Positions 1-64,000 of a DNA stretch of 64,000 nt are shown here, one piece after another. The position numbers and the translations under genes were made by a program. The notes beneath the pieces were generated by a model. The model saw only the letters and a program-made list of their open reading frames with translations, did no database searches and had not been told where the DNA came from. This stretch comes from Haliotis asinina (lineage: Eukaryota > Mollusca > Gastropoda > Lepetellida > Haliotidae), in contig NC_090292.1 of assembly GCF_037392515.1 (NCBI RefSeq), positions 47,605,747 to 47,669,746 on the forward strand, given 5' to 3'. How positions within the stretch are numbered: position 1 is the stretch's first letter; every line of letters starts with the position of its first letter.

Positions 1-521
1 TTCGCGAACTTGCTGATAACGCTGTGACAGACGCTAACGCTTCTTGTAATCAGTCGCAAGGACATGTCAACTTCTCTCATTTTGCCATTTTGTGGGCTCA
101 GATAACTGGTTGTGACCCATTTTACTGAATAGTCAACCCACACACCACTCTCGAAACAATGTTTTGGTGATTATGAACAAGTCACATTTCAGTTGCAAGC
201 ACGAGCAACACGCTTAATGCATGTGTATATTGTTTTCTGAACTAGTGAAACGATTATGTAAGCCACTGAAAGAGGTTGTTCGTTCACTGTTTTCATTTGA
301 ATGGTTTCATTTACATCACGTTCAATCAGGTGTTGCCTCAAATTTTACCATCGGAATATATACAACAATGTTGACATGCAACATCACTACTCAAGACATA
401 AGTGTATAAAATGACTTATGTCACTGAAATCGGCACCCAGGATTCATTGAGAAAGCATGCTTTGATTCAGGAGTCGTTTGTACATTAAAACGTGACGTAA
501 CTAACCGGAGACTTCAATTCC
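1..521. other. No gene recognised
   Basis: AT-rich sequence without a recognisable coding exon, repeat family or RNA gene. The short open frames carry no domain and have no codon-like character. Confidence 0.5.
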
Positions 522-524
522 TAT

Positions 525-606
<82 letters not shown>
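522..606. repeat. (ATTT)n microsatellite
   Basis: About 21 perfect ATTT units. Confidence 0.97.
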
Positions 607-608
<2 letters not shown>

Positions 609-1114
609 GCATATAGAGATAGTTAGAAAGGCTGGTGATTCCACTGTCGTTGCATCGTTGTTTTTGCGTCAGTCACGATGGTCGTAAACACTAACAATTT
701 CGTAAATCGGTGAATGTCTGGCAATTTGAGAAAATGTTACACAGTGTGAAAACGTCATTGTTCTGTGTTTGCAGGTCAAACAAGCGCAGTCATACCAGCA
801 CAGTGTTCGTTTTTACACCAAATATATTTCGTTTGGCAGCATGTGTACACTTAGTATTGCTGACAAAGACCATTTGTTATTTTATTCTAAAATACACGAT
901 GAATTCAAACATGCTTTTGTAGCAGTGAAATATACATGACGTTATGGTCGCTTCATGGCAGGCCTTTGTAAACACTATCCAATCTGTGGAAAATTCACAT
1001 CGGTGTTTGTACTTCTCTAATTTTCTCACTATCGTCGTCGTCAGTATCTATTGGTGCCTTGCAAACTTGAAACAGGTGACAGTTGTGACTCTTATACAGT
1101 ACGTGAATCCGTGA
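607..1114. other. No gene recognised
   Basis: I see no gene or repeat that I can name in this AT-rich stretch. Confidence 0.45.
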
Positions 1115-1270
1115 AGATCTGGTTTAGAATTTGTCTTCATCAGCCCATGCTTGTCGTAATAGGCGACTAACGGGATCGGGTGATCATGTTCGCCAACTTG
1201 CTTGACACATGTCATCGTATCCTGGTTGCGGAGATCAGTACTGATGCTATTGATCACTGGATCAGTACAA
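1115..1270 (+). mobile_element. SINE-2-like element, 3'-truncated fragment
   Basis: It shares the core of the elements at 44826-45062, 51672-51862 and (reverse strand) 34421-34700: a 'cccatgcttgtcgtaa' block, 'cgactaacgggatc', 'gacacatgtcatcgtatcc' and 'gatcactgga' in the same order. The 3' part with the GCTGnAATATTGC motif and (ACTC)n tail is missing. It has no coding capacity. Confidence 0.7.
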
Positions 1271-2573
1271 GCAGCCACATATGTGATCATGCAGAAAATG
1301 TGCAAAATAGCCATTTGACCGCTAGCCCGTGGCAATAAGATATCCAGTCGGACCAGAAAATCTCCAGTCACTGGCCCAACTGGCTAGTGAATTTGCATGG
1401 GGTAATTTTTAACACATCACTCTCTCCGACGTTTTAGAATTATAGTCTAACATATATGTGCATCATACTAGTAGCTTAATGATGAAGCTCGTGTCACACC
1501 AGCAATATCTTATTCACATCATTTTTTGTAATTTTTAGTTTAGTTTCGGCATTCGGATTTTCGGCTAATGAATAATTTTGGGCTAGTAACGTTCATGGAT
1601 AGCTAGACCGGGTGGGTAGCAAATTTAGAAACTATTTCGCACACATATAACCGAAATATTCTTACATACAAAATTAAGTTAAATACCATTTCATATCAAT
1701 TCACCTACCTTCAGATATTTCCGTCTATAGAGCCATATTCATTCCACAACAGGTAGCACGTTACTGTGCAATTTGATCCGATTTGTCACCATTATTCTCG
1801 TCTCCTGCTTCTTCGGAACTAAGATAAACCGCCGTAGCCCTTAAGTGAACTACACATTCGTAGACGCCAAAACAGGGGCTAGATGTTCGAAGCTCTCAAT
1901 CTCAATCAGGACTACACAATCCTTGCTGGGTCCTACATGTATGCGGTATATCGCAAATCACTTTTCAAAAGATACATATTGAAATACTTTTTTGTGTGTG
2001 AACCGTTCTGTTGGGTAGAGAACATACATGGAGATTTTGTGATTATCCTTATGGTTTCAATTAGAATCTACGCAGACTTTCATACGCAACAGTTGGGAGC
2101 TATTGCCAGCTATAGTGGTCGATAATGTACCCTCAGATATGTACAGAAATATTGGTACATTAATAGTACATAGCATAAAATCATCAATGTGCAATAGATC
2201 GAAACAGACTAGATAACATACAATACACAGTAAGATTACGACCACTCTTACAAAGTATACAGCACAAGATATATTCGTAAATATTCTAACCGGTTATCTA
2301 ATCTATATTACATTTCTTAAGCAATGGGAATACATATAGTCCATTGTACAAAATAGCAGGACATATGTTATACCAATCTCAAATGGACAATACAAACAGT
2401 GAGCCTACCGTGTGATGTCGACTAGCACAGCAAGACACATTATCCACAACATATAAGAATAAAATATATATACTCTCAAAACGAAGAATGACACACTTAC
2501 ACAATGTTGCATGCTTATTGGAATGTTATATTTCGCATATTGTATTCACATGCCTCACCACAACAAAGCTTAA
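1271..2573. other. No gene recognised
   Basis: AT-rich sequence with short open frames only. No splice-consistent exon or named repeat was seen. Confidence 0.45.
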
Positions 2574-2812
2574 GGCACCCGTGGCGAGCCACCTCCTTGT
2601 GATGGGTGCTGGGTAACGCTAAGTGCTAGCCAACCCCCCGTTGTGGACCCGGGGGCATATTTGGTCCACCAACCTGTTGGCCGTGGGTTGCGGCCCTGTG
2701 TCGGTGGAGGAAGGGATCCTGGTGGTAGAGGGCAATAGTAGTACTTGTTCTCGTCACGATAGGGCTGCAAGATTGCCGATGCGACGATAAATATTAACTC
2801 ACTCACTCACTC
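2574..2812 (+). mobile_element. Short LINE-derived element made of the LINE head plus the LINE tail
   Basis: The first ~185 bp match the 5' end of the two full-length LINEs here, starting at the same GGCACCCGTGGCGA. The last ~65 bp match their 3' end (from GTTCTCGTCACGATA to the ACTC tail). The whole coding interior is absent. Imperfect 12-bp direct repeats (2562-2573 and 2813-2824, two mismatches) flank it, as expected of an inserted copy. It was probably mobilised by the parent LINE's enzyme. The design recalls trypanosome RIME, which is the head plus tail of ingi. Confidence 0.8.
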
Positions 2813-2824
2813 AACAGAACTTAA

Positions 2825-3234
2825 ATACGATTATTCTACAAAACATTCTCACTTTAATCTCATGCACAGAATAGTAATAATGTAGAAAAGATGGTTGCTG
2901 GTTATTAGAAAAGCTTACAATTGATAAGCCTGGTTTAGCATATTTATGTGAATAGATAATGTATGAGATTTAGATAATAAGAAACAAATAAAGAAGAAAT
3001 AAATGCAAAAACCTAAATATACAGAGATATATTGAACTAACCTTTTTTGGAAAGCACTTCTGTCCGTTGAGTGACTGTGCAGACAGTGCAGGCTGTTAGA
3101 CAATAGGTTTTACTTGGAGGGTTAGCGTGTCTTATCAGTTGAGTATGTCATGACGTGGGTTGGTTAAGGGCTTGAGGGACACGCGACCTATGTTTTACCT
3201 AGCCTACTGATAATTTGAAAAAAAATATATTGTC
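2825..3234. other. No gene recognised
   Basis: AT-rich spacer; no support for coding or a named repeat. Confidence 0.4.
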
Positions 3235-3548
3235 CTTATCCAATCTCACGTTATGCATTTATCTTCCTCACTTCGACCATGCTTGGAAACGTGCTGTCAG
3301 CTAAGTTGAATCAAATCTTCCTGGTCTCTGACCACTCGACCACTGCCCCCGCCATAGGTACCTGTCAATCATCTTGCTCGTGCAGCCGTCTCAGCTGATC
3401 ACGTGACGACGTCATTTTCGTCTTGGAGCTACCCATAATCTGTGAAGTGGGGCTGGTTGGTTGGGCATCCATCATGTGAGATAGGATAAGTATATAAATA
3501 TACACTTTATAGTTAAAATTTCCAAATTTTAAACTTATCCTATCTCAC
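3235..3548. repeat. MITE-like inverted-repeat element with an adjoining hairpin
   Basis: A 23-nt end beginning 'cttatccaatctcacgttat' (3235-3258) is repeated inverted at 3470-3490 (gtgagataggataag). The same end appears again in direct orientation at 3534-3548, giving a 15-bp perfect stem with 3476-3490 around an AT-rich loop. The interior has no coding capacity. It could be a small non-autonomous DNA transposon followed by a partial second copy. No target-site duplication was identified. Confidence 0.5.
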
Positions 3549-3773
3549 GTTATGCAATATCCCACAGTTGGCTGGAGGGCCACAGATTACCCTCTGACAC
3601 ACTCCACACGCAACGATGCATTTCATAAGGATGCCAGGAGAAGCAGCAACTCCCAATATGCTACTCCATGCTTCTGATGGGTTGCTTCAACAAGTTATTA
3701 ACAACGTACGATGTTGACAGATTAACTCGACTGACTCTACGCCCTTCCTCTATATGCTGTGTTCTTGATTGAC

Positions 3774-4349
3774 GGCACCCGTGGCGAGCCACCTCCTCGT
3801 GGTGGGTGCTGGGTAACGCCAAGAGCTCGCCAACACCCCCATTGTGGACCCGGGGGGATATTTGGCCCACCAACCCGTTTGCCGTCCCGTGTCGGTGGAG
3901 GAGGGGATCCTGGTGGTTGAGGGCATGGGAGCAGGACCAGTGTTCCTAATGCCCAATACACCACTTTGGCCCTGACTTCACCTAGACGGGTGGTTGAATG
4001 GGCCCGGTTCAACCAATCGGCTGGTCATGCCAAGCCCTGTGCATAGATAATATGTAATTGCACAAAATTTGATTTGGAATTGTTGAAACTTTAGTCTTGG
4101 CACCCTTTGTAGAGAATATTATTTGACTTGAATTTTGTTTACATGAATTCTGCCTAGAGTCTTATGCCCAGAAGGCGATGGCTCATGGGCCAATCTGGTG
4201 GAAGAATTAATCTTTTGGTTTTTCTGCTGGAGTATATCATCTGAGTATCCTTGGTGCTGCAAGTTGGAGACCCGCTTGTGTTTAGCATTGTCCTTTGTGA
4301 TACTCCGTGGTGGGTGGGGAGCTCGGATGATGAAACATATATACTACCT
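3774..4349 (+). promoter_or_regulatory. LINE 5' UTR with presumed internal promoter
   Basis: GC-richer than its surroundings and conserved with the 5' end of copy 2 on the minus strand (62750 down to ~62150), including GGGTGCTGGGTAACGC, ATTCAACC/GGTTGAAT-type blocks and CCCAGAAGGCGATGGCTCAT just before ORF1. Full-length LINEs carry an internal promoter in this position; I see no individual promoter element. Confidence 0.5.
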
Positions 4350-5722
4350 ATGGAATACCAACCCCCCCCCCAAAAAAAAAAACAAACAAAAAAACAAAAC
4401 GCAATAAACGTCAACTTGACAACGATGATGACGACCAACGACCTTCCAACTCAATCGACTATTGGCCACGATTATTAGTTCTACAAACTGTAGACAAGAC
4501 GCCACTGAAACTTAACCCTTTTGCCATTTCCAAGGGTATACATGGCATTGCAGGTGAGGTTAAAAACGTTAGACGCTTGCGTTCAGGCTTTCTGCCGGTT
4601 GAATGCAACAGAAAACAGCAAGCAAAGAACCTCATGTCAACAGAAATATTTGTTGGAATTCCCGTCTCTATCACTGCCCACAGGACTCTGAATACCAGTA
4701 AAGGCATAATCAGAGACAGAGATGGATTGTTTGCTGATATGTCAGAGTTAGATATTGCTTCTGAGATGAAAGATCAGGGAGTGATTTATGTTAAAAGATT
4801 CACGATCCGCAGAAACAATGAAACGGTCCAAACAAATACTTATCTGTTCTCCTTCTCATCGCCAAATCCTCCGAAGTCTGTTAAAGCAGGTTATTGTAGT
4901 CTTCCAGTTGAAGTGTACATCCCAAATCCTTTGAGATGTTTTAGATGTCAAAGGTATGGGCACGGTGTTAACACTTGTATTAAGCCCATAACATGCGCCC
5001 ACTGTAGTGAGAATACTCATGTCACAGAAGACTGTAACAGTGACCATAAAAAGTGTACAAATTGTTCGGGAAATCATTCGTCTTTCGCCAAAGAGTGTCC
5101 AGTCTGGAAAAAACAAATGGAAATCAATAAGATTAAATTCACCCAGAACGTCAGCTTTTCTGACGCCAAAAAACTTGTGGAATCTGCAGCACATACTGAA
5201 TCATTTGCATCAGTTGTAAGAACTCCTGAATATACCTCAAAAGTAACTACCTCGTCAATACATTGCCAGACAGATTTGACGTGGGTTAAAACAAATAATG
5301 CTCAGTTCGTTGCACCCGAACAGTCTACTCAAACCTTGACATCTTCTGTCAACACTCAGGTGGTATCTAAGCCGGGTCACAGTCCTTTAGTCAGACTTCA
5401 TCTGTATCTGGACAACAATCTTTGTCTCAGTCAACTCAAAAAATCACGATCAAAAACAAGCTCGAAAAATATTGTTCAAAGTAAAACTGACTCAAGAACA
5501 GAAGCTTCAAAAAAGAGTGGCAGACCCCAGAAGGGCTCAGAAAATCCTGTAAAATTATTTAATAAATACGGATCGCTTGAGGCCATGGAAGTGTCAGAAA
5601 ACTTCCATCCCAGGGCACATAGCTTGTCGCCCTCGAAAAAGGTGAGGGGTAGATCCCCTATTAACCCACCAAAAAAGATAGTTTATTCCAATAATATTGT
5701 ACAGTGGAACTGCAGAGGATAG
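4334..5722 (+). CDS. LINE copy 1 ORF1, gag-like nucleic-acid-binding protein
   Basis: The frame is open from 4334; the first in-frame ATG is at 4577. Homology to copy 2 shows that the coding frame begins upstream of it, and the likely original ATG (4350) is out of frame because of a C10/A10 homopolymer run. Three zinc knuckles follow one another: CFRCQRYGHGVNTC (CX2CX4HX4C), CAHCSENTHVTEDC and CTNCSGNHSSFAKEC. The C-terminal third is Ser/Lys-rich. ORF1 proteins of this clade bind the element's RNA. The last residues, IVQWNCRG, are already the start of the endonuclease domain, so in this copy ORF1 and ORF2 share one frame and are separated only by stops. Confidence 0.85.
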   Translation, partial: NIYTTYGIPTPPPKKKTNKKTKRNKRQLDNDDDDQRPSNSIDYWPRLLVLQTVDKTPLKLNPFAISKGIHGIAGEVKNVRRLRSGFLPVECNRKQQAKNLMSTEIFVGIPVSITAHRTLNTSKGIIRDRDGLFADMSELDIASEMKDQGVIYVKRFTIRRNNETVQTNTYLFSFSSPNPPKSVKAGYCSLPVEVYIPNPLRCFRCQRYGHGVNTCIKPITCAHCSENTHVTEDCNSDHKKCTNCSGNHSSFAKECPVWKKQMEINKIKFTQNVSFSDAKKLVESAAHTESFASVVRTPEYTSKVTTSSIHCQTDLTWVKTNNAQFVAPEQSTQTLTSSVNTQVVSKPGHSPLVRLHLYLDNNLCLSQLKKSRSKTSSKNIVQSKTDSRTEASKKSGRPQKGSENPVKLFNKYGSLEAMEVSENFHPRAHSLSPSKKVRGRSPINPPKKIVYSNNIVQWNCRG

Positions 5723-8700
5723 AGGACTAATGTACATGAATAATTATTACAGCTATTAGTCCAAGATTTTACACCTTCAGCGATATGTCTCCAAGAGACA
5801 TATTTAAAACAAACAGATACATTTGGCCTTCGTCATTTTAATGCCTATCACTGTTTTTCACCTCCAGGTGATAGGGCCACTGGCGGATCATCCATTCTAG
5901 TCAGACAAAACGTTATTCAAAGCCCTGTTCCACTTAATACTAATATGCAGGCTGTTGCTGTGAGAATTACCTTACATGTAGCGTTTACACTATGCTCTCT
6001 TTATATTTCACCATCTTCGGTGTTTGCCAAAACCGATCTTCAAGCTCTATATGACCAACTCCCGAAGCCCTGTATTATAATGGGAGATTTAAATGGACAC
6101 AACCCACTTTGGGGTAGTGTAACTACAAACGCTAAAGGTAAATTGTTTGAGGACTTTTGTTCTGACAATGATTTATGTATTTATAATGATGGTGCCAACA
6201 CATATTTACACCCTGGGACAGGGACCTATTCTGCTCTTGACTTGTCATTGACAAATTCAGAACTACTAAATGAATTCGAATGGTCATTCCACGATGACCT
6301 CTGTGGAAGTGACCATTTTCCTACAGTATTAAAAGCTGTAACTCCATCTGATGTTCCTCCATCATCAAGACGAAATTTTAAAACGGCTAACTGGGCTTTA
6401 TATGAAACACTGTGTGCTGAAAAACTTAAACCTGAACGTTTTATTGACGTTCCTGATGCTATTAAATGCTTTTCTGATGAACTGAATTCCATAGCTGATG
6501 AGTGTATACCAAAGTCCTCTGTAGTTCCACACATAAGAAAACCATGGTTCAACGATGAGTGCAAACAAGCTAGGAAGGCAAGGAAAAAAGCAGAACATTA
6601 TTTCCGTCGCCATCCTATGGTGGGTAATTTAAATAAATTTAAAATTTTAAATGCTAAAGCACGGCGTACTTTTAAACAGAAGAAACGCCAATCTTGGCAA
6701 AATTATGTATCCAAAATAAATTCTCGGCCACCCATGTCCAAGGTATGGAACATGGCCCAGGAAATCAAAGGTAAAGGTACTAAATCTACAGTCCATCATC
6801 TTAAACATGGAGATCAATTGCTTACTGATAAATCAGATATTGCTAATAAACTAGGTGAAATCCTTGCTAAACACTCGTCCTCCTCAAATTATGTACCAAA
6901 ATTCCAGCAATATCAAAATAAACAAGAAAAGAAAACTATTAATTTCAATTCTGATAATGGGGAAGATTATAATGAAACATTTTCTATTCATGAACTCCAT
7001 ACTGCTCTTGATCAAGCTCATGACACTGCTACTGGAGCTGATAACATACATTATCAACTCCTGAAGCACTTACCAGAATCCGGCCTAGAATCTCTTCTCA
7101 ATATTTTTGATGATATTTGGACATCGGGTAACTTTCCTCCGTCATGGCGTGACGCCATAGTAGTACCAATACCTAAACCTGGACGTGATCATACCGATCC
7201 ATCCAATTATCGTCCGATTTCACTAACTAGCTGTGTTTGCAAGACCATGGAACGCAGGATAAATAATCGACTTGTTTGGTACTTGGAAACAAATAATCTT
7301 ATCACAGATATACAGTGTGGTTTCCGTAAAAATAGAAGTACTGTCGATCACTTAGTGCGACTGGAATCATTTGTTAAAAACGCACTAATTAACAAACAAC
7401 ATGCTGTGTCTATCTTTTTTTATCTTGAAAAAGCTTATGACACAACCTGGAAACATGGCATTTTGAGGGATTTACATGACTTCGGTTTGCGAGGTCGTTT
7501 GCCTGAATTCATTGCTAAATTTTTAAGTAACAGGCAATTTCAAGTCCGCGTAGGTTCTACCCTGTCTGATCATTATAATCAGGATCAGGGTGTTCCACAA
7601 GGCAGTATTGTGTCTGTCACTCTTTTTAGCGTGAAGATCAACAGTTTATCTAAAGTTTTAAACGATTTAATAGATGGATATTTATTTGTGGATGATTTTT
7701 ATATTTCTTGCCGTGGTAAGAATATGCATGCTATTGAACGGCAACTGCAGCTGTGTTTAAACAAAATTGATAAATGGTTTCTTGAAAACGGCTTTAAATT
7801 TTCTAAATCAAAAACCAATTGTATACACTTCTGTCGTAAATACAAACCCCATAAAGACTCAGAACTATTTGTCAGTGGTACCCCATTCAAAGTGGTCAAG
7901 GAGGCCAAGTTCTTGGGACTTATTTTCCACTCACATTTGACCTTTTTGCCGCATATTAAATCCCTTAAAGCCAAATGCCTGAAGGCACTCGATTTATTAA
8001 AGGTTGTTTCAAATTCAAAATGGGGAGGGGATCAATCGACCCTTCTTCACTTATATAGATCACTGATCCGATCTAAACTTGATTACGGCTCCATCGTATA
8101 TGGTGGCGCTTGTCAAAGCAACCTAAAACTACTTGATCCTGTGCACCACTAAGGCCTAAGACTTTGTCTCGGTTCTTTTAGAACCTCTCCTATCGACATT
8201 CTATACGTCGAAGCTGATGAGCCTTCTCTCAACTTACGTCGTATCAGACTATCTTTACAATACATTACAAAATTAGCTTCTAATGAGTCTAACCCCGGAT
8301 TTAATTGTGTTTTTAATCCTCTCTATGAGGATTTGTATAACAAAAAGTCTTCCCTTGTTCCGCCTCTTGGGCTCAGAATTAAGCCATTTCTTGCTGCTTC
8401 TAGCTTTGAGCTGGACCATATAGCTCCTTCCGGTCTTCTTTCTTCTCCTCCTTGGCAGTTGGTTAGGCCACAAGTTGACCTAACATTAACATCACTTAAA
8501 AAATCAGAAACGAATGAATTACAATATAAACAAGAATATAATCAATTGAAACATAAATATAGTAATCATAAGTCCTTATTTACAGACGGGTCCAAGGATG
8601 GTGGCGCAGTAGCTTGTGCCACTGTCATTGGATCCAGAACAATATCTTCGAGATTACCAGATAATAGTTAGATTTTTTACAGCAGAAGCTAACGCCATAT

Positions 8701-9335
8701 TAACTGCTCTTAAATATATTCAAAGACACCCTAAACATAAACAGTATATAATCTATTCCGACTCTTTTTCTTTCGATTAAAATATTCCTTGTAAACATCC
8801 ACTTTTAATTGATATTATTGAATTGTATAATAGTCTTGCTACTGGCCAGTACGACATCGTCTTCTGTTGGTTACCCAGCCACGTAGGCATTTCTGGTAAC
8901 ACAATGGCCGATCTTGCTGCCAAGGCAGCACTCAACAAATCTGTGACACCACTTCTTATTCCTTACAGTGATTACAAAGCCACCATTAGATCTTATATCC
9001 GTGATGTGATGCAGAAGAAGTGGGACACCCAAATAGGTACAAATAAATTACATGAAATAAAACCGTATATTGGTTACACCTACTTGGGTTGTCAGTCCAG
9101 ATTTGAAGAGGTTATTTTAAGACGATGTCATATTGACCACACAAGATATACCCATAAATATTTACTTAAAGGTGAGGATCCTCCATTTTGCATCCTTTGT
9201 GATGAGGGAACCACGGTCAAGCATATCCTGCTTGACTGTGTTGAATTCTCCATCACAAGGGATAAATATTTTAATGTAAAAACAATGTCGGATCTTTTTA
9301 ACACAGTTAGTGTTCATTTAATTATTGGATCTTAA
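5711..9335 (+). pseudogene. LINE copy 1 ORF2: endonuclease, reverse transcriptase, RNase H (decayed)
   Basis: The longest open part is 5945-8152 (735 codons). The endonuclease shows GDLNGHNPLWGS and SDHFP. The reverse transcriptase shows CGFRKNRSTVDHLV, GVPQGS and FVDD. The RNase H shows FTDGSKDGG and, after damage, LPSHVGISGNTMADLAAKAA. The C-terminus has the Cys/His motif CILCDEG...HILLDC. Damage: in-frame stops at 5720 and ~5741, motif A reads FFYLEKAYD so the first catalytic Asp is Tyr (7421-7423), a stop at 8150-8152 where the frame continues unchanged, a frameshift around 8670-8690 and a small gap near 8770-8790. The protein would normally nick the target, reverse-transcribe the element RNA and degrade the RNA strand. 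Confidence 0.9.
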
Positions 9336-9916
9336 AAAGAAATTGATTTCATGAATGAATTCTGATTATCATGGTCTGTAGATAGTTGCATTTTAATTAT
9401 TGGTAGTTTAGATTAGTAACTTCAATTGTTGATGGCTGTACCCTCAAAGGGGGTTGAAGTATTGTAAAATTATTGTCCTCCTGACAGGGTACGTAAGTCC
9501 ACAAACATTCACAGTAAATTTAAGTGTACCAGGTTTTTAATCGTAGTATTCATGTTCTTTTTATTTGGGCTAAATTTTCGTACAATCGCCAGCAGCTGAA
9601 GGGATGGTGTAAATCCAACTAGGGTCCATGTAGGAAGCAAAGGTACTGTAAGTCCCCATGGTCCCTAGTGTGGTGATCTACCTTCTGTTGTTGGCGATCT
9701 GTAGTCTGTTTTTATATTGTATTGTGTAAATAGTGCTGTTAGTTTTAACTTTCCATGCTAGTTTTAATCTCATTTGTGATATTCTAGTTGTTTTACTATC
9801 CTTCGCTGACAGGTTTTTATACGATACGTGTGTTTCATTTCAGTATTAAATGTTCTCGTCACGATATGGCTGACATATTGCCGATGTGACGTTAAATATT
9901 AACTCACTCACTCACA
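9336..9916 (+). mobile_element. LINE copy 1 3' UTR and (ACTC)n tail
   Basis: The non-coding end is shared with the truncated copies at 10.1-13.1 kb and 56.7-57.4 kb. It finishes with GTTCTCGTCACGATATGGCT, then ATTGCCGATGTGACG, then TAAATATT and ACTC units. The tail is a tetranucleotide repeat, not poly(A). Confidence 0.85.
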
Positions 9917-10103
9917 CTTGATTGACTTCGACATATACTCAAATCTGGAAGGAGATGACTCAACGTGCCGTAATACACTTCCTGCATGTGAACTGTGACT
10001 TGTGAGTGGAGATGTGTCATACAGGGTTGCTTCCCCTGAAACATAACTCCAAACTCTACTAACTGTGAATGCATGAGCCTGTATATTCAACTCTTCATGA
10101 CAG

Positions 10104-11004
10104 GAGTGAGTGAGTGATTGATTTTTTTAACGTCACATCGGCAATATTGCAGCCATATCGTGACGAGAACGATTAATTATAGAAATTCAAATGAATTAAT
10201 AACACATACGTTGTAAAGACCTGTCAACGAAGGACAGGAAAACTTACTAGAATATCACAGAGAAGAATGTAAGACTAGTGATTAGACCTAAAACAATGTA
10301 TCTATAGAGGACAATACAATATAAAATGAGCTATAGGTTGCCAACAACTGAAGGTAGATCACCACACTGAGGATCATGGGGACTTACAGTACATTTGCTT
10401 CCTGCATGGACCCTAGCTGGATTTACATCATCCTTTCAATTGTTAGCAATTTGGACAAATCTAGCCATACAGTAAAAGAACACTTATTCTACGATGAAAA
10501 AACCTGGTACACTTAAATTTACTTCAAATGTTTTTGGACTTATGTACCCTCTCAGAAGGACAATTATTCTACAGTACTTCAACGCCCTTTCAGGATACAG
10601 CCATTAACGATTTGAGTTACTAATTTAATCTACCAATTATAAAATATTTATCTATTTACAATTCAATTAACAAATCTAATTCCTTTAAAATGAAAAACAT
10701 AAACGAGGACTAATATTGCTAAGAAGGTCCTTCATAGTTCGTGAATTAAAATACTTATCCCTTGTGATGGAATACTCAACACAGTCAAGCAAGATATGCT
10801 TGACTGTGATTTTTCCATCACAAGGGATACAAAACGGACGATCCTCACCTTTGAAAATATATGTGTGCGTGTATCTTGTGTGGCCAATGAGACATCGTCG
10901 CATGATGACCTCTTCAAATCTGGACTAGCAACCCAAATAGGTGTAACCAATATAAGGTTTTATCGCATGTAATTTATTTACACATTGAGAGTCCCACTTT
11001 TTCT
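10104..11004 (-). mobile_element. 5'-truncated LINE copy 3
   Basis: On the minus strand it contains the 3' tail, the 3' UTR and the last ~70 codons of ORF2 (10685-10903, with RCLIGHTRYTHTYIFKGED, CIPCDG and HILLDC). It stops inside the region after RNase H, where copy 4's tail begins directly. This is typical 5' truncation of a LINE insertion. Confidence 0.85.
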
Positions 11005-13118
11005 GAGTGAGTGAGAGAGTTAAAATTTAACGTCACATCGGCAACATCTCAGCCATATCGTGACGAGAACATCTAATATCAAAATTAAATATATGTCTAC
11101 TATAACACCTGTCAACGAAGGACAGTAAAACAACTAGAATATCACAAATGGAATTACACCTAGCGTGGGAAGTTAAAAACAACATCACCATTTGCACAAT
11201 ACACTATAAAATCAGGCTATAGGTCGCCAACGACTGAAGGTAGATCACCATACTAATGTTGTAGTGTCTGCTTCAGGACAGCCATCGCCAAATATTTATA
11301 CAGAACAAAAACTATGTAGCCAGGATATATGATATGTAGTTATTATTATTCAATCTATAATATTGATCTTTATCACTACCGCAGAGTACATTGTTTTGTC
11401 AGCTACCTTGTTCCTCTTTGTCACTTCCATTAATTACTGTAAATGATATTTATGGCTTTTATTGGTCATCCCCCTTGGCTGTATCTGTCATCGCATCAGC
11501 TGTAGAAGGAAGTGCTATTAGTTTCTCTATCTGTCCATTGTTGAATCTTTGCCTGTCTGTTGTTGTTAAAAACTATATATATGTGTGCTAACATCTATAC
11601 TGAAGGTGAGATGTGAGTGTGGAGGTCGACATTATGACTGTCTTTGTATGGACGACCGCGAGCAGGATTATGTCGCTCGCAGGAAAGGCCCTGGGGTTGA
11701 GCTGGAGATTTGCTCACCTCATTCATGTATACTTGTTTGTCATGTCTTGTGAAACCAACTAAATAAGTTTGAACAACTAAACTATGCCTTGGTCTTCATC
11801 AACGTATTCATTTGTCTTCGTTGACGTAGTGTTCATCTAATACCGAACTAATTCACCACCAGCCGATGACTACACTCCCCAGTTGACACTAGGGACCATG
11901 AGAACTTACAGTACGTTTGTTAGCTGCATGGACCCTAGTCGGATTTACATCATCCCCTCAGCTGTTAGCAATTTAGTCACATCTAGCCACAAATTAAAAA
12001 CACACATGTACTACGATTAAAACAGTGGACAGTTTAAACGTACAGGAAATGTTTTGGGACTTACATACACTCTCGGGATGGTAATAATTTTATGGTTCTT
12101 CAACCCCCTTTGAGGGTACAACCACCAACAATTCTAGCTACTAATCTAAACTACCATTAATTAAAATGCATCTATCTACAGTACATAATAATCAAAATTC
12201 AGTGATGAAATCCTTTTAAAAACCAATCAATAAATGAGAACTAACGCTGTTAAAAAGATCCTTAACGGTTTTTACACTAAAAAACTTATCCCTTGTAAAG
12301 GAGAATTCAACACAGTCAAGCAGGATATGCTTCACTGTGACTCTTTCATCACAAGGGATACAAAATGGAGGATCCTCACCTTTTAAAAGGTATGAATGAG
12401 TATATCCCGCATGGCCAATACGACAACGTTGTAAAATAACTTATTCAAATCTGGACTGACAGCCCAAGTAGGTGTAACCAATATAAGGATTTATTTCAAG
12501 TAATTTATTTATACCTACTTTGGTATCCCACTGCTTCTGCATCAGATCACGGATGTAAGTTCTAATGCTAGCTTTGTTATCTGTATATGGAATTAGAAGT
12601 GGTGTCACAGATTAATTGAGAGATGCCTTAGCAGCAACATCGTCCATCGCTTTACCGGAAATGCCTACGTGGCTTGGTAACCAACAGAAGACGATGTCAT
12701 GTCGTATTGACCAGTAGCATGATTATTATATAATTCAATAATTTCTATTAAAGGTGGATGTTTACAAAAAAATATTTTTAATAGCCTGAAGGCAAGAAAG
12801 AGAGTCTGAATAGATTATGTACTGTGTATGTTTAGCGTGCCTTTGAATATGTTTAAGAGCAGTTAGTATTTCGTTAACTTCAGCTGTTAAAATAGCACTA
12901 TTGTTCTGGATCCAATGACAGTGGCACAAGCAACTGCACCACCGTGCTTGTTTGTATTGTAATTCATTAGTTTCTGATTTTTTAAATGTAGTTAATGTTA
13001 GGTCCACTTGGGTCCTAACCAATTGCCAAGGAGGAGAAGAAAGAAATCGGGAAGGAGCTGTAGTTTTCAGGTCAATACTAGAAGCAGCAAGAAATGGCGG
13101 TAAAGGAAGTTCAGGCTA
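11005..13118 (-). mobile_element. 5'-truncated LINE copy 4, interrupted by an insertion
   Basis: Minus strand. The tail and part of the 3' UTR (11005-11256) are separated by ~630 bp of unrelated sequence from the rest of the 3' UTR and the ORF2 C-terminal region (11886-13118). RNase H pieces are seen at 12762-13022 (YIIYSDSLSCLQAIKNI). The reading frame is broken in several places. One 100-bp piece of this copy recurs exactly at 15701-15800. Confidence 0.82.
11257..11885. mobile_element. ~630-bp insertion in LINE copy 4, unknown class
   Basis: The flanking LINE sequence resumes on either side, with ATACT before and ACACT after it: a possible 5-bp duplication with one mismatch. The insert has no coding capacity. 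A TG...CA arrangement (TGTAGT near the start, ACTACA near the end) would fit a solitary long terminal repeat, but the ends do not abut the putative duplication. I cannot assign a family. Confidence 0.4.
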
Positions 13119-13262
13119 GTCAGTTCTTATGATCAATACACAGACTTTATAGCACTGGTCAGCTACAGCAGGGATGAGGGTGAAGGTGGGGGAGGGCTAT
13201 TGTAAATATGTGTGTCCTTGTCCGGCTCGTCAGAGTGTGTGACAAGAGACCTCAGTGGAAGC

Positions 13263-13463
13263 GGTCTTATAGCAAACAGTCTATCTGGTGTCCCTTTACA
13301 CAAGCAAGGACCTTAGTGGATACGGTCTTGAAACAGTCTATCTGGTGTCCCTTTACAGAAGCAAGGACCTTAGTGGATACGGTCTTGAAACAGTCTATCT
13401 GGTGTCCCTTTACAGAAGCAAGGACCTTAGTGGATACGGTCTTGAAACAGTCTATCTCATACA
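13263..13463 (+). repeat. 57-bp minisatellite
   Basis: About 3.5 near-identical units of 57 bp (19 codons, so it is open in several frames on both strands). The open frames here are a by-product of the repeat. Confidence 0.93.
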
Positions 13464-13574
13464 AGCTGTAAATGTAATAATGATAAAAGAAAACATTCAC
13501 CAATGTCCAAGTGTATCCTTACACAACATATGACGGAGAGAGCATGGGCATACTCCAGCTAATCGTGGACACCA

Positions 13575-14035
13575 GGTGTGGGTTTCACCCTAGTTATCAA
13601 TCAAACTGTACATCTAGTGATGATGTGATATACCAAGCGGTATGTCTAGTTATGCCTCACCCAGACTGCTACCTTAGTTATATACCAAGCGGTATTTCTA
13701 GTGACGCTTCACCCAAACTGTCTCCTGAGTTATATACCAAGCCGTATTTCTAGTGATGCCTCACCCAGACTGTCACCTTAGTTATATATCCAACAGTATA
13801 TCCAATGATGCCTCACCCAAATTGTCACCTTTGTTATACATCCAACAGAATATCTAGTGATGCCTCACCCAAATTGTCACCTTTGTTATATATCCAACAG
13901 GATATCCAGTGATGCCTCACCCAAATTGTCACCTTTGTTATACATCCAACAGAATATCTAGTGATGCGTCGCCCACTCTGAGCCCATAGTTATATACCAA
14001 GCAGTGTATCTAGAAATGCCTCACACAAGTTGTCA
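13575..14035 (+). repeat. 52-bp degenerate minisatellite
   Basis: About eight to nine units around 'ctagtgatgcctcaccca' and 'gttatatatccaacag'. Divergence is greater at the left end. Confidence 0.88.
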
Positions 14036-14544
14036 CTGACACCGGGAAGAAGGAAAACGAAAACTTTTAAACGAGTTTAAGTGGATTTGTCTGGTGACAT
14101 GACCTTATGCCTGGCTTGACAGGCCATGAATACATCCATTCCATGTGCGTCAATGGTTGGTCACTGTGTTTTCTCGCCTGACTTACATTCAACATTTCAA
14201 AGTGTACCTCCATGGTATGTGATATTATTTTGCTTGACTTGGATATTACACTTGAAGTCTATATGAACACTGCCTCATTGATACATACTTGCAAAGTCTA
14301 ATCGACCACGGATTGCAGATCCTCGTTGTTCATCTACGACATAAGGTTTCAAAATTCATAAAGGTAGATCCTAGATGTGTCTGGTCTTGACTGTTTCAAA
14401 AGTATCCATCAACGGTAAGCGTTATACCAGTAACTCACTCCTCTTATATCTGTGATGCAGGAAATGTACTGTTGAGTTTATAACAAATATGCTACCATGT
14501 TTCCCCATGCTCCACTTGCCATAATGGCGATTGTATGTTTTCAG
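14036..14544 (+). other. Upstream region and presumed 5'-UTR intron of gene 1
   Basis: No repeat family was recognised. The ATG exon of gene 1 is preceded by a pyrimidine tract and CAG (14542-14544), so a non-coding first exon and the promoter should lie upstream. I could not place them. Confidence 0.4.
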
Positions 14545-14551
14545 ATTCGAT

Positions 14552-14603
14552 ATGTTTGCGCTGAGAGTCCTCTGTCTACTTTGTACAAGTCTATGTGTCC
14601 GAG
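14552..14603 (+). CDS. Gene 1 exon 1, signal peptide
   Basis: The coding part of an exon that probably begins at 14545 after TTTTCAG. The donor is GAG|GTAGGT and the exit phase is 1. It encodes 17 residues of a hydrophobic leader, and the split codon 18 becomes Ala when joined to exon 2. The exon lies outside the duplicated block. Confidence 0.82.
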
Positions 14604-17600
14604 GTAGGTTTCCTTATATGTCCTGGCATGTCATGTTCAACTTTCACGAGCCTAGGACGCGTGTCAAGTAGCTTATGTGTTAATGCGTTTCCCCGCATGG
14701 GTACAGTAGGACTGAAGTCCTTTTCTGGCGGAACAATGCTTGAAAATTACTGGAAGTGGCGGAAAACAACACCCTCTTATTCGTTAGTATCCCAGGATGT
14801 TATGTAGTGCAATGAATACGGTTCGAGGATATATACTGGGAGTGATGGTGCTACCAATTGAGGTTATTGCTTCTTACACAAGCTTCAATACGTCAATATA
14901 CGACATTTGGTTGCGTTTTCCTAGCTGACCTTGACCTCTCATACAGAGTAAACTGATGAAACCTTCCAAAAAAACTTGCTAAAGGCTAAGCTTTGAAAAC
15001 TGTCTCACTTTTCTCTGAACAATTGTGTATAATTCCATCACACAAAAGGTGAAATAGTTCGTCACTGCTGTGATATGCTCTCCTCTGCTCTGATATGCTC
15101 CTTTGTGTCAACCACTGTCAAGATCAATGCTACGATTTACCATGTCCGTCAGAGGGTGGGAGCAGTTTGACCAGAATTATGAAGACAGGTACCTAGAGTT
15201 AACTGAGAAATCAGTTTCGACTGCTTGTCGTCACATTGATTTTATATTTGTCAAGTTTTGGATTGACTATAATGATAACATTTCACTTATGTAGGACCTA
15301 GTATCCATCTGACTAGTTGCACACTGGACGCTGTTATCATTAACCCGGATAACGCAAGCTGCCTCTTGGGCACTAGAGGGTTATACTCACATGACTTTAT
15401 CTCACTGGGTACCAATTTTCTGCTAAGTGAACAGTGGCAACTTTGAACAAACTCACTTGCCTAAGGTGAGACCTCATGTTATATATAAATCTCTAACAAA
15501 ACTACAAAATGACAACACATTCTCCACAAGGTTGATAAACACAATCGATGACTTAAGCTCTTAAATATTCAGATTTGCGGTCAATATCCCAACATCCTTT
15601 GGTGTTCTTGTTGTGTCTTTGGTGTTATAATGGGCGATCTTTTTCTTTCAAATCTTGCTCAAGTTTGCAAATTTCATGGGCTCGGCATGCATTTTATTCC
15701 AACACACATGTACTACGATTAAAACAGTGGACAGTTTAAACGTACAGGAAATGTTTTGGGACTTACATACACTCTCGGGATGGTAATAATTTTATGGTTC
15801 CAACAGTTCCAACTGTGACGCACTGAAGACATAAACATGATGTCAGTGACATTTCCTGTTTCGGCGTGTACCCAGTGAGGCAGGATCCCTATACACGGTG
15901 CCATCACTGTTTCATACACACCGAACCATATAGTGAATTCCGCTGTAACAGATATGGCGTCCATTTGCTGCGGAAAATGCATATTCACATTTCTTTATTT
16001 TGTGTTTGATATTTCCAGCTGGTAACTGCGATGACAACCAACACTGCTCCGACTGCGACAGGTACACCGGGCACTGTGAGACGGAGTGTAATGGCGGGTA
16101 TTTCGGTTTGAAGTGCAAGTCAGTCTGCAGCAAGAACTGTCGACTCGGTAAATGTCACCTATCCACCACAGGCAACGACGACTGCACCGACGGCTGTGTC
16201 CCGGGATACCAGGGTACCAGCTGCAACATACCCTGTGACAGTCCAGGAGATAACTGTACAGTGTGTCCAGGTGGTTGTGATGGAGGACATTGTCAGCTGG
16301 GCTCATCCTGTGTGTCTGGATGTGTAGACTCCTACTACGGGACTGGATGTAAGTCGTGCTCCAGTAGATGTAAGTCCTGCAACAGGATCACAGGAACTTG
16401 CGCTGAATGTCACACACCAAACTTCGGCCCGGCCTGTGAGTACTCTTGTGCCAACTGCGTGGGTTCCTGCAAGTTTGGATGTCTTCACGGGTGCGTCCAA
16501 GGCTACTACGGGTATGTGTGTGATAGAAAGTGCAGTGCCAACTGTCGCCTCCTGCCAAACACAACCCAACACTCTGTCGGAGACAGGACGTCCTCACTTT
16601 CTGAGTGTCATCAGAGGAACGGTGTATGCGTTCATGGGTGCGCCGACAGCTGGTACGGCCCACAGTGTTCCCACCAGTGTAACGCCAACTGCCTCAACGA
16701 CATATGCAGCGCTGTTGGAGACTGCGTCGACGGATGTAAAGATGGCTGGTACGGTCGGCAGTGTTCCTCACCTTGTAACACCAACTGCATGCACGAAAGA
16801 TGCAGCCCTTCAGGAGACTGCACCGACGGCTGTATGGGTGGGTATGTGGGTGACGATTGTGCAACATGTAAGACGGGGTTCTATGGGGAGTCCTGCAACC
16901 ACACGTGTGATGTGTGTCGCCATGGACTGTGTGACCAGATGACTGGGATCTGCATCAGCGGCTGCAACTCCACCGCTCACGACTGTCAGCCCGCTTGCAG
17001 GAACAGCTGCACCATAGACGACTGCCTCACAGGATCCTGCCATCAAGGTAAACCGTTGTATTTTCCCTAGGCAGCTAAGATAATAAATGTCACACACGCA
17101 ATACACATTCAAAACACATCCAGTACATATTCAATACACACTGGAGAGCTCTTCTGTGTTTACAATGTTAACCTCTTGTCGGCAACATTCGGCAACAGAC
17201 TTTTGTAGTTTCAAGGAAAACCTCCAGAAACGCGTTTTCAAGGATAAGACTTCTTCACCTCAAGAGAGTCATTTTTGTAACAACCCGTGTGCAAAACAAC
17301 CGCCAGCCACACATCCACACAGACACCCACACACGCATGCCCCCAGCCCGAGTATCCTTATCCACACATACACCCATACACGCATGCCCCCAACACGATT
17401 ACCCCTATCCATACATACACGCATGCCCCCAGCCCGAGTACACTTATCCACACATACACCCATACACGCATGCCCCCAACCCAATTACCCCTATCCACAC
17501 ATACACACAACAGAACAGAAGAGAACAGAAATTTTATTCTCAAAAATCACATAAGGTGACATAGAGAACATACAGCAATTTTATGCATATTAAGACATGG

Positions 17601-19017
17601 GGCGAAGTCCAGTTTTGATGAATCTGGCAATTTTTGAATTAAGCGGTAAATAGTCACATTTCATTAGATACACAAATTTGTCAATAGTGGGGTGTTTACA
17701 GAAATATTGAGGAAGACATTTATGTCTGAGGACTCTGAGTGCTGGGCAGTATAATAGGAAGTGAAGTTCATCACAGACAGACACACATACACGCATGCCT
17801 CCAGCCCGAGTACACTTATCCACACATACACCCATACACGCATGCCCCCAACTCGATTACCCCTATCCACACATGCACACATACACGCATGTCCCCAGCC
17901 CGAGTAATCGTATCCACACATACACCCATACACGCATGCCCCCAACCCGAGTACCCTTATCTACACATATCCTCATACATCCACCGATCCACGGGCAGCT
18001 GTATACCTCTATCTCAAGCCAGATGGAACATATTTGAATTCCAACAAGCTTAATACTTAAATGAACCAGAAACCCCAGGAAATAAATACAAGACAACCTA
18101 CTCCATATCACGAGATCATGTTTTTGTTTATCAGGCTACGACAGCAGTCACTCCACCGTTATAATGGTAGCGGCAACAACATCTTCCGCCGTCCTCGTCA
18201 TCTTCATCCTGATTGCAAGCTGTCTCTGTTATAGAAGGTGTTCCGGAACAGCCAGGTGTGTATGTACACCAATCACACGACCCCCGTTGTACACCTCATG
18301 CCGATTAACGCTCAATGTTTAAATGTATGAAACAATACAGATTCATGTTAGAATCTATATCTGTTATGTAAATACTCTGTTCCCGTTCCTTTAACAACTT
18401 GAGAACTTGTTTTTGTACAGGAAATTACAGACTGTACTGATGTACCCATTTATATAAAATGTATCACCATGCTGTGTGTGAAAGAAACCTGCCTGGTGTG
18501 TGAAGTTTAATGTGGGTCAAAGTGCATGCATTACATAAATTAGCGTTTTTACCAATAAGTTGAGCCCTGTTCTATGGAAATGCAAATCAGAGTATAGCAG
18601 ATGAACATAATATATTCAGCTCTGAAGACGTAAAGAGAGGTCCAGAGAGGTCAGGTTCTTGTTTTAGTACATTACTGTACATTTTGGTACAGTAATGTAC
18701 AGTATCTATCCACGAGGTACAGTAACGTACAATGAATGTGTTACAGCAACAATGACGTTGACCCAGCACCAGCCCTGTCCTCGTCCCCGGACTGCCAGGC
18801 GTTGATGGACTACTGTGAGGTCACTGATGAAGATGTCGACAGAGCACGTGCAGCGCGGAAGCAGGAAGAAATAGAGATGCTGTGTGCAGTGCCTGTGTTG
18901 GCCGACTGCTTCCACGACGCAGCCGGCAACATTGATTCCGACACATACAGCACCCTGTTACCTGTCGTTGACGACATGAAAACTGAAGTGAAATATGTTT
19001 CACCGATAGAGGACTGA
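14552..19017 (+). CDS. Gene 1: type I membrane receptor with EGF-like repeats (MEGF10/Draper/SREC-like)
   Basis: Spliced from 14552-14603, 16019-17047, 18135-18255 and 18747-19017 (52+1029+121+271 nt = 490 codons plus stop), with intron phases 1, 1 and 2 and GT/AG sites throughout. The signal peptide is MFALRVLCLLCTSLCVRA, across the first junction. Residues ~19-360 are about eight Cys-rich EGF-like repeats with recurring GWYG/GYYG-type turns. Residues ~369-392 are hydrophobic (VIMVAATTSSAVLVIFILIA) and followed by YRR, so a type I membrane protein. The ~95-residue tail is acidic with Y423-CEV, Y468-STL and Y484-VSP. YxxL motifs serve engulfment signalling in CED-1/Draper/MEGF10; that role here is inference. 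Poly(A) signals follow at 19401 and 19413. The family assignment rests on domain style only. Confidence 0.85.
15701..15800 (-). mobile_element. 100-bp LINE 3'-UTR patch identical to 11999-12098
   Basis: All 100 bases match local LINE copy 4, while other LINE copies in the window differ at many positions. No tail or coding part accompanies it. It is repeated in unit B at 20272-20371. It looks like a templated insertion and not a retrotransposition. Confidence 0.85.
16019..17047 (+). CDS. Gene 1 exon 2, EGF-like repeat array
   Basis: A 343-codon exon bounded by TTTCCAG and GTAAAC, phase 1 on both sides. Cysteine spacing of the CxxxxC/CxC/GxxGxxC type recurs through it. It contains no stop. The open frame in another phase at 16436-16942 is a shadow caused by the repeats. 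Confidence 0.92.
17330..17500 (+). repeat. ~47-bp minisatellite in intron 2 of gene 1, part 1
   Basis: Units around 'cacgcatgcccccagcccga' and 'ttatccacacatacaccc'. The array resumes at 17785-17965 after a LINE fragment and is repeated in unit B. Open frames here are repeat artefacts. Confidence 0.85.
17505..17783 (-). mobile_element. LINE ORF2 C-terminal fragment of another clade
   Basis: On the minus strand it reads DELHFLLYCPALRVLRHKCL, then LPQYF, DKFVYLM and IARFIKTGLR, resembling the C-terminal end of ORF2 in common metazoan LINEs. It splits the minisatellite. A copy lies in unit B at 22076-22354. No enzyme domain remains. Confidence 0.6.
17785..17965 (+). repeat. ~47-bp minisatellite in intron 2 of gene 1, part 2
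   Basis: Continuation of the array at 17330-17500 beyond the LINE fragment. Confidence 0.85.
18135..18255 (+). CDS. Gene 1 exon 3, transmembrane segment
   Basis: Acceptor TTTATCAG, donor CCAG|GTGTGT, phase 1 in and 2 out. It encodes a short juxtamembrane stretch, a ~24-residue hydrophobic helix and a basic stop-transfer. Residue 366 is His here and Pro in the duplicate (18150 A versus 22721 C). Confidence 0.85.
18667..18700 (+). other. Hairpin just upstream of the exon 4 acceptor
   Basis: GTACATTACTGTAC and its reverse complement are separated by six bases (14-bp stem). The hairpin ends 46 bases before the acceptor, where a branch point would normally lie. It is repeated at 23238-23271. Confidence 0.6.
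18747..19017 (+). CDS. Gene 1 exon 4, cytoplasmic tail
   Basis: Acceptor GTTACAG, phase 2 in, ends at TGA. It encodes 90 residues rich in Asp/Glu with YCEV, YSTL and YVSP. No catalytic domain. Confidence 0.82.
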
Positions 19018-19157
19018 GGGCTGGTCATGTATCTGTACGTAATGTGCCTACTGGCTGGAGAGTCAACGATGAAATTCGCATAGAACAAGTTTTGTCAGTG
19101 ATGGTTGAGTACATTTTATTACCCACGTGGTACTTCGTAAAAGTGTTTCATAACAAA

Positions 19158-19196
19158 GTGTTATGACACATATGTGTCACATATGTGTCATAACAC
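19158..19196 (+). other. Perfect 39-nt palindrome in the gene 1 3' UTR
   Basis: Two 19-nt arms (GTGTTATGACACATATGTG and its exact reverse complement) surround a single T, about 140 nt after the stop codon. It is repeated at 23729-23767. In RNA it would form a long stem. It could also be a protein-binding dyad or the remnant of a small foldback element. Confidence 0.85.
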
Positions 19197-19400
19197 CTTC
19201 GAGTGATTTGATGGACTAATACGTGAACTTTGACATTAGTGGTACTACTTTCATCACTCATTCCATTCATGATTTTCATTCAAGTTTTCACACCTGAGAG
19301 CATGTAAAACGAAAACACTTCTATGGAATCAGATAACATTTATTTCATTTAGAGTGGTTACGACCATTATTTTCAATTCTATGATAACTCAAGTTTCTGT

Positions 19401-19418
19401 AATAAAAACGAAAATAAA
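19401..19418 (+). other. Poly(A) signals of gene 1
   Basis: Two AATAAA hexamers (19401 and 19413), about 390 nt after the stop codon. Confidence 0.6.
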
Positions 19419-19479
19419 ACAATCTGTAAAAATACGTAAACAAATACGTCTAGTAGGCCTCTCATGAGTGTAAACAAAT

Positions 19480-19722
19480 ATGGCGTCGCCCGTAAAAGTT
19501 ATTGATTTCGTCAAAATTGACGGACATTTGGTTGGAAGAGTTGTGAATCTTATCAAGAGGTTGAATACCTTCTGCGTGTATGTTGTCAGGACTGCACAGC
19601 AACGCACAACATCAAAAGACGAGCGATTGTATCTCTATCACTGCCACTGTCAGCAGCATCCATTCGCGTCCTCCCGCACAAACATATTGTCACTGCCATG
19701 CCTCCCGTGGTTTCTTATGTAG
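19480..19722 (+). CDS. Unassigned 80-codon open frame
   Basis: It begins MASPVKVIDFVKIDGHLVGR with a good start context (AAATATGG). It is duplicated in unit B at 24051-24293. The second half (YHCHCQQHPF...) has a Cys/His look but matches no family I recognise. It may be the first exon of a neighbouring gene, or part of a transposon. Low confidence that it is translated. Confidence 0.25.
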   Translation: MASPVKVIDFVKIDGHLVGRVVNLIKRLNTFCVYVVRTAQQRTTSKDERLYLYHCHCQQHPFASSRTNILSLPCLPWFLM

Positions 19723-20066
19723 GGGTCAAAAGCACTTCCCAGAATCTGAACACAATGGGCTTGAAAACCTCTTCATTCGAGGTTGTTAGCTGTGTTTTCA
19801 GGCCCAATCTTCGGTGGAGTCTCAAACATAAACATCGAATCTCGGCAAGTGGGAATTCCAAGTCGAGGTGAGAAGGCATCACTGGCATCCTGCGCAAAGC
19901 GTCGCGGAATTATTTACAATAACTCGTCCTCCGATGAAGAACATTACGCTCACCTATTTGAGACATACAGTTCCCCTGTTATTCAGATTCATCTTTGCTG
20001 TTGAGTTTGCCGCTCCAAATTAAATGCTCCCTAGAATCTTCTTCTTGGGGAACACTTCTCAAAACT

Positions 20067-23000
20067 ACAAAACTACAAAATGACAACACATTCTCCACAA
20101 GGTTGATAAACACAATCGATGACTTAAGCTCTTAAATATTCAGATTTGCGGTCAATATCCCAACATCCTTTGGTGTTCTTGTTGTGTCTTTGGTGTTATA
20201 ATGGGCGATCTTTTTCTTTCAAATCTTGCTCAAGTTTGCAAATTTCATGGGCTCGGCATGCATTTTATTCCAACACACATGTACTACGATTAAAACAGTG
20301 GACAGTTTAAACGTACAGGAAATGTTTTGGGACTTACATACACTCTCGGGATGGTAATAATTTTATGGTTCCAACAGTTCCAACTGTGACGCACTGAAGA
20401 CATAAACATGATGTCAGTGACATTTCCTGTTTCGGCGTGTACCCAGTGAGGCAGGATCCCTATACACGGTGCCATCACTGTTTCATACACACCGAACCAT
20501 ATAGTGAATTCCGCTGTAACAGATATGGCGTCCATTTGCTGCGGAAAATGCATATTCACATTTCTTTATTTTGTGTTTGATATTTCCAGCTGGTAACTGC
20601 GATGACAACCAACACTGCTCCGACTGCGACAGGTACACCGGGCACTGTGAGACGGAGTGTAATGGCGGGTATTTCGGTTTGAAGTGCAAGTCAGTCTGCA
20701 GCAAGAACTGTCGACTCGGTAAATGTCACCTATCCACCACAGGCAACGACGACTGCACCGACGGCTGTGTCCCGGGATACCAGGGTACCAGCTGCAACAT
20801 ACCCTGTGACAGTCCAGGAGATAACTGTACAGTGTGTCCAGGTGGTTGTGATGGAGGACATTGTCAGCTGGGCTCATCCTGTGTGTCTGGATGTGTAGAC
20901 TCCTACTACGGGACTGGATGTAAGTCGTGCTCCAGTAGATGTAAGTCCTGCAACAGGATCACAGGAACTTGCGCTGAATGTCACACACCAAACTTCGGCC
21001 CGGCCTGTGAGTACTCTTGTGCCAACTGCGTGGGTTCCTGCAAGTTTGGATGTCTTCACGGGTGCGTCCAAGGCTACTACGGGTATGTGTGTGATAGAAA
21101 GTGCAGTGCCAACTGTCGCCTCCTGCCAAACACAACCCAACACTCTGTCGGAGACAGGACGTCCTCACTTTCTGAGTGTCATCAGAGGAACGGTGTATGC
21201 GTTCATGGGTGCGCCGACAGCTGGTACGGCCCACAGTGTTCCCACCAGTGTAACGCCAACTGCCTCAACGACATATGCAGCGCTGTTGGAGACTGCGTCG
21301 ACGGATGTAAAGATGGCTGGTACGGTCGGCAGTGTTCCTCACCTTGTAACACCAACTGCATGCACGAAAGATGCAGCCCTTCAGGAGACTGCACCGACGG
21401 CTGTATGGGTGGGTATGTGGGTGACGATTGTGCAACATGTAAGACGGGGTTCTATGGGGAGTCCTGCAACCACACGTGTGATGTGTGTCGCCATGGACTG
21501 TGTGACCAGATGACTGGGATCTGCATCAGCGGCTGCAACTCCACCGCTCACGACTGTCAGCCCGCTTGCAGGAACAGCTGCACCATAGACGACTGCCTCA
21601 CAGGATCCTGCCATCAAGGTAAACCGTTGTATTTTCCCTAGGCAGCTAAGATAATAAATGTCACACACGCAATACACATTCAAAACACATCCAGTACATA
21701 TTCAATACACACTGGAGAGCTCTTCTGTGTTTACAATGTTAACCTCTTGTCGGCAACATTCGGCAACAGACTTTTGTAGTTTCAAGGAAAACCTCCAGAA
21801 ACGCGTTTTCAAGGATAAGACTTCTTCACCTCAAGAGAGTCATTTTTGTAACAACCCGTGTGCAAAACAACCGCCAGCCACACATCCACACAGACACCCA
21901 CACACGCATGCCCCCAGCCCGAGTATCCTTATCCACACATACACCCATACACGCATGCCCCCAACACGATTACCCCTATCCATACATACACGCATGCCCC
22001 CAGCCCGAGTACACTTATCCACACATACACCCATACACGCATGCCCCCAACCCAATTACCCCTATCCACACATACACACAACAGAACAGAAGAGAACAGA
22101 AATTTTATTCTCAAAAATCACATAAGGTGACATAGAGAACATACAGCAATTTTATGCATATTAAGACATGGGGCGAAGTCCAGTTTTGATGAATCTGGCA
22201 ATTTTTGAATTAAGCGGTAAATAGTCACATTTCATTAGATACACAAATTTGTCAATAGTGGGGTGTTTACAGAAATATTGAGGAAGACATTTATGTCTGA
22301 GGACTCTGAGTGCTGGGCAGTATAATAGGAAGTGAAGTTCATCACAGACAGACACACATACACGCATGCCTCCAGCCCGAGTACACTTATCCACACATAC
22401 ACCCATACACGCATGCCCCCAACTCGATTACCCCTATCCACACATGCACACATACACGCATGTCCCCAGCCCGAGTAATCGTATCCACACATACACCCAT
22501 ACACGCATGCCCCCAACCCGAGTACCCTTATCTACACATATCCTCATACATCCACCGATCCACGGGCAGCTGTATACCTCTATCTCAAGCCAGATGGAAC
22601 ATATTTGAATTCCAACAAGCTTAATACTTAAATGAACCAGAAACCCCAGGAAATAAATACAAGACAACCTACTCCATATCACGAGATCATGTTTTTGTTT
22701 ATCAGGCTACGACAGCAGTCCCTCCACCGTTATAATGGTAGCGGCAACAACATCTTCCGCCGTCCTCGTCATCTTCATCCTGATTGCAAGCTGTCTCTGT
22801 TATAGAAGGTGTTCCGGAACAGCCAGGTGTGTATGTACACCAATCACACGACCCCCGTTGTACACCTCATGCCGATTAACGCTCAATGTTTAAATGTATG
22901 AAACAATACAGATTCATGTTAGAATCTATATCTGTTATGTAAATACTCTGTTCCCGTTCCTTTAACAACTTGAGAACTTGTTTTTGTACAGGAAATTACA

Positions 23001-24633
23001 GACTGTACTGATGTACCCATTTATATAAAATGTATCACCATGCTGTGTGTGAAAGAAACCTGCCTGGTGTGTGAAGTTTAATGTGGGTCAAAGTGCATGC
23101 ATTACATAAATTAGCGTTTTTACCAATAAGTTGAGCCCTGTTCTATGGAAATGCAAATCAGAGTATAGCAGATGAACATAATATATTCAGCTCTGAAGAC
23201 GTAAAGAGAGGTCCAGAGAGGTCAGGTTCTTGTTTTAGTACATTACTGTACATTTTGGTACAGTAATGTACAGTATCTATCCACGAGGTACAGTAACGTA
23301 CAATGAATGTGTTACAGCAACAATGACGTTGACCCAGCACCAGCCCTGTCCTCGTCCCCGGACTGCCAGGCGTTGATGGACTACTGTGAGGTCACTGATG
23401 AAGATGTCGACAGAGCACGTGCAGCGCGGAAGCAGGAAGAAATAGAGATGCTGTGTGCAGTGCCTGTGTTGGCCGACTGCTTCCACGACGCAGCCGGCAA
23501 CATTGATTCCGACACATACAGCACCCTGTTACCTGTCGTTGACGACATGAAAACTGAAGTGAAATATGTTTCACCGATAGAGGACTGAGGGCTGGTCATG
23601 TATCTGTACGTAATGTGCCTACTGGCTGGAGAGTCAACGATGAAATTCGCATAGAACAAGTTTTGTCAGTGATGGTTGAGTACATTTTATTACCCACGTG
23701 GTACTTCGTAAAAGTGTTTCATAACAAAGTGTTATGACACATATGTGTCACATATGTGTCATAACACCTTCGAGTGATTTGATGGACTAATACGTGAACT
23801 TTGACATTAGTGGTACTACTTTCATCACTCATTCCATTCATGATTTTCATTCAAGTTTTCACACCTGAGAGCATGTAAAACGAAAACACTTCTATGGAAT
23901 CAGATAACATTTATTTCATTTAGAGTGGTTACGACCATTATTTTCAATTCTATGATAACTCAAGTTTCTGTAATAAAAACGAAAATAAAACAATCTGTAA
24001 AAATACGTAAACAAATACGTCTAGTAGGCCTCTCATGAGTGTAAACAAATATGGCGTCGCCCGTAAAAGTTATTGATTTCGTCAAAATTGACGGACATTT
24101 GGTTGGAAGAGTTGTGAATCTTATCAAGAGGTTGAATACCTTCTGCGTGTATGTTGTCAGGACTGCACAGCAACGCACAACATCAAAAGACGAGCGATTG
24201 TATCTCTATCACTGCCACTGTCAGCAGCATCCATTCGCGTCCTCCCGCACAAACATATTGTCACTGCCATGCCTCCCGTGGTTTCTTATGTAGGGGTCAA
24301 AAGCACTTCCCAGAATCTGAACACAATGGGCTTGAAATCGTCTTCATTCGAGGTTGTTAGCTGTGTTTTCAGGCCCAATCTTCGGTGGAGTCTCAAACAT
24401 AAACATCGAATCTCGGCAAGTGGGAATTCCAAGTCGAGGTGAGAAGGCATCACTGGCATCCTGCGCAAAGCGTCGCGGAATTATTTACAATAACTCGTCC
24501 TCCGATGAAGAACATTACGCTCACCTATTTGAGACATACAGTTCCCCTGTTATTCAGATTCATCTTTGCTGTTGAGTTTGCCGCTCCAAATTAAATGCTC
24601 CCTAGAATCTTCTTCTTGGGGAACACTTCTCAA
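20067..24633 (+). repeat. Tandem segmental duplication, unit B
   Basis: Second copy of the block. Near-identity means a very recent event, ongoing gene conversion, or an assembly artefact such as two haplotypes placed in series. Confidence 0.96.
20590..23588 (+). CDS. Duplicate exons 2'-4' of gene 1 without a signal-peptide exon
   Basis: Exons at 20590-21618, 22706-22826 and 23318-23588 have the same boundaries, phases and open frames as exons 2-4 of gene 1. The single coding change I saw is His366 to Pro in the transmembrane exon. No exon 1 lies between the units, so on its own the copy lacks a start and a leader. It could be reached by splicing exon 1 over unit A, or exon 2 could join exon 2' in frame because both are phase 1-1. 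It may equally be unused or an assembly duplicate. Confidence 0.7.
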
Positions 24634-25159
24634 CATCATGACTAGCCCGACAGTGATGGCCGACTGACGTTCAGGCAAGATTTAGGTCACGTAGTCAAGC
24701 TCAAACTATATTTACACTTCACAAGTGTTTTGATGAATTACGTTATTGCTTTTGGCGCCGTGTAGGAAATACATTGCCTCTACGCAGCGTACGTTTTCCT
24801 GGAGTGAAGCGGTTCACATTCCAATTACCAATATGATGTATTAATCCGCGTTACATGGTTCTATAAATAAATATTAACTTGATTGTAACCATATTTTCAC
24901 TTTTTAGAACGTGAGTGATAAATAGCATACTCGTGACAAACCAAAAATCATTTCACTCGGGACATAAACTTGACATGAAAGGGGAAGCTCGTTTAATATT
25001 CTATAAATATACTGCACTGGAAAATATCAATCTGCTGCCCTATGCATATTTGTACTCATCTTTGTACATATCATTCTGAATCCAGCAAAGTGTTTATGCA
25101 ACCCAACAGATTGCGTGCTTTAATTTGGTTGGTTTAGTTACCCCGATGACAATGGTGCT
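24634..25159. other. No gene recognised
   Basis: Unique-looking AT-rich spacer after the duplication. Confidence 0.4.
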
Positions 25160-25790
25160 TTCACGGACATGTGAGTGAGTGACCGGTTTACGTGATGCAT
25201 ATCAGTGTGCATGTGTAAGTGTGCTTGTGTGAGAGTGAGTGAGGGTGTGAGGGTGTCTCAGAGAGGGAAAGTCTCTGTGTACGTGTCACTGTGTGCATGA
25301 GTCAGTGTGTTTGTATGAGAGTGAGTGAGTGAGGGTGTACGAAACAACGAGGGTGTCTCAGAGAGTGACAGTCTCTGTGCACGTGTCACAGTGTGCATGA
25401 GTCAGTGTGTCTGAGTAAACCAATGTTTGGATATGTGTCAGTTTGTGTATATGTGTCAGCGTATGTGTATATGTGTCAGTGTGTCAATGTGTATATTTGT
25501 CAATGCGTGTATGTGCCAGTTTGTGTGTGTGACTGTGTGTATGTGTCAGTGTATATATGTGTCAGTGTGCGTGTGTCATTGTGTATATATGTCAGTATGA
25601 GTGCATATGTGTCATTGTGAGAATGTGACAGTGTATGTATGTGTCAGTGTGTGTTTATGTCACAGTATGTGTATCAGTCAATGTTTGTGGATGTGTACGT
25701 GTGCATGTGCATGTGTGTGCGTATGCGCGCGCGCGCGTGTGTGTGTGTGTGTGCGTGTGTGTGTGTGTGTGTGCGTGTGTGTCTGTGTAT
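25160..25790 (+). repeat. GT-rich degenerate minisatellite and (GT/GC)n microsatellite
   Basis: Irregular units of 'tgtgtcagtgtgtatatg' type lead into (GT)n with a short (GC)n core at 25728-25736. All open frames here are Cys/Val artefacts. Confidence 0.9.
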
Positions 25791-26284
25791 GTTGGGGGAG
25801 GGGGCAAACTTCGTCTACCTTAATTCGGATAGTTAAATTCGACAAGGCAACCTTGTGATTGACATCACAACCTGGTGACTGACATCTGAAGATCAGTCGT
25901 AACACGGATCATGAAACAGGTTTGAGTGAATGAGAAAATGTCTGTCGTCGTGATATGATCTGCAGTTCATGTAGCGATGACAACCAGTCAATCCTCTTGT
26001 GGCAGGTTATCCGGCAGAACTGGTGCACAAATAAGATGCTTCCTGCTCCAGCACCAGCACGAAACTGTTTCTAAGGTTTCACTTATGAAACTGACATTCG
26101 TGTAATGTCCTCATTTTCCACTTTCATTTAGAACAATGTCATGATCACGTCATTACAGGGGCATGGAAACTGTCTAGGCAACTTCACAGTTTTGTGAAAG
26201 GCTCACACGGGGTTCCATAATAAAGCAAACTCTCTCCCCTTGTCGCTGTCAAGTTACAAATACTGAAATAACACCAACACATCC
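25791..26284. other. No gene recognised
   Basis: Unique-looking spacer between the GT-rich array and the candidate promoter. Confidence 0.35.
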
Positions 26285-26591
26285 TGAGTCATAGTCTATA
26301 TATAGCATCGGGAATACCCGCCGAGAGCCTGACGACGCAACTCCGACCATTCCATCTGGTGGAGGTATTTATAATTATCTCGACCAACGACGCCATCTTG
26401 CTTAGTTCTGCAGTAGTTGAAGTTTAAGTGCGCCTGAATGTGCTATGTAGATTGCCGTATTTAAACTGCTCACGAAGGATGCGCACAAGACTGGATGGAT
26501 TGAGAGAGGAAAAGGGCGGGATTAAACAGTCGGTGTGAAGCTAGGTGGTGGCGGAAATTCACAACGGAGTTGATAGATCACGGTTACATTG
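26285..26591 (+). promoter_or_regulatory. Candidate promoter and non-coding first exon, possibly of gene 2
   Basis: TGAGTCA (AP-1 type, 26285-26291) is followed by TATATATA (26297-26304). A YY1-type GCCATCTTG lies at 26392-26400, and a strong donor ATTG|GTAAGT ends a putative exon at 26591. Gene 2's ATG exon (33627) begins with an acceptor, so it needs an upstream non-coding exon like this one. The link across 7 kb of satellite DNA is inference. Confidence 0.35.
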
Positions 26592-26824
26592 GTAAGTGTT
26601 GTTCAGCCATTGAAATGCTAAAATAGGATTGATTTCTCTCCACATAGCGCTGGGATCTGATTGGTGATATGTGCTGTGGGTTTCATAACACTGACTGTTG
26701 AGCTAACAGGTCACGGTGACATCCGCTGTATCACTTGCCCGGATACACAGGTTCTCCGTCTGTCACATCCAGAGATCTGTGTTTGCGTGACTACCTGTTT
26801 GTCCATCTGTGTGTATGACACTAC

Positions 26825-27735
26825 TCTCTGTGTCTCTCTGTCTCTCTCACACACGCATGCGTCACGCTCGCACATGCACACTCTGTCACTCTCACACACT
26901 TTCTCTCTCAAACACACACTCTCACTCTCACACACCCATACTCATTCATTCGTTCACTCACCCACTCTTTCACACACACTCTCTCACATGCACTCACTCT
27001 CTCACACATTCACTTTCACTCTTTGCTTCACACTCTCTCTTTCTCTCTCACACACACACGCACTCACTCCCACACACTCACACTCATTTTTTTCTTTCAC
27101 ACACTTTCACTCTTTCACACACACACACGCGCTTTCTCACACACGCACTCGTTCGCATACGCTCACTCTCATTGTTTCTTTCACTTACACTCTCGCTCTG
27201 TCATTCTCTTTCCACTCTAACTCTCATTCAAACACACACACACTCTCTCTCTCACACACATACTCTCACTCTGACACACACTCCCATTCTTTCTTTCACA
27301 CACTCTCACTCTCACACATTCGCTCTCATTCTTTCATACACTCTCACTCTCTCAATCACACACACTCTCTCACACACGTACTCTCTTGCACACAAGCACT
27401 TACTGTCATTCTTTCTTTCACACACACGTTTACTCTCTCTCACTCGCACGCTCTCACTCTCTCAATCACACACACACACACTCTCACTCTCACGCACACT
27501 CACTTTCATTCTTTCTTTCACACGCTCTCCCTCTCTTTCTAGCCCCCTTTCTCGCACACACGCACTCACTGTCACACACTCACACTCATTCTTTTTATTT
27601 CACACACTCTCACTCTTTCATACACACGCCCTCTCTCACACACACGTCCTCTTCCACACACACGCACTCTCACTCTCCTTCACACACACGCACACACGCT
27701 CTCTCCATCTCTATCTCTCTCTCTTTCTCTGTCTC
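26825..27735 (+). repeat. (CTCACACA)-type simple-sequence array
   Basis: About 0.9 kb of irregular CTCACACACTCTCACTCTTTC units. Long Ser/His/Thr/Leu open frames are artefacts of the low complexity. Confidence 0.95.
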
Positions 27736-28185
27736 TCTAGGTTGTACCTTAATGTGGCCACATAAAACTAGCACATCTGCCAACGGTTTTCCCACTTCGT
27801 CACCATGTTTCCTGGCGAAAGTGAATCTGCCTCTACTTACACCGAGAGCAGGAAACTTTCACAGCCTCTTACAAAAGTCACTTATAATGTTTAATTGTTT
27901 CTGTGTTATGTAGAGGAAGATATTATCTTATGTTGACATCTGGTGTTGCACATCCTAGTAGAATTGCATAGTAAGGTGCTAATTAAACCTTGTACAGTTA
28001 GAGGAAGAGTGTAATTTAGGCTTGAGTCTTGTAACACTAACAACACCATGCCCCCTCAGTCCTCGAGACTAGCAGCTTGTCTGGTATGTATTCTTAAATG
28101 AATCCTTACACTTTAAAGATGATGAATGCAATGGCAGTTTTCACACTAGTTCATCTCTAGCCCTTTTCCCTTTTCTCAACACCAG
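27736..28185. other. No gene recognised
   Basis: Mixed sequence between simple repeats; nothing supported. Confidence 0.35.
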
Positions 28186-28460
28186 CATATCCCCAGCCAG
28201 AGTCGCACACACAACCCCAGTCCCAGATCTAACCCCAACTCCGCACATAACCCCAGTACCAGACATACCCCAAGTTCCAGACATAACCCCAGTCCCAGAC
28301 GAAACCCCAGCTCCGGACACAGCCCCAGTCTTAGACACAACCTACATCCCAGACATAACCCCAGCTCCAGATACAACCCTAGTAACAGTCACAACTTCAG
28401 CTCCAGACACAACCTCCAGGAACAGATTAAGATACATCCCAGCTCCAGGCCCAGCAACAC
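28186..28460 (+). repeat. 'ccccagtcccagacataa'-type minisatellite
   Basis: Degenerate units of about 12-24 bp. Confidence 0.8.
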
Positions 28461-28559
28461 ACGCGCACACATCTCTAGTCGGAGCTGATTATGCCGCTTG
28501 CACCTTCTGGAAACGGTTCATTCATGCGTCAACTCTCGTGTCCTATAATACTTTGTTCC

Positions 28560-28915
28560 ACACACTGGCTTCATTTCATACACTCAGACACCTACATACA
28601 CGTACGTGGTTCCATACACTGCCCTCATTCCATACACTATGGTCGTTCCATTCATTGACGTCTTGTAAACACTGACATCGGTCAATACACTGACCTCATT
28701 CCATACCATGACATTGTTCAATTCTACACCTACCTCCTTCCTTACACTGACGTTGTTCCATACACTGACTTCACTCCAGACACAGACCTTCTCTCATACA
28801 CTGAAATCATTCGGAATACTTACTTTCATTACATACACTGACGTTTTTCAATAGTCTGACGTCACTCTATACAGTGGCCTCATTCAATGCACTGACTTTG
28901 TTCAATACACTGACG
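28560..28915 (+). repeat. Degenerate 18-bp repeats, left flank
   Basis: Diverged monomers of 'acactgacntcattccat', the presumed ancestral unit of the arrays that follow. Confidence 0.7.
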
Positions 28916-30770
28916 TCATTCCATCATTTGAAGTGCACTCTTACTCTGCCATCATTCCATCAGCTGAAGTACATCCTTACTCTGATGTCATTCCATCAGC
29001 TGAAGTACATCCTTACCCTGACGTCATTCCATCAGCTGAAGTACATCAATACTCTGATGTCATTAAAACAGCTGAAGTACATATTTACTCTGACGTCACC
29101 CCATCAGTTGAAGTACATCCTTACTCTGACGTCATTCCAACAGCTGAAGTACATCTATACTTTGACGTCATTCCATCAGCTGAAGTACATCCTTACTCTG
29201 ACGTCATTCCATCAGCTGAAGTACATTCTTACACTGACGTCATTCCCTCAGCTGAAGTACATCCTTGCTCTAACGTCATTCCATCAGCTGAAGTACGTAT
29301 TTACACTGTCCTTACTCTGACGTCATTCCATCAGCTGAAGGACATCTTTACTCTGACGTCGTTCCATCAGTTGAAGTACATCCTTACTCTGACGTCATTC
29401 TATCAGCTGGAGTACATCAATACTCTGACGTCATTCCATCATCCGAAGTACATCCTTACTCTGACGTCATTCCATCATCTGAAAGGCATCCTTACTCTGA
29501 CGTCATTCCATCAGCTGAAGTACATCTTTACACTTACGTCATTCCATCAGCTGAAGTACATCTTTATACTGACGTCATTCCATCATCTGAAGTAGGTCCT
29601 TACACTGACGTCATTCCATCATCTGAAGTACATCCTTACTCTGACGTCATTCCATCAGCTGAAGTAAATCCTTACTATGACGTCATTCCATCAGCTGGAG
29701 TACATCTTTACACTGTCCTTACTCTGACGTCATTCCATCAGCTGAAGTACATCTATACTCTGACGTCATTCCATCATCTGAAATACATCCTTACTCTGAC
29801 GTCATTCCATCAGCTGAAGTACATCTTTACACTGTCCTTTCTCTGACGTCATTCCATCAGCTAAAGTACATCCTTACTCTCATGTCATTCCATCATCTGA
29901 AGTTCATCCTTACTCTGATGTCATTAAAACAGCTGAAGTACATATTTACTCTGACGTCACCCCATCAGTTTAAGTACATCCTTGCTCTGACGTCATTCCA
30001 TCAGCTGAAGTACATATTTACTCTGATGTCATTCCATCATCTGAAGTACATCCCTACTCTGACGTCATTCCATCAGCTGAAGTACACCCTTACTCTGATG
30101 TCATTCCATCAGCTGAAGTACATCCTTACACTGTCCTTACTCTGATGTCATTCCATCAGCTGAAGTACATCTTTATACTGACGTCATTCCATCATCTGAA
30201 GTACATCCTTACTCTGACGTCATTCCATCAGCTGAAGTAAATCCTTACTATGACGTCATTCCATCAGCTGAAGTACATCTTTACACTGTCCTTACTCTGA
30301 CGTCATTCTGTCAGCTGAAGTCCATCTTTATACTGACGTCATTCCATCATCTGAATTAGATCTTTACACTGACGTCATTCCATCAGCTGAAGTATATCCT
30401 TACACTAACATCATTCCCTCGGCTGAAGTACATCCTTACACTGACGTCATTCCATCAGCTGAAGTACACCTTTATACTGACGTCATTCCATCAGCTGAAA
30501 TAGATCCTTACACTGATGTTATTCCGTCACCTGAAGTACATCCTTACTCTGACGTCATTCCACCAGCTGAAGTACACCCTTGCTCTGACGTCATTCCATC
30601 AGCTGAAGTACATCCTTACACTGTCCTTACTGTGACGTCATTCGATCAGCTGAAATACATCCTTGCTCTGACGTCATTCCATCAGCTGAAGTACATCTTT
30701 ACACTGACGTGATTCCATCATCTGAAGTACATTCTTACTCTGACCCCATTCCACATACTGACCTTAATCC
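28916..30770 (+). repeat. 36-bp satellite; most units carry a CRE (TGACGTCA) and an E-box (CAGCTG)
   Basis: About 50 units, each two diverged 18-mers (TCTGACGTCATTCCATCA and GCTGAAGTACATCCTTAC). By eye about 35 units keep the exact palindrome TGACGTCA; many also carry CAGCTG. 36 bp equals 12 codons, which explains the spurious open frames. Confidence 0.95.
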
Positions 30771-31699
30771 CGGCACTGACTTTGTTCCAGACACTAACCA
30801 TGTTCCAGACACTGACGTCATTACATGCAAAGCATTTATTTCATAAACTGGCATTGATCAATACTATGACGTTTCCATACCCTGACCCCATTCTGTACAC
30901 TAAACTCATTCCAGACACGAAGCCCATTTCGTACACTGCCCATATCCCATACACTGATGTTGTTACATACACTGATGTCGATCCATACACTGACACACTC
31001 ACCTCATTCACCGACCGACCTCATTCGATATACTCACATCATTGCATACATTGACTTCATTCCATGCACTGACATTGTTTAATAACCTGATGCTAATCCA
31101 TACACTGACCTCATACCATACAGAGACTTCATTCCACACCACTTACGTCAATCCATATCAAGACCTAATTCCCTGTACTGACGTCGTTCAATACACTGAC
31201 CTCATTTCCTGTAATGACGTTGTTCCATATACTGACATCATTCCACGCACTGACCTCATTCCATATACTGACACCAATCCATACATTGACCTCATTCTAT
31301 ACCCAGACGACATTCCATACACTGACCTCATTCGATATACTGACCTGATTCTATACACAAACCTCATTCCATACACTGATCTCATTCCATACACTGATTT
31401 ACTTTCACACGCTGACGTAGTTCCATACACTGATGACATTCAATACAATCATATCATTCCACAAGCTTACCTCATTCCACACACACTGACCTTATTCAAT
31501 GCATTGACCTCATTCCATACCCTCACCTCATGCCACACACTGACATCATTCCATACACTGACGCCCTTCCATACTCTCACGTCATTTCATACACTGACGT
31601 TCTTCCATAAATCAAAGTCATTCATACACAGACCTCATTCCACACATTGACATCATTCCAAACACTGATCTCATTCCATACACTGACCTCATACCATAC
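30771..31699 (+). repeat. Degenerate 18-bp repeats, right flank
   Basis: Irregular monomers around 'cattccatacactgacctc'. Confidence 0.85.
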
Positions 31700-33160
31700 T
31701 CTCACGTCATTCAATGCACTGACGTCCTTCCACACTCGGGTGTTATTCCATACACTGGTGTCGTTCCTTACACTGACCTCAGTCAATACACCGACATCAC
31801 TCCATACACTGACGTCCTTCCACAAACGGGTGTCATTCCATACCCTGGTGTCGTTCCTTACGCTGACCTCAGTCAATACACCAACATCACTCCATACACT
31901 GTTGTCCTTCCACACACGGGTGTTATTCCATACACTGGTGTCGTTCCTTGCGCTGACCTCAGTCAATACACCGACATCACTCCATACACTGACGTCCTTC
32001 CACACACGGGTGTTATTCCATACCCTGGTGTCGTTCCTTGCGCTGACCTCAGTAAATACACCGACATCACTCCATACACTGACGTCCTTCCACACACGGG
32101 TGTTATTCCATACACTGGTGTCGTTCCTTGCGCTGACCTCAGTCAATACACCGACATTGCTCCATACACTGACGTCCTTCCACACACGGGTGTTATTCCA
32201 TACACTGGTGTCGTTCCTTGCGCTGACCTCAGTCAATACACCGACATCACTCCATACACTGACGTCCTTCCACACACGGGTGTTATTCCATACACTGGTG
32301 TCGTTCCTTGCGCTGACCTCAGTCAATACACCGACATTGCTCCATACACTGACGTCCTTCCACACACGGGTGTTATTCCATACACTTGTGTCGTTCCTTG
32401 CGCTGACCTCAGTCAATACACCAACATCACTCCATACACTGACGTCCTTCCACACTCGGGTGTTATTCCATACACTGGTGTCGTTCCTTGCGCTGACCTC
32501 AGTCAATACACCGACATCACTCCATACACTGACGTCCTTCCACACACGGGTGTTATTCCATACACTGGTGTCGTTCCTTGCGCTGACCTCAGTCAATACA
32601 CCAACATCACTCCATACACTGACGTCCTTCCACACTCGGGTGTTATTCCATACACTGGTGTCGTTCCTTGCGCTGACCTCAGTCAATACACCGACATCAC
32701 TCCATACACTGACGTCCTTCCACACACGGGTGTTATTCCATACACTGGTGTCGTTCCTTGCGCTGACCTCAATCAATACACCGACATCACTCCATACACT
32801 GACGTCCTTCCACACACGGGTGTTATTCCATACACTGGTGTCGTTCCTTGCGCTGACCTCAGTCAATACACCAACATCACTCCATACACTGACGTCCTTC
32901 CACACTCGGGTGTTATTCCATACACTGGTGTCGTTCCTTGCGCTGACCTCAGTCAATACACCGACATCACTCCATACACTGACGTCCTTCCACACACGGG
33001 TGTTATTCCATACACTTGTGTCGTTCCTTGCGCTGACCTCAATCAATACACCGACATCACTCCATACACTGACGTCCTTCCACACACGGGTGTTATTCCA
33101 TACACTGGTGTCGTTCCTTGCGCTGACCTCAGTCAATACACCGACATCACTCCATAAACG
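31700..33160 (+). repeat. 90-bp higher-order satellite (5 x 18 bp)
   Basis: About 16 highly homogeneous 90-bp units, each five 18-mers of the same family. Variants such as CACACTCGGG and CCAACATCAC recur at 180- or 270-bp intervals, a second-order pattern. The >500-codon open frames on both strands reflect a period divisible by three, not genes. Confidence 0.96.
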
Positions 33161-33626
33161 ACGTCAGTCCATGCAGTCGCCTCATTCCGTTCATGAACGT
33201 CACTCTTTACACGGACGTCATCCTGTACACAGACGTTCCTAAGTGCCCCATTTCAGTGTTTTCACCATACATCTGTTCACTGAGCCACACATGGGAGGGA
33301 TACGATGTACTGTCCAAGTCCGCCAGTCAGATCACCCGGTCCCGTTAGTCATTTGCTACTATAAGCAGAAGTTAGTGAAGAGCTATCAATAGTTTTCTCT
33401 GTTCTCATAATGAGCAGCAAATCATCCCGTTAAAACGATGAAATTACCAGCCTCAGGGGACTATAAATTTAGATACCAAACTCTTAATTCTGTTACAAAA
33501 AAGTTTTGAAATGAAAGAAAAATACACACATAAATTTTGCTGTATTTTGTTTTGATCACTATCAGCTTTGTTTACTGTAAGCTCTAAGTACATGTGTACT
33601 CAAGGTCTTTCTCCTCTGTTTCCTAG
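33161..33626 (+). other. Upstream of gene 2 ATG exon
   Basis: Unique sequence ending in a strong pyrimidine tract and TCCTAG acceptor. No other feature was identified. Confidence 0.4.
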
Positions 33627-33660
33627 ACACTGGTGTACCTATAGCAACGACAGACACATC

Positions 33661-33697
33661 ATGGTCATGGAATGTGAGACTGTCCTGTTTCTGTCAG
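33661..33697 (+). CDS. Gene 2 exon 1, start codon and leader
   Basis: The exon begins at 33627 after CTCCTCTGTTTCCTAG; the donor is GTCAG|GTAACT. ATG GTC ATG GAA... ends in phase 1. It makes a convincing signal peptide only when joined to 35886, giving MVMECETVLFLSVLTVQG before the first Cys. A second in-frame ATG is codon 3. Confidence 0.65.
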
Positions 33698-36600
33698 GTA
33701 ACTACTGACCTTTGGCGTTTGTCGCAGCTTATAACTTACCGTTCCACATACAGCAGATAAAATATGCATACAAGATATACACCATTTAACATACATGTAT
33801 ATAAACGATATATAACAGTTATCATACATAAACACTATACAATGTTTAACATACATATTCATCATTTACCATGCATTGACAATTTACAACATGCCACATA
33901 CATGTATATAGACGATATAGCATTTATCATATAAAACCGCTAGTATACAACATTTAACATGCAAATACAGTTTATAACATGTAGCATACACATACAGTAT
34001 ACAACAGGTACAAGTATACTCGGAGCTCCAGATAAGTCGCGTATTTGCGTATTTTACTCAATCAAAATCACATTTACTCCATTGATGACACATCTTGGAG
34101 TACAAAAAAAAACACACATATGAATCACTTAAAACCCATTTGGTATATCACAATGTTGATAATTTACTCAAATGAATAAACTGGCTTGCGTATGATTCGT
34201 CATGGCGCGCAAACTCTAAAACAGCATTAGCCGATGGTAAGAGATGCTTATATAAACATATACTAATATAGCCGAAGCCACTGTGAGGGGTTACTCTAAT
34301 AGTCACATGACTTCCATGTTGAGTATTTAGAAATGGCTGTCAATTGTTTGGTAGTATGACAATTACTAAAAACTTGTAGTCCCTTGAGATGAGTTTATAA
34401 CTTCATATTTGGAAGAGTTAAGTGAGTGAGTGAAAAGTGAGTGAGTGAATGAGTGAGTTTAGTTTTACGCTACACTCAGCAATATTCCAGCTGTATGGCG
34501 GCGGTTTGTAGATAATCGAGTCTGGACCAGACAATCCAGTGATCAACAACATATGCATCGATCTGCACAATTGGGAACCGATGACATGTGCCAACCAGGT
34601 CAGCGAGCCTGACCACCTGATCCCTTTAGTTGCTTCTTTCGACACGCATAGTTGCCTTTTATCGCAAGCGTGGGTTGCTGAAGGCGTATTCTACCCCTTG
34701 ACCTTCAAGAGTCGGAAGAATTAAGTTCTCAATTTACATATTTAGAAGCGTTGAGTACCCAATAAGGATAAGAAACTCAGTGTAAAAGTACTCAATTCTT
34801 TTTACTAGTGGGAGTATAAAAAAGGCTAGTTACACCTCGTGAAAAGGTAATTGCTCACACACAAACAAACGTGGGAGAAAACATCGAGTTGCTTGAAAAA
34901 CTTATCTAGGGTTCTGGTATACACACAACATATGCATAATTCAATCTGTGCAAGCATACAAGGACAATATGCGTCACACAGTTAACTTGATACAACATTC
35001 AAGTTGGGATGTATACAGACACTGAGCTCGAGGACCAACAACCTACCCCTTTATACAATATAAACACACTTTTTACAACGGACACGCAGACATGAACATG
35101 TCCTATGTCCAATTGTTATCACCCGATTTGCTCGAACTGTAATAGCCAGGTTACATAACGGGGAAAACGAACGAAGACACATTAGGAATGTATGCAAGAT
35201 GTCTACTTGAATGTATTGTCACTATGTGAGAGTCCTGCTAACACACATATCTGCTAGATTATCTTACTACACACATGAGTGTCGCTTTCTGACTGGCTAA
35301 GCGCTATTCTATTATTTTCAATTAACCCCGCTACGGGCGAAGTATTATTTTCAGCGTACACCTCTTGGAATTCCGAACTCTTCTGGTGCTTCATTGTAGT
35401 ACTTTCTTATCTCGATTAATATTGAATCACGCATCAAGTACGGAAATTACCGATATTTTGCGATTGAAAATCGATGGAAGGGAGATAACTCTATATCTAT
35501 TTACCATGCGTCGTCTGCAAAATGGCGATTCGCCTCGCATTCAACAGAAGTCCTGCCAACAGGTCACAATTACAATTCAGGTGTAAGATAAATACGTTGT
35601 TCACTTGGGGTCCATGTCTCACATACCCTCGAGGTTTGTTTATGCTCAACTCGCCCTTCGGGCTCGGGAAACCTCGAGGGTACATGAGCCCATGGCCCCT
35701 CGCGACCAGTGAACACCTTATAATGTATTGTGTTGCAGTGCTCGCTACCACAGATATCTCCTAAAATGTGTTGCCGACATATTTCAGTCATGGCTAATAC
35801 ATATATCAACTAGAATGTATTGTCAACATACCTCAGTCATGGCTAACGCAGATATCTATTAAAATGCTTTGCCAACATGTTTCAGTTCTCACCGTACAAG
35901 GTGTCATGTTGTGTGAGTGGGGGACATATGGCAGCTACTGCAACCTCACCTGTCCGCTGAACTGTCAGACAAACGAAGTGAGACATCTACGTCACTGTCA
36001 CCAGGAGACAGGCAGATGTTCTGAGGGCTGCATTGCGGGATGGTACGGCGACATGTGCAACACTCATTGCCACCAGAACTGCAGGAACGGGGTCTGTAAC
36101 CGCCGAAATGGACAGTGTTTCCTGGGTTGTAAAGACAATCACACCTACTACGGCGATTTCTGCAATGTTACTAAACGTAAGTAGGCACGAAATGTGTCAT
36201 CAATGGGTTCAAATACAAAAAGTTTAGATTGTCTACTATCATAGCCTCTATTGTCTTCTCTATAAGGCTTTATTGCATATATTAGCTACTACATAAGGGT
36301 ATGCTGTCTTCAGTGTAAGGGACTATTGCCTATATTCGCTACTACATAAGGCTATGTTGTCTTCAGTGTAAGGGACTATTGCCCATATTAGCTACTACAT
36401 AAGGCTGTATTGTCTTCAGTGTAAGGGACTATTGCCTACATTGGCTACTGCCTAAGGGTATGCTGTCTTCAGTGTAAGGGACTATTGCCAATATTGGCTA
36501 CTACATAAGGCTATGCTGTCTTCAGTGTAAGTGACTATTGCCTATATTGGATACAACATAAGGCTATGTTGTCTTCAGTGTAAGGCTCTATTACCTATAT

Positions 36601-39600
36601 TGGCGACTACATAAGACTATGTTGTCTTCAGTGTAAGGGACTATTGCCTATATTGGCTACTACATAAGGCTATGTTGTATTCAGTGTAAGGGACTATTGC
36701 CCATATTAACTACTACATAAGGCTGTATTGTCTTCAGTGTAAGGGACTATTGCCTACATTGGATACAACATAAGGCTATGCTGTCTTCAGTGTAAGGCTC
36801 TATTACCTATATTGGCGACTACATAAGACTATGTTGTCTTCAGTGTAAGGGACTATTGCCTATATTCGCTACTACATACGACTATGTTGTCCTCAGTGTA
36901 AGGGACTATTGCCTATATTGGCGACTACATAAGGCTATGCTGTCTTCAGTGTAAGGCTCTATTACCTATATTGGCGACTACATAAGGCTATGTTGTCTTC
37001 AGTGTAAGGGACTATTGCCTATATTCGCTACTACATAAGACTATGTTGTCTTCAGTGTAAGGGACTATTACCTATATTGGCGACTACATAAGACTATGTT
37101 GTCTTCAGTGTAAGGGACTATTGCCTATATTCGCTACTACATAAGACTATGTTGTCTTCAGTGTAAGGGACTATTACCTATATTGGCGACTACATAAGAC
37201 TATGTTGTCTTCAGTGTAAGGGACTATTGCCTATATTCGCTACTACATAAGGCTATGCTGTCTTCAGTGTAAGGCTCTATTACCTATATTGGCGACTACA
37301 TAAGACTATGTTGTCTTCAGTGTAAGGGACTATTGCCTATATTCGCTACTACATAAGACTATGTTGTCTTCAGTGTAAGTGACTATTGCCTATATTGGAT
37401 ACAACATAAGGCTATGTTGTCTTCAGTGTAAGGCTCTATTACCTATATTGGCGACTACATAAGACTATGTTGTCTTCAGTGTAAGGGACTATTGCCTATA
37501 TTGGCTACTACATAAGGCTATGTTGTCTTCAGTGTAAGGGACTATTGCCCATATTAACTACTACATAAGGCTGTATTGTCTTCAGTGTAAGGGACTATTG
37601 CCTATATTGGATACAACATAAGGCTATGCTGTCTTCAGTGTAAGGCTCTATTACCTATATTGGCGACTACATAAGACTATGTTGTCTTCAGTGTAAGGGA
37701 CTATTGCCTATATTCGCTACTACATAAGACTATGTTGTCTTCAGTGTAAGGGACTATTGCCTATATTGGCGACTACATAAGGCTATGCTGTCTTCAGTGT
37801 AAGGCTCTATTACCTATATTGGCGACTACATAAGACTATGTTGTCTTCAGTGTAAGGGACTATTGCCTATATTCGCTACTACATAAGACTATGTTGTCTT
37901 CAGTGTAAGGGACTATTGCCTATATTGGCGACTACATAAGGCTATGCTGTCTTCAGTGTAAGGCTCTATTACCTATGTTGGCGACTACATAAGACTATGT
38001 TGTCTTCAGTGTAAGGGACTATTGCCTATATTCGCTACTACATAAGACTATGTTGTCTTCAGTGTAAGGGACTATTGCCTATATTCGCTACTACATAAGA
38101 CTATGTTGTCTTCAGTGTAAGGGACTATTACCTATATTGGCGACTACATAAGACTATGTTGTCTTCAGTGTAAGGGACTATTGCCTATATTCGCTACTAC
38201 ATAAGGCTATGCTGTCTTCAGTGTAAGGGACTATTGCCTATATTGGCGACTACATAAGGCTATGCTGTCTTCAGTGTAAGGGACTATTGCCTATATTCGC
38301 TACTACATAAGACTATGTTGTCTTCAGTGTAAGGGACTATTGCCTATATTCGCTACTACATAAGACTATGTTGTCTTCAGTGTAAGGGACTATTACCTAT
38401 ATTGGCGACTACATAAGACTATGTTGTCTTCAGTGTAAGGGACTATTGCCTATATTCGCTACTACATAAGACTATGTTGTCTTCAGTGTAAGGGACTATT
38501 GCCTATATTGGCGACTACATAAGGCTATGCTGTCTTCAGTGTAAGGCTCTATTACCTATATTGGCGACTACATAAGACTATGTTGTCTTCAGTGTAAGGG
38601 ACTATTGCCTATATTCACTACTACATAAGACTATGTTGTCTTCAGTGTAAGGGACTATTGCCTATATTCGCTACTACATAAGACTATGTTGTCTTCAGTG
38701 TAAGGGACTATTACCTATATTGGCGACTACAAAAGACTATGTTGTCTTCAGTGTAAGGGACTATTGCCTATATTCGCTACTACATAAGGCTATGCTGTCT
38801 TCAGTGTAAGGGACTATTACCTATATTGGCGACTACATAAGACTATGTTGTCTTCAGTGTAAGGGACTATTGCCTATATTCGCTACTACATAAGACTATG
38901 TTGTCTTCAGTGTAAGTGACTATTGCCTATATTGGCGACTACATAAGGCTATGCTGTCTTCAGTGTAAGGCTCTATTACCTATATTGCCGACTACATAAG
39001 ACTATGTTGTCTTCAGTGTAAGGGACTATTGCCTATATTCACTACTACATAAGACTATGTTGTCTTCAGTGTAAGGGACTATTGCCTATATTCGCTACTA
39101 CATAAGACTATGTTGTCTTCAGTGTAAGGGACTATTACCTATATTGGCGACTACATAAGACTATGTTGTCTTCAGTGTAAGGGACTATTGCCTATATTCG
39201 CTACTACATAAGGCTATGCTGTCTTCAGTGTAAGGCTCTATTACCTATATTGGCGACTACATAAGACTATGTTGTCTTCAGTGTAAGGGACTATTGCCTA
39301 TATTCGCTACTACATAAGACTATGTTGTCTTCAGTGTAAGTGACTATTGCCTATATTGGCGACTACATAAGGCTATGCTGTCTTCAGTGTAAGGCTCTAT
39401 TACCTATATTGGCGACTACATAAGACTATGTTGTCTTCAGTGTAAGGGACTATTGCCTATATTCGCTACTACATAAGACTATGTTGTCTTCAGTGTAAGG
39501 GACTATTGCCTATATTCGCTACTACGTAAGACTATGTTGTCTTCAGTGTAAGGGACTATTACCTATATTGGCGACTACATAAGACTATGTTGTCTTCAGT

Positions 39601-42600
39601 GTAAGGGACTATTGCCTATATTCGCTACTACATAAGGCTATGCTGTCTTCAGTGTAAGGCTCTATTACCTATATTGGCGACTACATAAGACTATGTTGTC
39701 TTCAGTGTAAGGGACTATTGCCTATATTCGCTACTACATAAGACTATGTTGTCTTCAGTGTAAGGGACTATTACCTATATTGGCGACTACATAAGGCTAT
39801 GCTGTCTTCAGTGTAAGGCTCTATTACCTATGTTGGCGACTACATAAGACTATGTTGTCTTCAGTGTAAGGCTCTATTACCTATATTGGCGACTGCATAA
39901 GACTATGTTGTCTTCAGTGTAAGGGACTATTGCCTATATTCGCTACAACATAAGGCTATGTTGTCTTCAGTGTAAGGGACTATTGCCTATATTCGCTACT
40001 ACATAAGGCTATGCTGTCTTCAGTGTAAGTGACTATTGCCTATATTGGATACAACATAAGGCTATGTTGTCTTCAGTGTAAGGCTCTATTACCTATATTG
40101 GCGACTACATAAGACTATGTTGTCTTCAGTGTAAGGGACTATTGCCTATATTCGCTACTACATAAGGCTGTATTTTCTTCAGTGTAAGGGACTATTGCCT
40201 ATATTGGATACAACATAAGACTATGTTGTCTTCAGTGTAAGGGACTATTGCCTATATTCGCTACTACATAAGACTATGTTGTCTTCAGTGTAAGGGACTA
40301 TTGCCTATATTCGCTACTACATAAGACTATGTTGTCTTCAGTGTATGGGACTATTACCTATATTGGCGACTACATAAGACTATGTTGTCTTCAGTGTAAG
40401 GGACTATTGCCTATATTCGCTACTACATAAGACTATGTTGTCTTCAGTGTAAGGGACTATTGCCTATATTGGCGACTACATAAGGCTATGCTGTCTTCAG
40501 TGTAAGGCTCTATTACCTATATTGGCGACTACATAAGACTATGTTGTCTTCAGTGTAAGGGACTATTGCCTATATTCGCTACTACATAAGACTATGTTGT
40601 CTTCAGTGTAAGGGACTATTGCCTATATTCGCTACTACATAAGACTATGTTGTCTTCAGTGTAAGGGACTATTACCTATATTGGCGACTACATAAGACTA
40701 TGTTGTCTTCAGTGTAAGGGACTATTGCCTATATTGGCGACTACATAAGACTATGCTGTCTTCAGTGTAAGGCTCTATTACCTATATTGGCGACTACATA
40801 AGACTATGTTGTCTTCAGTGTAAGGGACTATTGCCTATATTCGCTACTACATAAGACTATGTTGTCTTCAGTGTAAGGGACTATTGCCTATATTCGCTAC
40901 TACATAAGGCTATGCTGTCTTCAGTGTAAGGCTCTATTACCTATATTGGCGACTACATAAGACTATGTTGTCTTCAGTGTAAGGGACTATTGCCTATATT
41001 CGCTACTACATAAGACTATGTTGTCTTCAGTGTAAGGGACTATTGCCTATATTCGCTACTACATAAGACTATGTTGTCTTCAGTGTAAGGGACTATTACC
41101 TATATTGGCGACTACATAAGACTATGTTGTCTTCAGTGTAAGGGACTATTGCCTATATTCGCTACTACATAAGGCTATGCTGTCTTCAGTGTAAGGCTCT
41201 ATTACCTATATTGGCGACTACATAAGACTATGTTGTCTTCAGTGTAAGGGACTATTGCCTATATTCGCTACTACATAAGACTATGTTGTCTTCAGTGTAA
41301 GGGACTATTACCTATATTGGCGACTACATAAGGCTATGCTGTCTTCAGTGTAAGGCTCTATTACCTATGTTGGCGACTTCATAAGACTATGTTGTCTTCA
41401 GTGTAAGGCTCTATTACCTATATTGGCGACTACATAAGACTATGTTGTCTTCAGTGTAAGGGACTATTGCCTATATTCGCTACAACATAAGGCTATGTTG
41501 TCTTCAGTGTAAGGGACTATTACCTATATTCGCTACTACATAAGGCTATGCTGTCTTCAGTGTAAGTGACTATTGCCTATATTGGATACAACATAAGGCT
41601 ATGTTGTCTTCAGTGTAAGGCTCTATTACCTATATTGGCGACTGCATAAGACTATGTTGTCTTCAGTGTAAGGGACTATTGCCTATATTCGCTACTACAT
41701 AAGGCTGTATTGTCTTCAGTGTAAGGGACTATTGCCTATATTGGATACAACATAAGACTATGTTGTCTTCAGTGTAAGGGACTATTGCCTATATTCGCTA
41801 CTACATAAGACTATGTTGTCTTCAGTGTAAGGGACTATTGCCTATATTCGCTACTACATAAGACTATGTTGTCTTCAGTGTAAGGGACTATTGCCTATAT
41901 TCGCTACTACATAAGGGTATATCGTCTACTATGTAGGGTTCTTTTATCAGCTGTATGAGGCTCTATTGTCTAATACATACTGAGTCAAAAAAGACACTTT
42001 ACAAAATGTAATTTTTAAAAATGAATAATGAATACTTTTTCTCTGATGCATCTATGTATCCGAAATGGGATCCCTATCTTTCGACTCTAGAAACACGTTA
42101 GCAAAACCCACTCAAACCCATCCATTCGTTGTGCAAATAACGTTAGTGCCAATTCAGGTTTTAAATGGGGCAGTCGATCACGTGATCTTCACATCGAAGG
42201 TGTTTTTCATTGGCACATGTTTACACTGGCCTCACGAATTGCAAAAATACTTTTAAACCACTGTTCTAACGGTACTTTAAATGGCACGAATGTCAAATAT
42301 GCAATGTGAACGTACCGTTGGCATGTTACAAGCTGGAAGATCAAGTACTGATGTCGCAAGAGTAATGGGATGCAGTCGTTGAACTTCTGCGTTGAGAGTC
42401 TGCTTGACTATACAACTCTCTGTTGTCTACCACATGCAACTGTGTATTCCTCTTTAAGGCAGTGTAAGGCTAATTTGTTCTGTTGTATCTGGCTACATGA
42501 TACTGTGGGGTCCTCTACAAGGCAATACAAGGTTATGCATTCTGCTGTATCAGGATCTATCCCATTGTGTAGTCCTCTATAATTCTATATAAGGCTGTTT

Positions 42601-44213
42601 ATTCGGCTCTATCAGGCTATATGGTGCTGTGTAGTCCTGAATAAGGCAATATAAGGCTATGTATACTGCTGTACCAGGCTCTATCCGATAAGGTCTATAA
42701 GGTCATATCAGGCTATATATTTTGCTATATCAGGCTATATGCGAGTGTGTTGCCCTCTGTAATGCTGTACAATGCTTCTACTACAAAGGCCATAGCACAG
42801 TTCATCTCACTCGAATAAAAGCGACAAAACCCTGTCTACTTATGTAAGAGGTTATCCGACAAAAGCAGACGTCTAGTTAACTAAATCACTTAGTCGGAGT
42901 TTATGAAACAATCACAAATAGAAGATCATAGCCAGAAAATAATCGGATCCTGCTCCACCAATGTCGCTTGTCGGAACTACTTACAGACATGATGGAATAC
43001 AAGAGGGATGTGTTCAATATTCACTAATCCGCCTACATATAAAACCTGCAGTCTTGTTGGGGTGGTGGTGTAGACAGGTTGTTAAAGTGAACTGGGTAAC
43101 CCATTGGTTAAAGCATCCGCCCTTCACATTGAACAACCGGTTTCAATTCCATATATGCATCCACTGCATCAATCTAACTTTGGTATCCACCGCCATGGTA
43201 TTGCTGGAATATTTCTATACTAGTTCACTCACTCACTGTTCAAAAAAGAAACACTTTTTTATTTTCTGTTAAGAACAAGCGCCACCTGACGGCCACACAG
43301 GTGAGAAGACAGGAAGCGACTTGGCCAGCATCTTGGTCCCCGTCGTCTTCATCATTGCCGTAGCAGCAGCAGTCGTTGTAGCCGTGATAATGGTCATAAG
43401 GTAAAGGGACTTCCAAATAACATTTCTTCCCCTTCAGTTTTCTTTTGATGAAACGTTCTATTTCAACCAAAGTAAACACCAGTGTACCCAGTAAACAACA
43501 CTTTAACTGTATGTCACACCAAGTATATTGTATGCCCAATAAACAACAGTATGGCTGTAAGTAACATCAAGCATATTGTACACCCAGTAAACAACAGTAT
43601 GGTTGTATGTAACACCAAGTATATTGTATGTCCAGTAACCAACAACTTAACGGTATATGACGCCAGGCATATTGTAACCCAGTAAACAACAGTGTGGTTG
43701 TATGTAACACCAAGCATATTGTACAACCAATAAACACCAGTATGGCTATATCTAACATCAAGCATATTGTACACCCAGTATGGTTGTAGGTAAAACCAAG
43801 TATGCTCTATACTCAGTAAACAACAGTATGGTTGTATGTAACACCAAGTATTTTGTATTCCCAGTAAACAACAGTTCAACGGTATATGACGCCAAGTATT
43901 TTGTACATCCAGTTAACAATAGTCTGGTTATATGTAACACCAAGCATATTGTACACCCACTTAACAACAGTTCAGCTGTATATAACACCAAGTTTACTGG
44001 TACCATAAACGTCTTTGGTGCGTCTTTGAATGACAGGCTATGTACCATAGCAGACCTTTTGTCTTTCGATTGTGGTGGCGTCGCTAGTCGCCTTCCTAAT
44101 GATAACGTTCATATCATAATTTACCTTGTAGATATCGTCAAAGGAGAAGAGCGGTTTCCCTTAATGCAAGGTATGTTATCTGTTATCTTCTCAAATCGTC
44201 TATAATCTGTATA

Positions 44214-44244
<31 letters not shown>

Positions 44245-44312
44245 TGTGTACGTGTGTGTGTCTGTGTGTCTGTCTGTATGTATGTATGTGTGTATGTATA
44301 TATGTATGCATA

Positions 44313-44355
<43 letters not shown>

Positions 44356-47300
44356 AGAACTACTAGTAGAGTGCTAGGATCTGGAAAAACACCTCAAACG
44401 TGTTATACTGAGCAAGGAGCTGGCAGATGAGAACTTGTTTATAATGTTCAAAACTGAGGACTGAGCGTATGTCTTTCAGAACAAGTAGGCCTATACAGTT
44501 GCTTTGACCGCGGAGAGTTTGCCATATGGCCGGAGACTGAGTAGGTCCGGATGTGTCTCCAGGTGTCCTGGTTTTGTTTGAGGAGACACAGAGAACTGCT
44601 GACCTTCTGACCACAGGTGTCGTGTTGGCTTGCAGACGTGAATGAGGTCTGTGAGATTTGATGAGGCGAGTCTATGTAGATATCTGTATACCATCACTGG
44701 TATCTTGAAAGCCCGTATCTCCCTCGATAAACTTACTCCAGATAAAATTGAAAACCTTCCCCGACACCTACGCAACTAAATAGCATCATTTAATACCTTA
44801 TCAGTTTTAATTTCATGACAAATTCGCCCTGAAGATCCGGGCTAACACTGGCCTTCATTAACCCATGCTTCTCGTAAGAGGCGATTAACGGGATCCGGTG
44901 GCCAGGTTCGCTGACTTTGTTGTCACATGTCATCGTATCCCAAATGCGCAGATCGACATTAATGCTGTTTATCACTGCATCGTCTTGCCCTTGACTCCAT
45001 TATTTACAGATCGCCGCCATATAACTGGGATGTTGCTGAGTGCGGCGTAAAACTAAAATCACTTACGCATAATAAATTCAAGTCCAACTGTATGTCTAAC
45101 TGTGTTAGAACATGCTGGTTTCAGAGATTTTAAGAAAGCTTCTTCCATTTGAGGAGCACACATCATTACCCAGAGCGGAGTATACATGTAGTACTGAGGT
45201 CAGATGTATCCGTTTGTTAGAAACTAATTATACACCTGGAAATTAATCAAGCAACACCCCAATTTTTTCTATTGGAGCAACTTTGAAGTGTTCTGACAAT
45301 CAAAATATGCCGGGTTGATATAGTTTGACACTTTTTTATTCAACAGACGATCTCTGACAAACAACTTAAAGAGAAAAAATATCAAGACTTTGCTTTATTG
45401 CAACGAAATCCAAATTCTTAAAACTGTCTTAAATTCATGAAAAAATGGACACAATTTACTATTCATCCACAGACGTTGTTGTCAGGTGTATTAACACAAA
45501 TGTCACATGGAAAGAAAGAACAGTCATCTGAGAGTCTGCACACCGACTTTCATCAATATCTAGTGTGTCCTCCCTGCGCACGCACCACCGATTCCAGACG
45601 CCTCCTCATTCCTTGGATGAGTCTCCGGATCTGATTCTGGGGGATCCTGTTCCACTCCTCATGCAGGGCAGCCGTCAATTCGTTGAGATTATGGACTGGT
45701 GGGTCTCTCTGCCTCACACGACGGCCAATAAAGTCCCACAAATGTTCAATGGGGTTGAGGTCAGGGCTCATGGCAGGCCATGGAATTCTGTCAATTGCAT
45801 TTGCCGCAAAAAATCATTTACAGCATGCGCCCTGTGAGGTCTAGCATTGTCGTCCATAAATATGGGTCTCGTTGCCAGAGGATGGTTCTCAAAATGAGGT
45901 ACCACAGCCCTGTCAAGAACCTCCTGTTGGTAACGAACACCGTTAAGGTTGCCACGGATGGTAATGATATCCAACTTGCAGTTCATGGAAATGCACCCCC
46001 ATACCATAACGGAACCTCCCCCAAAGGCCACAGTCTCCTGGATGTTCCGTGGAGCCATTGCTGTGTTCCTCTGCCTCCAGACCCGAGTACGACCGTCCAC
46101 CATGTGCAGCAAGAACCGGCTCTCATCTGAGAAATGGACCTTCCTCCAAGAGGCAATGTTCCAGTGCAAACGGTCATTACACCAGGCCAGTCGGGCTGCC
46201 TTATGGGCTGGAGACAGTCTGGGTCGCTTGATTGGCCTCCTTGCCCGGTATCCTGCAGCTTTCAGACGATTCCGAACAGTCCTGTTCGAGATGGGTCTCC
46301 CTGGAAGCCACTCCTGTCTCAACCGAGAGCTCGAGTCGAAGGACCTGCGCCGTACAAGTCTCAGTAAAGCTCTGTCCTCCCGGACTGTGGTCTTCCTGGG
46401 TCTTCCTGGTCTAGGCAGGTCTTTAACTTCATTAGTGGCCCGGTATTTTTTCAAAAGTTTTGAAATTATGGAATGATGTCGTCCGATTTGAGTCCCGATT
46501 TGTCTTAGAGACATACCAGCATTCCTCATGCCGATTATTTGCCAACGAGTGGCCTCTGATAATTTCCTACGTGCCATGACATTGAAATGAATGAAAAACC
46601 GAATGCAATCGACAACCTGCGCTTGTAAACACCCCAGGGAAAAAGTGCATTTTTCGAAAGTTGAGGTTAAAGCAATGCACGTGCGCTGTGCAAGCTTCAC
46701 GCGCGTCATATCAACCCATGAAAAGCTCATGCTGTATGTCAATACATCAAAATTGAATAATCAATCATCAAAATTACTTCGTTAAACTTTGTTAAGTTTT
46801 TATGTGTCTTTGAATTTGGTGTTGCTTAATTAATTTCCATATGTATATATTATGTAAATATTCGGAAATACGTTTGCTTAAAGGAAAAAAAGCTTCGATG
46901 TATATACGATCAACACATGTGCAACTAGTTTGAAAGGCGACATAGGTAAACGTGAACCTAGAATATAACTAGTCTATGAGATGTAATTAACTTTGTCAAA
47001 ATTAAAAGTTCACAAATCAATACAAGTTTTATTGAAGGTGTGTCTGTCAGTATTAAACAAAGTGACAGACCAGATAATACGCGAGTAGTGAGTGTAGCTA
47101 TAAAATAATATACTCGGCTCTTTCTAATTGGGATCTAACCTGCAGCTTATACTAGAAACGGCATACTGATCTTTACACGCAAGGCTGGTCTTGCAGGAAC
47201 GTCTCTTGAGATGGGAGGCAGGACACAAGAACAATATGCTGGTTGCACACCGCCAAATGTTTTCCCATAGACTTTTATACTATACTTTTGAAAAATCATC

Positions 47301-50300
47301 CAGGCTGTCAACAGCCGTTCCATGTACACACGGGTGTGGAATATAGACTGCAATATAAACCTTATCCTGCCGATTTTCCGAGCTCAGAAAGCTGAACACA
47401 TCATACCCTGTTCCGCACAAAATGTCACCTACTTGAAAATATCTGCACAACATATTAAACATAACTCATGAGGATAAAATCGCAATACAATTGTGGTCAG
47501 TTTTAAAGACTATACCAAACTTACATTATTTCATCCAATCACATCTGTTCAGATGTTTACAAACGCTACTCGCTCAGGATTCGTATTTCGCGTAGTGAAA
47601 CCTATTGGACAGTCCTACACAAAATCAGATGATTCTGGTTTATTTGTGGGATAAACATCATGTGCTGGCCAATATCCGGTTTTCATTGAGCATTTGAAGC
47701 ACGGGGATTCATCTGAAAGAGACGGCCAATGGTCAATAACACCCATAACGCCCGAAAATTGGTCAACACACGATGTTCATGGACAGTGTAAACACAAAGG
47801 TAAACCGAACGGCCCATGGGAGTTTTACTGTTTCCTCTCATTTACATATGTGTGGGTACAGCAGTGAAGTGTCATCAGCTGGACGTTTCAGGTGGTGCAA
47901 TGGTAGCATCTGGACCTGCCCATGTGTGTCGTCATTCCGACTTTACGTCACAATATGATTTGAATGACGTCACCACTGTTGACAACGCAACCATACAAAT
48001 GTGGTGTGCGGTATGTCTACGTATCAATATGCAGAGAAAGGTCATGGAATCGAATACCAAAACGTAGCGTTTTTTGCAACCAATCAGATTAAAGCTCATC
48101 ATGACATTTGGCTTACAGCATTAACGCAAAGTGACAACAATGGCCCGGGGACTTCTTAGAATAATCATACATTCTTGGAGAAAACATTCTGAAATAAGCA
48201 GAAAAGATAGTAAAAACACCGATGAAATAAAAAAATCACAGATACAATGCTCATTTCATACATGATCTCTGCATTATGGTAGTCTACAGAAACTACAGTT
48301 CATCATGAGTTTCAAAATAACTCTACGTTAATTAGAAATTCTCCAACTACAGGCACGTATATTCCACGGACTTAAAATATTCTTCTAGTTACACTTCCCA
48401 GACAAGGCTACAATCTCCAATGCCAGGTGCTTTTTCTTTGGTTGCTGAAAACATATTCTACCCCAGATCTTCATGGGTCTTCTCCGTACAAGCGGAATTG
48501 TAGAGACCCTGATCCTAGTCACGATAAACAGAACTTCCTGGGCAACAAACCATGCTCACAAAGAATACTAAAATTAGATATAAACGGTATAATAGTCATC
48601 GTTGCTTTCTGAAATAAGAATGAACCCAATGAACAATAAATGTAACCTGTTCACACCAAATATATCTCTTATTACGCTTATTGTGGTTTTTTTCCAGATC
48701 TTTCTGTATAAATCTAGCAAAGGTTTCCACATGACATACCGAATGCCACATGTATATTGTATATTGTATTACCTGGAGCATTGTTGCACGATGAATAGCA
48801 CTGAGAGACAACAGTTATGGAACTCATTGCCATCGACACAAAGAAGCATAGCTCTCCCCTTAAAACCCACCGCTACTGATCACTCTCTCACAAGACCTTT
48901 ATCAGTGTGCATACATGTGGGAATGGACTAGTTTTTATCCCCCCGGCATGTGATGTGGGGAGATATAGTTGACGCCTCGTCTGTCTATCCGTATTTCCGT
49001 CCGTCCGTATTCATCTTTTTTTCCGGAGCATAACTCAGAAACCGTTCAATATTTTAGACCAAAGTTGACAGATATAATAATCTCAACCTATGGTTGTGCC
49101 TTTTGCTATTTCCAGCTTTTTGGCATTATTATTATTATTTTATTATTATTATTATTATTTGTTTTGTTTTTCCATGGAACATTTTGGTGTTAGACTAATG
49201 GTGTGGTGGGCTTCGTTTCCGGAGCAGAGCTGAAAAACCGTTCAACATTTATTGTGCATAACTTGGTGCCTTTTGCTGTTTTGTTTTTTTCATTTATTTT
49301 TCCCGTTTCCAAACAATTCTGACTTAGTCTGAAACTGAAGGGACGGACTTCGTTTCTAGAGCACAACTCGAAAACCATTTCATATCCTTCAACAGCTCGT
49401 GGCTGATATAAGAGACAGATCTTGAAGTGGTGCCTTTTGCTGTTTACAGATACATGGCAAATTATATTTTGCATGACTTCCATGGAAACGATTCAAACTT
49501 AAACTAAGAAAACATCAAGTACTTCTCAGATAATTTGTCCCTTCAAATATTTCTGGGTCGGGGGATATGTCATCGTCTCATGACTCTTGTTGATTTGGTT
49601 AGACGCCAGTGAACACCTGTCGACACTAAGAACGCAGGAAAACAGTTGTGATTATTAAACGTCCTCTCTAGCTTTATATCATACTCCCTGTGTTTTTTTT
49701 CTTTCAGTGGTCACGAAGAAAGTGAGTATCACGTGCACCCGTTTCGTAAAATTGTACATCATATTCTATTAAGCTAATACTGATAAAATTTAAAAGCAAA
49801 GCAAGGCTGTAAGCAAGATGTCAATATCATGGTTGTATGTGTCGTGAGGACCCACTGTAGAATGTTTGCAAGTCATAATCTCACTTAAATGTAAACGTTT
49901 CCATGGCGATTCCATCCAGGCAGTGGTGACATTGTATCACTTGTTACACTGCCGTCCTTGTGTCCATGTTAGCTCGACGTATCTTGGGCATCATCTTCAT
50001 GCATATTTTCACAATTTCACATGTAAACATTTATGGTCTTTATAGTGACTCTGCTGAGGAGCCCAGGTAAAGGTGGTGGTAAGTATGCCATATTTCTAGC
50101 AACGTGTCATTTAATGACAGTTTCTGGCAAGTTCCCTTTAAAAAGTTACCGTGTTGTGTTTCTTAAATAATTACACAGATCGATGTTCGTGATGTTGATC
50201 GCCTGATTTCATAATCCAGACCACTGACACATAGTCGAAATGTTGCTTAGTCTTAAACAACAACCAAACAAGCTAATCTGAAAAATAGGACAACCACTTG

Positions 50301-53300
50301 TTGCAATGAGCAACTAACGGGATCATTTGGGTGATTTAGTCAGCCTGTCCCAACTGTGTAAGTCGACGCTCCTGCCAGATGTCGTTTGGTTAATGCATGA
50401 AACGTTTAGAAGCACAACACACCAATGTTACCTCTACTTTCGCGTCAGTCATTTCATTTGTTTGATGATCACTGTGTAGAAGGTACCTCCATTACCATAT
50501 AATGGTATGACCGCCTGTTCAATACCAGATGACATGATCCTCTGTTCAATACCTGATGACAGCTGTATCAGTACACAAGTTGTATTTTCACATGACGCCG
50601 TTCAGCCTCTGACAGACGTTGTAACAATTTAAACTTTGTATGTTCAAATGTGTATTTTCTATCTGGCATTAGTTGTATCAATACAATGGTTGTATATTGA
50701 AAGATGTTTCAATGTACACTGTAGCGCTAAGGATACGTTGATGTTGTTGGAACTTGTACTTTTCTCTTCAGAACCTTCTGCCATGGGAAGACGTGCAGAC
50801 ATCCACAGTATGTATACCTTTTCTAGAATGAAATCACTGCAACGTTTTCTGCAATATCTTTAACCTAAGGTGCGATAGCATTGCTTAGCCTTCACCAAAT
50901 CAATTAGCAACATGGGCACTGATGCACCGGGTCAACTGTTACAAACTTAACCCCATACAACAACGTAGTTGGAGGCCAGAAAAGGCTCATCTGGTGATGC
51001 AATGTACGCTGTATTCTGTTACAGACTGACGCCTATACAGCAACTCAGTTGGACACTAGGGAAGGCTCTAATAGTCTTCTGATTTACCCTGTAACCTGTT
51101 ACAGACTGACGCCTATACAGCAACTCAGTTGGACACTATGGAAGGCTCTAATAGTCTTCTGATTTACCCTGTAACCTGTTACAGACTGACGCATATACAG
51201 CAACTCAGTTGGACACTAGGGAAGGCTCTAATGGTCTTCTGATTTACCCTGTAACATGTTACAGACTGACGCCTATACAACAACTCAGTTGGATACTAGG
51301 GAAGGCTCTAGTGGTCTTCTGATTTACCCTGTAACCTGTTATAGACTAAAGTATACACAAAACTAAATCTGATATACCTACTTTGTGTTAAGGCAAGGAA
51401 AGTTGATCAGCTTGATGATAAGGAGGGGTTCATTGCTAGACGTGAGTTACACTCAGGGTTTACTTGTAGACACAAAAGAAGTGGACGACTCACCTGACAC
51501 TGTGAATGTACTGAGGAGAGTGCCATCTGACAATGCTGGAATCATGAGCCCAGGTGAGATTTAATTATTTATTTATTTTTATTTTGGCTGCTTTTTTAGG
51601 GGGATGGGGGTTGTGGGATTTATTTTTTATGCTGATGTTTTGGTAATACCTGCCAGTCACATATTATTGTAAGACCCCGGGTCATTAGTAACCCATTCTC
51701 GTCGTCAGAAGTGACCAATGGGATCGCGCGGTCAGGCTGGCTGACTTGCCACATGTTATCGGTTCCCAATTCCCTGAGTCAAGGACTCATGCTGTTGATG
51801 AATGGACTATTATTTACAGACCGCTGACCTATAGCTGCAATATTGCTGAGTGCGGCGTTAATTCCTACAAATATTTCATGGAAAACAAGATCTAAACATG
51901 AAAACACTTTCTGTAGTTGCCATGAGAGCGTGGCTGTATCATCCCTTGTGTCATTGCCTGACTGTAGATATTCAGGCCTTGGTTAACTGTTTCCAAATTC
52001 ACCTTTGGACGGAAAGTATCAATTTATTCCAAGCGCATATGTGTAATTCCTTAACGGCGAGGAGGCTTGTGACAAAAATCAGAGCATTATTTGCATGACA
52101 TCATGGTGTCACCGATTATACGAAACAAACTTAACTCATGGAATAATAATGATATTATTCAACAGATGCAGTGGACAGAGAAATAGCCAAAATTACAGAC
52201 GTCTTCGTAGAGGCCTCCAGCTACAAGAAGGTCAAGGACATTCTGGAGCAACACGGTCATGTGACAATGTCGGGTGCGGCAGGTGGGGGAAAGACTTCTA
52301 TCGCCCTCATGTTAGGGTCACATTATCAACAACGTGGATTTCAACTGGTTGTTGTTGTAGACGTTTGCAATTTCAAGTTATCAGATTACACTGATCTTGG
52401 AAAGGGTGTGTGTTTAATATTTCGTGATGTATTCAGGAGGCTAGACTTCTCCAGAGATTTATGTCAGTTCAGGGACGTTCTCCGGGAACTTTGGAGACAT
52501 CTCCACGGATCCAGGAAAGGGTCGGATACAGGGGAGGAGCCACGACGCAAGGTTTATGCTATATTTACAACAAACATGGATTACGTTGAAACTGGAATAT
52601 CACAACTTGAGGAGCTGGAAGACATCTTCTTCAAGGGCCCTTCATTCCTAGACGTGACAGACCTGAGGTTAACAGCAGAGGAGAAGAAGGGCATATTTCT
52701 CCAGCATTGCAAGAATATTAAGATACAGTTAAACATGATTTGTCAATATGAACAGTCAATCCTAGGCTTTCCTCAAGCGTGTAAACTCTTTGTCGAATTT
52801 CCAAACTTCCAAAAGTATTCGGAACGATTTTTCCAGGCACCATTCCGTTATCTTAGGGAAGAGCTTCTCGAAATTCTTCGAGGTCTTGATGATAAGGCTG
52901 CTGCCTTTGTTGTGATGTTTCTTTATGACGGTGACCTCAACCTTCACCAAGTAGAACGTAAATCAGACAACACAATGCTGGAGTCCATCTTTACAACGAT
53001 AGAGGACGTTGTACAGATATCATCCAGAACAGCTGTTGCAATGGCAGTCAGACAATTCCGGGGCACCTTCTTTACCAATGGAGATAGAACAGGTTTTTCA
53101 CATCGTTCCATATATAACGCGTGCGCCTGTGCACTGTTCGACGTCAATCCATCCTTTGCTCTGAAGCACTGCCGGACCCAGTTCATCCATGAACACGTGC
53201 AAGGTCAACAAGGGGACACAACTCTCGTCAACAAATACGAGCCACGTGTGTATCTGTCAGATGTTTACACTGACGTCCTGGAAGTCAGATTGTCTGGTAT

Positions 53301-55696
53301 ATAGTTTCCACTATTATTTATGAAGAGTGTGTGAGTGGGTGAGTTGGTTTTACGACACTGTAAGCAATATTTCAGCCGTATCACGCGGGGAACACCGGAA
53401 ATGGGCTTCACACATTGTACCCGTATGGGGAATCGAACCTGGTGTGACGAGCAAATGATTTAACCACTAGGCTACCTCACCATTCCTATGTATGACGAAA
53501 AGTAATGCAAATTCTTTACGCATTTACTGTATTTTACTGAAAAATCTCTAAAAGCTCATGGAAAAAAATTAAAGTTAAAAACACATCATCTTATTTCACC
53601 TGTTTCATCCAATGCCACGGTGATTTGTGTAATGTCGACACTGAGATATCAGTGGTCCGTCCATGCAGTGATGGCTGTGTATAGTGTATGCTAAAGTCTC
53701 ATGTGCCATGTTGTGGAGACTGGTTGTACTAAGGCATGGTATGAATAAACATTAAGAATGAAACCCGTAGACAAAGTGCTTCAGCATGTTTAAAGAATAT
53801 GCCAGTTTTTAAAATTAAACTATTCTTGTTTCCCCAATAGTATTAAGGAAATTAATCACAGTTTTTTAATGCTTATATATTTTTTTTTTATCAGAATTAG
53901 ATGAAAGGGAATCTTCAAGGGCGGGAAGGTCATCGAAAGGAGTCTGCAACTCTGGTGTGTTAAGCCAAGGTAAATATGTAGGGATTCATCAGTGGAAAAG
54001 CATCTAATTTCCTTATTTTTGGTGTTTAACTTTGGTGAAAATGGAATCTGTTGTAGCTGAATTCTGTGTTTTCCATACTCTCTTGTATGTTCTCCTTGTA
54101 TACATTTACAACATTCGACCCTCTTGTATATATTTAACAGATATCAATTTGAAGATTTAAAATTAAAAGATTTGAAGAAAAAAGTTGACCACAGAATTCA
54201 CATACATTTTAAACATGTACTGTCTGTCATCGAACGAAAGTATCTAGGACTGAGAGTTTCTAGGACTTAAGTCCTGCGCCACAACGAAACACATGTGGGA
54301 TAAAGTCATGTGACTGTAACCTCCTAGCGCCTAACAGGCAGTTTTGATTATCTGAGATAATAGTAACACACAGATTGTTTGGGCGCATTGAGTGGACATT
54401 GTGCATGGAGAAATGAGCATGACAACTGGAGTGTCATTGTTATTACGGTCTGGGTGGAAGATTTGTTCACTGCTAGGTGTGTTGATGAAATGTGGCGTAT
54501 ATTTTTCATTACCTTCAAATTAATTGACAGATGTATTGGACAATGAGCTGGCTGAAACGAAGAAGCACTTCATTCAAACGTCCATCTACCAGAAGGTGCA
54601 AGAGGAACTGGAGAAGCACGGTCACGTGGCAATGTCTGGAGCAGCTGGCGGAGGGAAGACATCCATCGCCCTCATGTTAGGGTCACACTATCAACAAATG
54701 GGATTTCTACTCATATTTGTTGTTGACATTTGCAAATTCAACTTGTCTGATTACATTCATCGTGGAATGAATGTGTGTTTCATATTTCGTGATATTTTCA
54801 GGACGCTACACGTTTCAAAACAACCCGTCATCAAGAACTTTCTTGTGGAACTTCATCAATATTTTGTGAACTTCCCAGCTTTGCCTGATAGGAAACGTAG
54901 AACACCATCATTAAAGAAAAAGCAGGAGACTGTCTACGCCATTTTCACTTCAAACAGCCCTGGTGTTACAAGTGGAATAGCACAGCTTGAGGAACAGGAA
55001 AGTTATTTCTTCAAAGGGTCTTCAGTGGTTGACTTCACAAACACGTCACACTGTCAATACACCAGAGAAGACAAGAGGAACATCTTCATGAATCATTGTA
55101 AACATGACCAAACATCCCTAAATGTAGAGTCAGTCTGCAGCTATGGTGACTCCTCCCTTGGTTTCCCTCAAACATGCAAACTCTTTTTTGGATATCCGAA
55201 TTTTCAGCAGCATGGTGAAGAGTTTTACCAGACTCCCTTCTTTTACTTGAGAGAGGAACTTCTTTCAATAATTCGTCAAATGAATGGGCAATCGGCTGCC
55301 TTCATACTGATGTTCATGTGTTCAGATAAACTCAACCTGAGAGAGTTAGAGACTTCTGAGAATCCAGTAATTGAAGATCTGCTGATGACAGTGAATAGTG
55401 TTGTTCAAGTGAAGTCACGGACAGCTGTAGCCATGTCCATCAGAATGTTCCGTGGCACATTCTTCACAAAAGGAGACATCACGGGATTTTCACATCCTAC
55501 AATATACGATGGCTGTGCTAATGCCCTGTTCGATTTCAACCCATCCTTTGCCTTGGAATGTTGTCATATTCAGTTCCTTCGTGATCATGTTCAAGTCTGC
55601 CAAGGAGATAATACAAAGGTGGACCCATACAGCCCATCGATCATCCTGTCGCATGTATATGCTGAGGCGCACGCCAGCCGACTGGCTACCAAGTGA
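33661..55696 (+). CDS. Gene 2: EGF-transmembrane-STAND NTPase receptor with two alternative NTPase ends
   Basis: Common exons: 33661-33697 (ATG), 35886-36176, 43274-43400, 49708-49721, 50046-50078, 50772-50807, 51398-51553. End A adds 52166-53304 (610 residues). End B adds 53895-53969 and 54531-55696 (644 residues). All sites are GT/AG, every phase matches and both totals are exact codon multiples. Order: signal peptide MVMECETVLFLSVLTVQG, EGF-like repeats (~13-109), transmembrane helix (~129-151), ~80-residue linker, then a P-loop NTPase with GAAGGGKTS. The NTPase resembles nSTAND3: Walker A, then FPQACKLF...FF..PF and a helical C-terminus. STAND proteins are nucleotide switches in immunity and cell death. 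Here the switch would lie under the membrane beneath an EGF ectodomain; a role in sensing or clearance is inference. Additional exons in unread introns are possible. Confidence 0.75.
33740..34010 (+). repeat. Degenerate 'acatttaacatacatgtata' repeats
   Basis: AT-rich imperfect tandem units in intron 1 of gene 2. Confidence 0.6.
34011..34420. other. Gene 2 intron 1, no feature recognised
   Basis: Intronic sequence without a repeat or exon that I can support. Confidence 0.35.
34421..34700 (-). mobile_element. SINE-2-like element, near full length
   Basis: On the minus strand it runs from the CGACTAACGGGATC-like block through GATCACTGGATTGTCTGGTC to AGCTGGAATATTGCTGAG, GCGTAAAACTAA and an (ACTC)n tail, which appears as GTGAGTGAGTGA at the left edge. 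The tail resembles that of the LINE. Confidence 0.75.
34701..35624. other. Gene 2 intron 1, no feature recognised
   Basis: Intronic sequence without a repeat or exon that I can support. Confidence 0.35.
35625..35681. repeat. Foldback sequence in intron 1 of gene 2
   Basis: ACCCTCGAGGTTT and its reverse complement (35669-35681) flank a loop that itself contains CGCCCTTCGGGCTCG. Possibly the core of a small foldback element. Confidence 0.6.
35886..36176 (+). CDS. Gene 2 exon 2, EGF-like repeats
   Basis: Acceptor GTTTCAG, donor AAAC|GTAAGT, phase 1-1, 97 codons. It contains CEWGTYGSYCNLTCPLNC, then CIAGWYGDMCNTHC and CNRRNGQCFLGCKD: two to three EGF-like units of the kind seen in gene 1. Confidence 0.85.
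36240..41925 (+). repeat. 53-bp satellite array, about 107 units, intron 2 of gene 2
   Basis: Unit pattern: GACTATTGCCTATATTCGCT, ACTACATAA, then GACTATGTTGTCTTCAGTGT and AAGG. Main variants are TTGCC...TTCGCTAC versus TTACC...TTGGCGAC, and GGCTATGCTG...AAGGCTC. They are interspersed in recurring blocks, so expansion worked on multi-unit segments. No long open frame. Nearly every unit keeps TTGTCTTCAG followed by TGTAAGG. Confidence 0.98.
41926..42369. other. Intron 2 of gene 2, no feature recognised
   Basis: Unique AT-rich sequence right of the satellite. A short open frame at 42065 has no support. Confidence 0.4.
42370..42790 (+). repeat. Degenerate ~95-bp repeats
   Basis: Imperfect units around 'tcctctataaggcaatataa' and 'ggctatgtattctgctgtat', possibly an old relative of the neighbouring 53-bp satellite. 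Confidence 0.6.
43058..43238 (+). mobile_element. tRNA-derived SINE
   Basis: A tRNA-like head with TGGTTAAAGCATCCGC (A-box area) and GGTTTCAATTCC (B box), then a body ending in ATTGCTGGAATATTTC and ACTC units. It sits 36 bp upstream of the gene 2 transmembrane exon. Confidence 0.7.
43274..43400 (+). CDS. Gene 2 exon 3, transmembrane segment
   Basis: Acceptor TTCTGTTAAG, donor ATAAG|GTAAAG, phase 1 in and 2 out, exactly as in gene 1 exon 3. A polar juxtamembrane stretch (QQAPPDGHTGEKTGSD) is followed by ILVPVVFIIAVAAAVVVAVI. Confidence 0.82.
43480..44000 (+). repeat. 48-bp minisatellite
   Basis: About 11 units around CCCAGTAAACAACAGTATGG and AACACCAAGCATATTGTAC in the intron after the transmembrane exon. 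Open frames on both strands are due to the period. Confidence 0.9.
44218..44355 (+). repeat. (TATG)n and (ATCT)n microsatellites
   Basis: Two adjacent tetranucleotide arrays with a degenerate GT-rich centre. Confidence 0.93.
44390..44775 (-). mobile_element. LINE fragment, L2/CR1-like ORF2 C-terminus
   Basis: Minus-strand reading LHRLASSNLTDLIHVCKPTR then SEGQQFSVSPQT resembles the C-terminal '...LAPSYLSDLL...LRSS...L..P' signature of L2/CR1-type LINEs. It continues after a frameshift with IRSVLSFEHYK. Old and short. Confidence 0.55.
44826..45062 (+). mobile_element. SINE-2-like element
   Basis: Contains CCCATGCTTCTCGTAA, GCGATTAACGGGATCC, CACATGTCATCGTATCCC, then ATGTTGCTGAGTGCGGCG and TAAAACTAAAATCACT. 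Confidence 0.75.
45233..46843 (-). mobile_element. Tc1-family DNA transposon, near complete
   Basis: TA target duplications (45231-45232, 46844-46845) flank ~26-bp terminal inverted repeats (CACCTGGAAATTAATCAAGC at the left; inverted with three to four mismatches at the right). The length of ~1.6 kb is normal for Tc1 elements. The single gene runs on the minus strand. It lies in an intron of gene 2. Confidence 0.92.
45553..46577 (-). pseudogene. Tc1 transposase with one frameshift
   Basis: Start at MARRKLSEATRWQIIGMRNA; the frame continues upstream but the homology does not. An N-terminal helix-turn-helix (NAGMSLRQIGTQIGRHHSII) is followed by GRPRKTT. The catalytic core has HFSDES, FMDDNARPH and, in another frame, SPDLNPIEHLWD, which together supply the D, D and E residues. 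A one-base loss near 45805 separates the frame ending HGLP from the one carrying the last catalytic Glu. Normal full length would be ~341 residues. It cuts and pastes the element at TA sites. Confidence 0.9.
46846..48937. other. Gene 2 intron, no feature recognised
   Basis: No exon fitting the phase-2 to phase-1 chain and no named repeat was seen in this 2.1 kb. Confidence 0.4.
48938..49570 (+). repeat. Interspersed element with three internal ~150-190-bp degenerate repeats
   Basis: The block 'tttccggagcataactcaga' / 'aaaccgttcaa' recurs near 49022, 49210 and 49352. The unit is bracketed by 'ccccccggcatgtgatgtgg' and 'gggtcgggggatatgtcatc'. Family unknown to me. Confidence 0.5.
49708..49721 (+). 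CDS. Gene 2 exon 4, 14-nt micro-exon
   Basis: TTTTTTTTCTTTCAG|TGGTCACGAAGAAA|GTGAGT: very strong sites on both sides. It encodes SGHEE plus one base and changes phase 2 to phase 1, exactly what is needed to connect the transmembrane exon to the phase-1 linker exons. Confidence 0.55.
50046..50078 (+). CDS. Gene 2 exon 5, linker
   Basis: 33 nt, phase 1-1, acceptor TCTTTATAG, donor GGTG|GTAAGT, reads MTLLRSPGKGG. An alternative donor 12 nt earlier (CCCAG|GTAAAG) would also keep frame. Confidence 0.5.
50150..50405 (+). mobile_element. Degraded SINE-2-like fragment
   Basis: Short blocks such as 'gcaactaacgggatcatttg' and 'gatgttgatcgcctgatt' match the SINE-2 family, but order and spacing are disturbed. 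Confidence 0.35.
50772..50807 (+). CDS. Gene 2 exon 6, linker
   Basis: 36 nt, phase 1-1, acceptor TTTCTCTTCAG, donor CACA|GTATGT, reads EPSAMGRRADIH. Basic residues. Confidence 0.5.
50941..51345 (+). repeat. 80-bp minisatellite
   Basis: Four clear units (starting near 51021, 51101, 51181, 51261) and a diverged one to the left, in the intron before exon 7 of gene 2. Confidence 0.92.
51398..51553 (+). CDS. Gene 2 exon 7, linker
   Basis: 156 nt, phase 1-1, open throughout. The acceptor GGCAAG|GA is the second AG after the tract; using the first AG (51391-51392) would give a stop in this phase. Reads through GSLLDVSYTQGLLVDTKEVD to IMSPG, donor CCAG|GTGAGA. Its phase fits both 52166 and 53895. 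Confidence 0.55.
51672..51862 (+). mobile_element. SINE-2-like element, divergent
   Basis: Contains GTAACCCATTCTCGTCGTCA, CACATGTTATCGGTTCCC and AGCTGCAATATTGCTGAGTG, then GCGGCGTTAA. The tail is eroded. Confidence 0.65.
52166..53304 (+). CDS. Gene 2 terminal exon A, STAND NTPase
   Basis: Acceptor ATTCAACAG, phase 1 in, stop at 53302-53304. Walker A G268-AAGGGK274-TS. The expected acidic Walker B reads VCLIFRDVF (313-321). The sensor-like strand reads KVYAIFTTN. nSTAND3-type GFPQACKLF (432-440), FFQAPF and a helical C-terminus with FSHRSIYNACACALF follow. Poly(A) signal at 53744. Confidence 0.88.
53327..53481 (-). mobile_element. tRNA-derived SINE in the 3' UTR of NTPase isoform A
   Basis: On the minus strand it starts GGTGAGGTAGCCTAGTGGTT (A-box area), has GGTTCGATTCC (B box), and ends CGGCTGAAATATTGC...GTCGTAAAACC plus ACTC units. 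This is the clearest SINE copy in the window. Confidence 0.82.
53744..53749 (+). other. Poly(A) signal after NTPase exon A
   Basis: AATAAA, 440 nt after the stop; the intervening 3' UTR contains a tRNA-type SINE. Confidence 0.55.
53895..53969 (+). CDS. Gene 2 optional linker exon before NTPase exon B
   Basis: 75 nt, phase 1-1, acceptor after a poly-T tract (TTTATCAG), donor CAAG|GTAAAT. Reads ELDERESSRAGRSSKGVCNS then GVLSQG. It can be included or skipped without changing frame. Confidence 0.6.
54531..55696 (+). CDS. Gene 2 terminal exon B, STAND NTPase
   Basis: Acceptor AATTGACAG, phase 1 in, stop at 55694-55696. It is collinear with exon A over its length, with roughly half the residues shared by eye: GAAGGGKTSIALMLGSHYQQ, VCFIFRDIF, VYAIFTSN, GFPQTCKLF, FRGTFFTKGD and FSHPTIYDGC. 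Exon B has a longer basic insert (PDRKRRTPSLKKK) before the sensor strand. Poly(A) signal at 55889. Confidence 0.88.
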
Positions 55697-55888
55697 AGCA
55701 CACACCCAAGAGTGATAGGGTAATCCTGAAGCATAAAGCTGTGCCACGACTACATCATATGTCCTGGACTTGATTTCAGCTGTTGATCGTTGTCGACAGA
55801 TGTCGATATTGGAACAGGAAATGTACATATATATACATGTTAGTAATCACACTCGTGTGTTTTGGGATGGTTAATATCCTGCATTAGG

Positions 55889-55894
55889 AATAAA
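55889..55894 (+). other. Poly(A) signal after NTPase exon B
   Basis: AATAAA, ~190 nt after the stop. Confidence 0.55.
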
Positions 55895-56667
55895 CATCGT
55901 ATTTAGCGAGCTTTGGTGACACATAACCACAAACTCGCGTTGATGCTCAGAAACCATTCATTAAACTTCAGACCAACAATTCGCAAATACTCTTTAATGT
56001 TAGCGTGACCTTGTGCACCGTTGGCATTATCCTGTCCGAAAACATATATGTGTTTATATATGGAAATGTGGAAACTTGATCTCCAGAACGTCTAGTTGTG
56101 TCATTCAGTGGAGAATCTCACTCTCTGCTGGTAAACAAGTTCTACAGTGGATTGGAGGAGCTGAAGCTTGAGTTTCGGAACATGTCCAATTGCAGATTAA
56201 CCATTTGTGTCACCTAGGCAACAGAAACCACACAAAGCAATAAACATGTTAGGGTCATGAAGCTTGTGAAAGATTGGATCACACTTTTGAGCAAGCTTTA
56301 TTTGTGATGCTTTTAAGCCATCGTTGCCGATTTACCTAAAGATGGAGGCTGCTGAAAGACTGTTCTATTCACAAGAAAACCTGATTGCAGGACCGTTGAC
56401 TGCATATCACATGTGCTGGGGAAAAGAGACATCTGTATGATCTTTTGAAGAGTGTTTGATCTTGTGCAATATACAATAATGATTGTCAGGGTCTTGTAGA
56501 TATTAATGGTATTATCTTTATTACACTAACATATGAATAGCGGCACCTCAGATGCTCAAAGATACTTTGATGTTCCCCTGATGATTGAATGTCAAATTGT
56601 TTGCAATTGTTATCACTGATGTTATCAAATAGCTAAAAGAAAGAAATACTAACCAAACATCACGATG
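55895..56667. other. No gene recognised
   Basis: Unique sequence downstream of gene 2 without supported features. Confidence 0.4.
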
Positions 56668-57179
56668 AGTGAGTGAGTGAGTTAATATCTATCGTCACAT
56701 CGGCAATATCTCAGCCATATCGTGACGAGAACAATACAAAAACATGATATATATCAATAATACTTGACACAATCTAAAAACTGTTCACAAAGAACAGCAA
56801 AACCACTAGTATATCACAGGCATTCATTTAAATATAGTAATGATATCTAAAACAGTTTAATTACGGAGAACACTACGATATAAAAACAGGCTATAGATTG
56901 CCAACAAGGTAGATCACCATAGTAGGGACCATGGGGACTTACAGTACTTTTGATACCTGCATGGATCCTAGCTGGATTTACATCATCCCTTCAGCCGTTA
57001 GCAATTTCGTCATATCTAGCCATATATTAAAACTACACGTATGCTACGAGTAAAACAGTGGAGAGCTTTAATTTACTTCGAATGTTATGGGACTTACGTA
57101 CCCTCTCGGGAGGACAATAATTGTACTGTACTTTAACCCCCTTAATACTGCCACTAACAATGTCAGTTACTAATTGAAA

Positions 57180-57387
57180 TTTTGTATTGTTAGCAAACTG
57201 TTTTAGATATCATTACTAGTTTTTAAATGAATGTCTGTGATATACTAGTGGCTTTGCTGTTCTTCGTTAGTAGTATAGATTGTTTCAAATTTTCTCCATA
57301 TTTATCATGTATTTCTCATTGTTCTCGTCACGATATGGCTGCGATATTGCCGATGTCACGATAAATATTAACTCACTCACTCACCTA
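57180..57387 (+). mobile_element. Nested 5'-truncated LINE tail in opposite orientation
   Basis: Plus-strand 3' UTR end with GTTCTCGTCACGATATGGCT and an ACTC tail, interrupting the minus-strand 3' UTR of copy 2, whose sequence resumes afterwards. Confidence 0.8.
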
Positions 57388-57456
57388 CTATTTGAAACTA
57401 TTAATGAAAAATATTTATCTATTTACATCTCAGGCAACAAATCTAACTCTCTAAAA

Positions 57457-60400
57457 AAGCAATAATTAAATGAGAATTATGATTAATAAAAAGATCCTGC
57501 AAAGTTCGTGATGTAAAACATTTATCCCTTGTGATGGAATATTCTACAGAATCAAGCAAGAGATGCTTGACTGTGATTCGTTCATCACAAGGGATACAAA
57601 ACGGAGGATCTTCACCTTTCAATAGGTATTGATGTGTATACCTGGTGTGGCCAATGCGGCATCGTCGGATGATGACCTCCTCAAATTTGGACTTACAAAA
57701 CAAGTAGTCGTAACCAACATAGGGTTTTACCTCATGTAATTTATTGATACCTACTTCTGTGTCCCACCTCTTCTGCATTATATCCCGCATATAAGATCTG
57801 ATAATAACTTTATAATCAGAGTAGGGGATAAGAAGTGGAGTCACAGATTTGTTCAGTGCTACCTTCGCAGCACGATTGGCCGTTGTGTTGCCCGTCACAC
57901 CAACGTGGCTGGGTAACCAACAAAAGACGATGTCGTTTTGGCCAGTAGCAAGATCATATAATTCAATAATTTCTATTAAAAGTGGATGTTTACATGATAC
58001 GTTTTTAATCGCCTCAAGGCAAGAGTCTGAATAGATTATTTATTGTTGATGCTTAGGGTGTCTTTGAATATATTTAAGAGCCATCAATATGGCGTTTGCT
58101 TCAGCCGTGAAAATTGAACTGCTATCGGGTAATCTAGAAGATATTGTTTTAGATCCAATGACAGCAGCAGAAGCCGTCTGTAAATAAGGATTTGTAATTG
58201 CAATATTTATTGTTTAGTTGATTATATTCTTGTTTATATTGTAATCCATTAGTTTCTGATTTTTTAAATGTAGTCAGTGTAAGGTCCTCTTGTGGCCTAA
58301 CCAACTGCCATGGAGGAGAGGAAATCAGGCGGGAGGGAGCTATATTGTCTAGCATTATGCCAGCAGCAGAAAGGTCCAAGAGGCGGAACAAGAGAAGACT
58401 TATTGTTATACAAATTCTCATACAGAGGTTTAAAGACACAGTTAAATGCAGGATTTGACTCGTTGGATCATAATTTGGTTATATACTGTAAAGACAATTT
58501 GATACAGCGTTGTTTAAGAGATGGCTCATCAGCCTCAACGTACGGGTGTCGACGGGTGACGTTCGAAATCAGCCAAGACAAAGTCTTAGAGCTTGATTGT
58601 GAACAGAATCTAAAAGTTTTAGGTTGCTTTTGCAGGCTCCACTATAGATGATGCATCCGTAATCAAGTTTTGAACGTATCAATGATCGATAATTTGCTGG
58701 AGGGTAGCTTGATCCCCTCCCCACTTACAATTAGAAATGACTTTCAACAAGTCAAGAACCTTCAGGCATTTGGTTTTAAGGGACTTAATATGCGGTAAAA
58801 AGGTTAAATGGGAGTCAAAAATTATACCTAAGAACTTAGCTTCCTTTACCACTTTGATGGGAGTGCCATTGAGAAATAGTTCAGGGTCCTTATGCGGTTT
58901 ATATCTTCTACAGAAATGTATACAATTAGTTTTCGATTTAGAAAATTTAAAACCGTTTTCAAAACACCACTAGTTAATTTTGTTTAAACACAGCTGCAGT
59001 TATCTTTCAATAGTATGCATATTTTTACCGCGACAAGAAATATTAAAATCATACACAAAACGTGATCCATCAATCGAATCATTTTAAACCTTAGGTAAAC
59101 TGTTGATTTTAATGCTAAATAAAGTGACAGATAAAATACTGCCTTGTGGGACACCCTGATCCTGATTATAATGATCTGACAGGGTAGAACCCATTCGGAC
59201 TTGAAATTGTCTGTCATTTAAAAAGTTGAAACTACATTGAGGCAATCGGCCTCGCAGTCCAAAGTCATGCAAATCTTTCAAAATGCCATTTTCCACGTAG
59301 TGTCACAAGCTTTTTCTACATAAAAGATATAGACACAGCATGCTGTTTGTTAATTAGTGCGTTTTCAACAAATGATTCTAAACGCACTAAGTGATCGACA
59401 GTACATCTGTTTTTACGGAAACCACACTGTATATCAGTTATAAGGTTATTTGTTTCCAAGTACCAAACTAGTCTATTGTTTATCATGCGTTCCATGGTTT
59501 TACAAACACAGCTTGTGAGAGAAATTGGTCGATAATTTGAAGGATCAGTATCGTCACGTCCAGGCTTAGAGATTGGGACTAGTATAGCATCTCGCCATGA
59601 AGACGGAAATTTTCCCGAAGTCCAGATGTCATGAAATATATTTAAAAGGGTTTCTAAACAAGATTCTGGTAGGTGTTTCAGGAGTTGATGATGTATATGA
59701 TCAGCTCCTGTAGCAGTATCATGAGCTTGTTCAAGAGCAGTCTTGAGCTCATGAATAGAGAATATTTCATTTGAACTGAAATTTATAGCTTTTTGTCTTG
59801 CTGATTTGTATATTTCTGAAATTCAGGTACATAATTTGAAGAAGAGGGGTGTTTGGCGAGGGTTTCACCCAGTTTATTTGCGATATCTGATTTGTTAGTC
59901 AATAGCTGATCACCATCTTGAAGGTTTTGAATGCTGGATTTAGTACCCTCACCCTTAAGTTTCTGAATCATATTCATTACTTTTGATACGTGCATTGATC
60001 TTTGATATATACATTCGCCAAGAATGGCGTTTACTTTGCATAAAAGTACACCGAGCTTTAGCATTAACAATTTTATATTTGTTGAAATTGTGGACCATAG
60101 GATGGCGGCGGAAATAATGTTCAACTTTTTTCCGTGCCTTCCTAGCCTGTTTGCAATCATCGTTGAACCACGGTTTTCTAATGTGTGGAGTTGCAGAGGA
60201 CTTAGGGATACACTCATTGCCTATTTTGTTCAATTCATCAGTAAAACATTTTATAGCGTCAACAACATGAGTGAAAAGTTCAGGTTTAAGTTTGTCAGCA
60301 CAGAGAGTTTCATATAAAGGCCAGTTAGTCTTCCATCTGGATGACGAAGGAACATCAGAAGGGGTTACAGGTGTTAGAACTGTAGGGAAGTGATCACTTT

Positions 60401-60928
60401 CACAAAGGTCGTCATGGACGGACCATTCAAATTCATTCAGGAAGATTGAGTCAGTGACAGATAAATCAAGACTAGAATAAGTACCATTCCCAGGATGTAG
60501 ATAAGTGTGTGAGCCGTCGTTATAAATGCATAAATCATTATTTGACATGAACTCTTCAAGTAACCGTCCTTTATTGCTTGTATGCACACTATCCCATAGT
60601 AGGTTATGACCACTGAGATCACCCATAATGATGCAGGGCTTTGGAAGTTGGTCGTGAAGTGCTTGAAGATCAGTTAATTGAAGCAACGATGTTGGGAATG
60701 TAAAGAGAGCACACAGTAAAAACAATGTGTAGAGTTATTCTAACTGCAACATCCTGAAGATTGGTATGAAGTAAAACAGGGCTATGAATCACACCCTGTC
60801 GGACTAAAATTGAAGATCCTCCAGTTGCTTTAGTCCCTGGTGGGGAGAAGGAGGTCCTAGGGCAAATCATTGAGATTGGTCCTAAGACCTCTGCAATTCC
60901 ATTGAATAATTGAACTAGAAACGCTCAT
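57457..60928 (-). pseudogene. LINE copy 2 ORF2, decayed
   Basis: Starts at ATG 60928-60926, overlapping the ORF1 stop (ATGA), and reads MSVSSSIIQWNCRGLRTNLN, the endonuclease start. The endonuclease (GDLSGHNLLWDS, SDHFP) is visible at 59955-60725, RT pieces at 59084-59296 (GVPQGS) and RNase H/C-terminal pieces at 57443-57898 (CIPCDE, HLLLDS). Many frameshifts and stops are present, beginning 18 codons after the start. The RT active site reads FVYDF instead of xVDDF. Confidence 0.88.
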
Positions 60929-62148
60929 GTTAAAGGTGGTTGTACAGGGGATCTGTGTTTCCCTTTTCTAGGCGACTTACTGGTGGTGCACCGATGAGGG
61001 AGAGGAGATACATCCATGTCCTCTAAGGTTTGAAAACGATTGTGTATCCGTACAGGGTCACGCTGACCCTTTGGAATACGATCAGAACGATTAGAATGGT
61101 CAGTGTTTTTTTTGGTTGGCTTTTTCAAATCACACGATGGTTTTGGTACCGACTGCAGGTTCACTGTTGAAGTCATTGGCGAGGGTGAGACAACTGTAGA
61201 TGGATCATCCGTTTGAGATGAAGAACTAGATGACTGTCGATGAGATGTAGTAAGGATTGGAGTAGAGGATTCCATCCATGTATAATCAGTTTGACAACAT
61301 ACTGACTGATATGAAACCGATCTAGAAGTTGGAGTTTCGACTGAAGCAGCAGTTGCATAAGATGGGCCTGGTTTTTCAAGAGCTAGTACAAGTTTCCTTG
61401 CTTGTAGGAAAGAGACATTACGTTCATGTTTTACTTTCGAAAGTTTTGACTGGCGTTCCCATGTAGGGCATGTTCTGAACGACGAAGGATGATTTCCAGA
61501 GCTGTTTACACAAGGTGGATGTTTATCACAGAGTTTGCCATCTTCACAGGTGCCTCGACATCGATGACAAGCAGCCGGACTACGGCATGATTTAGAGTCA
61601 TGGCCATATTTCTGACATCTGTAGCACCTTAAGTGACAATAACCAGCCTTCAATGATTCCGGACGTGTCGGAAGACCAAATATAAATAAATAGGTATTGG
61701 TCTTTAATATGCCATTTTCTCTGAACAGCAGTTACACCTTGTGAGCGTAATTCTGAAATGATGTCACTCTCATCCATGTCTCTGAAAGGCAACGTTCCAC
61801 ATCAGGGACAATGCCTTTACAACTACTGAGTGCTCTGTGAGGGGACACGTCAACAGGAACATTAGCCAGTGATTTGTTTGAAAGAAGTATTTGTGACTGG
61901 CTTTTCTTTTTACACTCGACCAGAAGAGATCCAGAACGTAGCTTCTTGATTTCTTTGACATCGCCAGCTAAACCTTCTGTACCTTTTGATATGGCAAAAG
62001 GATTCAATTTTAGTGGACCATCATTTGGTGCTGACATGACCAAAAAGCGTGACCAATGATCAGGATTTGGGAGAACTTCTTGAATTTCATCCTCAGAAGA
62101 TAGTGAATCATCAGATTAATACGAACGTTTTTTCAGTGGGGGTGCCAT
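60925..62148 (-). pseudogene. LINE copy 2 ORF1, decayed
   Basis: The likely start is ATG at 62148 (MAPPLKKRSY), followed by a stop after ten codons. The rest reads PLKLNPFAISKGTEGLAGDV as in copy 1. A ~10-residue gap lies before the first zinc knuckle (CYRCQKYGHDSKSC), plus a double frameshift near 61700-61790. The longest intact part is 60925-61653. Confidence 0.82.
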
Positions 62149-62149
62149 G

Positions 62150-62750
62150 GTGGTATTGAATAAGATTCACCCTCCTAACTCCCCGCCCACCACAGAGTGT
62201 CAACGAGGACAATACCTACTGTATGTGGGTCTCCAGCAAACGGCACCAAGGATACTAGGAAGGTATACTCAAGCAGGAAAATATCCCAGAAAGATAAATC
62301 CTACCAGATCGGCCCATGAGCCATCGCCTTCTGGGCATGTAAGACTCTAGGCAAATATATATATGACATATTTCTACTCAAGTAATGTTTGACAACTAAA
62401 CAGAGTCGAAGCCTAAAAGTAACAATACAGTTCATTCAGAATAAAAGTTTTTGTGCAAATACATGTAATGCACAGGGCTCGACATGACCAGCCGATTGGT
62501 TGAACCGGGCCCATTCAACCACCCGTCTAGGTGAAGTCAGGGCCGAAGTGGTGTATTGAGCAACAGGAACACGATTGCAGGCCCCTATTGCCCTCAACCA
62601 CCAGGATCCCTTCCTACACCGACACAGGGCCGCAACCCGCGGCAAACAGGTTGGTAGACCAAATATGCCACCGGGTCCACTACGGGGGTGTTGGCGAGCA
62701 CTTAGCGTTACCCAGCACCCACCACGAGGAGGTTGGTCGCCACGGGTGCC
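62150..62750 (-). promoter_or_regulatory. LINE copy 2 5' UTR
   Basis: Aligns with 3774-4349 of copy 1 in reverse orientation, including CACCTAGACGGGTGGTTGAA and CCCAGAAGGCGATGGCTCAT. Confidence 0.6.
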
Positions 62751-63259
62751 GTTACCTCCGATGAAATATCGGCATTAAATATTAAAAATATGGGGACGTC
62801 AAACAACGGTTGACACTATTTGTCATTTTTCAACCATCGATGGACTATTTTTGTACATAAATAAAGCCATAAGGGGAAGTGATGCTGGACCACCATCACG
62901 TCCACTACTTCAGTAGTCGTCGTTGTAAATAGCAGGTCTTGCTGCATGAAGTGACCAGAACTCGAAACAGGGACCTTTCCCTGACGTTGAGGTTGTGTCC
63001 AGTATTAGTTAAGTTCATATGTAGCCATTATATCTTGACACTTACTGATGAAATACCAGACCCGGGGCTCTTTTCATGAAGCATCCGGTACTTTACTAAG
63101 GTTAACCTTAATTTCCAGTTTGTAATTGCACTAACGCACTTTAGTCAATTACGTGCTATGTGAAAGGAATGCGAGAATGTAATACGGGAAAGAAAAGTCT
63201 GCAACAGAATGATTCAACTTTGTTTTGTGTCTAGTATCAATAGACGACGTCACAGCAAA
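62751..63259. other. No gene recognised
   Basis: Unique-looking flank of LINE copy 2. Confidence 0.35.
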
Positions 63260-63580
63260 AATAACCTGGTTTCCGCAGTGCGGAAACCTGATGGAAAGTG
63301 GACTGAAACTTCAGTTTCCACCAAGAATCCAGTGAGTTTCCGTTCTTTTACACTGAGTTTCCGCAATGACGGAAACTGTCAATTACCCACTTTCTAAGGG
63401 TTTCCGCACGGTATCCGTTACCCATGCTCCAACAAGTTTCCGTTGAGTTTCAGTTAAGTTAGAGATCCATCAGGTTTCCGCAGGGTTTCAGTCACCAAGA
63501 CTCCATCAGGTTTCCGCAGAGTTTCAGTTACCAAGACTCCATCAGGTTTCCGCAGAGTTTCTGTTGCCAGAAAACTTTCC
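63260..63580 (+). repeat. TTTCCGCA-rich 36-bp minisatellite with a palindrome
   Basis: GTTTCCGCA recurs about ten times, in 36-bp units from ~63400. A near-perfect 21-nt palindrome lies at 63268-63288 (GGTTTCCGCA and its complement around one base). Confidence 0.8.
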
Positions 63581-64000
63581 ACAGCATTTCATTTACTCGG
63601 GTTCACAGGAGTCATTCAATGTGTGTCATTGCATATAACATTCTTGTTACTCCTGGTTGGCAAAGACAATATAAGGAGTTTGTGTACAATCATCACGTAT
63701 ACATAAAGAAAAACAAAAGATACAATAAGATTCACTGTTTTATTTTCAGACAAATATGGATCAAACATATATCTAATAAATAATAAAAAGATATAGCACT
63801 AGATAACAGATCAATATTTGTCACTTATGACAAAAATATTTCTAAAAACATGCTATAACAGTTGCATCCCTTGACTCCTCCTGCACCTCCTCACGCTGAC
63901 ACAGAAAAACACACCCCAGTCAGTCAATGCTAAACATATAATAACACACACCATGCAATACAATACAACAATGAAATAAAATGCAATAAAGAACTTAGGT
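63581..64000. other. No gene recognised
   Basis: AT-rich end of the window. Several AATAAA-like strings have no supporting gene. Confidence 0.35.

Follow-up and report, generated by a model that had tools for sequence, protein, structure and literature searches.

The 64,000-nucleotide stretch of Haliotis asinina DNA analysed here (the window; C13:47605747-47669746 of the host assembly, which comprises 1.14 Gb in 159 contigs and in which the genome searches were run) probably contains a single gene encoding a type I single-pass receptor with alternative nSTAND3 ends, a short member of its family whose nucleotide hydrolysis would be impaired and which would serve as a scaffold, partner or decoy. 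This reading draws on the predicted exon chain, the domain homology, the family, the two possible ends, the residue losses and the constraint on both ends, all taken from the sequence. From 33661 to 55696 the layout runs from a signal peptide through about two EGF repeats and a transmembrane (TM) helix to a linker followed by an nSTAND3 P-loop domain; the predicted features are as follows:

33661 to 33697, plus strand: exon 1, start codon and first half of the signal peptide (MVMECETVLFLS); donor in phase 1
35886 to 36176, plus strand: exon 2, end of the signal peptide and about two EGF repeats (laminin/MEGF-type)
43274 to 43400, plus strand: exon 3, stalk and hydrophobic transmembrane helix (LASILVPVVFIIAVAAAVVVAVIMVI); donor carries 2 bases
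44132 to 44170, plus strand: exon 4, basic juxtamembrane exon (YRQRRRAVSLNA); phase 2 in and out, site scores 3.8/5.8
49708 to 49721, plus strand: exon 5, 14-nt microexon (GHEE); phase 2 in, 1 out
50046 to 50066, plus strand: possible linker exon (TLLRSP), tentative; phase 1 in and out, sites 1.5/4.2
50772 to 50807, plus strand: possible linker exon (PSAMGRRADIH), tentative; phase 1 in and out, acceptor 7.1, donor only 0.4
51470 to 51553, plus strand: linker exon ending in ...SDNAGIMSP; phase 1 in and out, donor 6.6, acceptor 0.6, alternative acceptor 51393
52166 to 53304, plus strand: alternative terminal exon A, nSTAND3 domain N1 with stop codon; PF20720 5.7e-15
53744 to 53749, plus strand: AATAAA, 440 bases 3' of the end A stop, with a further A[AT]TAAA at 53568; weak
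53895 to 53969, plus strand: linker exon of end B (LDERESSRAGRSSKGVCNSGVLSQ); phase 1 in and out, sites 8.6/5.3
54531 to 55696, plus strand: alternative terminal exon B, nSTAND3 domain N2 with stop codon; PF20720 1.2e-13
55889 to 55894, plus strand: AATAAA, 193 bases 3' of the end B stop; weak

Splice-site scores were obtained with approximate matrices. The exon 1 donor at 33697 (GTCAG/GTAAC) was the top-ranked of 9 start-exon combinations in the range 24000-35880 (12 kb upstream), and the ATGs at 33661 and 33667 scored equally. Exon 2 gave no EGF match of its own in the Pfam scan; within the window it aligned to the long MEGF-like exon at 16-17 kb (38% identity, E 1e-18), and the phase-1 acceptors of the EGF exon were worked out by hand in four paralogues. 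A C4 relative of the EGF exon passed the laminin-EGF cut-off and two C13 relatives scanned alongside passed none. The product of exon 4 (YRQRRRAVSLNA) would sit directly inside the membrane, and the brevity of the 14-nt microexon leaves other frames open too. The middle linkers (50046, 50772, 51470 or 51393) are gene-specific and remain uncertain in the window gene, with no alignable counterpart shown for the exon at 50046-50066. A 15-base 'intron' between 51441 and 51457 was rejected as too short, an exon start at 51470 or 51393 being preferred. The poly(A) signals were dropped as evidence: those of the window were consistent and those of the 54.85-Mb gene were not, the sole A[AT]TAAA of its gap sitting 3' of the linker candidate.

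The predicted proteins have 595 and 629 residues with the preferred exons, and 576-633 residues across the eight combinations tried (four linker choices with both ends), all of them in frame, with a single terminal stop and with the ends 34 residues apart. The whole-codon frame with either end announced in the original prediction was thus obtained throughout, as was its difference of 34 residues, but not its lengths of 610 and 644 residues. Its exons and splice sites were found at or near the places given and its Walker A sequence (GAAGGGKTS) in both nSTAND3 exons; its junction 43400/49708, however, passes over the basic exon at 44132-44170, which has a counterpart in all five paralogues read. 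The HMM search that it proposed recovered nSTAND3 (PF20720, both ends) and not EGF.

Taken alone, the exon chain is weak evidence. Shuffling the TM-to-NTPase stretch still gave a frame-compatible chain from phase 2 to phase 1 in 50 of 60 trials (loose thresholds); at strict thresholds these 8.7 kb hold two small exons (44132-44170 and 49708-49721), compared with about one on average in the shuffles, and at least two small exons open from phase 2 arose in 4 of the 60. The chain of GT/AG sites and phases described originally is therefore present but alone does not exceed chance, and the splice chain as proof of one gene was rejected after the shuffles. The one-gene structure is considered real because it recurs in paralogous genes.

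The search of the genome with the EGF exon returned 151 matches, the best on C13, and the searches with the two nSTAND3 exons returned 117 and 77. The C13 sets comprise 11 full, undisrupted EGF loci (disrupted and partial matches excluded) and 12 undisrupted nSTAND3 loci (pseudogene pieces and remote matches excluded). An nSTAND3 exon lies downstream, on the same strand and within 20 kb, at nine of the 11 C13 EGF loci (window gene included); the remaining two have no nSTAND3 nearby, and none has it in another arrangement. Random-strand trials, which treat tandem copies as independent, reached nine co-linear loci in 5 of 2000 cases. One of the excluded partial EGF matches (54838492, minus strand) has an nSTAND3 exon 15.5 kb off, on the other strand and in the wrong arrangement. 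None of the 59 EGF rows that we counted on C4 has an nSTAND3 match within 20 kb.

Five of the eight EGF-nSTAND3 paralogous pairs were read, as parts of genes (those at C13:44.04, 53.23 and 53.33 Mb were left out), and the chain of EGF, TM, basic exon, 14-nt microexon and nSTAND3 was found in order and phase in the window gene and in all five. Each of the first four has, between EGF and nSTAND3, a TM exon with L[AT]AILVPV, whose donor carries two bases, matching the window gene (by hand); their basic exons, open 2>2, encode WRRRRN, RKRKSRPTPT, RSRRRREKKRRYPYNEY and RRRKRGEKGW..., and their 14-nt exons, open 2>1, AQHA, SDEA, TPEA and PSEE (GHEE in the window). Some of these basic and 14-nt exons are open in other phases too, and every intron contains further small-exon candidates. 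Between 6 and 60, the only length with a strong candidate in at least two of the five introns was 14, present in all five at thresholds set post hoc; at slightly higher thresholds the 14-nt candidate was present in four of the five introns and in none of 200 shuffles. The fifth paralogue (L070) was fetched only after the rule had been seen in the others, and contains EGF, TM, basic (LRRRRRRKANIES, 2>2) and 14-nt (FQED, 2>1) exons, its TM exon (phase 1>2) being divergent and lacking the ILVPV motif. A candidate acceptor of one phase precedes the nSTAND3 domain in all 33 genomic rows read, several of these acceptors being weak and some rows having acceptors in other phases as well; the acceptor of exon A is in phase 1, like the other nSTAND3 loci read. 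A clear counterpart of the signal exon was recognised in one of the four paralogues tried (L066; within the fetched flanks). On this sequence evidence, EGF-TM-nSTAND3 receptors appear to form a local family to which the window gene belongs, and the repetition of the chain in the five paralogues supports the claim that a single gene links the EGF ectodomain and TM helix to the cytoplasmic nSTAND3 domain.

Both terminal exons pass the Pfam cut-off for nSTAND3 (PF20720, 27.2 bits), with 55.8 bits at 52165-53301 and 51.5 bits at 54524-55693. N1 and N2 share 51-52% identity, with a dS of 2.09 (near saturation) and a dN of 0.376 over 377 codons (dN/dS near 0.18), indicating that both ends have long been kept under constraint. 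Since N1 has its own stop and N2 its own in-phase linker (53895-53969), the two most plausibly serve as alternative terminal exons, the transcript ending either in 52166-53304 or in 53895-53969 plus 54531-55696. A tandem nSTAND3 pair also exists in a second gene (54.854/54.856 Mb, C13), with a same-phase linker candidate between. N1- or N2-like pieces were observed at C13:55.49, 55.20, 41.22 and 52.41 Mb, at no more than 86% identity and most with stop codons; the two kinds occur together at the first three of these four places.

The catalytic motifs were compared in 32 aligned genome rows, all from fetched loci and a subset of the genome matches, and in four bacterial rows; C11_18.93, C13_53.234 (missed by the Walker A pattern) and three pseudogene loci were left out of the Walker B count. 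Walker A (GxxGxGK[ST]) is kept as GAAGGGKT in N1 and N2. Walker B (hhhhDD) reads IFRD in both, Arg replacing the first Asp, and DD is present in 26 of the 32 genome rows and in all four bacterial rows. The six non-DD rows are: N1 and N2 (RD), 54.854 (ND), 54.856 (HD) and two C4 rows (KN). C13_53.234 reads IFDD, and the second Walker B Asp is invariant in the six rows compared. The sensor Arg (TTR strand) is replaced in the window copies (TTN/TSN); it is present in 8 of the 32 genome rows and in all four bacterial rows, its absence therefore marking a wider group, beyond the window gene. The GxP motif is a defining STAND trait, and a motif of this type, LGFPQ.CKLF, is present in both ends, its Pro aligned in the four bacterial rows. 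The likeliest reading of these motifs is that the window nSTAND3 domains would bind nucleotide and hydrolyse it poorly, the loss of a single Walker B Asp being no proof that hydrolysis is lost. Two distant nSTAND3 loci at C4:70.24 and 70.42 Mb (L009, L007) have the Walker B sequence IKNTFG, apparently a separate loss.

The nSTAND3 exon of paralogue L064 continues directly into ankyrin repeats (Ank_2, 16 stretches), and ankyrin repeats follow nSTAND3 in all six long paralogues scanned (L064, L026, L029, L030, L040, L048). An EGF exon lies upstream in L064, L029 and L040; in L026 (C13:48.75) and L030 (C11) none was recognised in about 8 kb upstream, where hydrophobic stretches are present (e.g. 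L068:6665). The Pfam scan detected no ankyrins in N1 or N2. The general form of the family is EGF-TM-nSTAND3-ankyrin, the window gene being a short member without ankyrins. The tree places the seven long EGF-linked C13 rows in a clade of their own (100/100), does the same for the four short ends (100/99), and joins the two clades with C13:48.75 in a 12-row group (90/83). The simplest order would be that an EGF-TM unit was fused to an nSTAND3-ankyrin gene and that the ankyrins were then lost in the short branch. At a further locus (L067, C4:3313801-3321800), an EGF exon belonging to this family is followed on its own strand, about 4.5 kb downstream, by ankyrin repeats; no nSTAND3 match lies nearby and no TM exon was recognised. 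Given the 59 EGF rows on C4, a larger EGF-ankyrin family may exist.

Three other explanations of the locus were weighed. That it is made up of two or more adjacent genes, a small EGF/TM receptor being independent of one or two nSTAND3 genes that have starts of their own, would fit the large intron-like gap at 43401-52165 and the ease with which chance allows linking chains (50 of 60 shuffles), but this is very improbable in view of the co-linearity at nine of 11 loci, the TM, basic and 14-nt exons in all five paralogues read, the phase-1 acceptors before the nSTAND3 domain in 33 of 33 rows, and the position of the first in-frame ATG of N1, which is the Met immediately before Walker A; the separate-gene reading was rejected on the recurrence in paralogues. 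A single receptor gene with fully active nSTAND3 ends, in which the Asp-to-Arg change is tolerated, would agree with the intact Walker A, with the second Walker B Asp invariant in six rows and with the constraint on both ends. We consider it unlikely: the first Asp is lost in all four short ends, whereas the other eight rows of the 12-row tree group have DD (seven in the aligned set plus C13_53.234).

It is more doubtful still that the window gene is a decaying family member on its way to becoming a pseudogene: the N1- and N2-like pieces at 55.49, 55.20 and 41.22 Mb are mostly disrupted by stops, the ankyrins are gone and the introns are filled with satellite and Tc1-like sequences, yet both ends are open over about 380 codons with a dN/dS near 0.18, and the splice sites are intact. 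The preferred reading is still that of one receptor gene, with alternative ends that probably hydrolyse poorly. The proposal that this protein couples a receptor to an NTPase switch thus stands as regards the fusion in one gene, and loses ground as regards a working switch, the Walker B Asp being changed to Arg, the sensor Arg to Asn, and the ankyrins absent; coupling 'without an adaptor' and an 'immune' role are inferences of that proposal.

STAND proteins have been characterised chiefly as sensors in the cytosol. Beyond the anatomy, the mechanism proposed here is modelled on their biology. With the predicted type I topology, the EGF ectodomain would engage either a ligand or an adjacent receptor, and ectodomains would cluster, while the TM helix and the basic strip would position the tail at the membrane. 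The clustering of long members would drive nucleotide binding and oligomerisation of nSTAND3, and their ankyrins could serve as a brake or a docking site, holding or recruiting partners. The short receptor of the window gene, probably able to bind nucleotide but hydrolysing it little if at all, could be a nucleotide-bound scaffold, or could act on the long receptors as a decoy or regulatory partner; splicing would pick N1 or N2, and the chosen end would set the partner. A bolder and rather speculative version, in which we place limited confidence, is that animals have a class of surface receptors in which a STAND switch with ankyrins itself forms the cytoplasmic tail, that short members carrying two exchangeable, hydrolysis-dead STAND ends serve specifically to modulate the long ones, and that splicing thereby picks the switch which a surface sensor blocks or primes. 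An EGF ectodomain, a TM helix and nSTAND3-ankyrin on one chain would allow a direct test of adaptor-free STAND switching by a surface ligand, and the short members make it possible to compare intact with probably impaired tails in a single receptor frame.

Other sequences were observed in the window. A MEGF-like gene at 14552-19017 has a signal exon, an EGF exon of about 343 residues, a TM exon and a short tail. Its EGF, TM and tail exons recur at 20520-23588 in a tandem copy of 4571 bp that is nearly identical. The copied unit begins between 15400 and 15500, 3' of the signal exon, and therefore leaves that exon uncopied; alternatively, the duplication is an assembly artefact. A 5.7-kb tandem array at 36228-41915 (periods 106, 159 and 265 bp) occupies most of the EGF-TM intron. 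The minus strand at 45801-46760 contains a Tc1/Tc3-like transposase frame, in the intron after the basic exon, and non-LTR retrotransposon-like frames (zinc-knuckle, endonuclease, reverse transcriptase, RNase H; by eye) are present at 4334-9335 (plus strand) and 57443-62115 (minus strand).

Relatives of the two nSTAND3 exons were also searched outside the host. None was confirmed in viral or GTDB prokaryote contigs and none was found in phages; in plasmids, six weak matches to the P-loop end were obtained, and four of these were fetched and are the bacterial nSTAND3 rows used above. The sequence search of solved structures gave no meaningful match, PHROGs nothing convincing and Rfam no match. 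PADLOC and NCBIfam gave partial matches, at the P-loop end, to the anti-phage models PDC-S73 and DS41_1, which were not taken as a sign of membership. The bacterial relatives are Mrr-endonuclease/nSTAND3 proteins (L001-L003) and a further nSTAND3 protein (L004) whose gene neighbours that of a small endonuclease. They share with the window ends a homologous nSTAND3 domain and Walker A, and differ in their intact Walker B DD and TTR and in giving no EGF match (Pfam).

The engulfment receptors MEGF10 and Draper have EGF repeats and a single TM helix. The window protein, by comparison, has only about two EGF repeats, with 15 Cys before the TM helix (signal peptide counted), and a STAND-type tail; NPxY is absent from the tails of both ends, which contain one YxxL and three ITIM-like matches in total, unpaired, so that neither the many repeats nor the NPxY/ITAM-type tail of MEGF/Draper proteins is present. 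MEGF/Draper-type corpse clearance, invoked in the original prediction, would accordingly be an analogy only.

No description of an EGF-TM-nSTAND3 or EGF-TM-nSTAND3-ankyrin protein was found in the open-licence PMC papers searched, where nSTAND3 is mentioned in connection with a bacterial defence system and with a mosquito virus; the nearest systems are from two other molluscs. The SudRes1 region of Biomphalaria sudanica, a schistosome-resistance region, encodes MEGF receptors with tyrosine phosphatase tails (PMC12297450, in the part of the text available). As in the window gene, these are snail single-pass receptors with MEGF ectodomains, clustered paralogues and an enzyme-type cytoplasmic part; unlike it, they have a tyrosine phosphatase tail and a galactose-binding domain. 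About 50 proteins of Crassostrea virginica combine a cysteine-rich ectodomain, a TM helix, DED, TRADD-N and variable domains including STAND NTPases, and within the NCOA6 clade of TRADD-N only the orthologue is attributed to non-bivalve molluscs (Kaur et al. 2021, PMC8195603, in the sections available). They resemble the window gene in the Cys-rich ectodomain, the TM helix, the cytoplasmic immune-type module, possibly with a STAND NTPase, and the lineage-specific expansion in a mollusc. They differ in placing DED and TRADD-N between the membrane and the variable C-terminus, whereas nSTAND3 follows a short linker in the window gene, whose EGF and nSTAND3 exons gave no DED or TRADD-N in the Pfam scan. 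As far as the available parts of the two papers describe them, neither system has nSTAND3 directly behind the membrane; a receptor-STAND fusion is thus already known in a bivalve, and the EGF-TM-nSTAND3 chain would be a new form of it.
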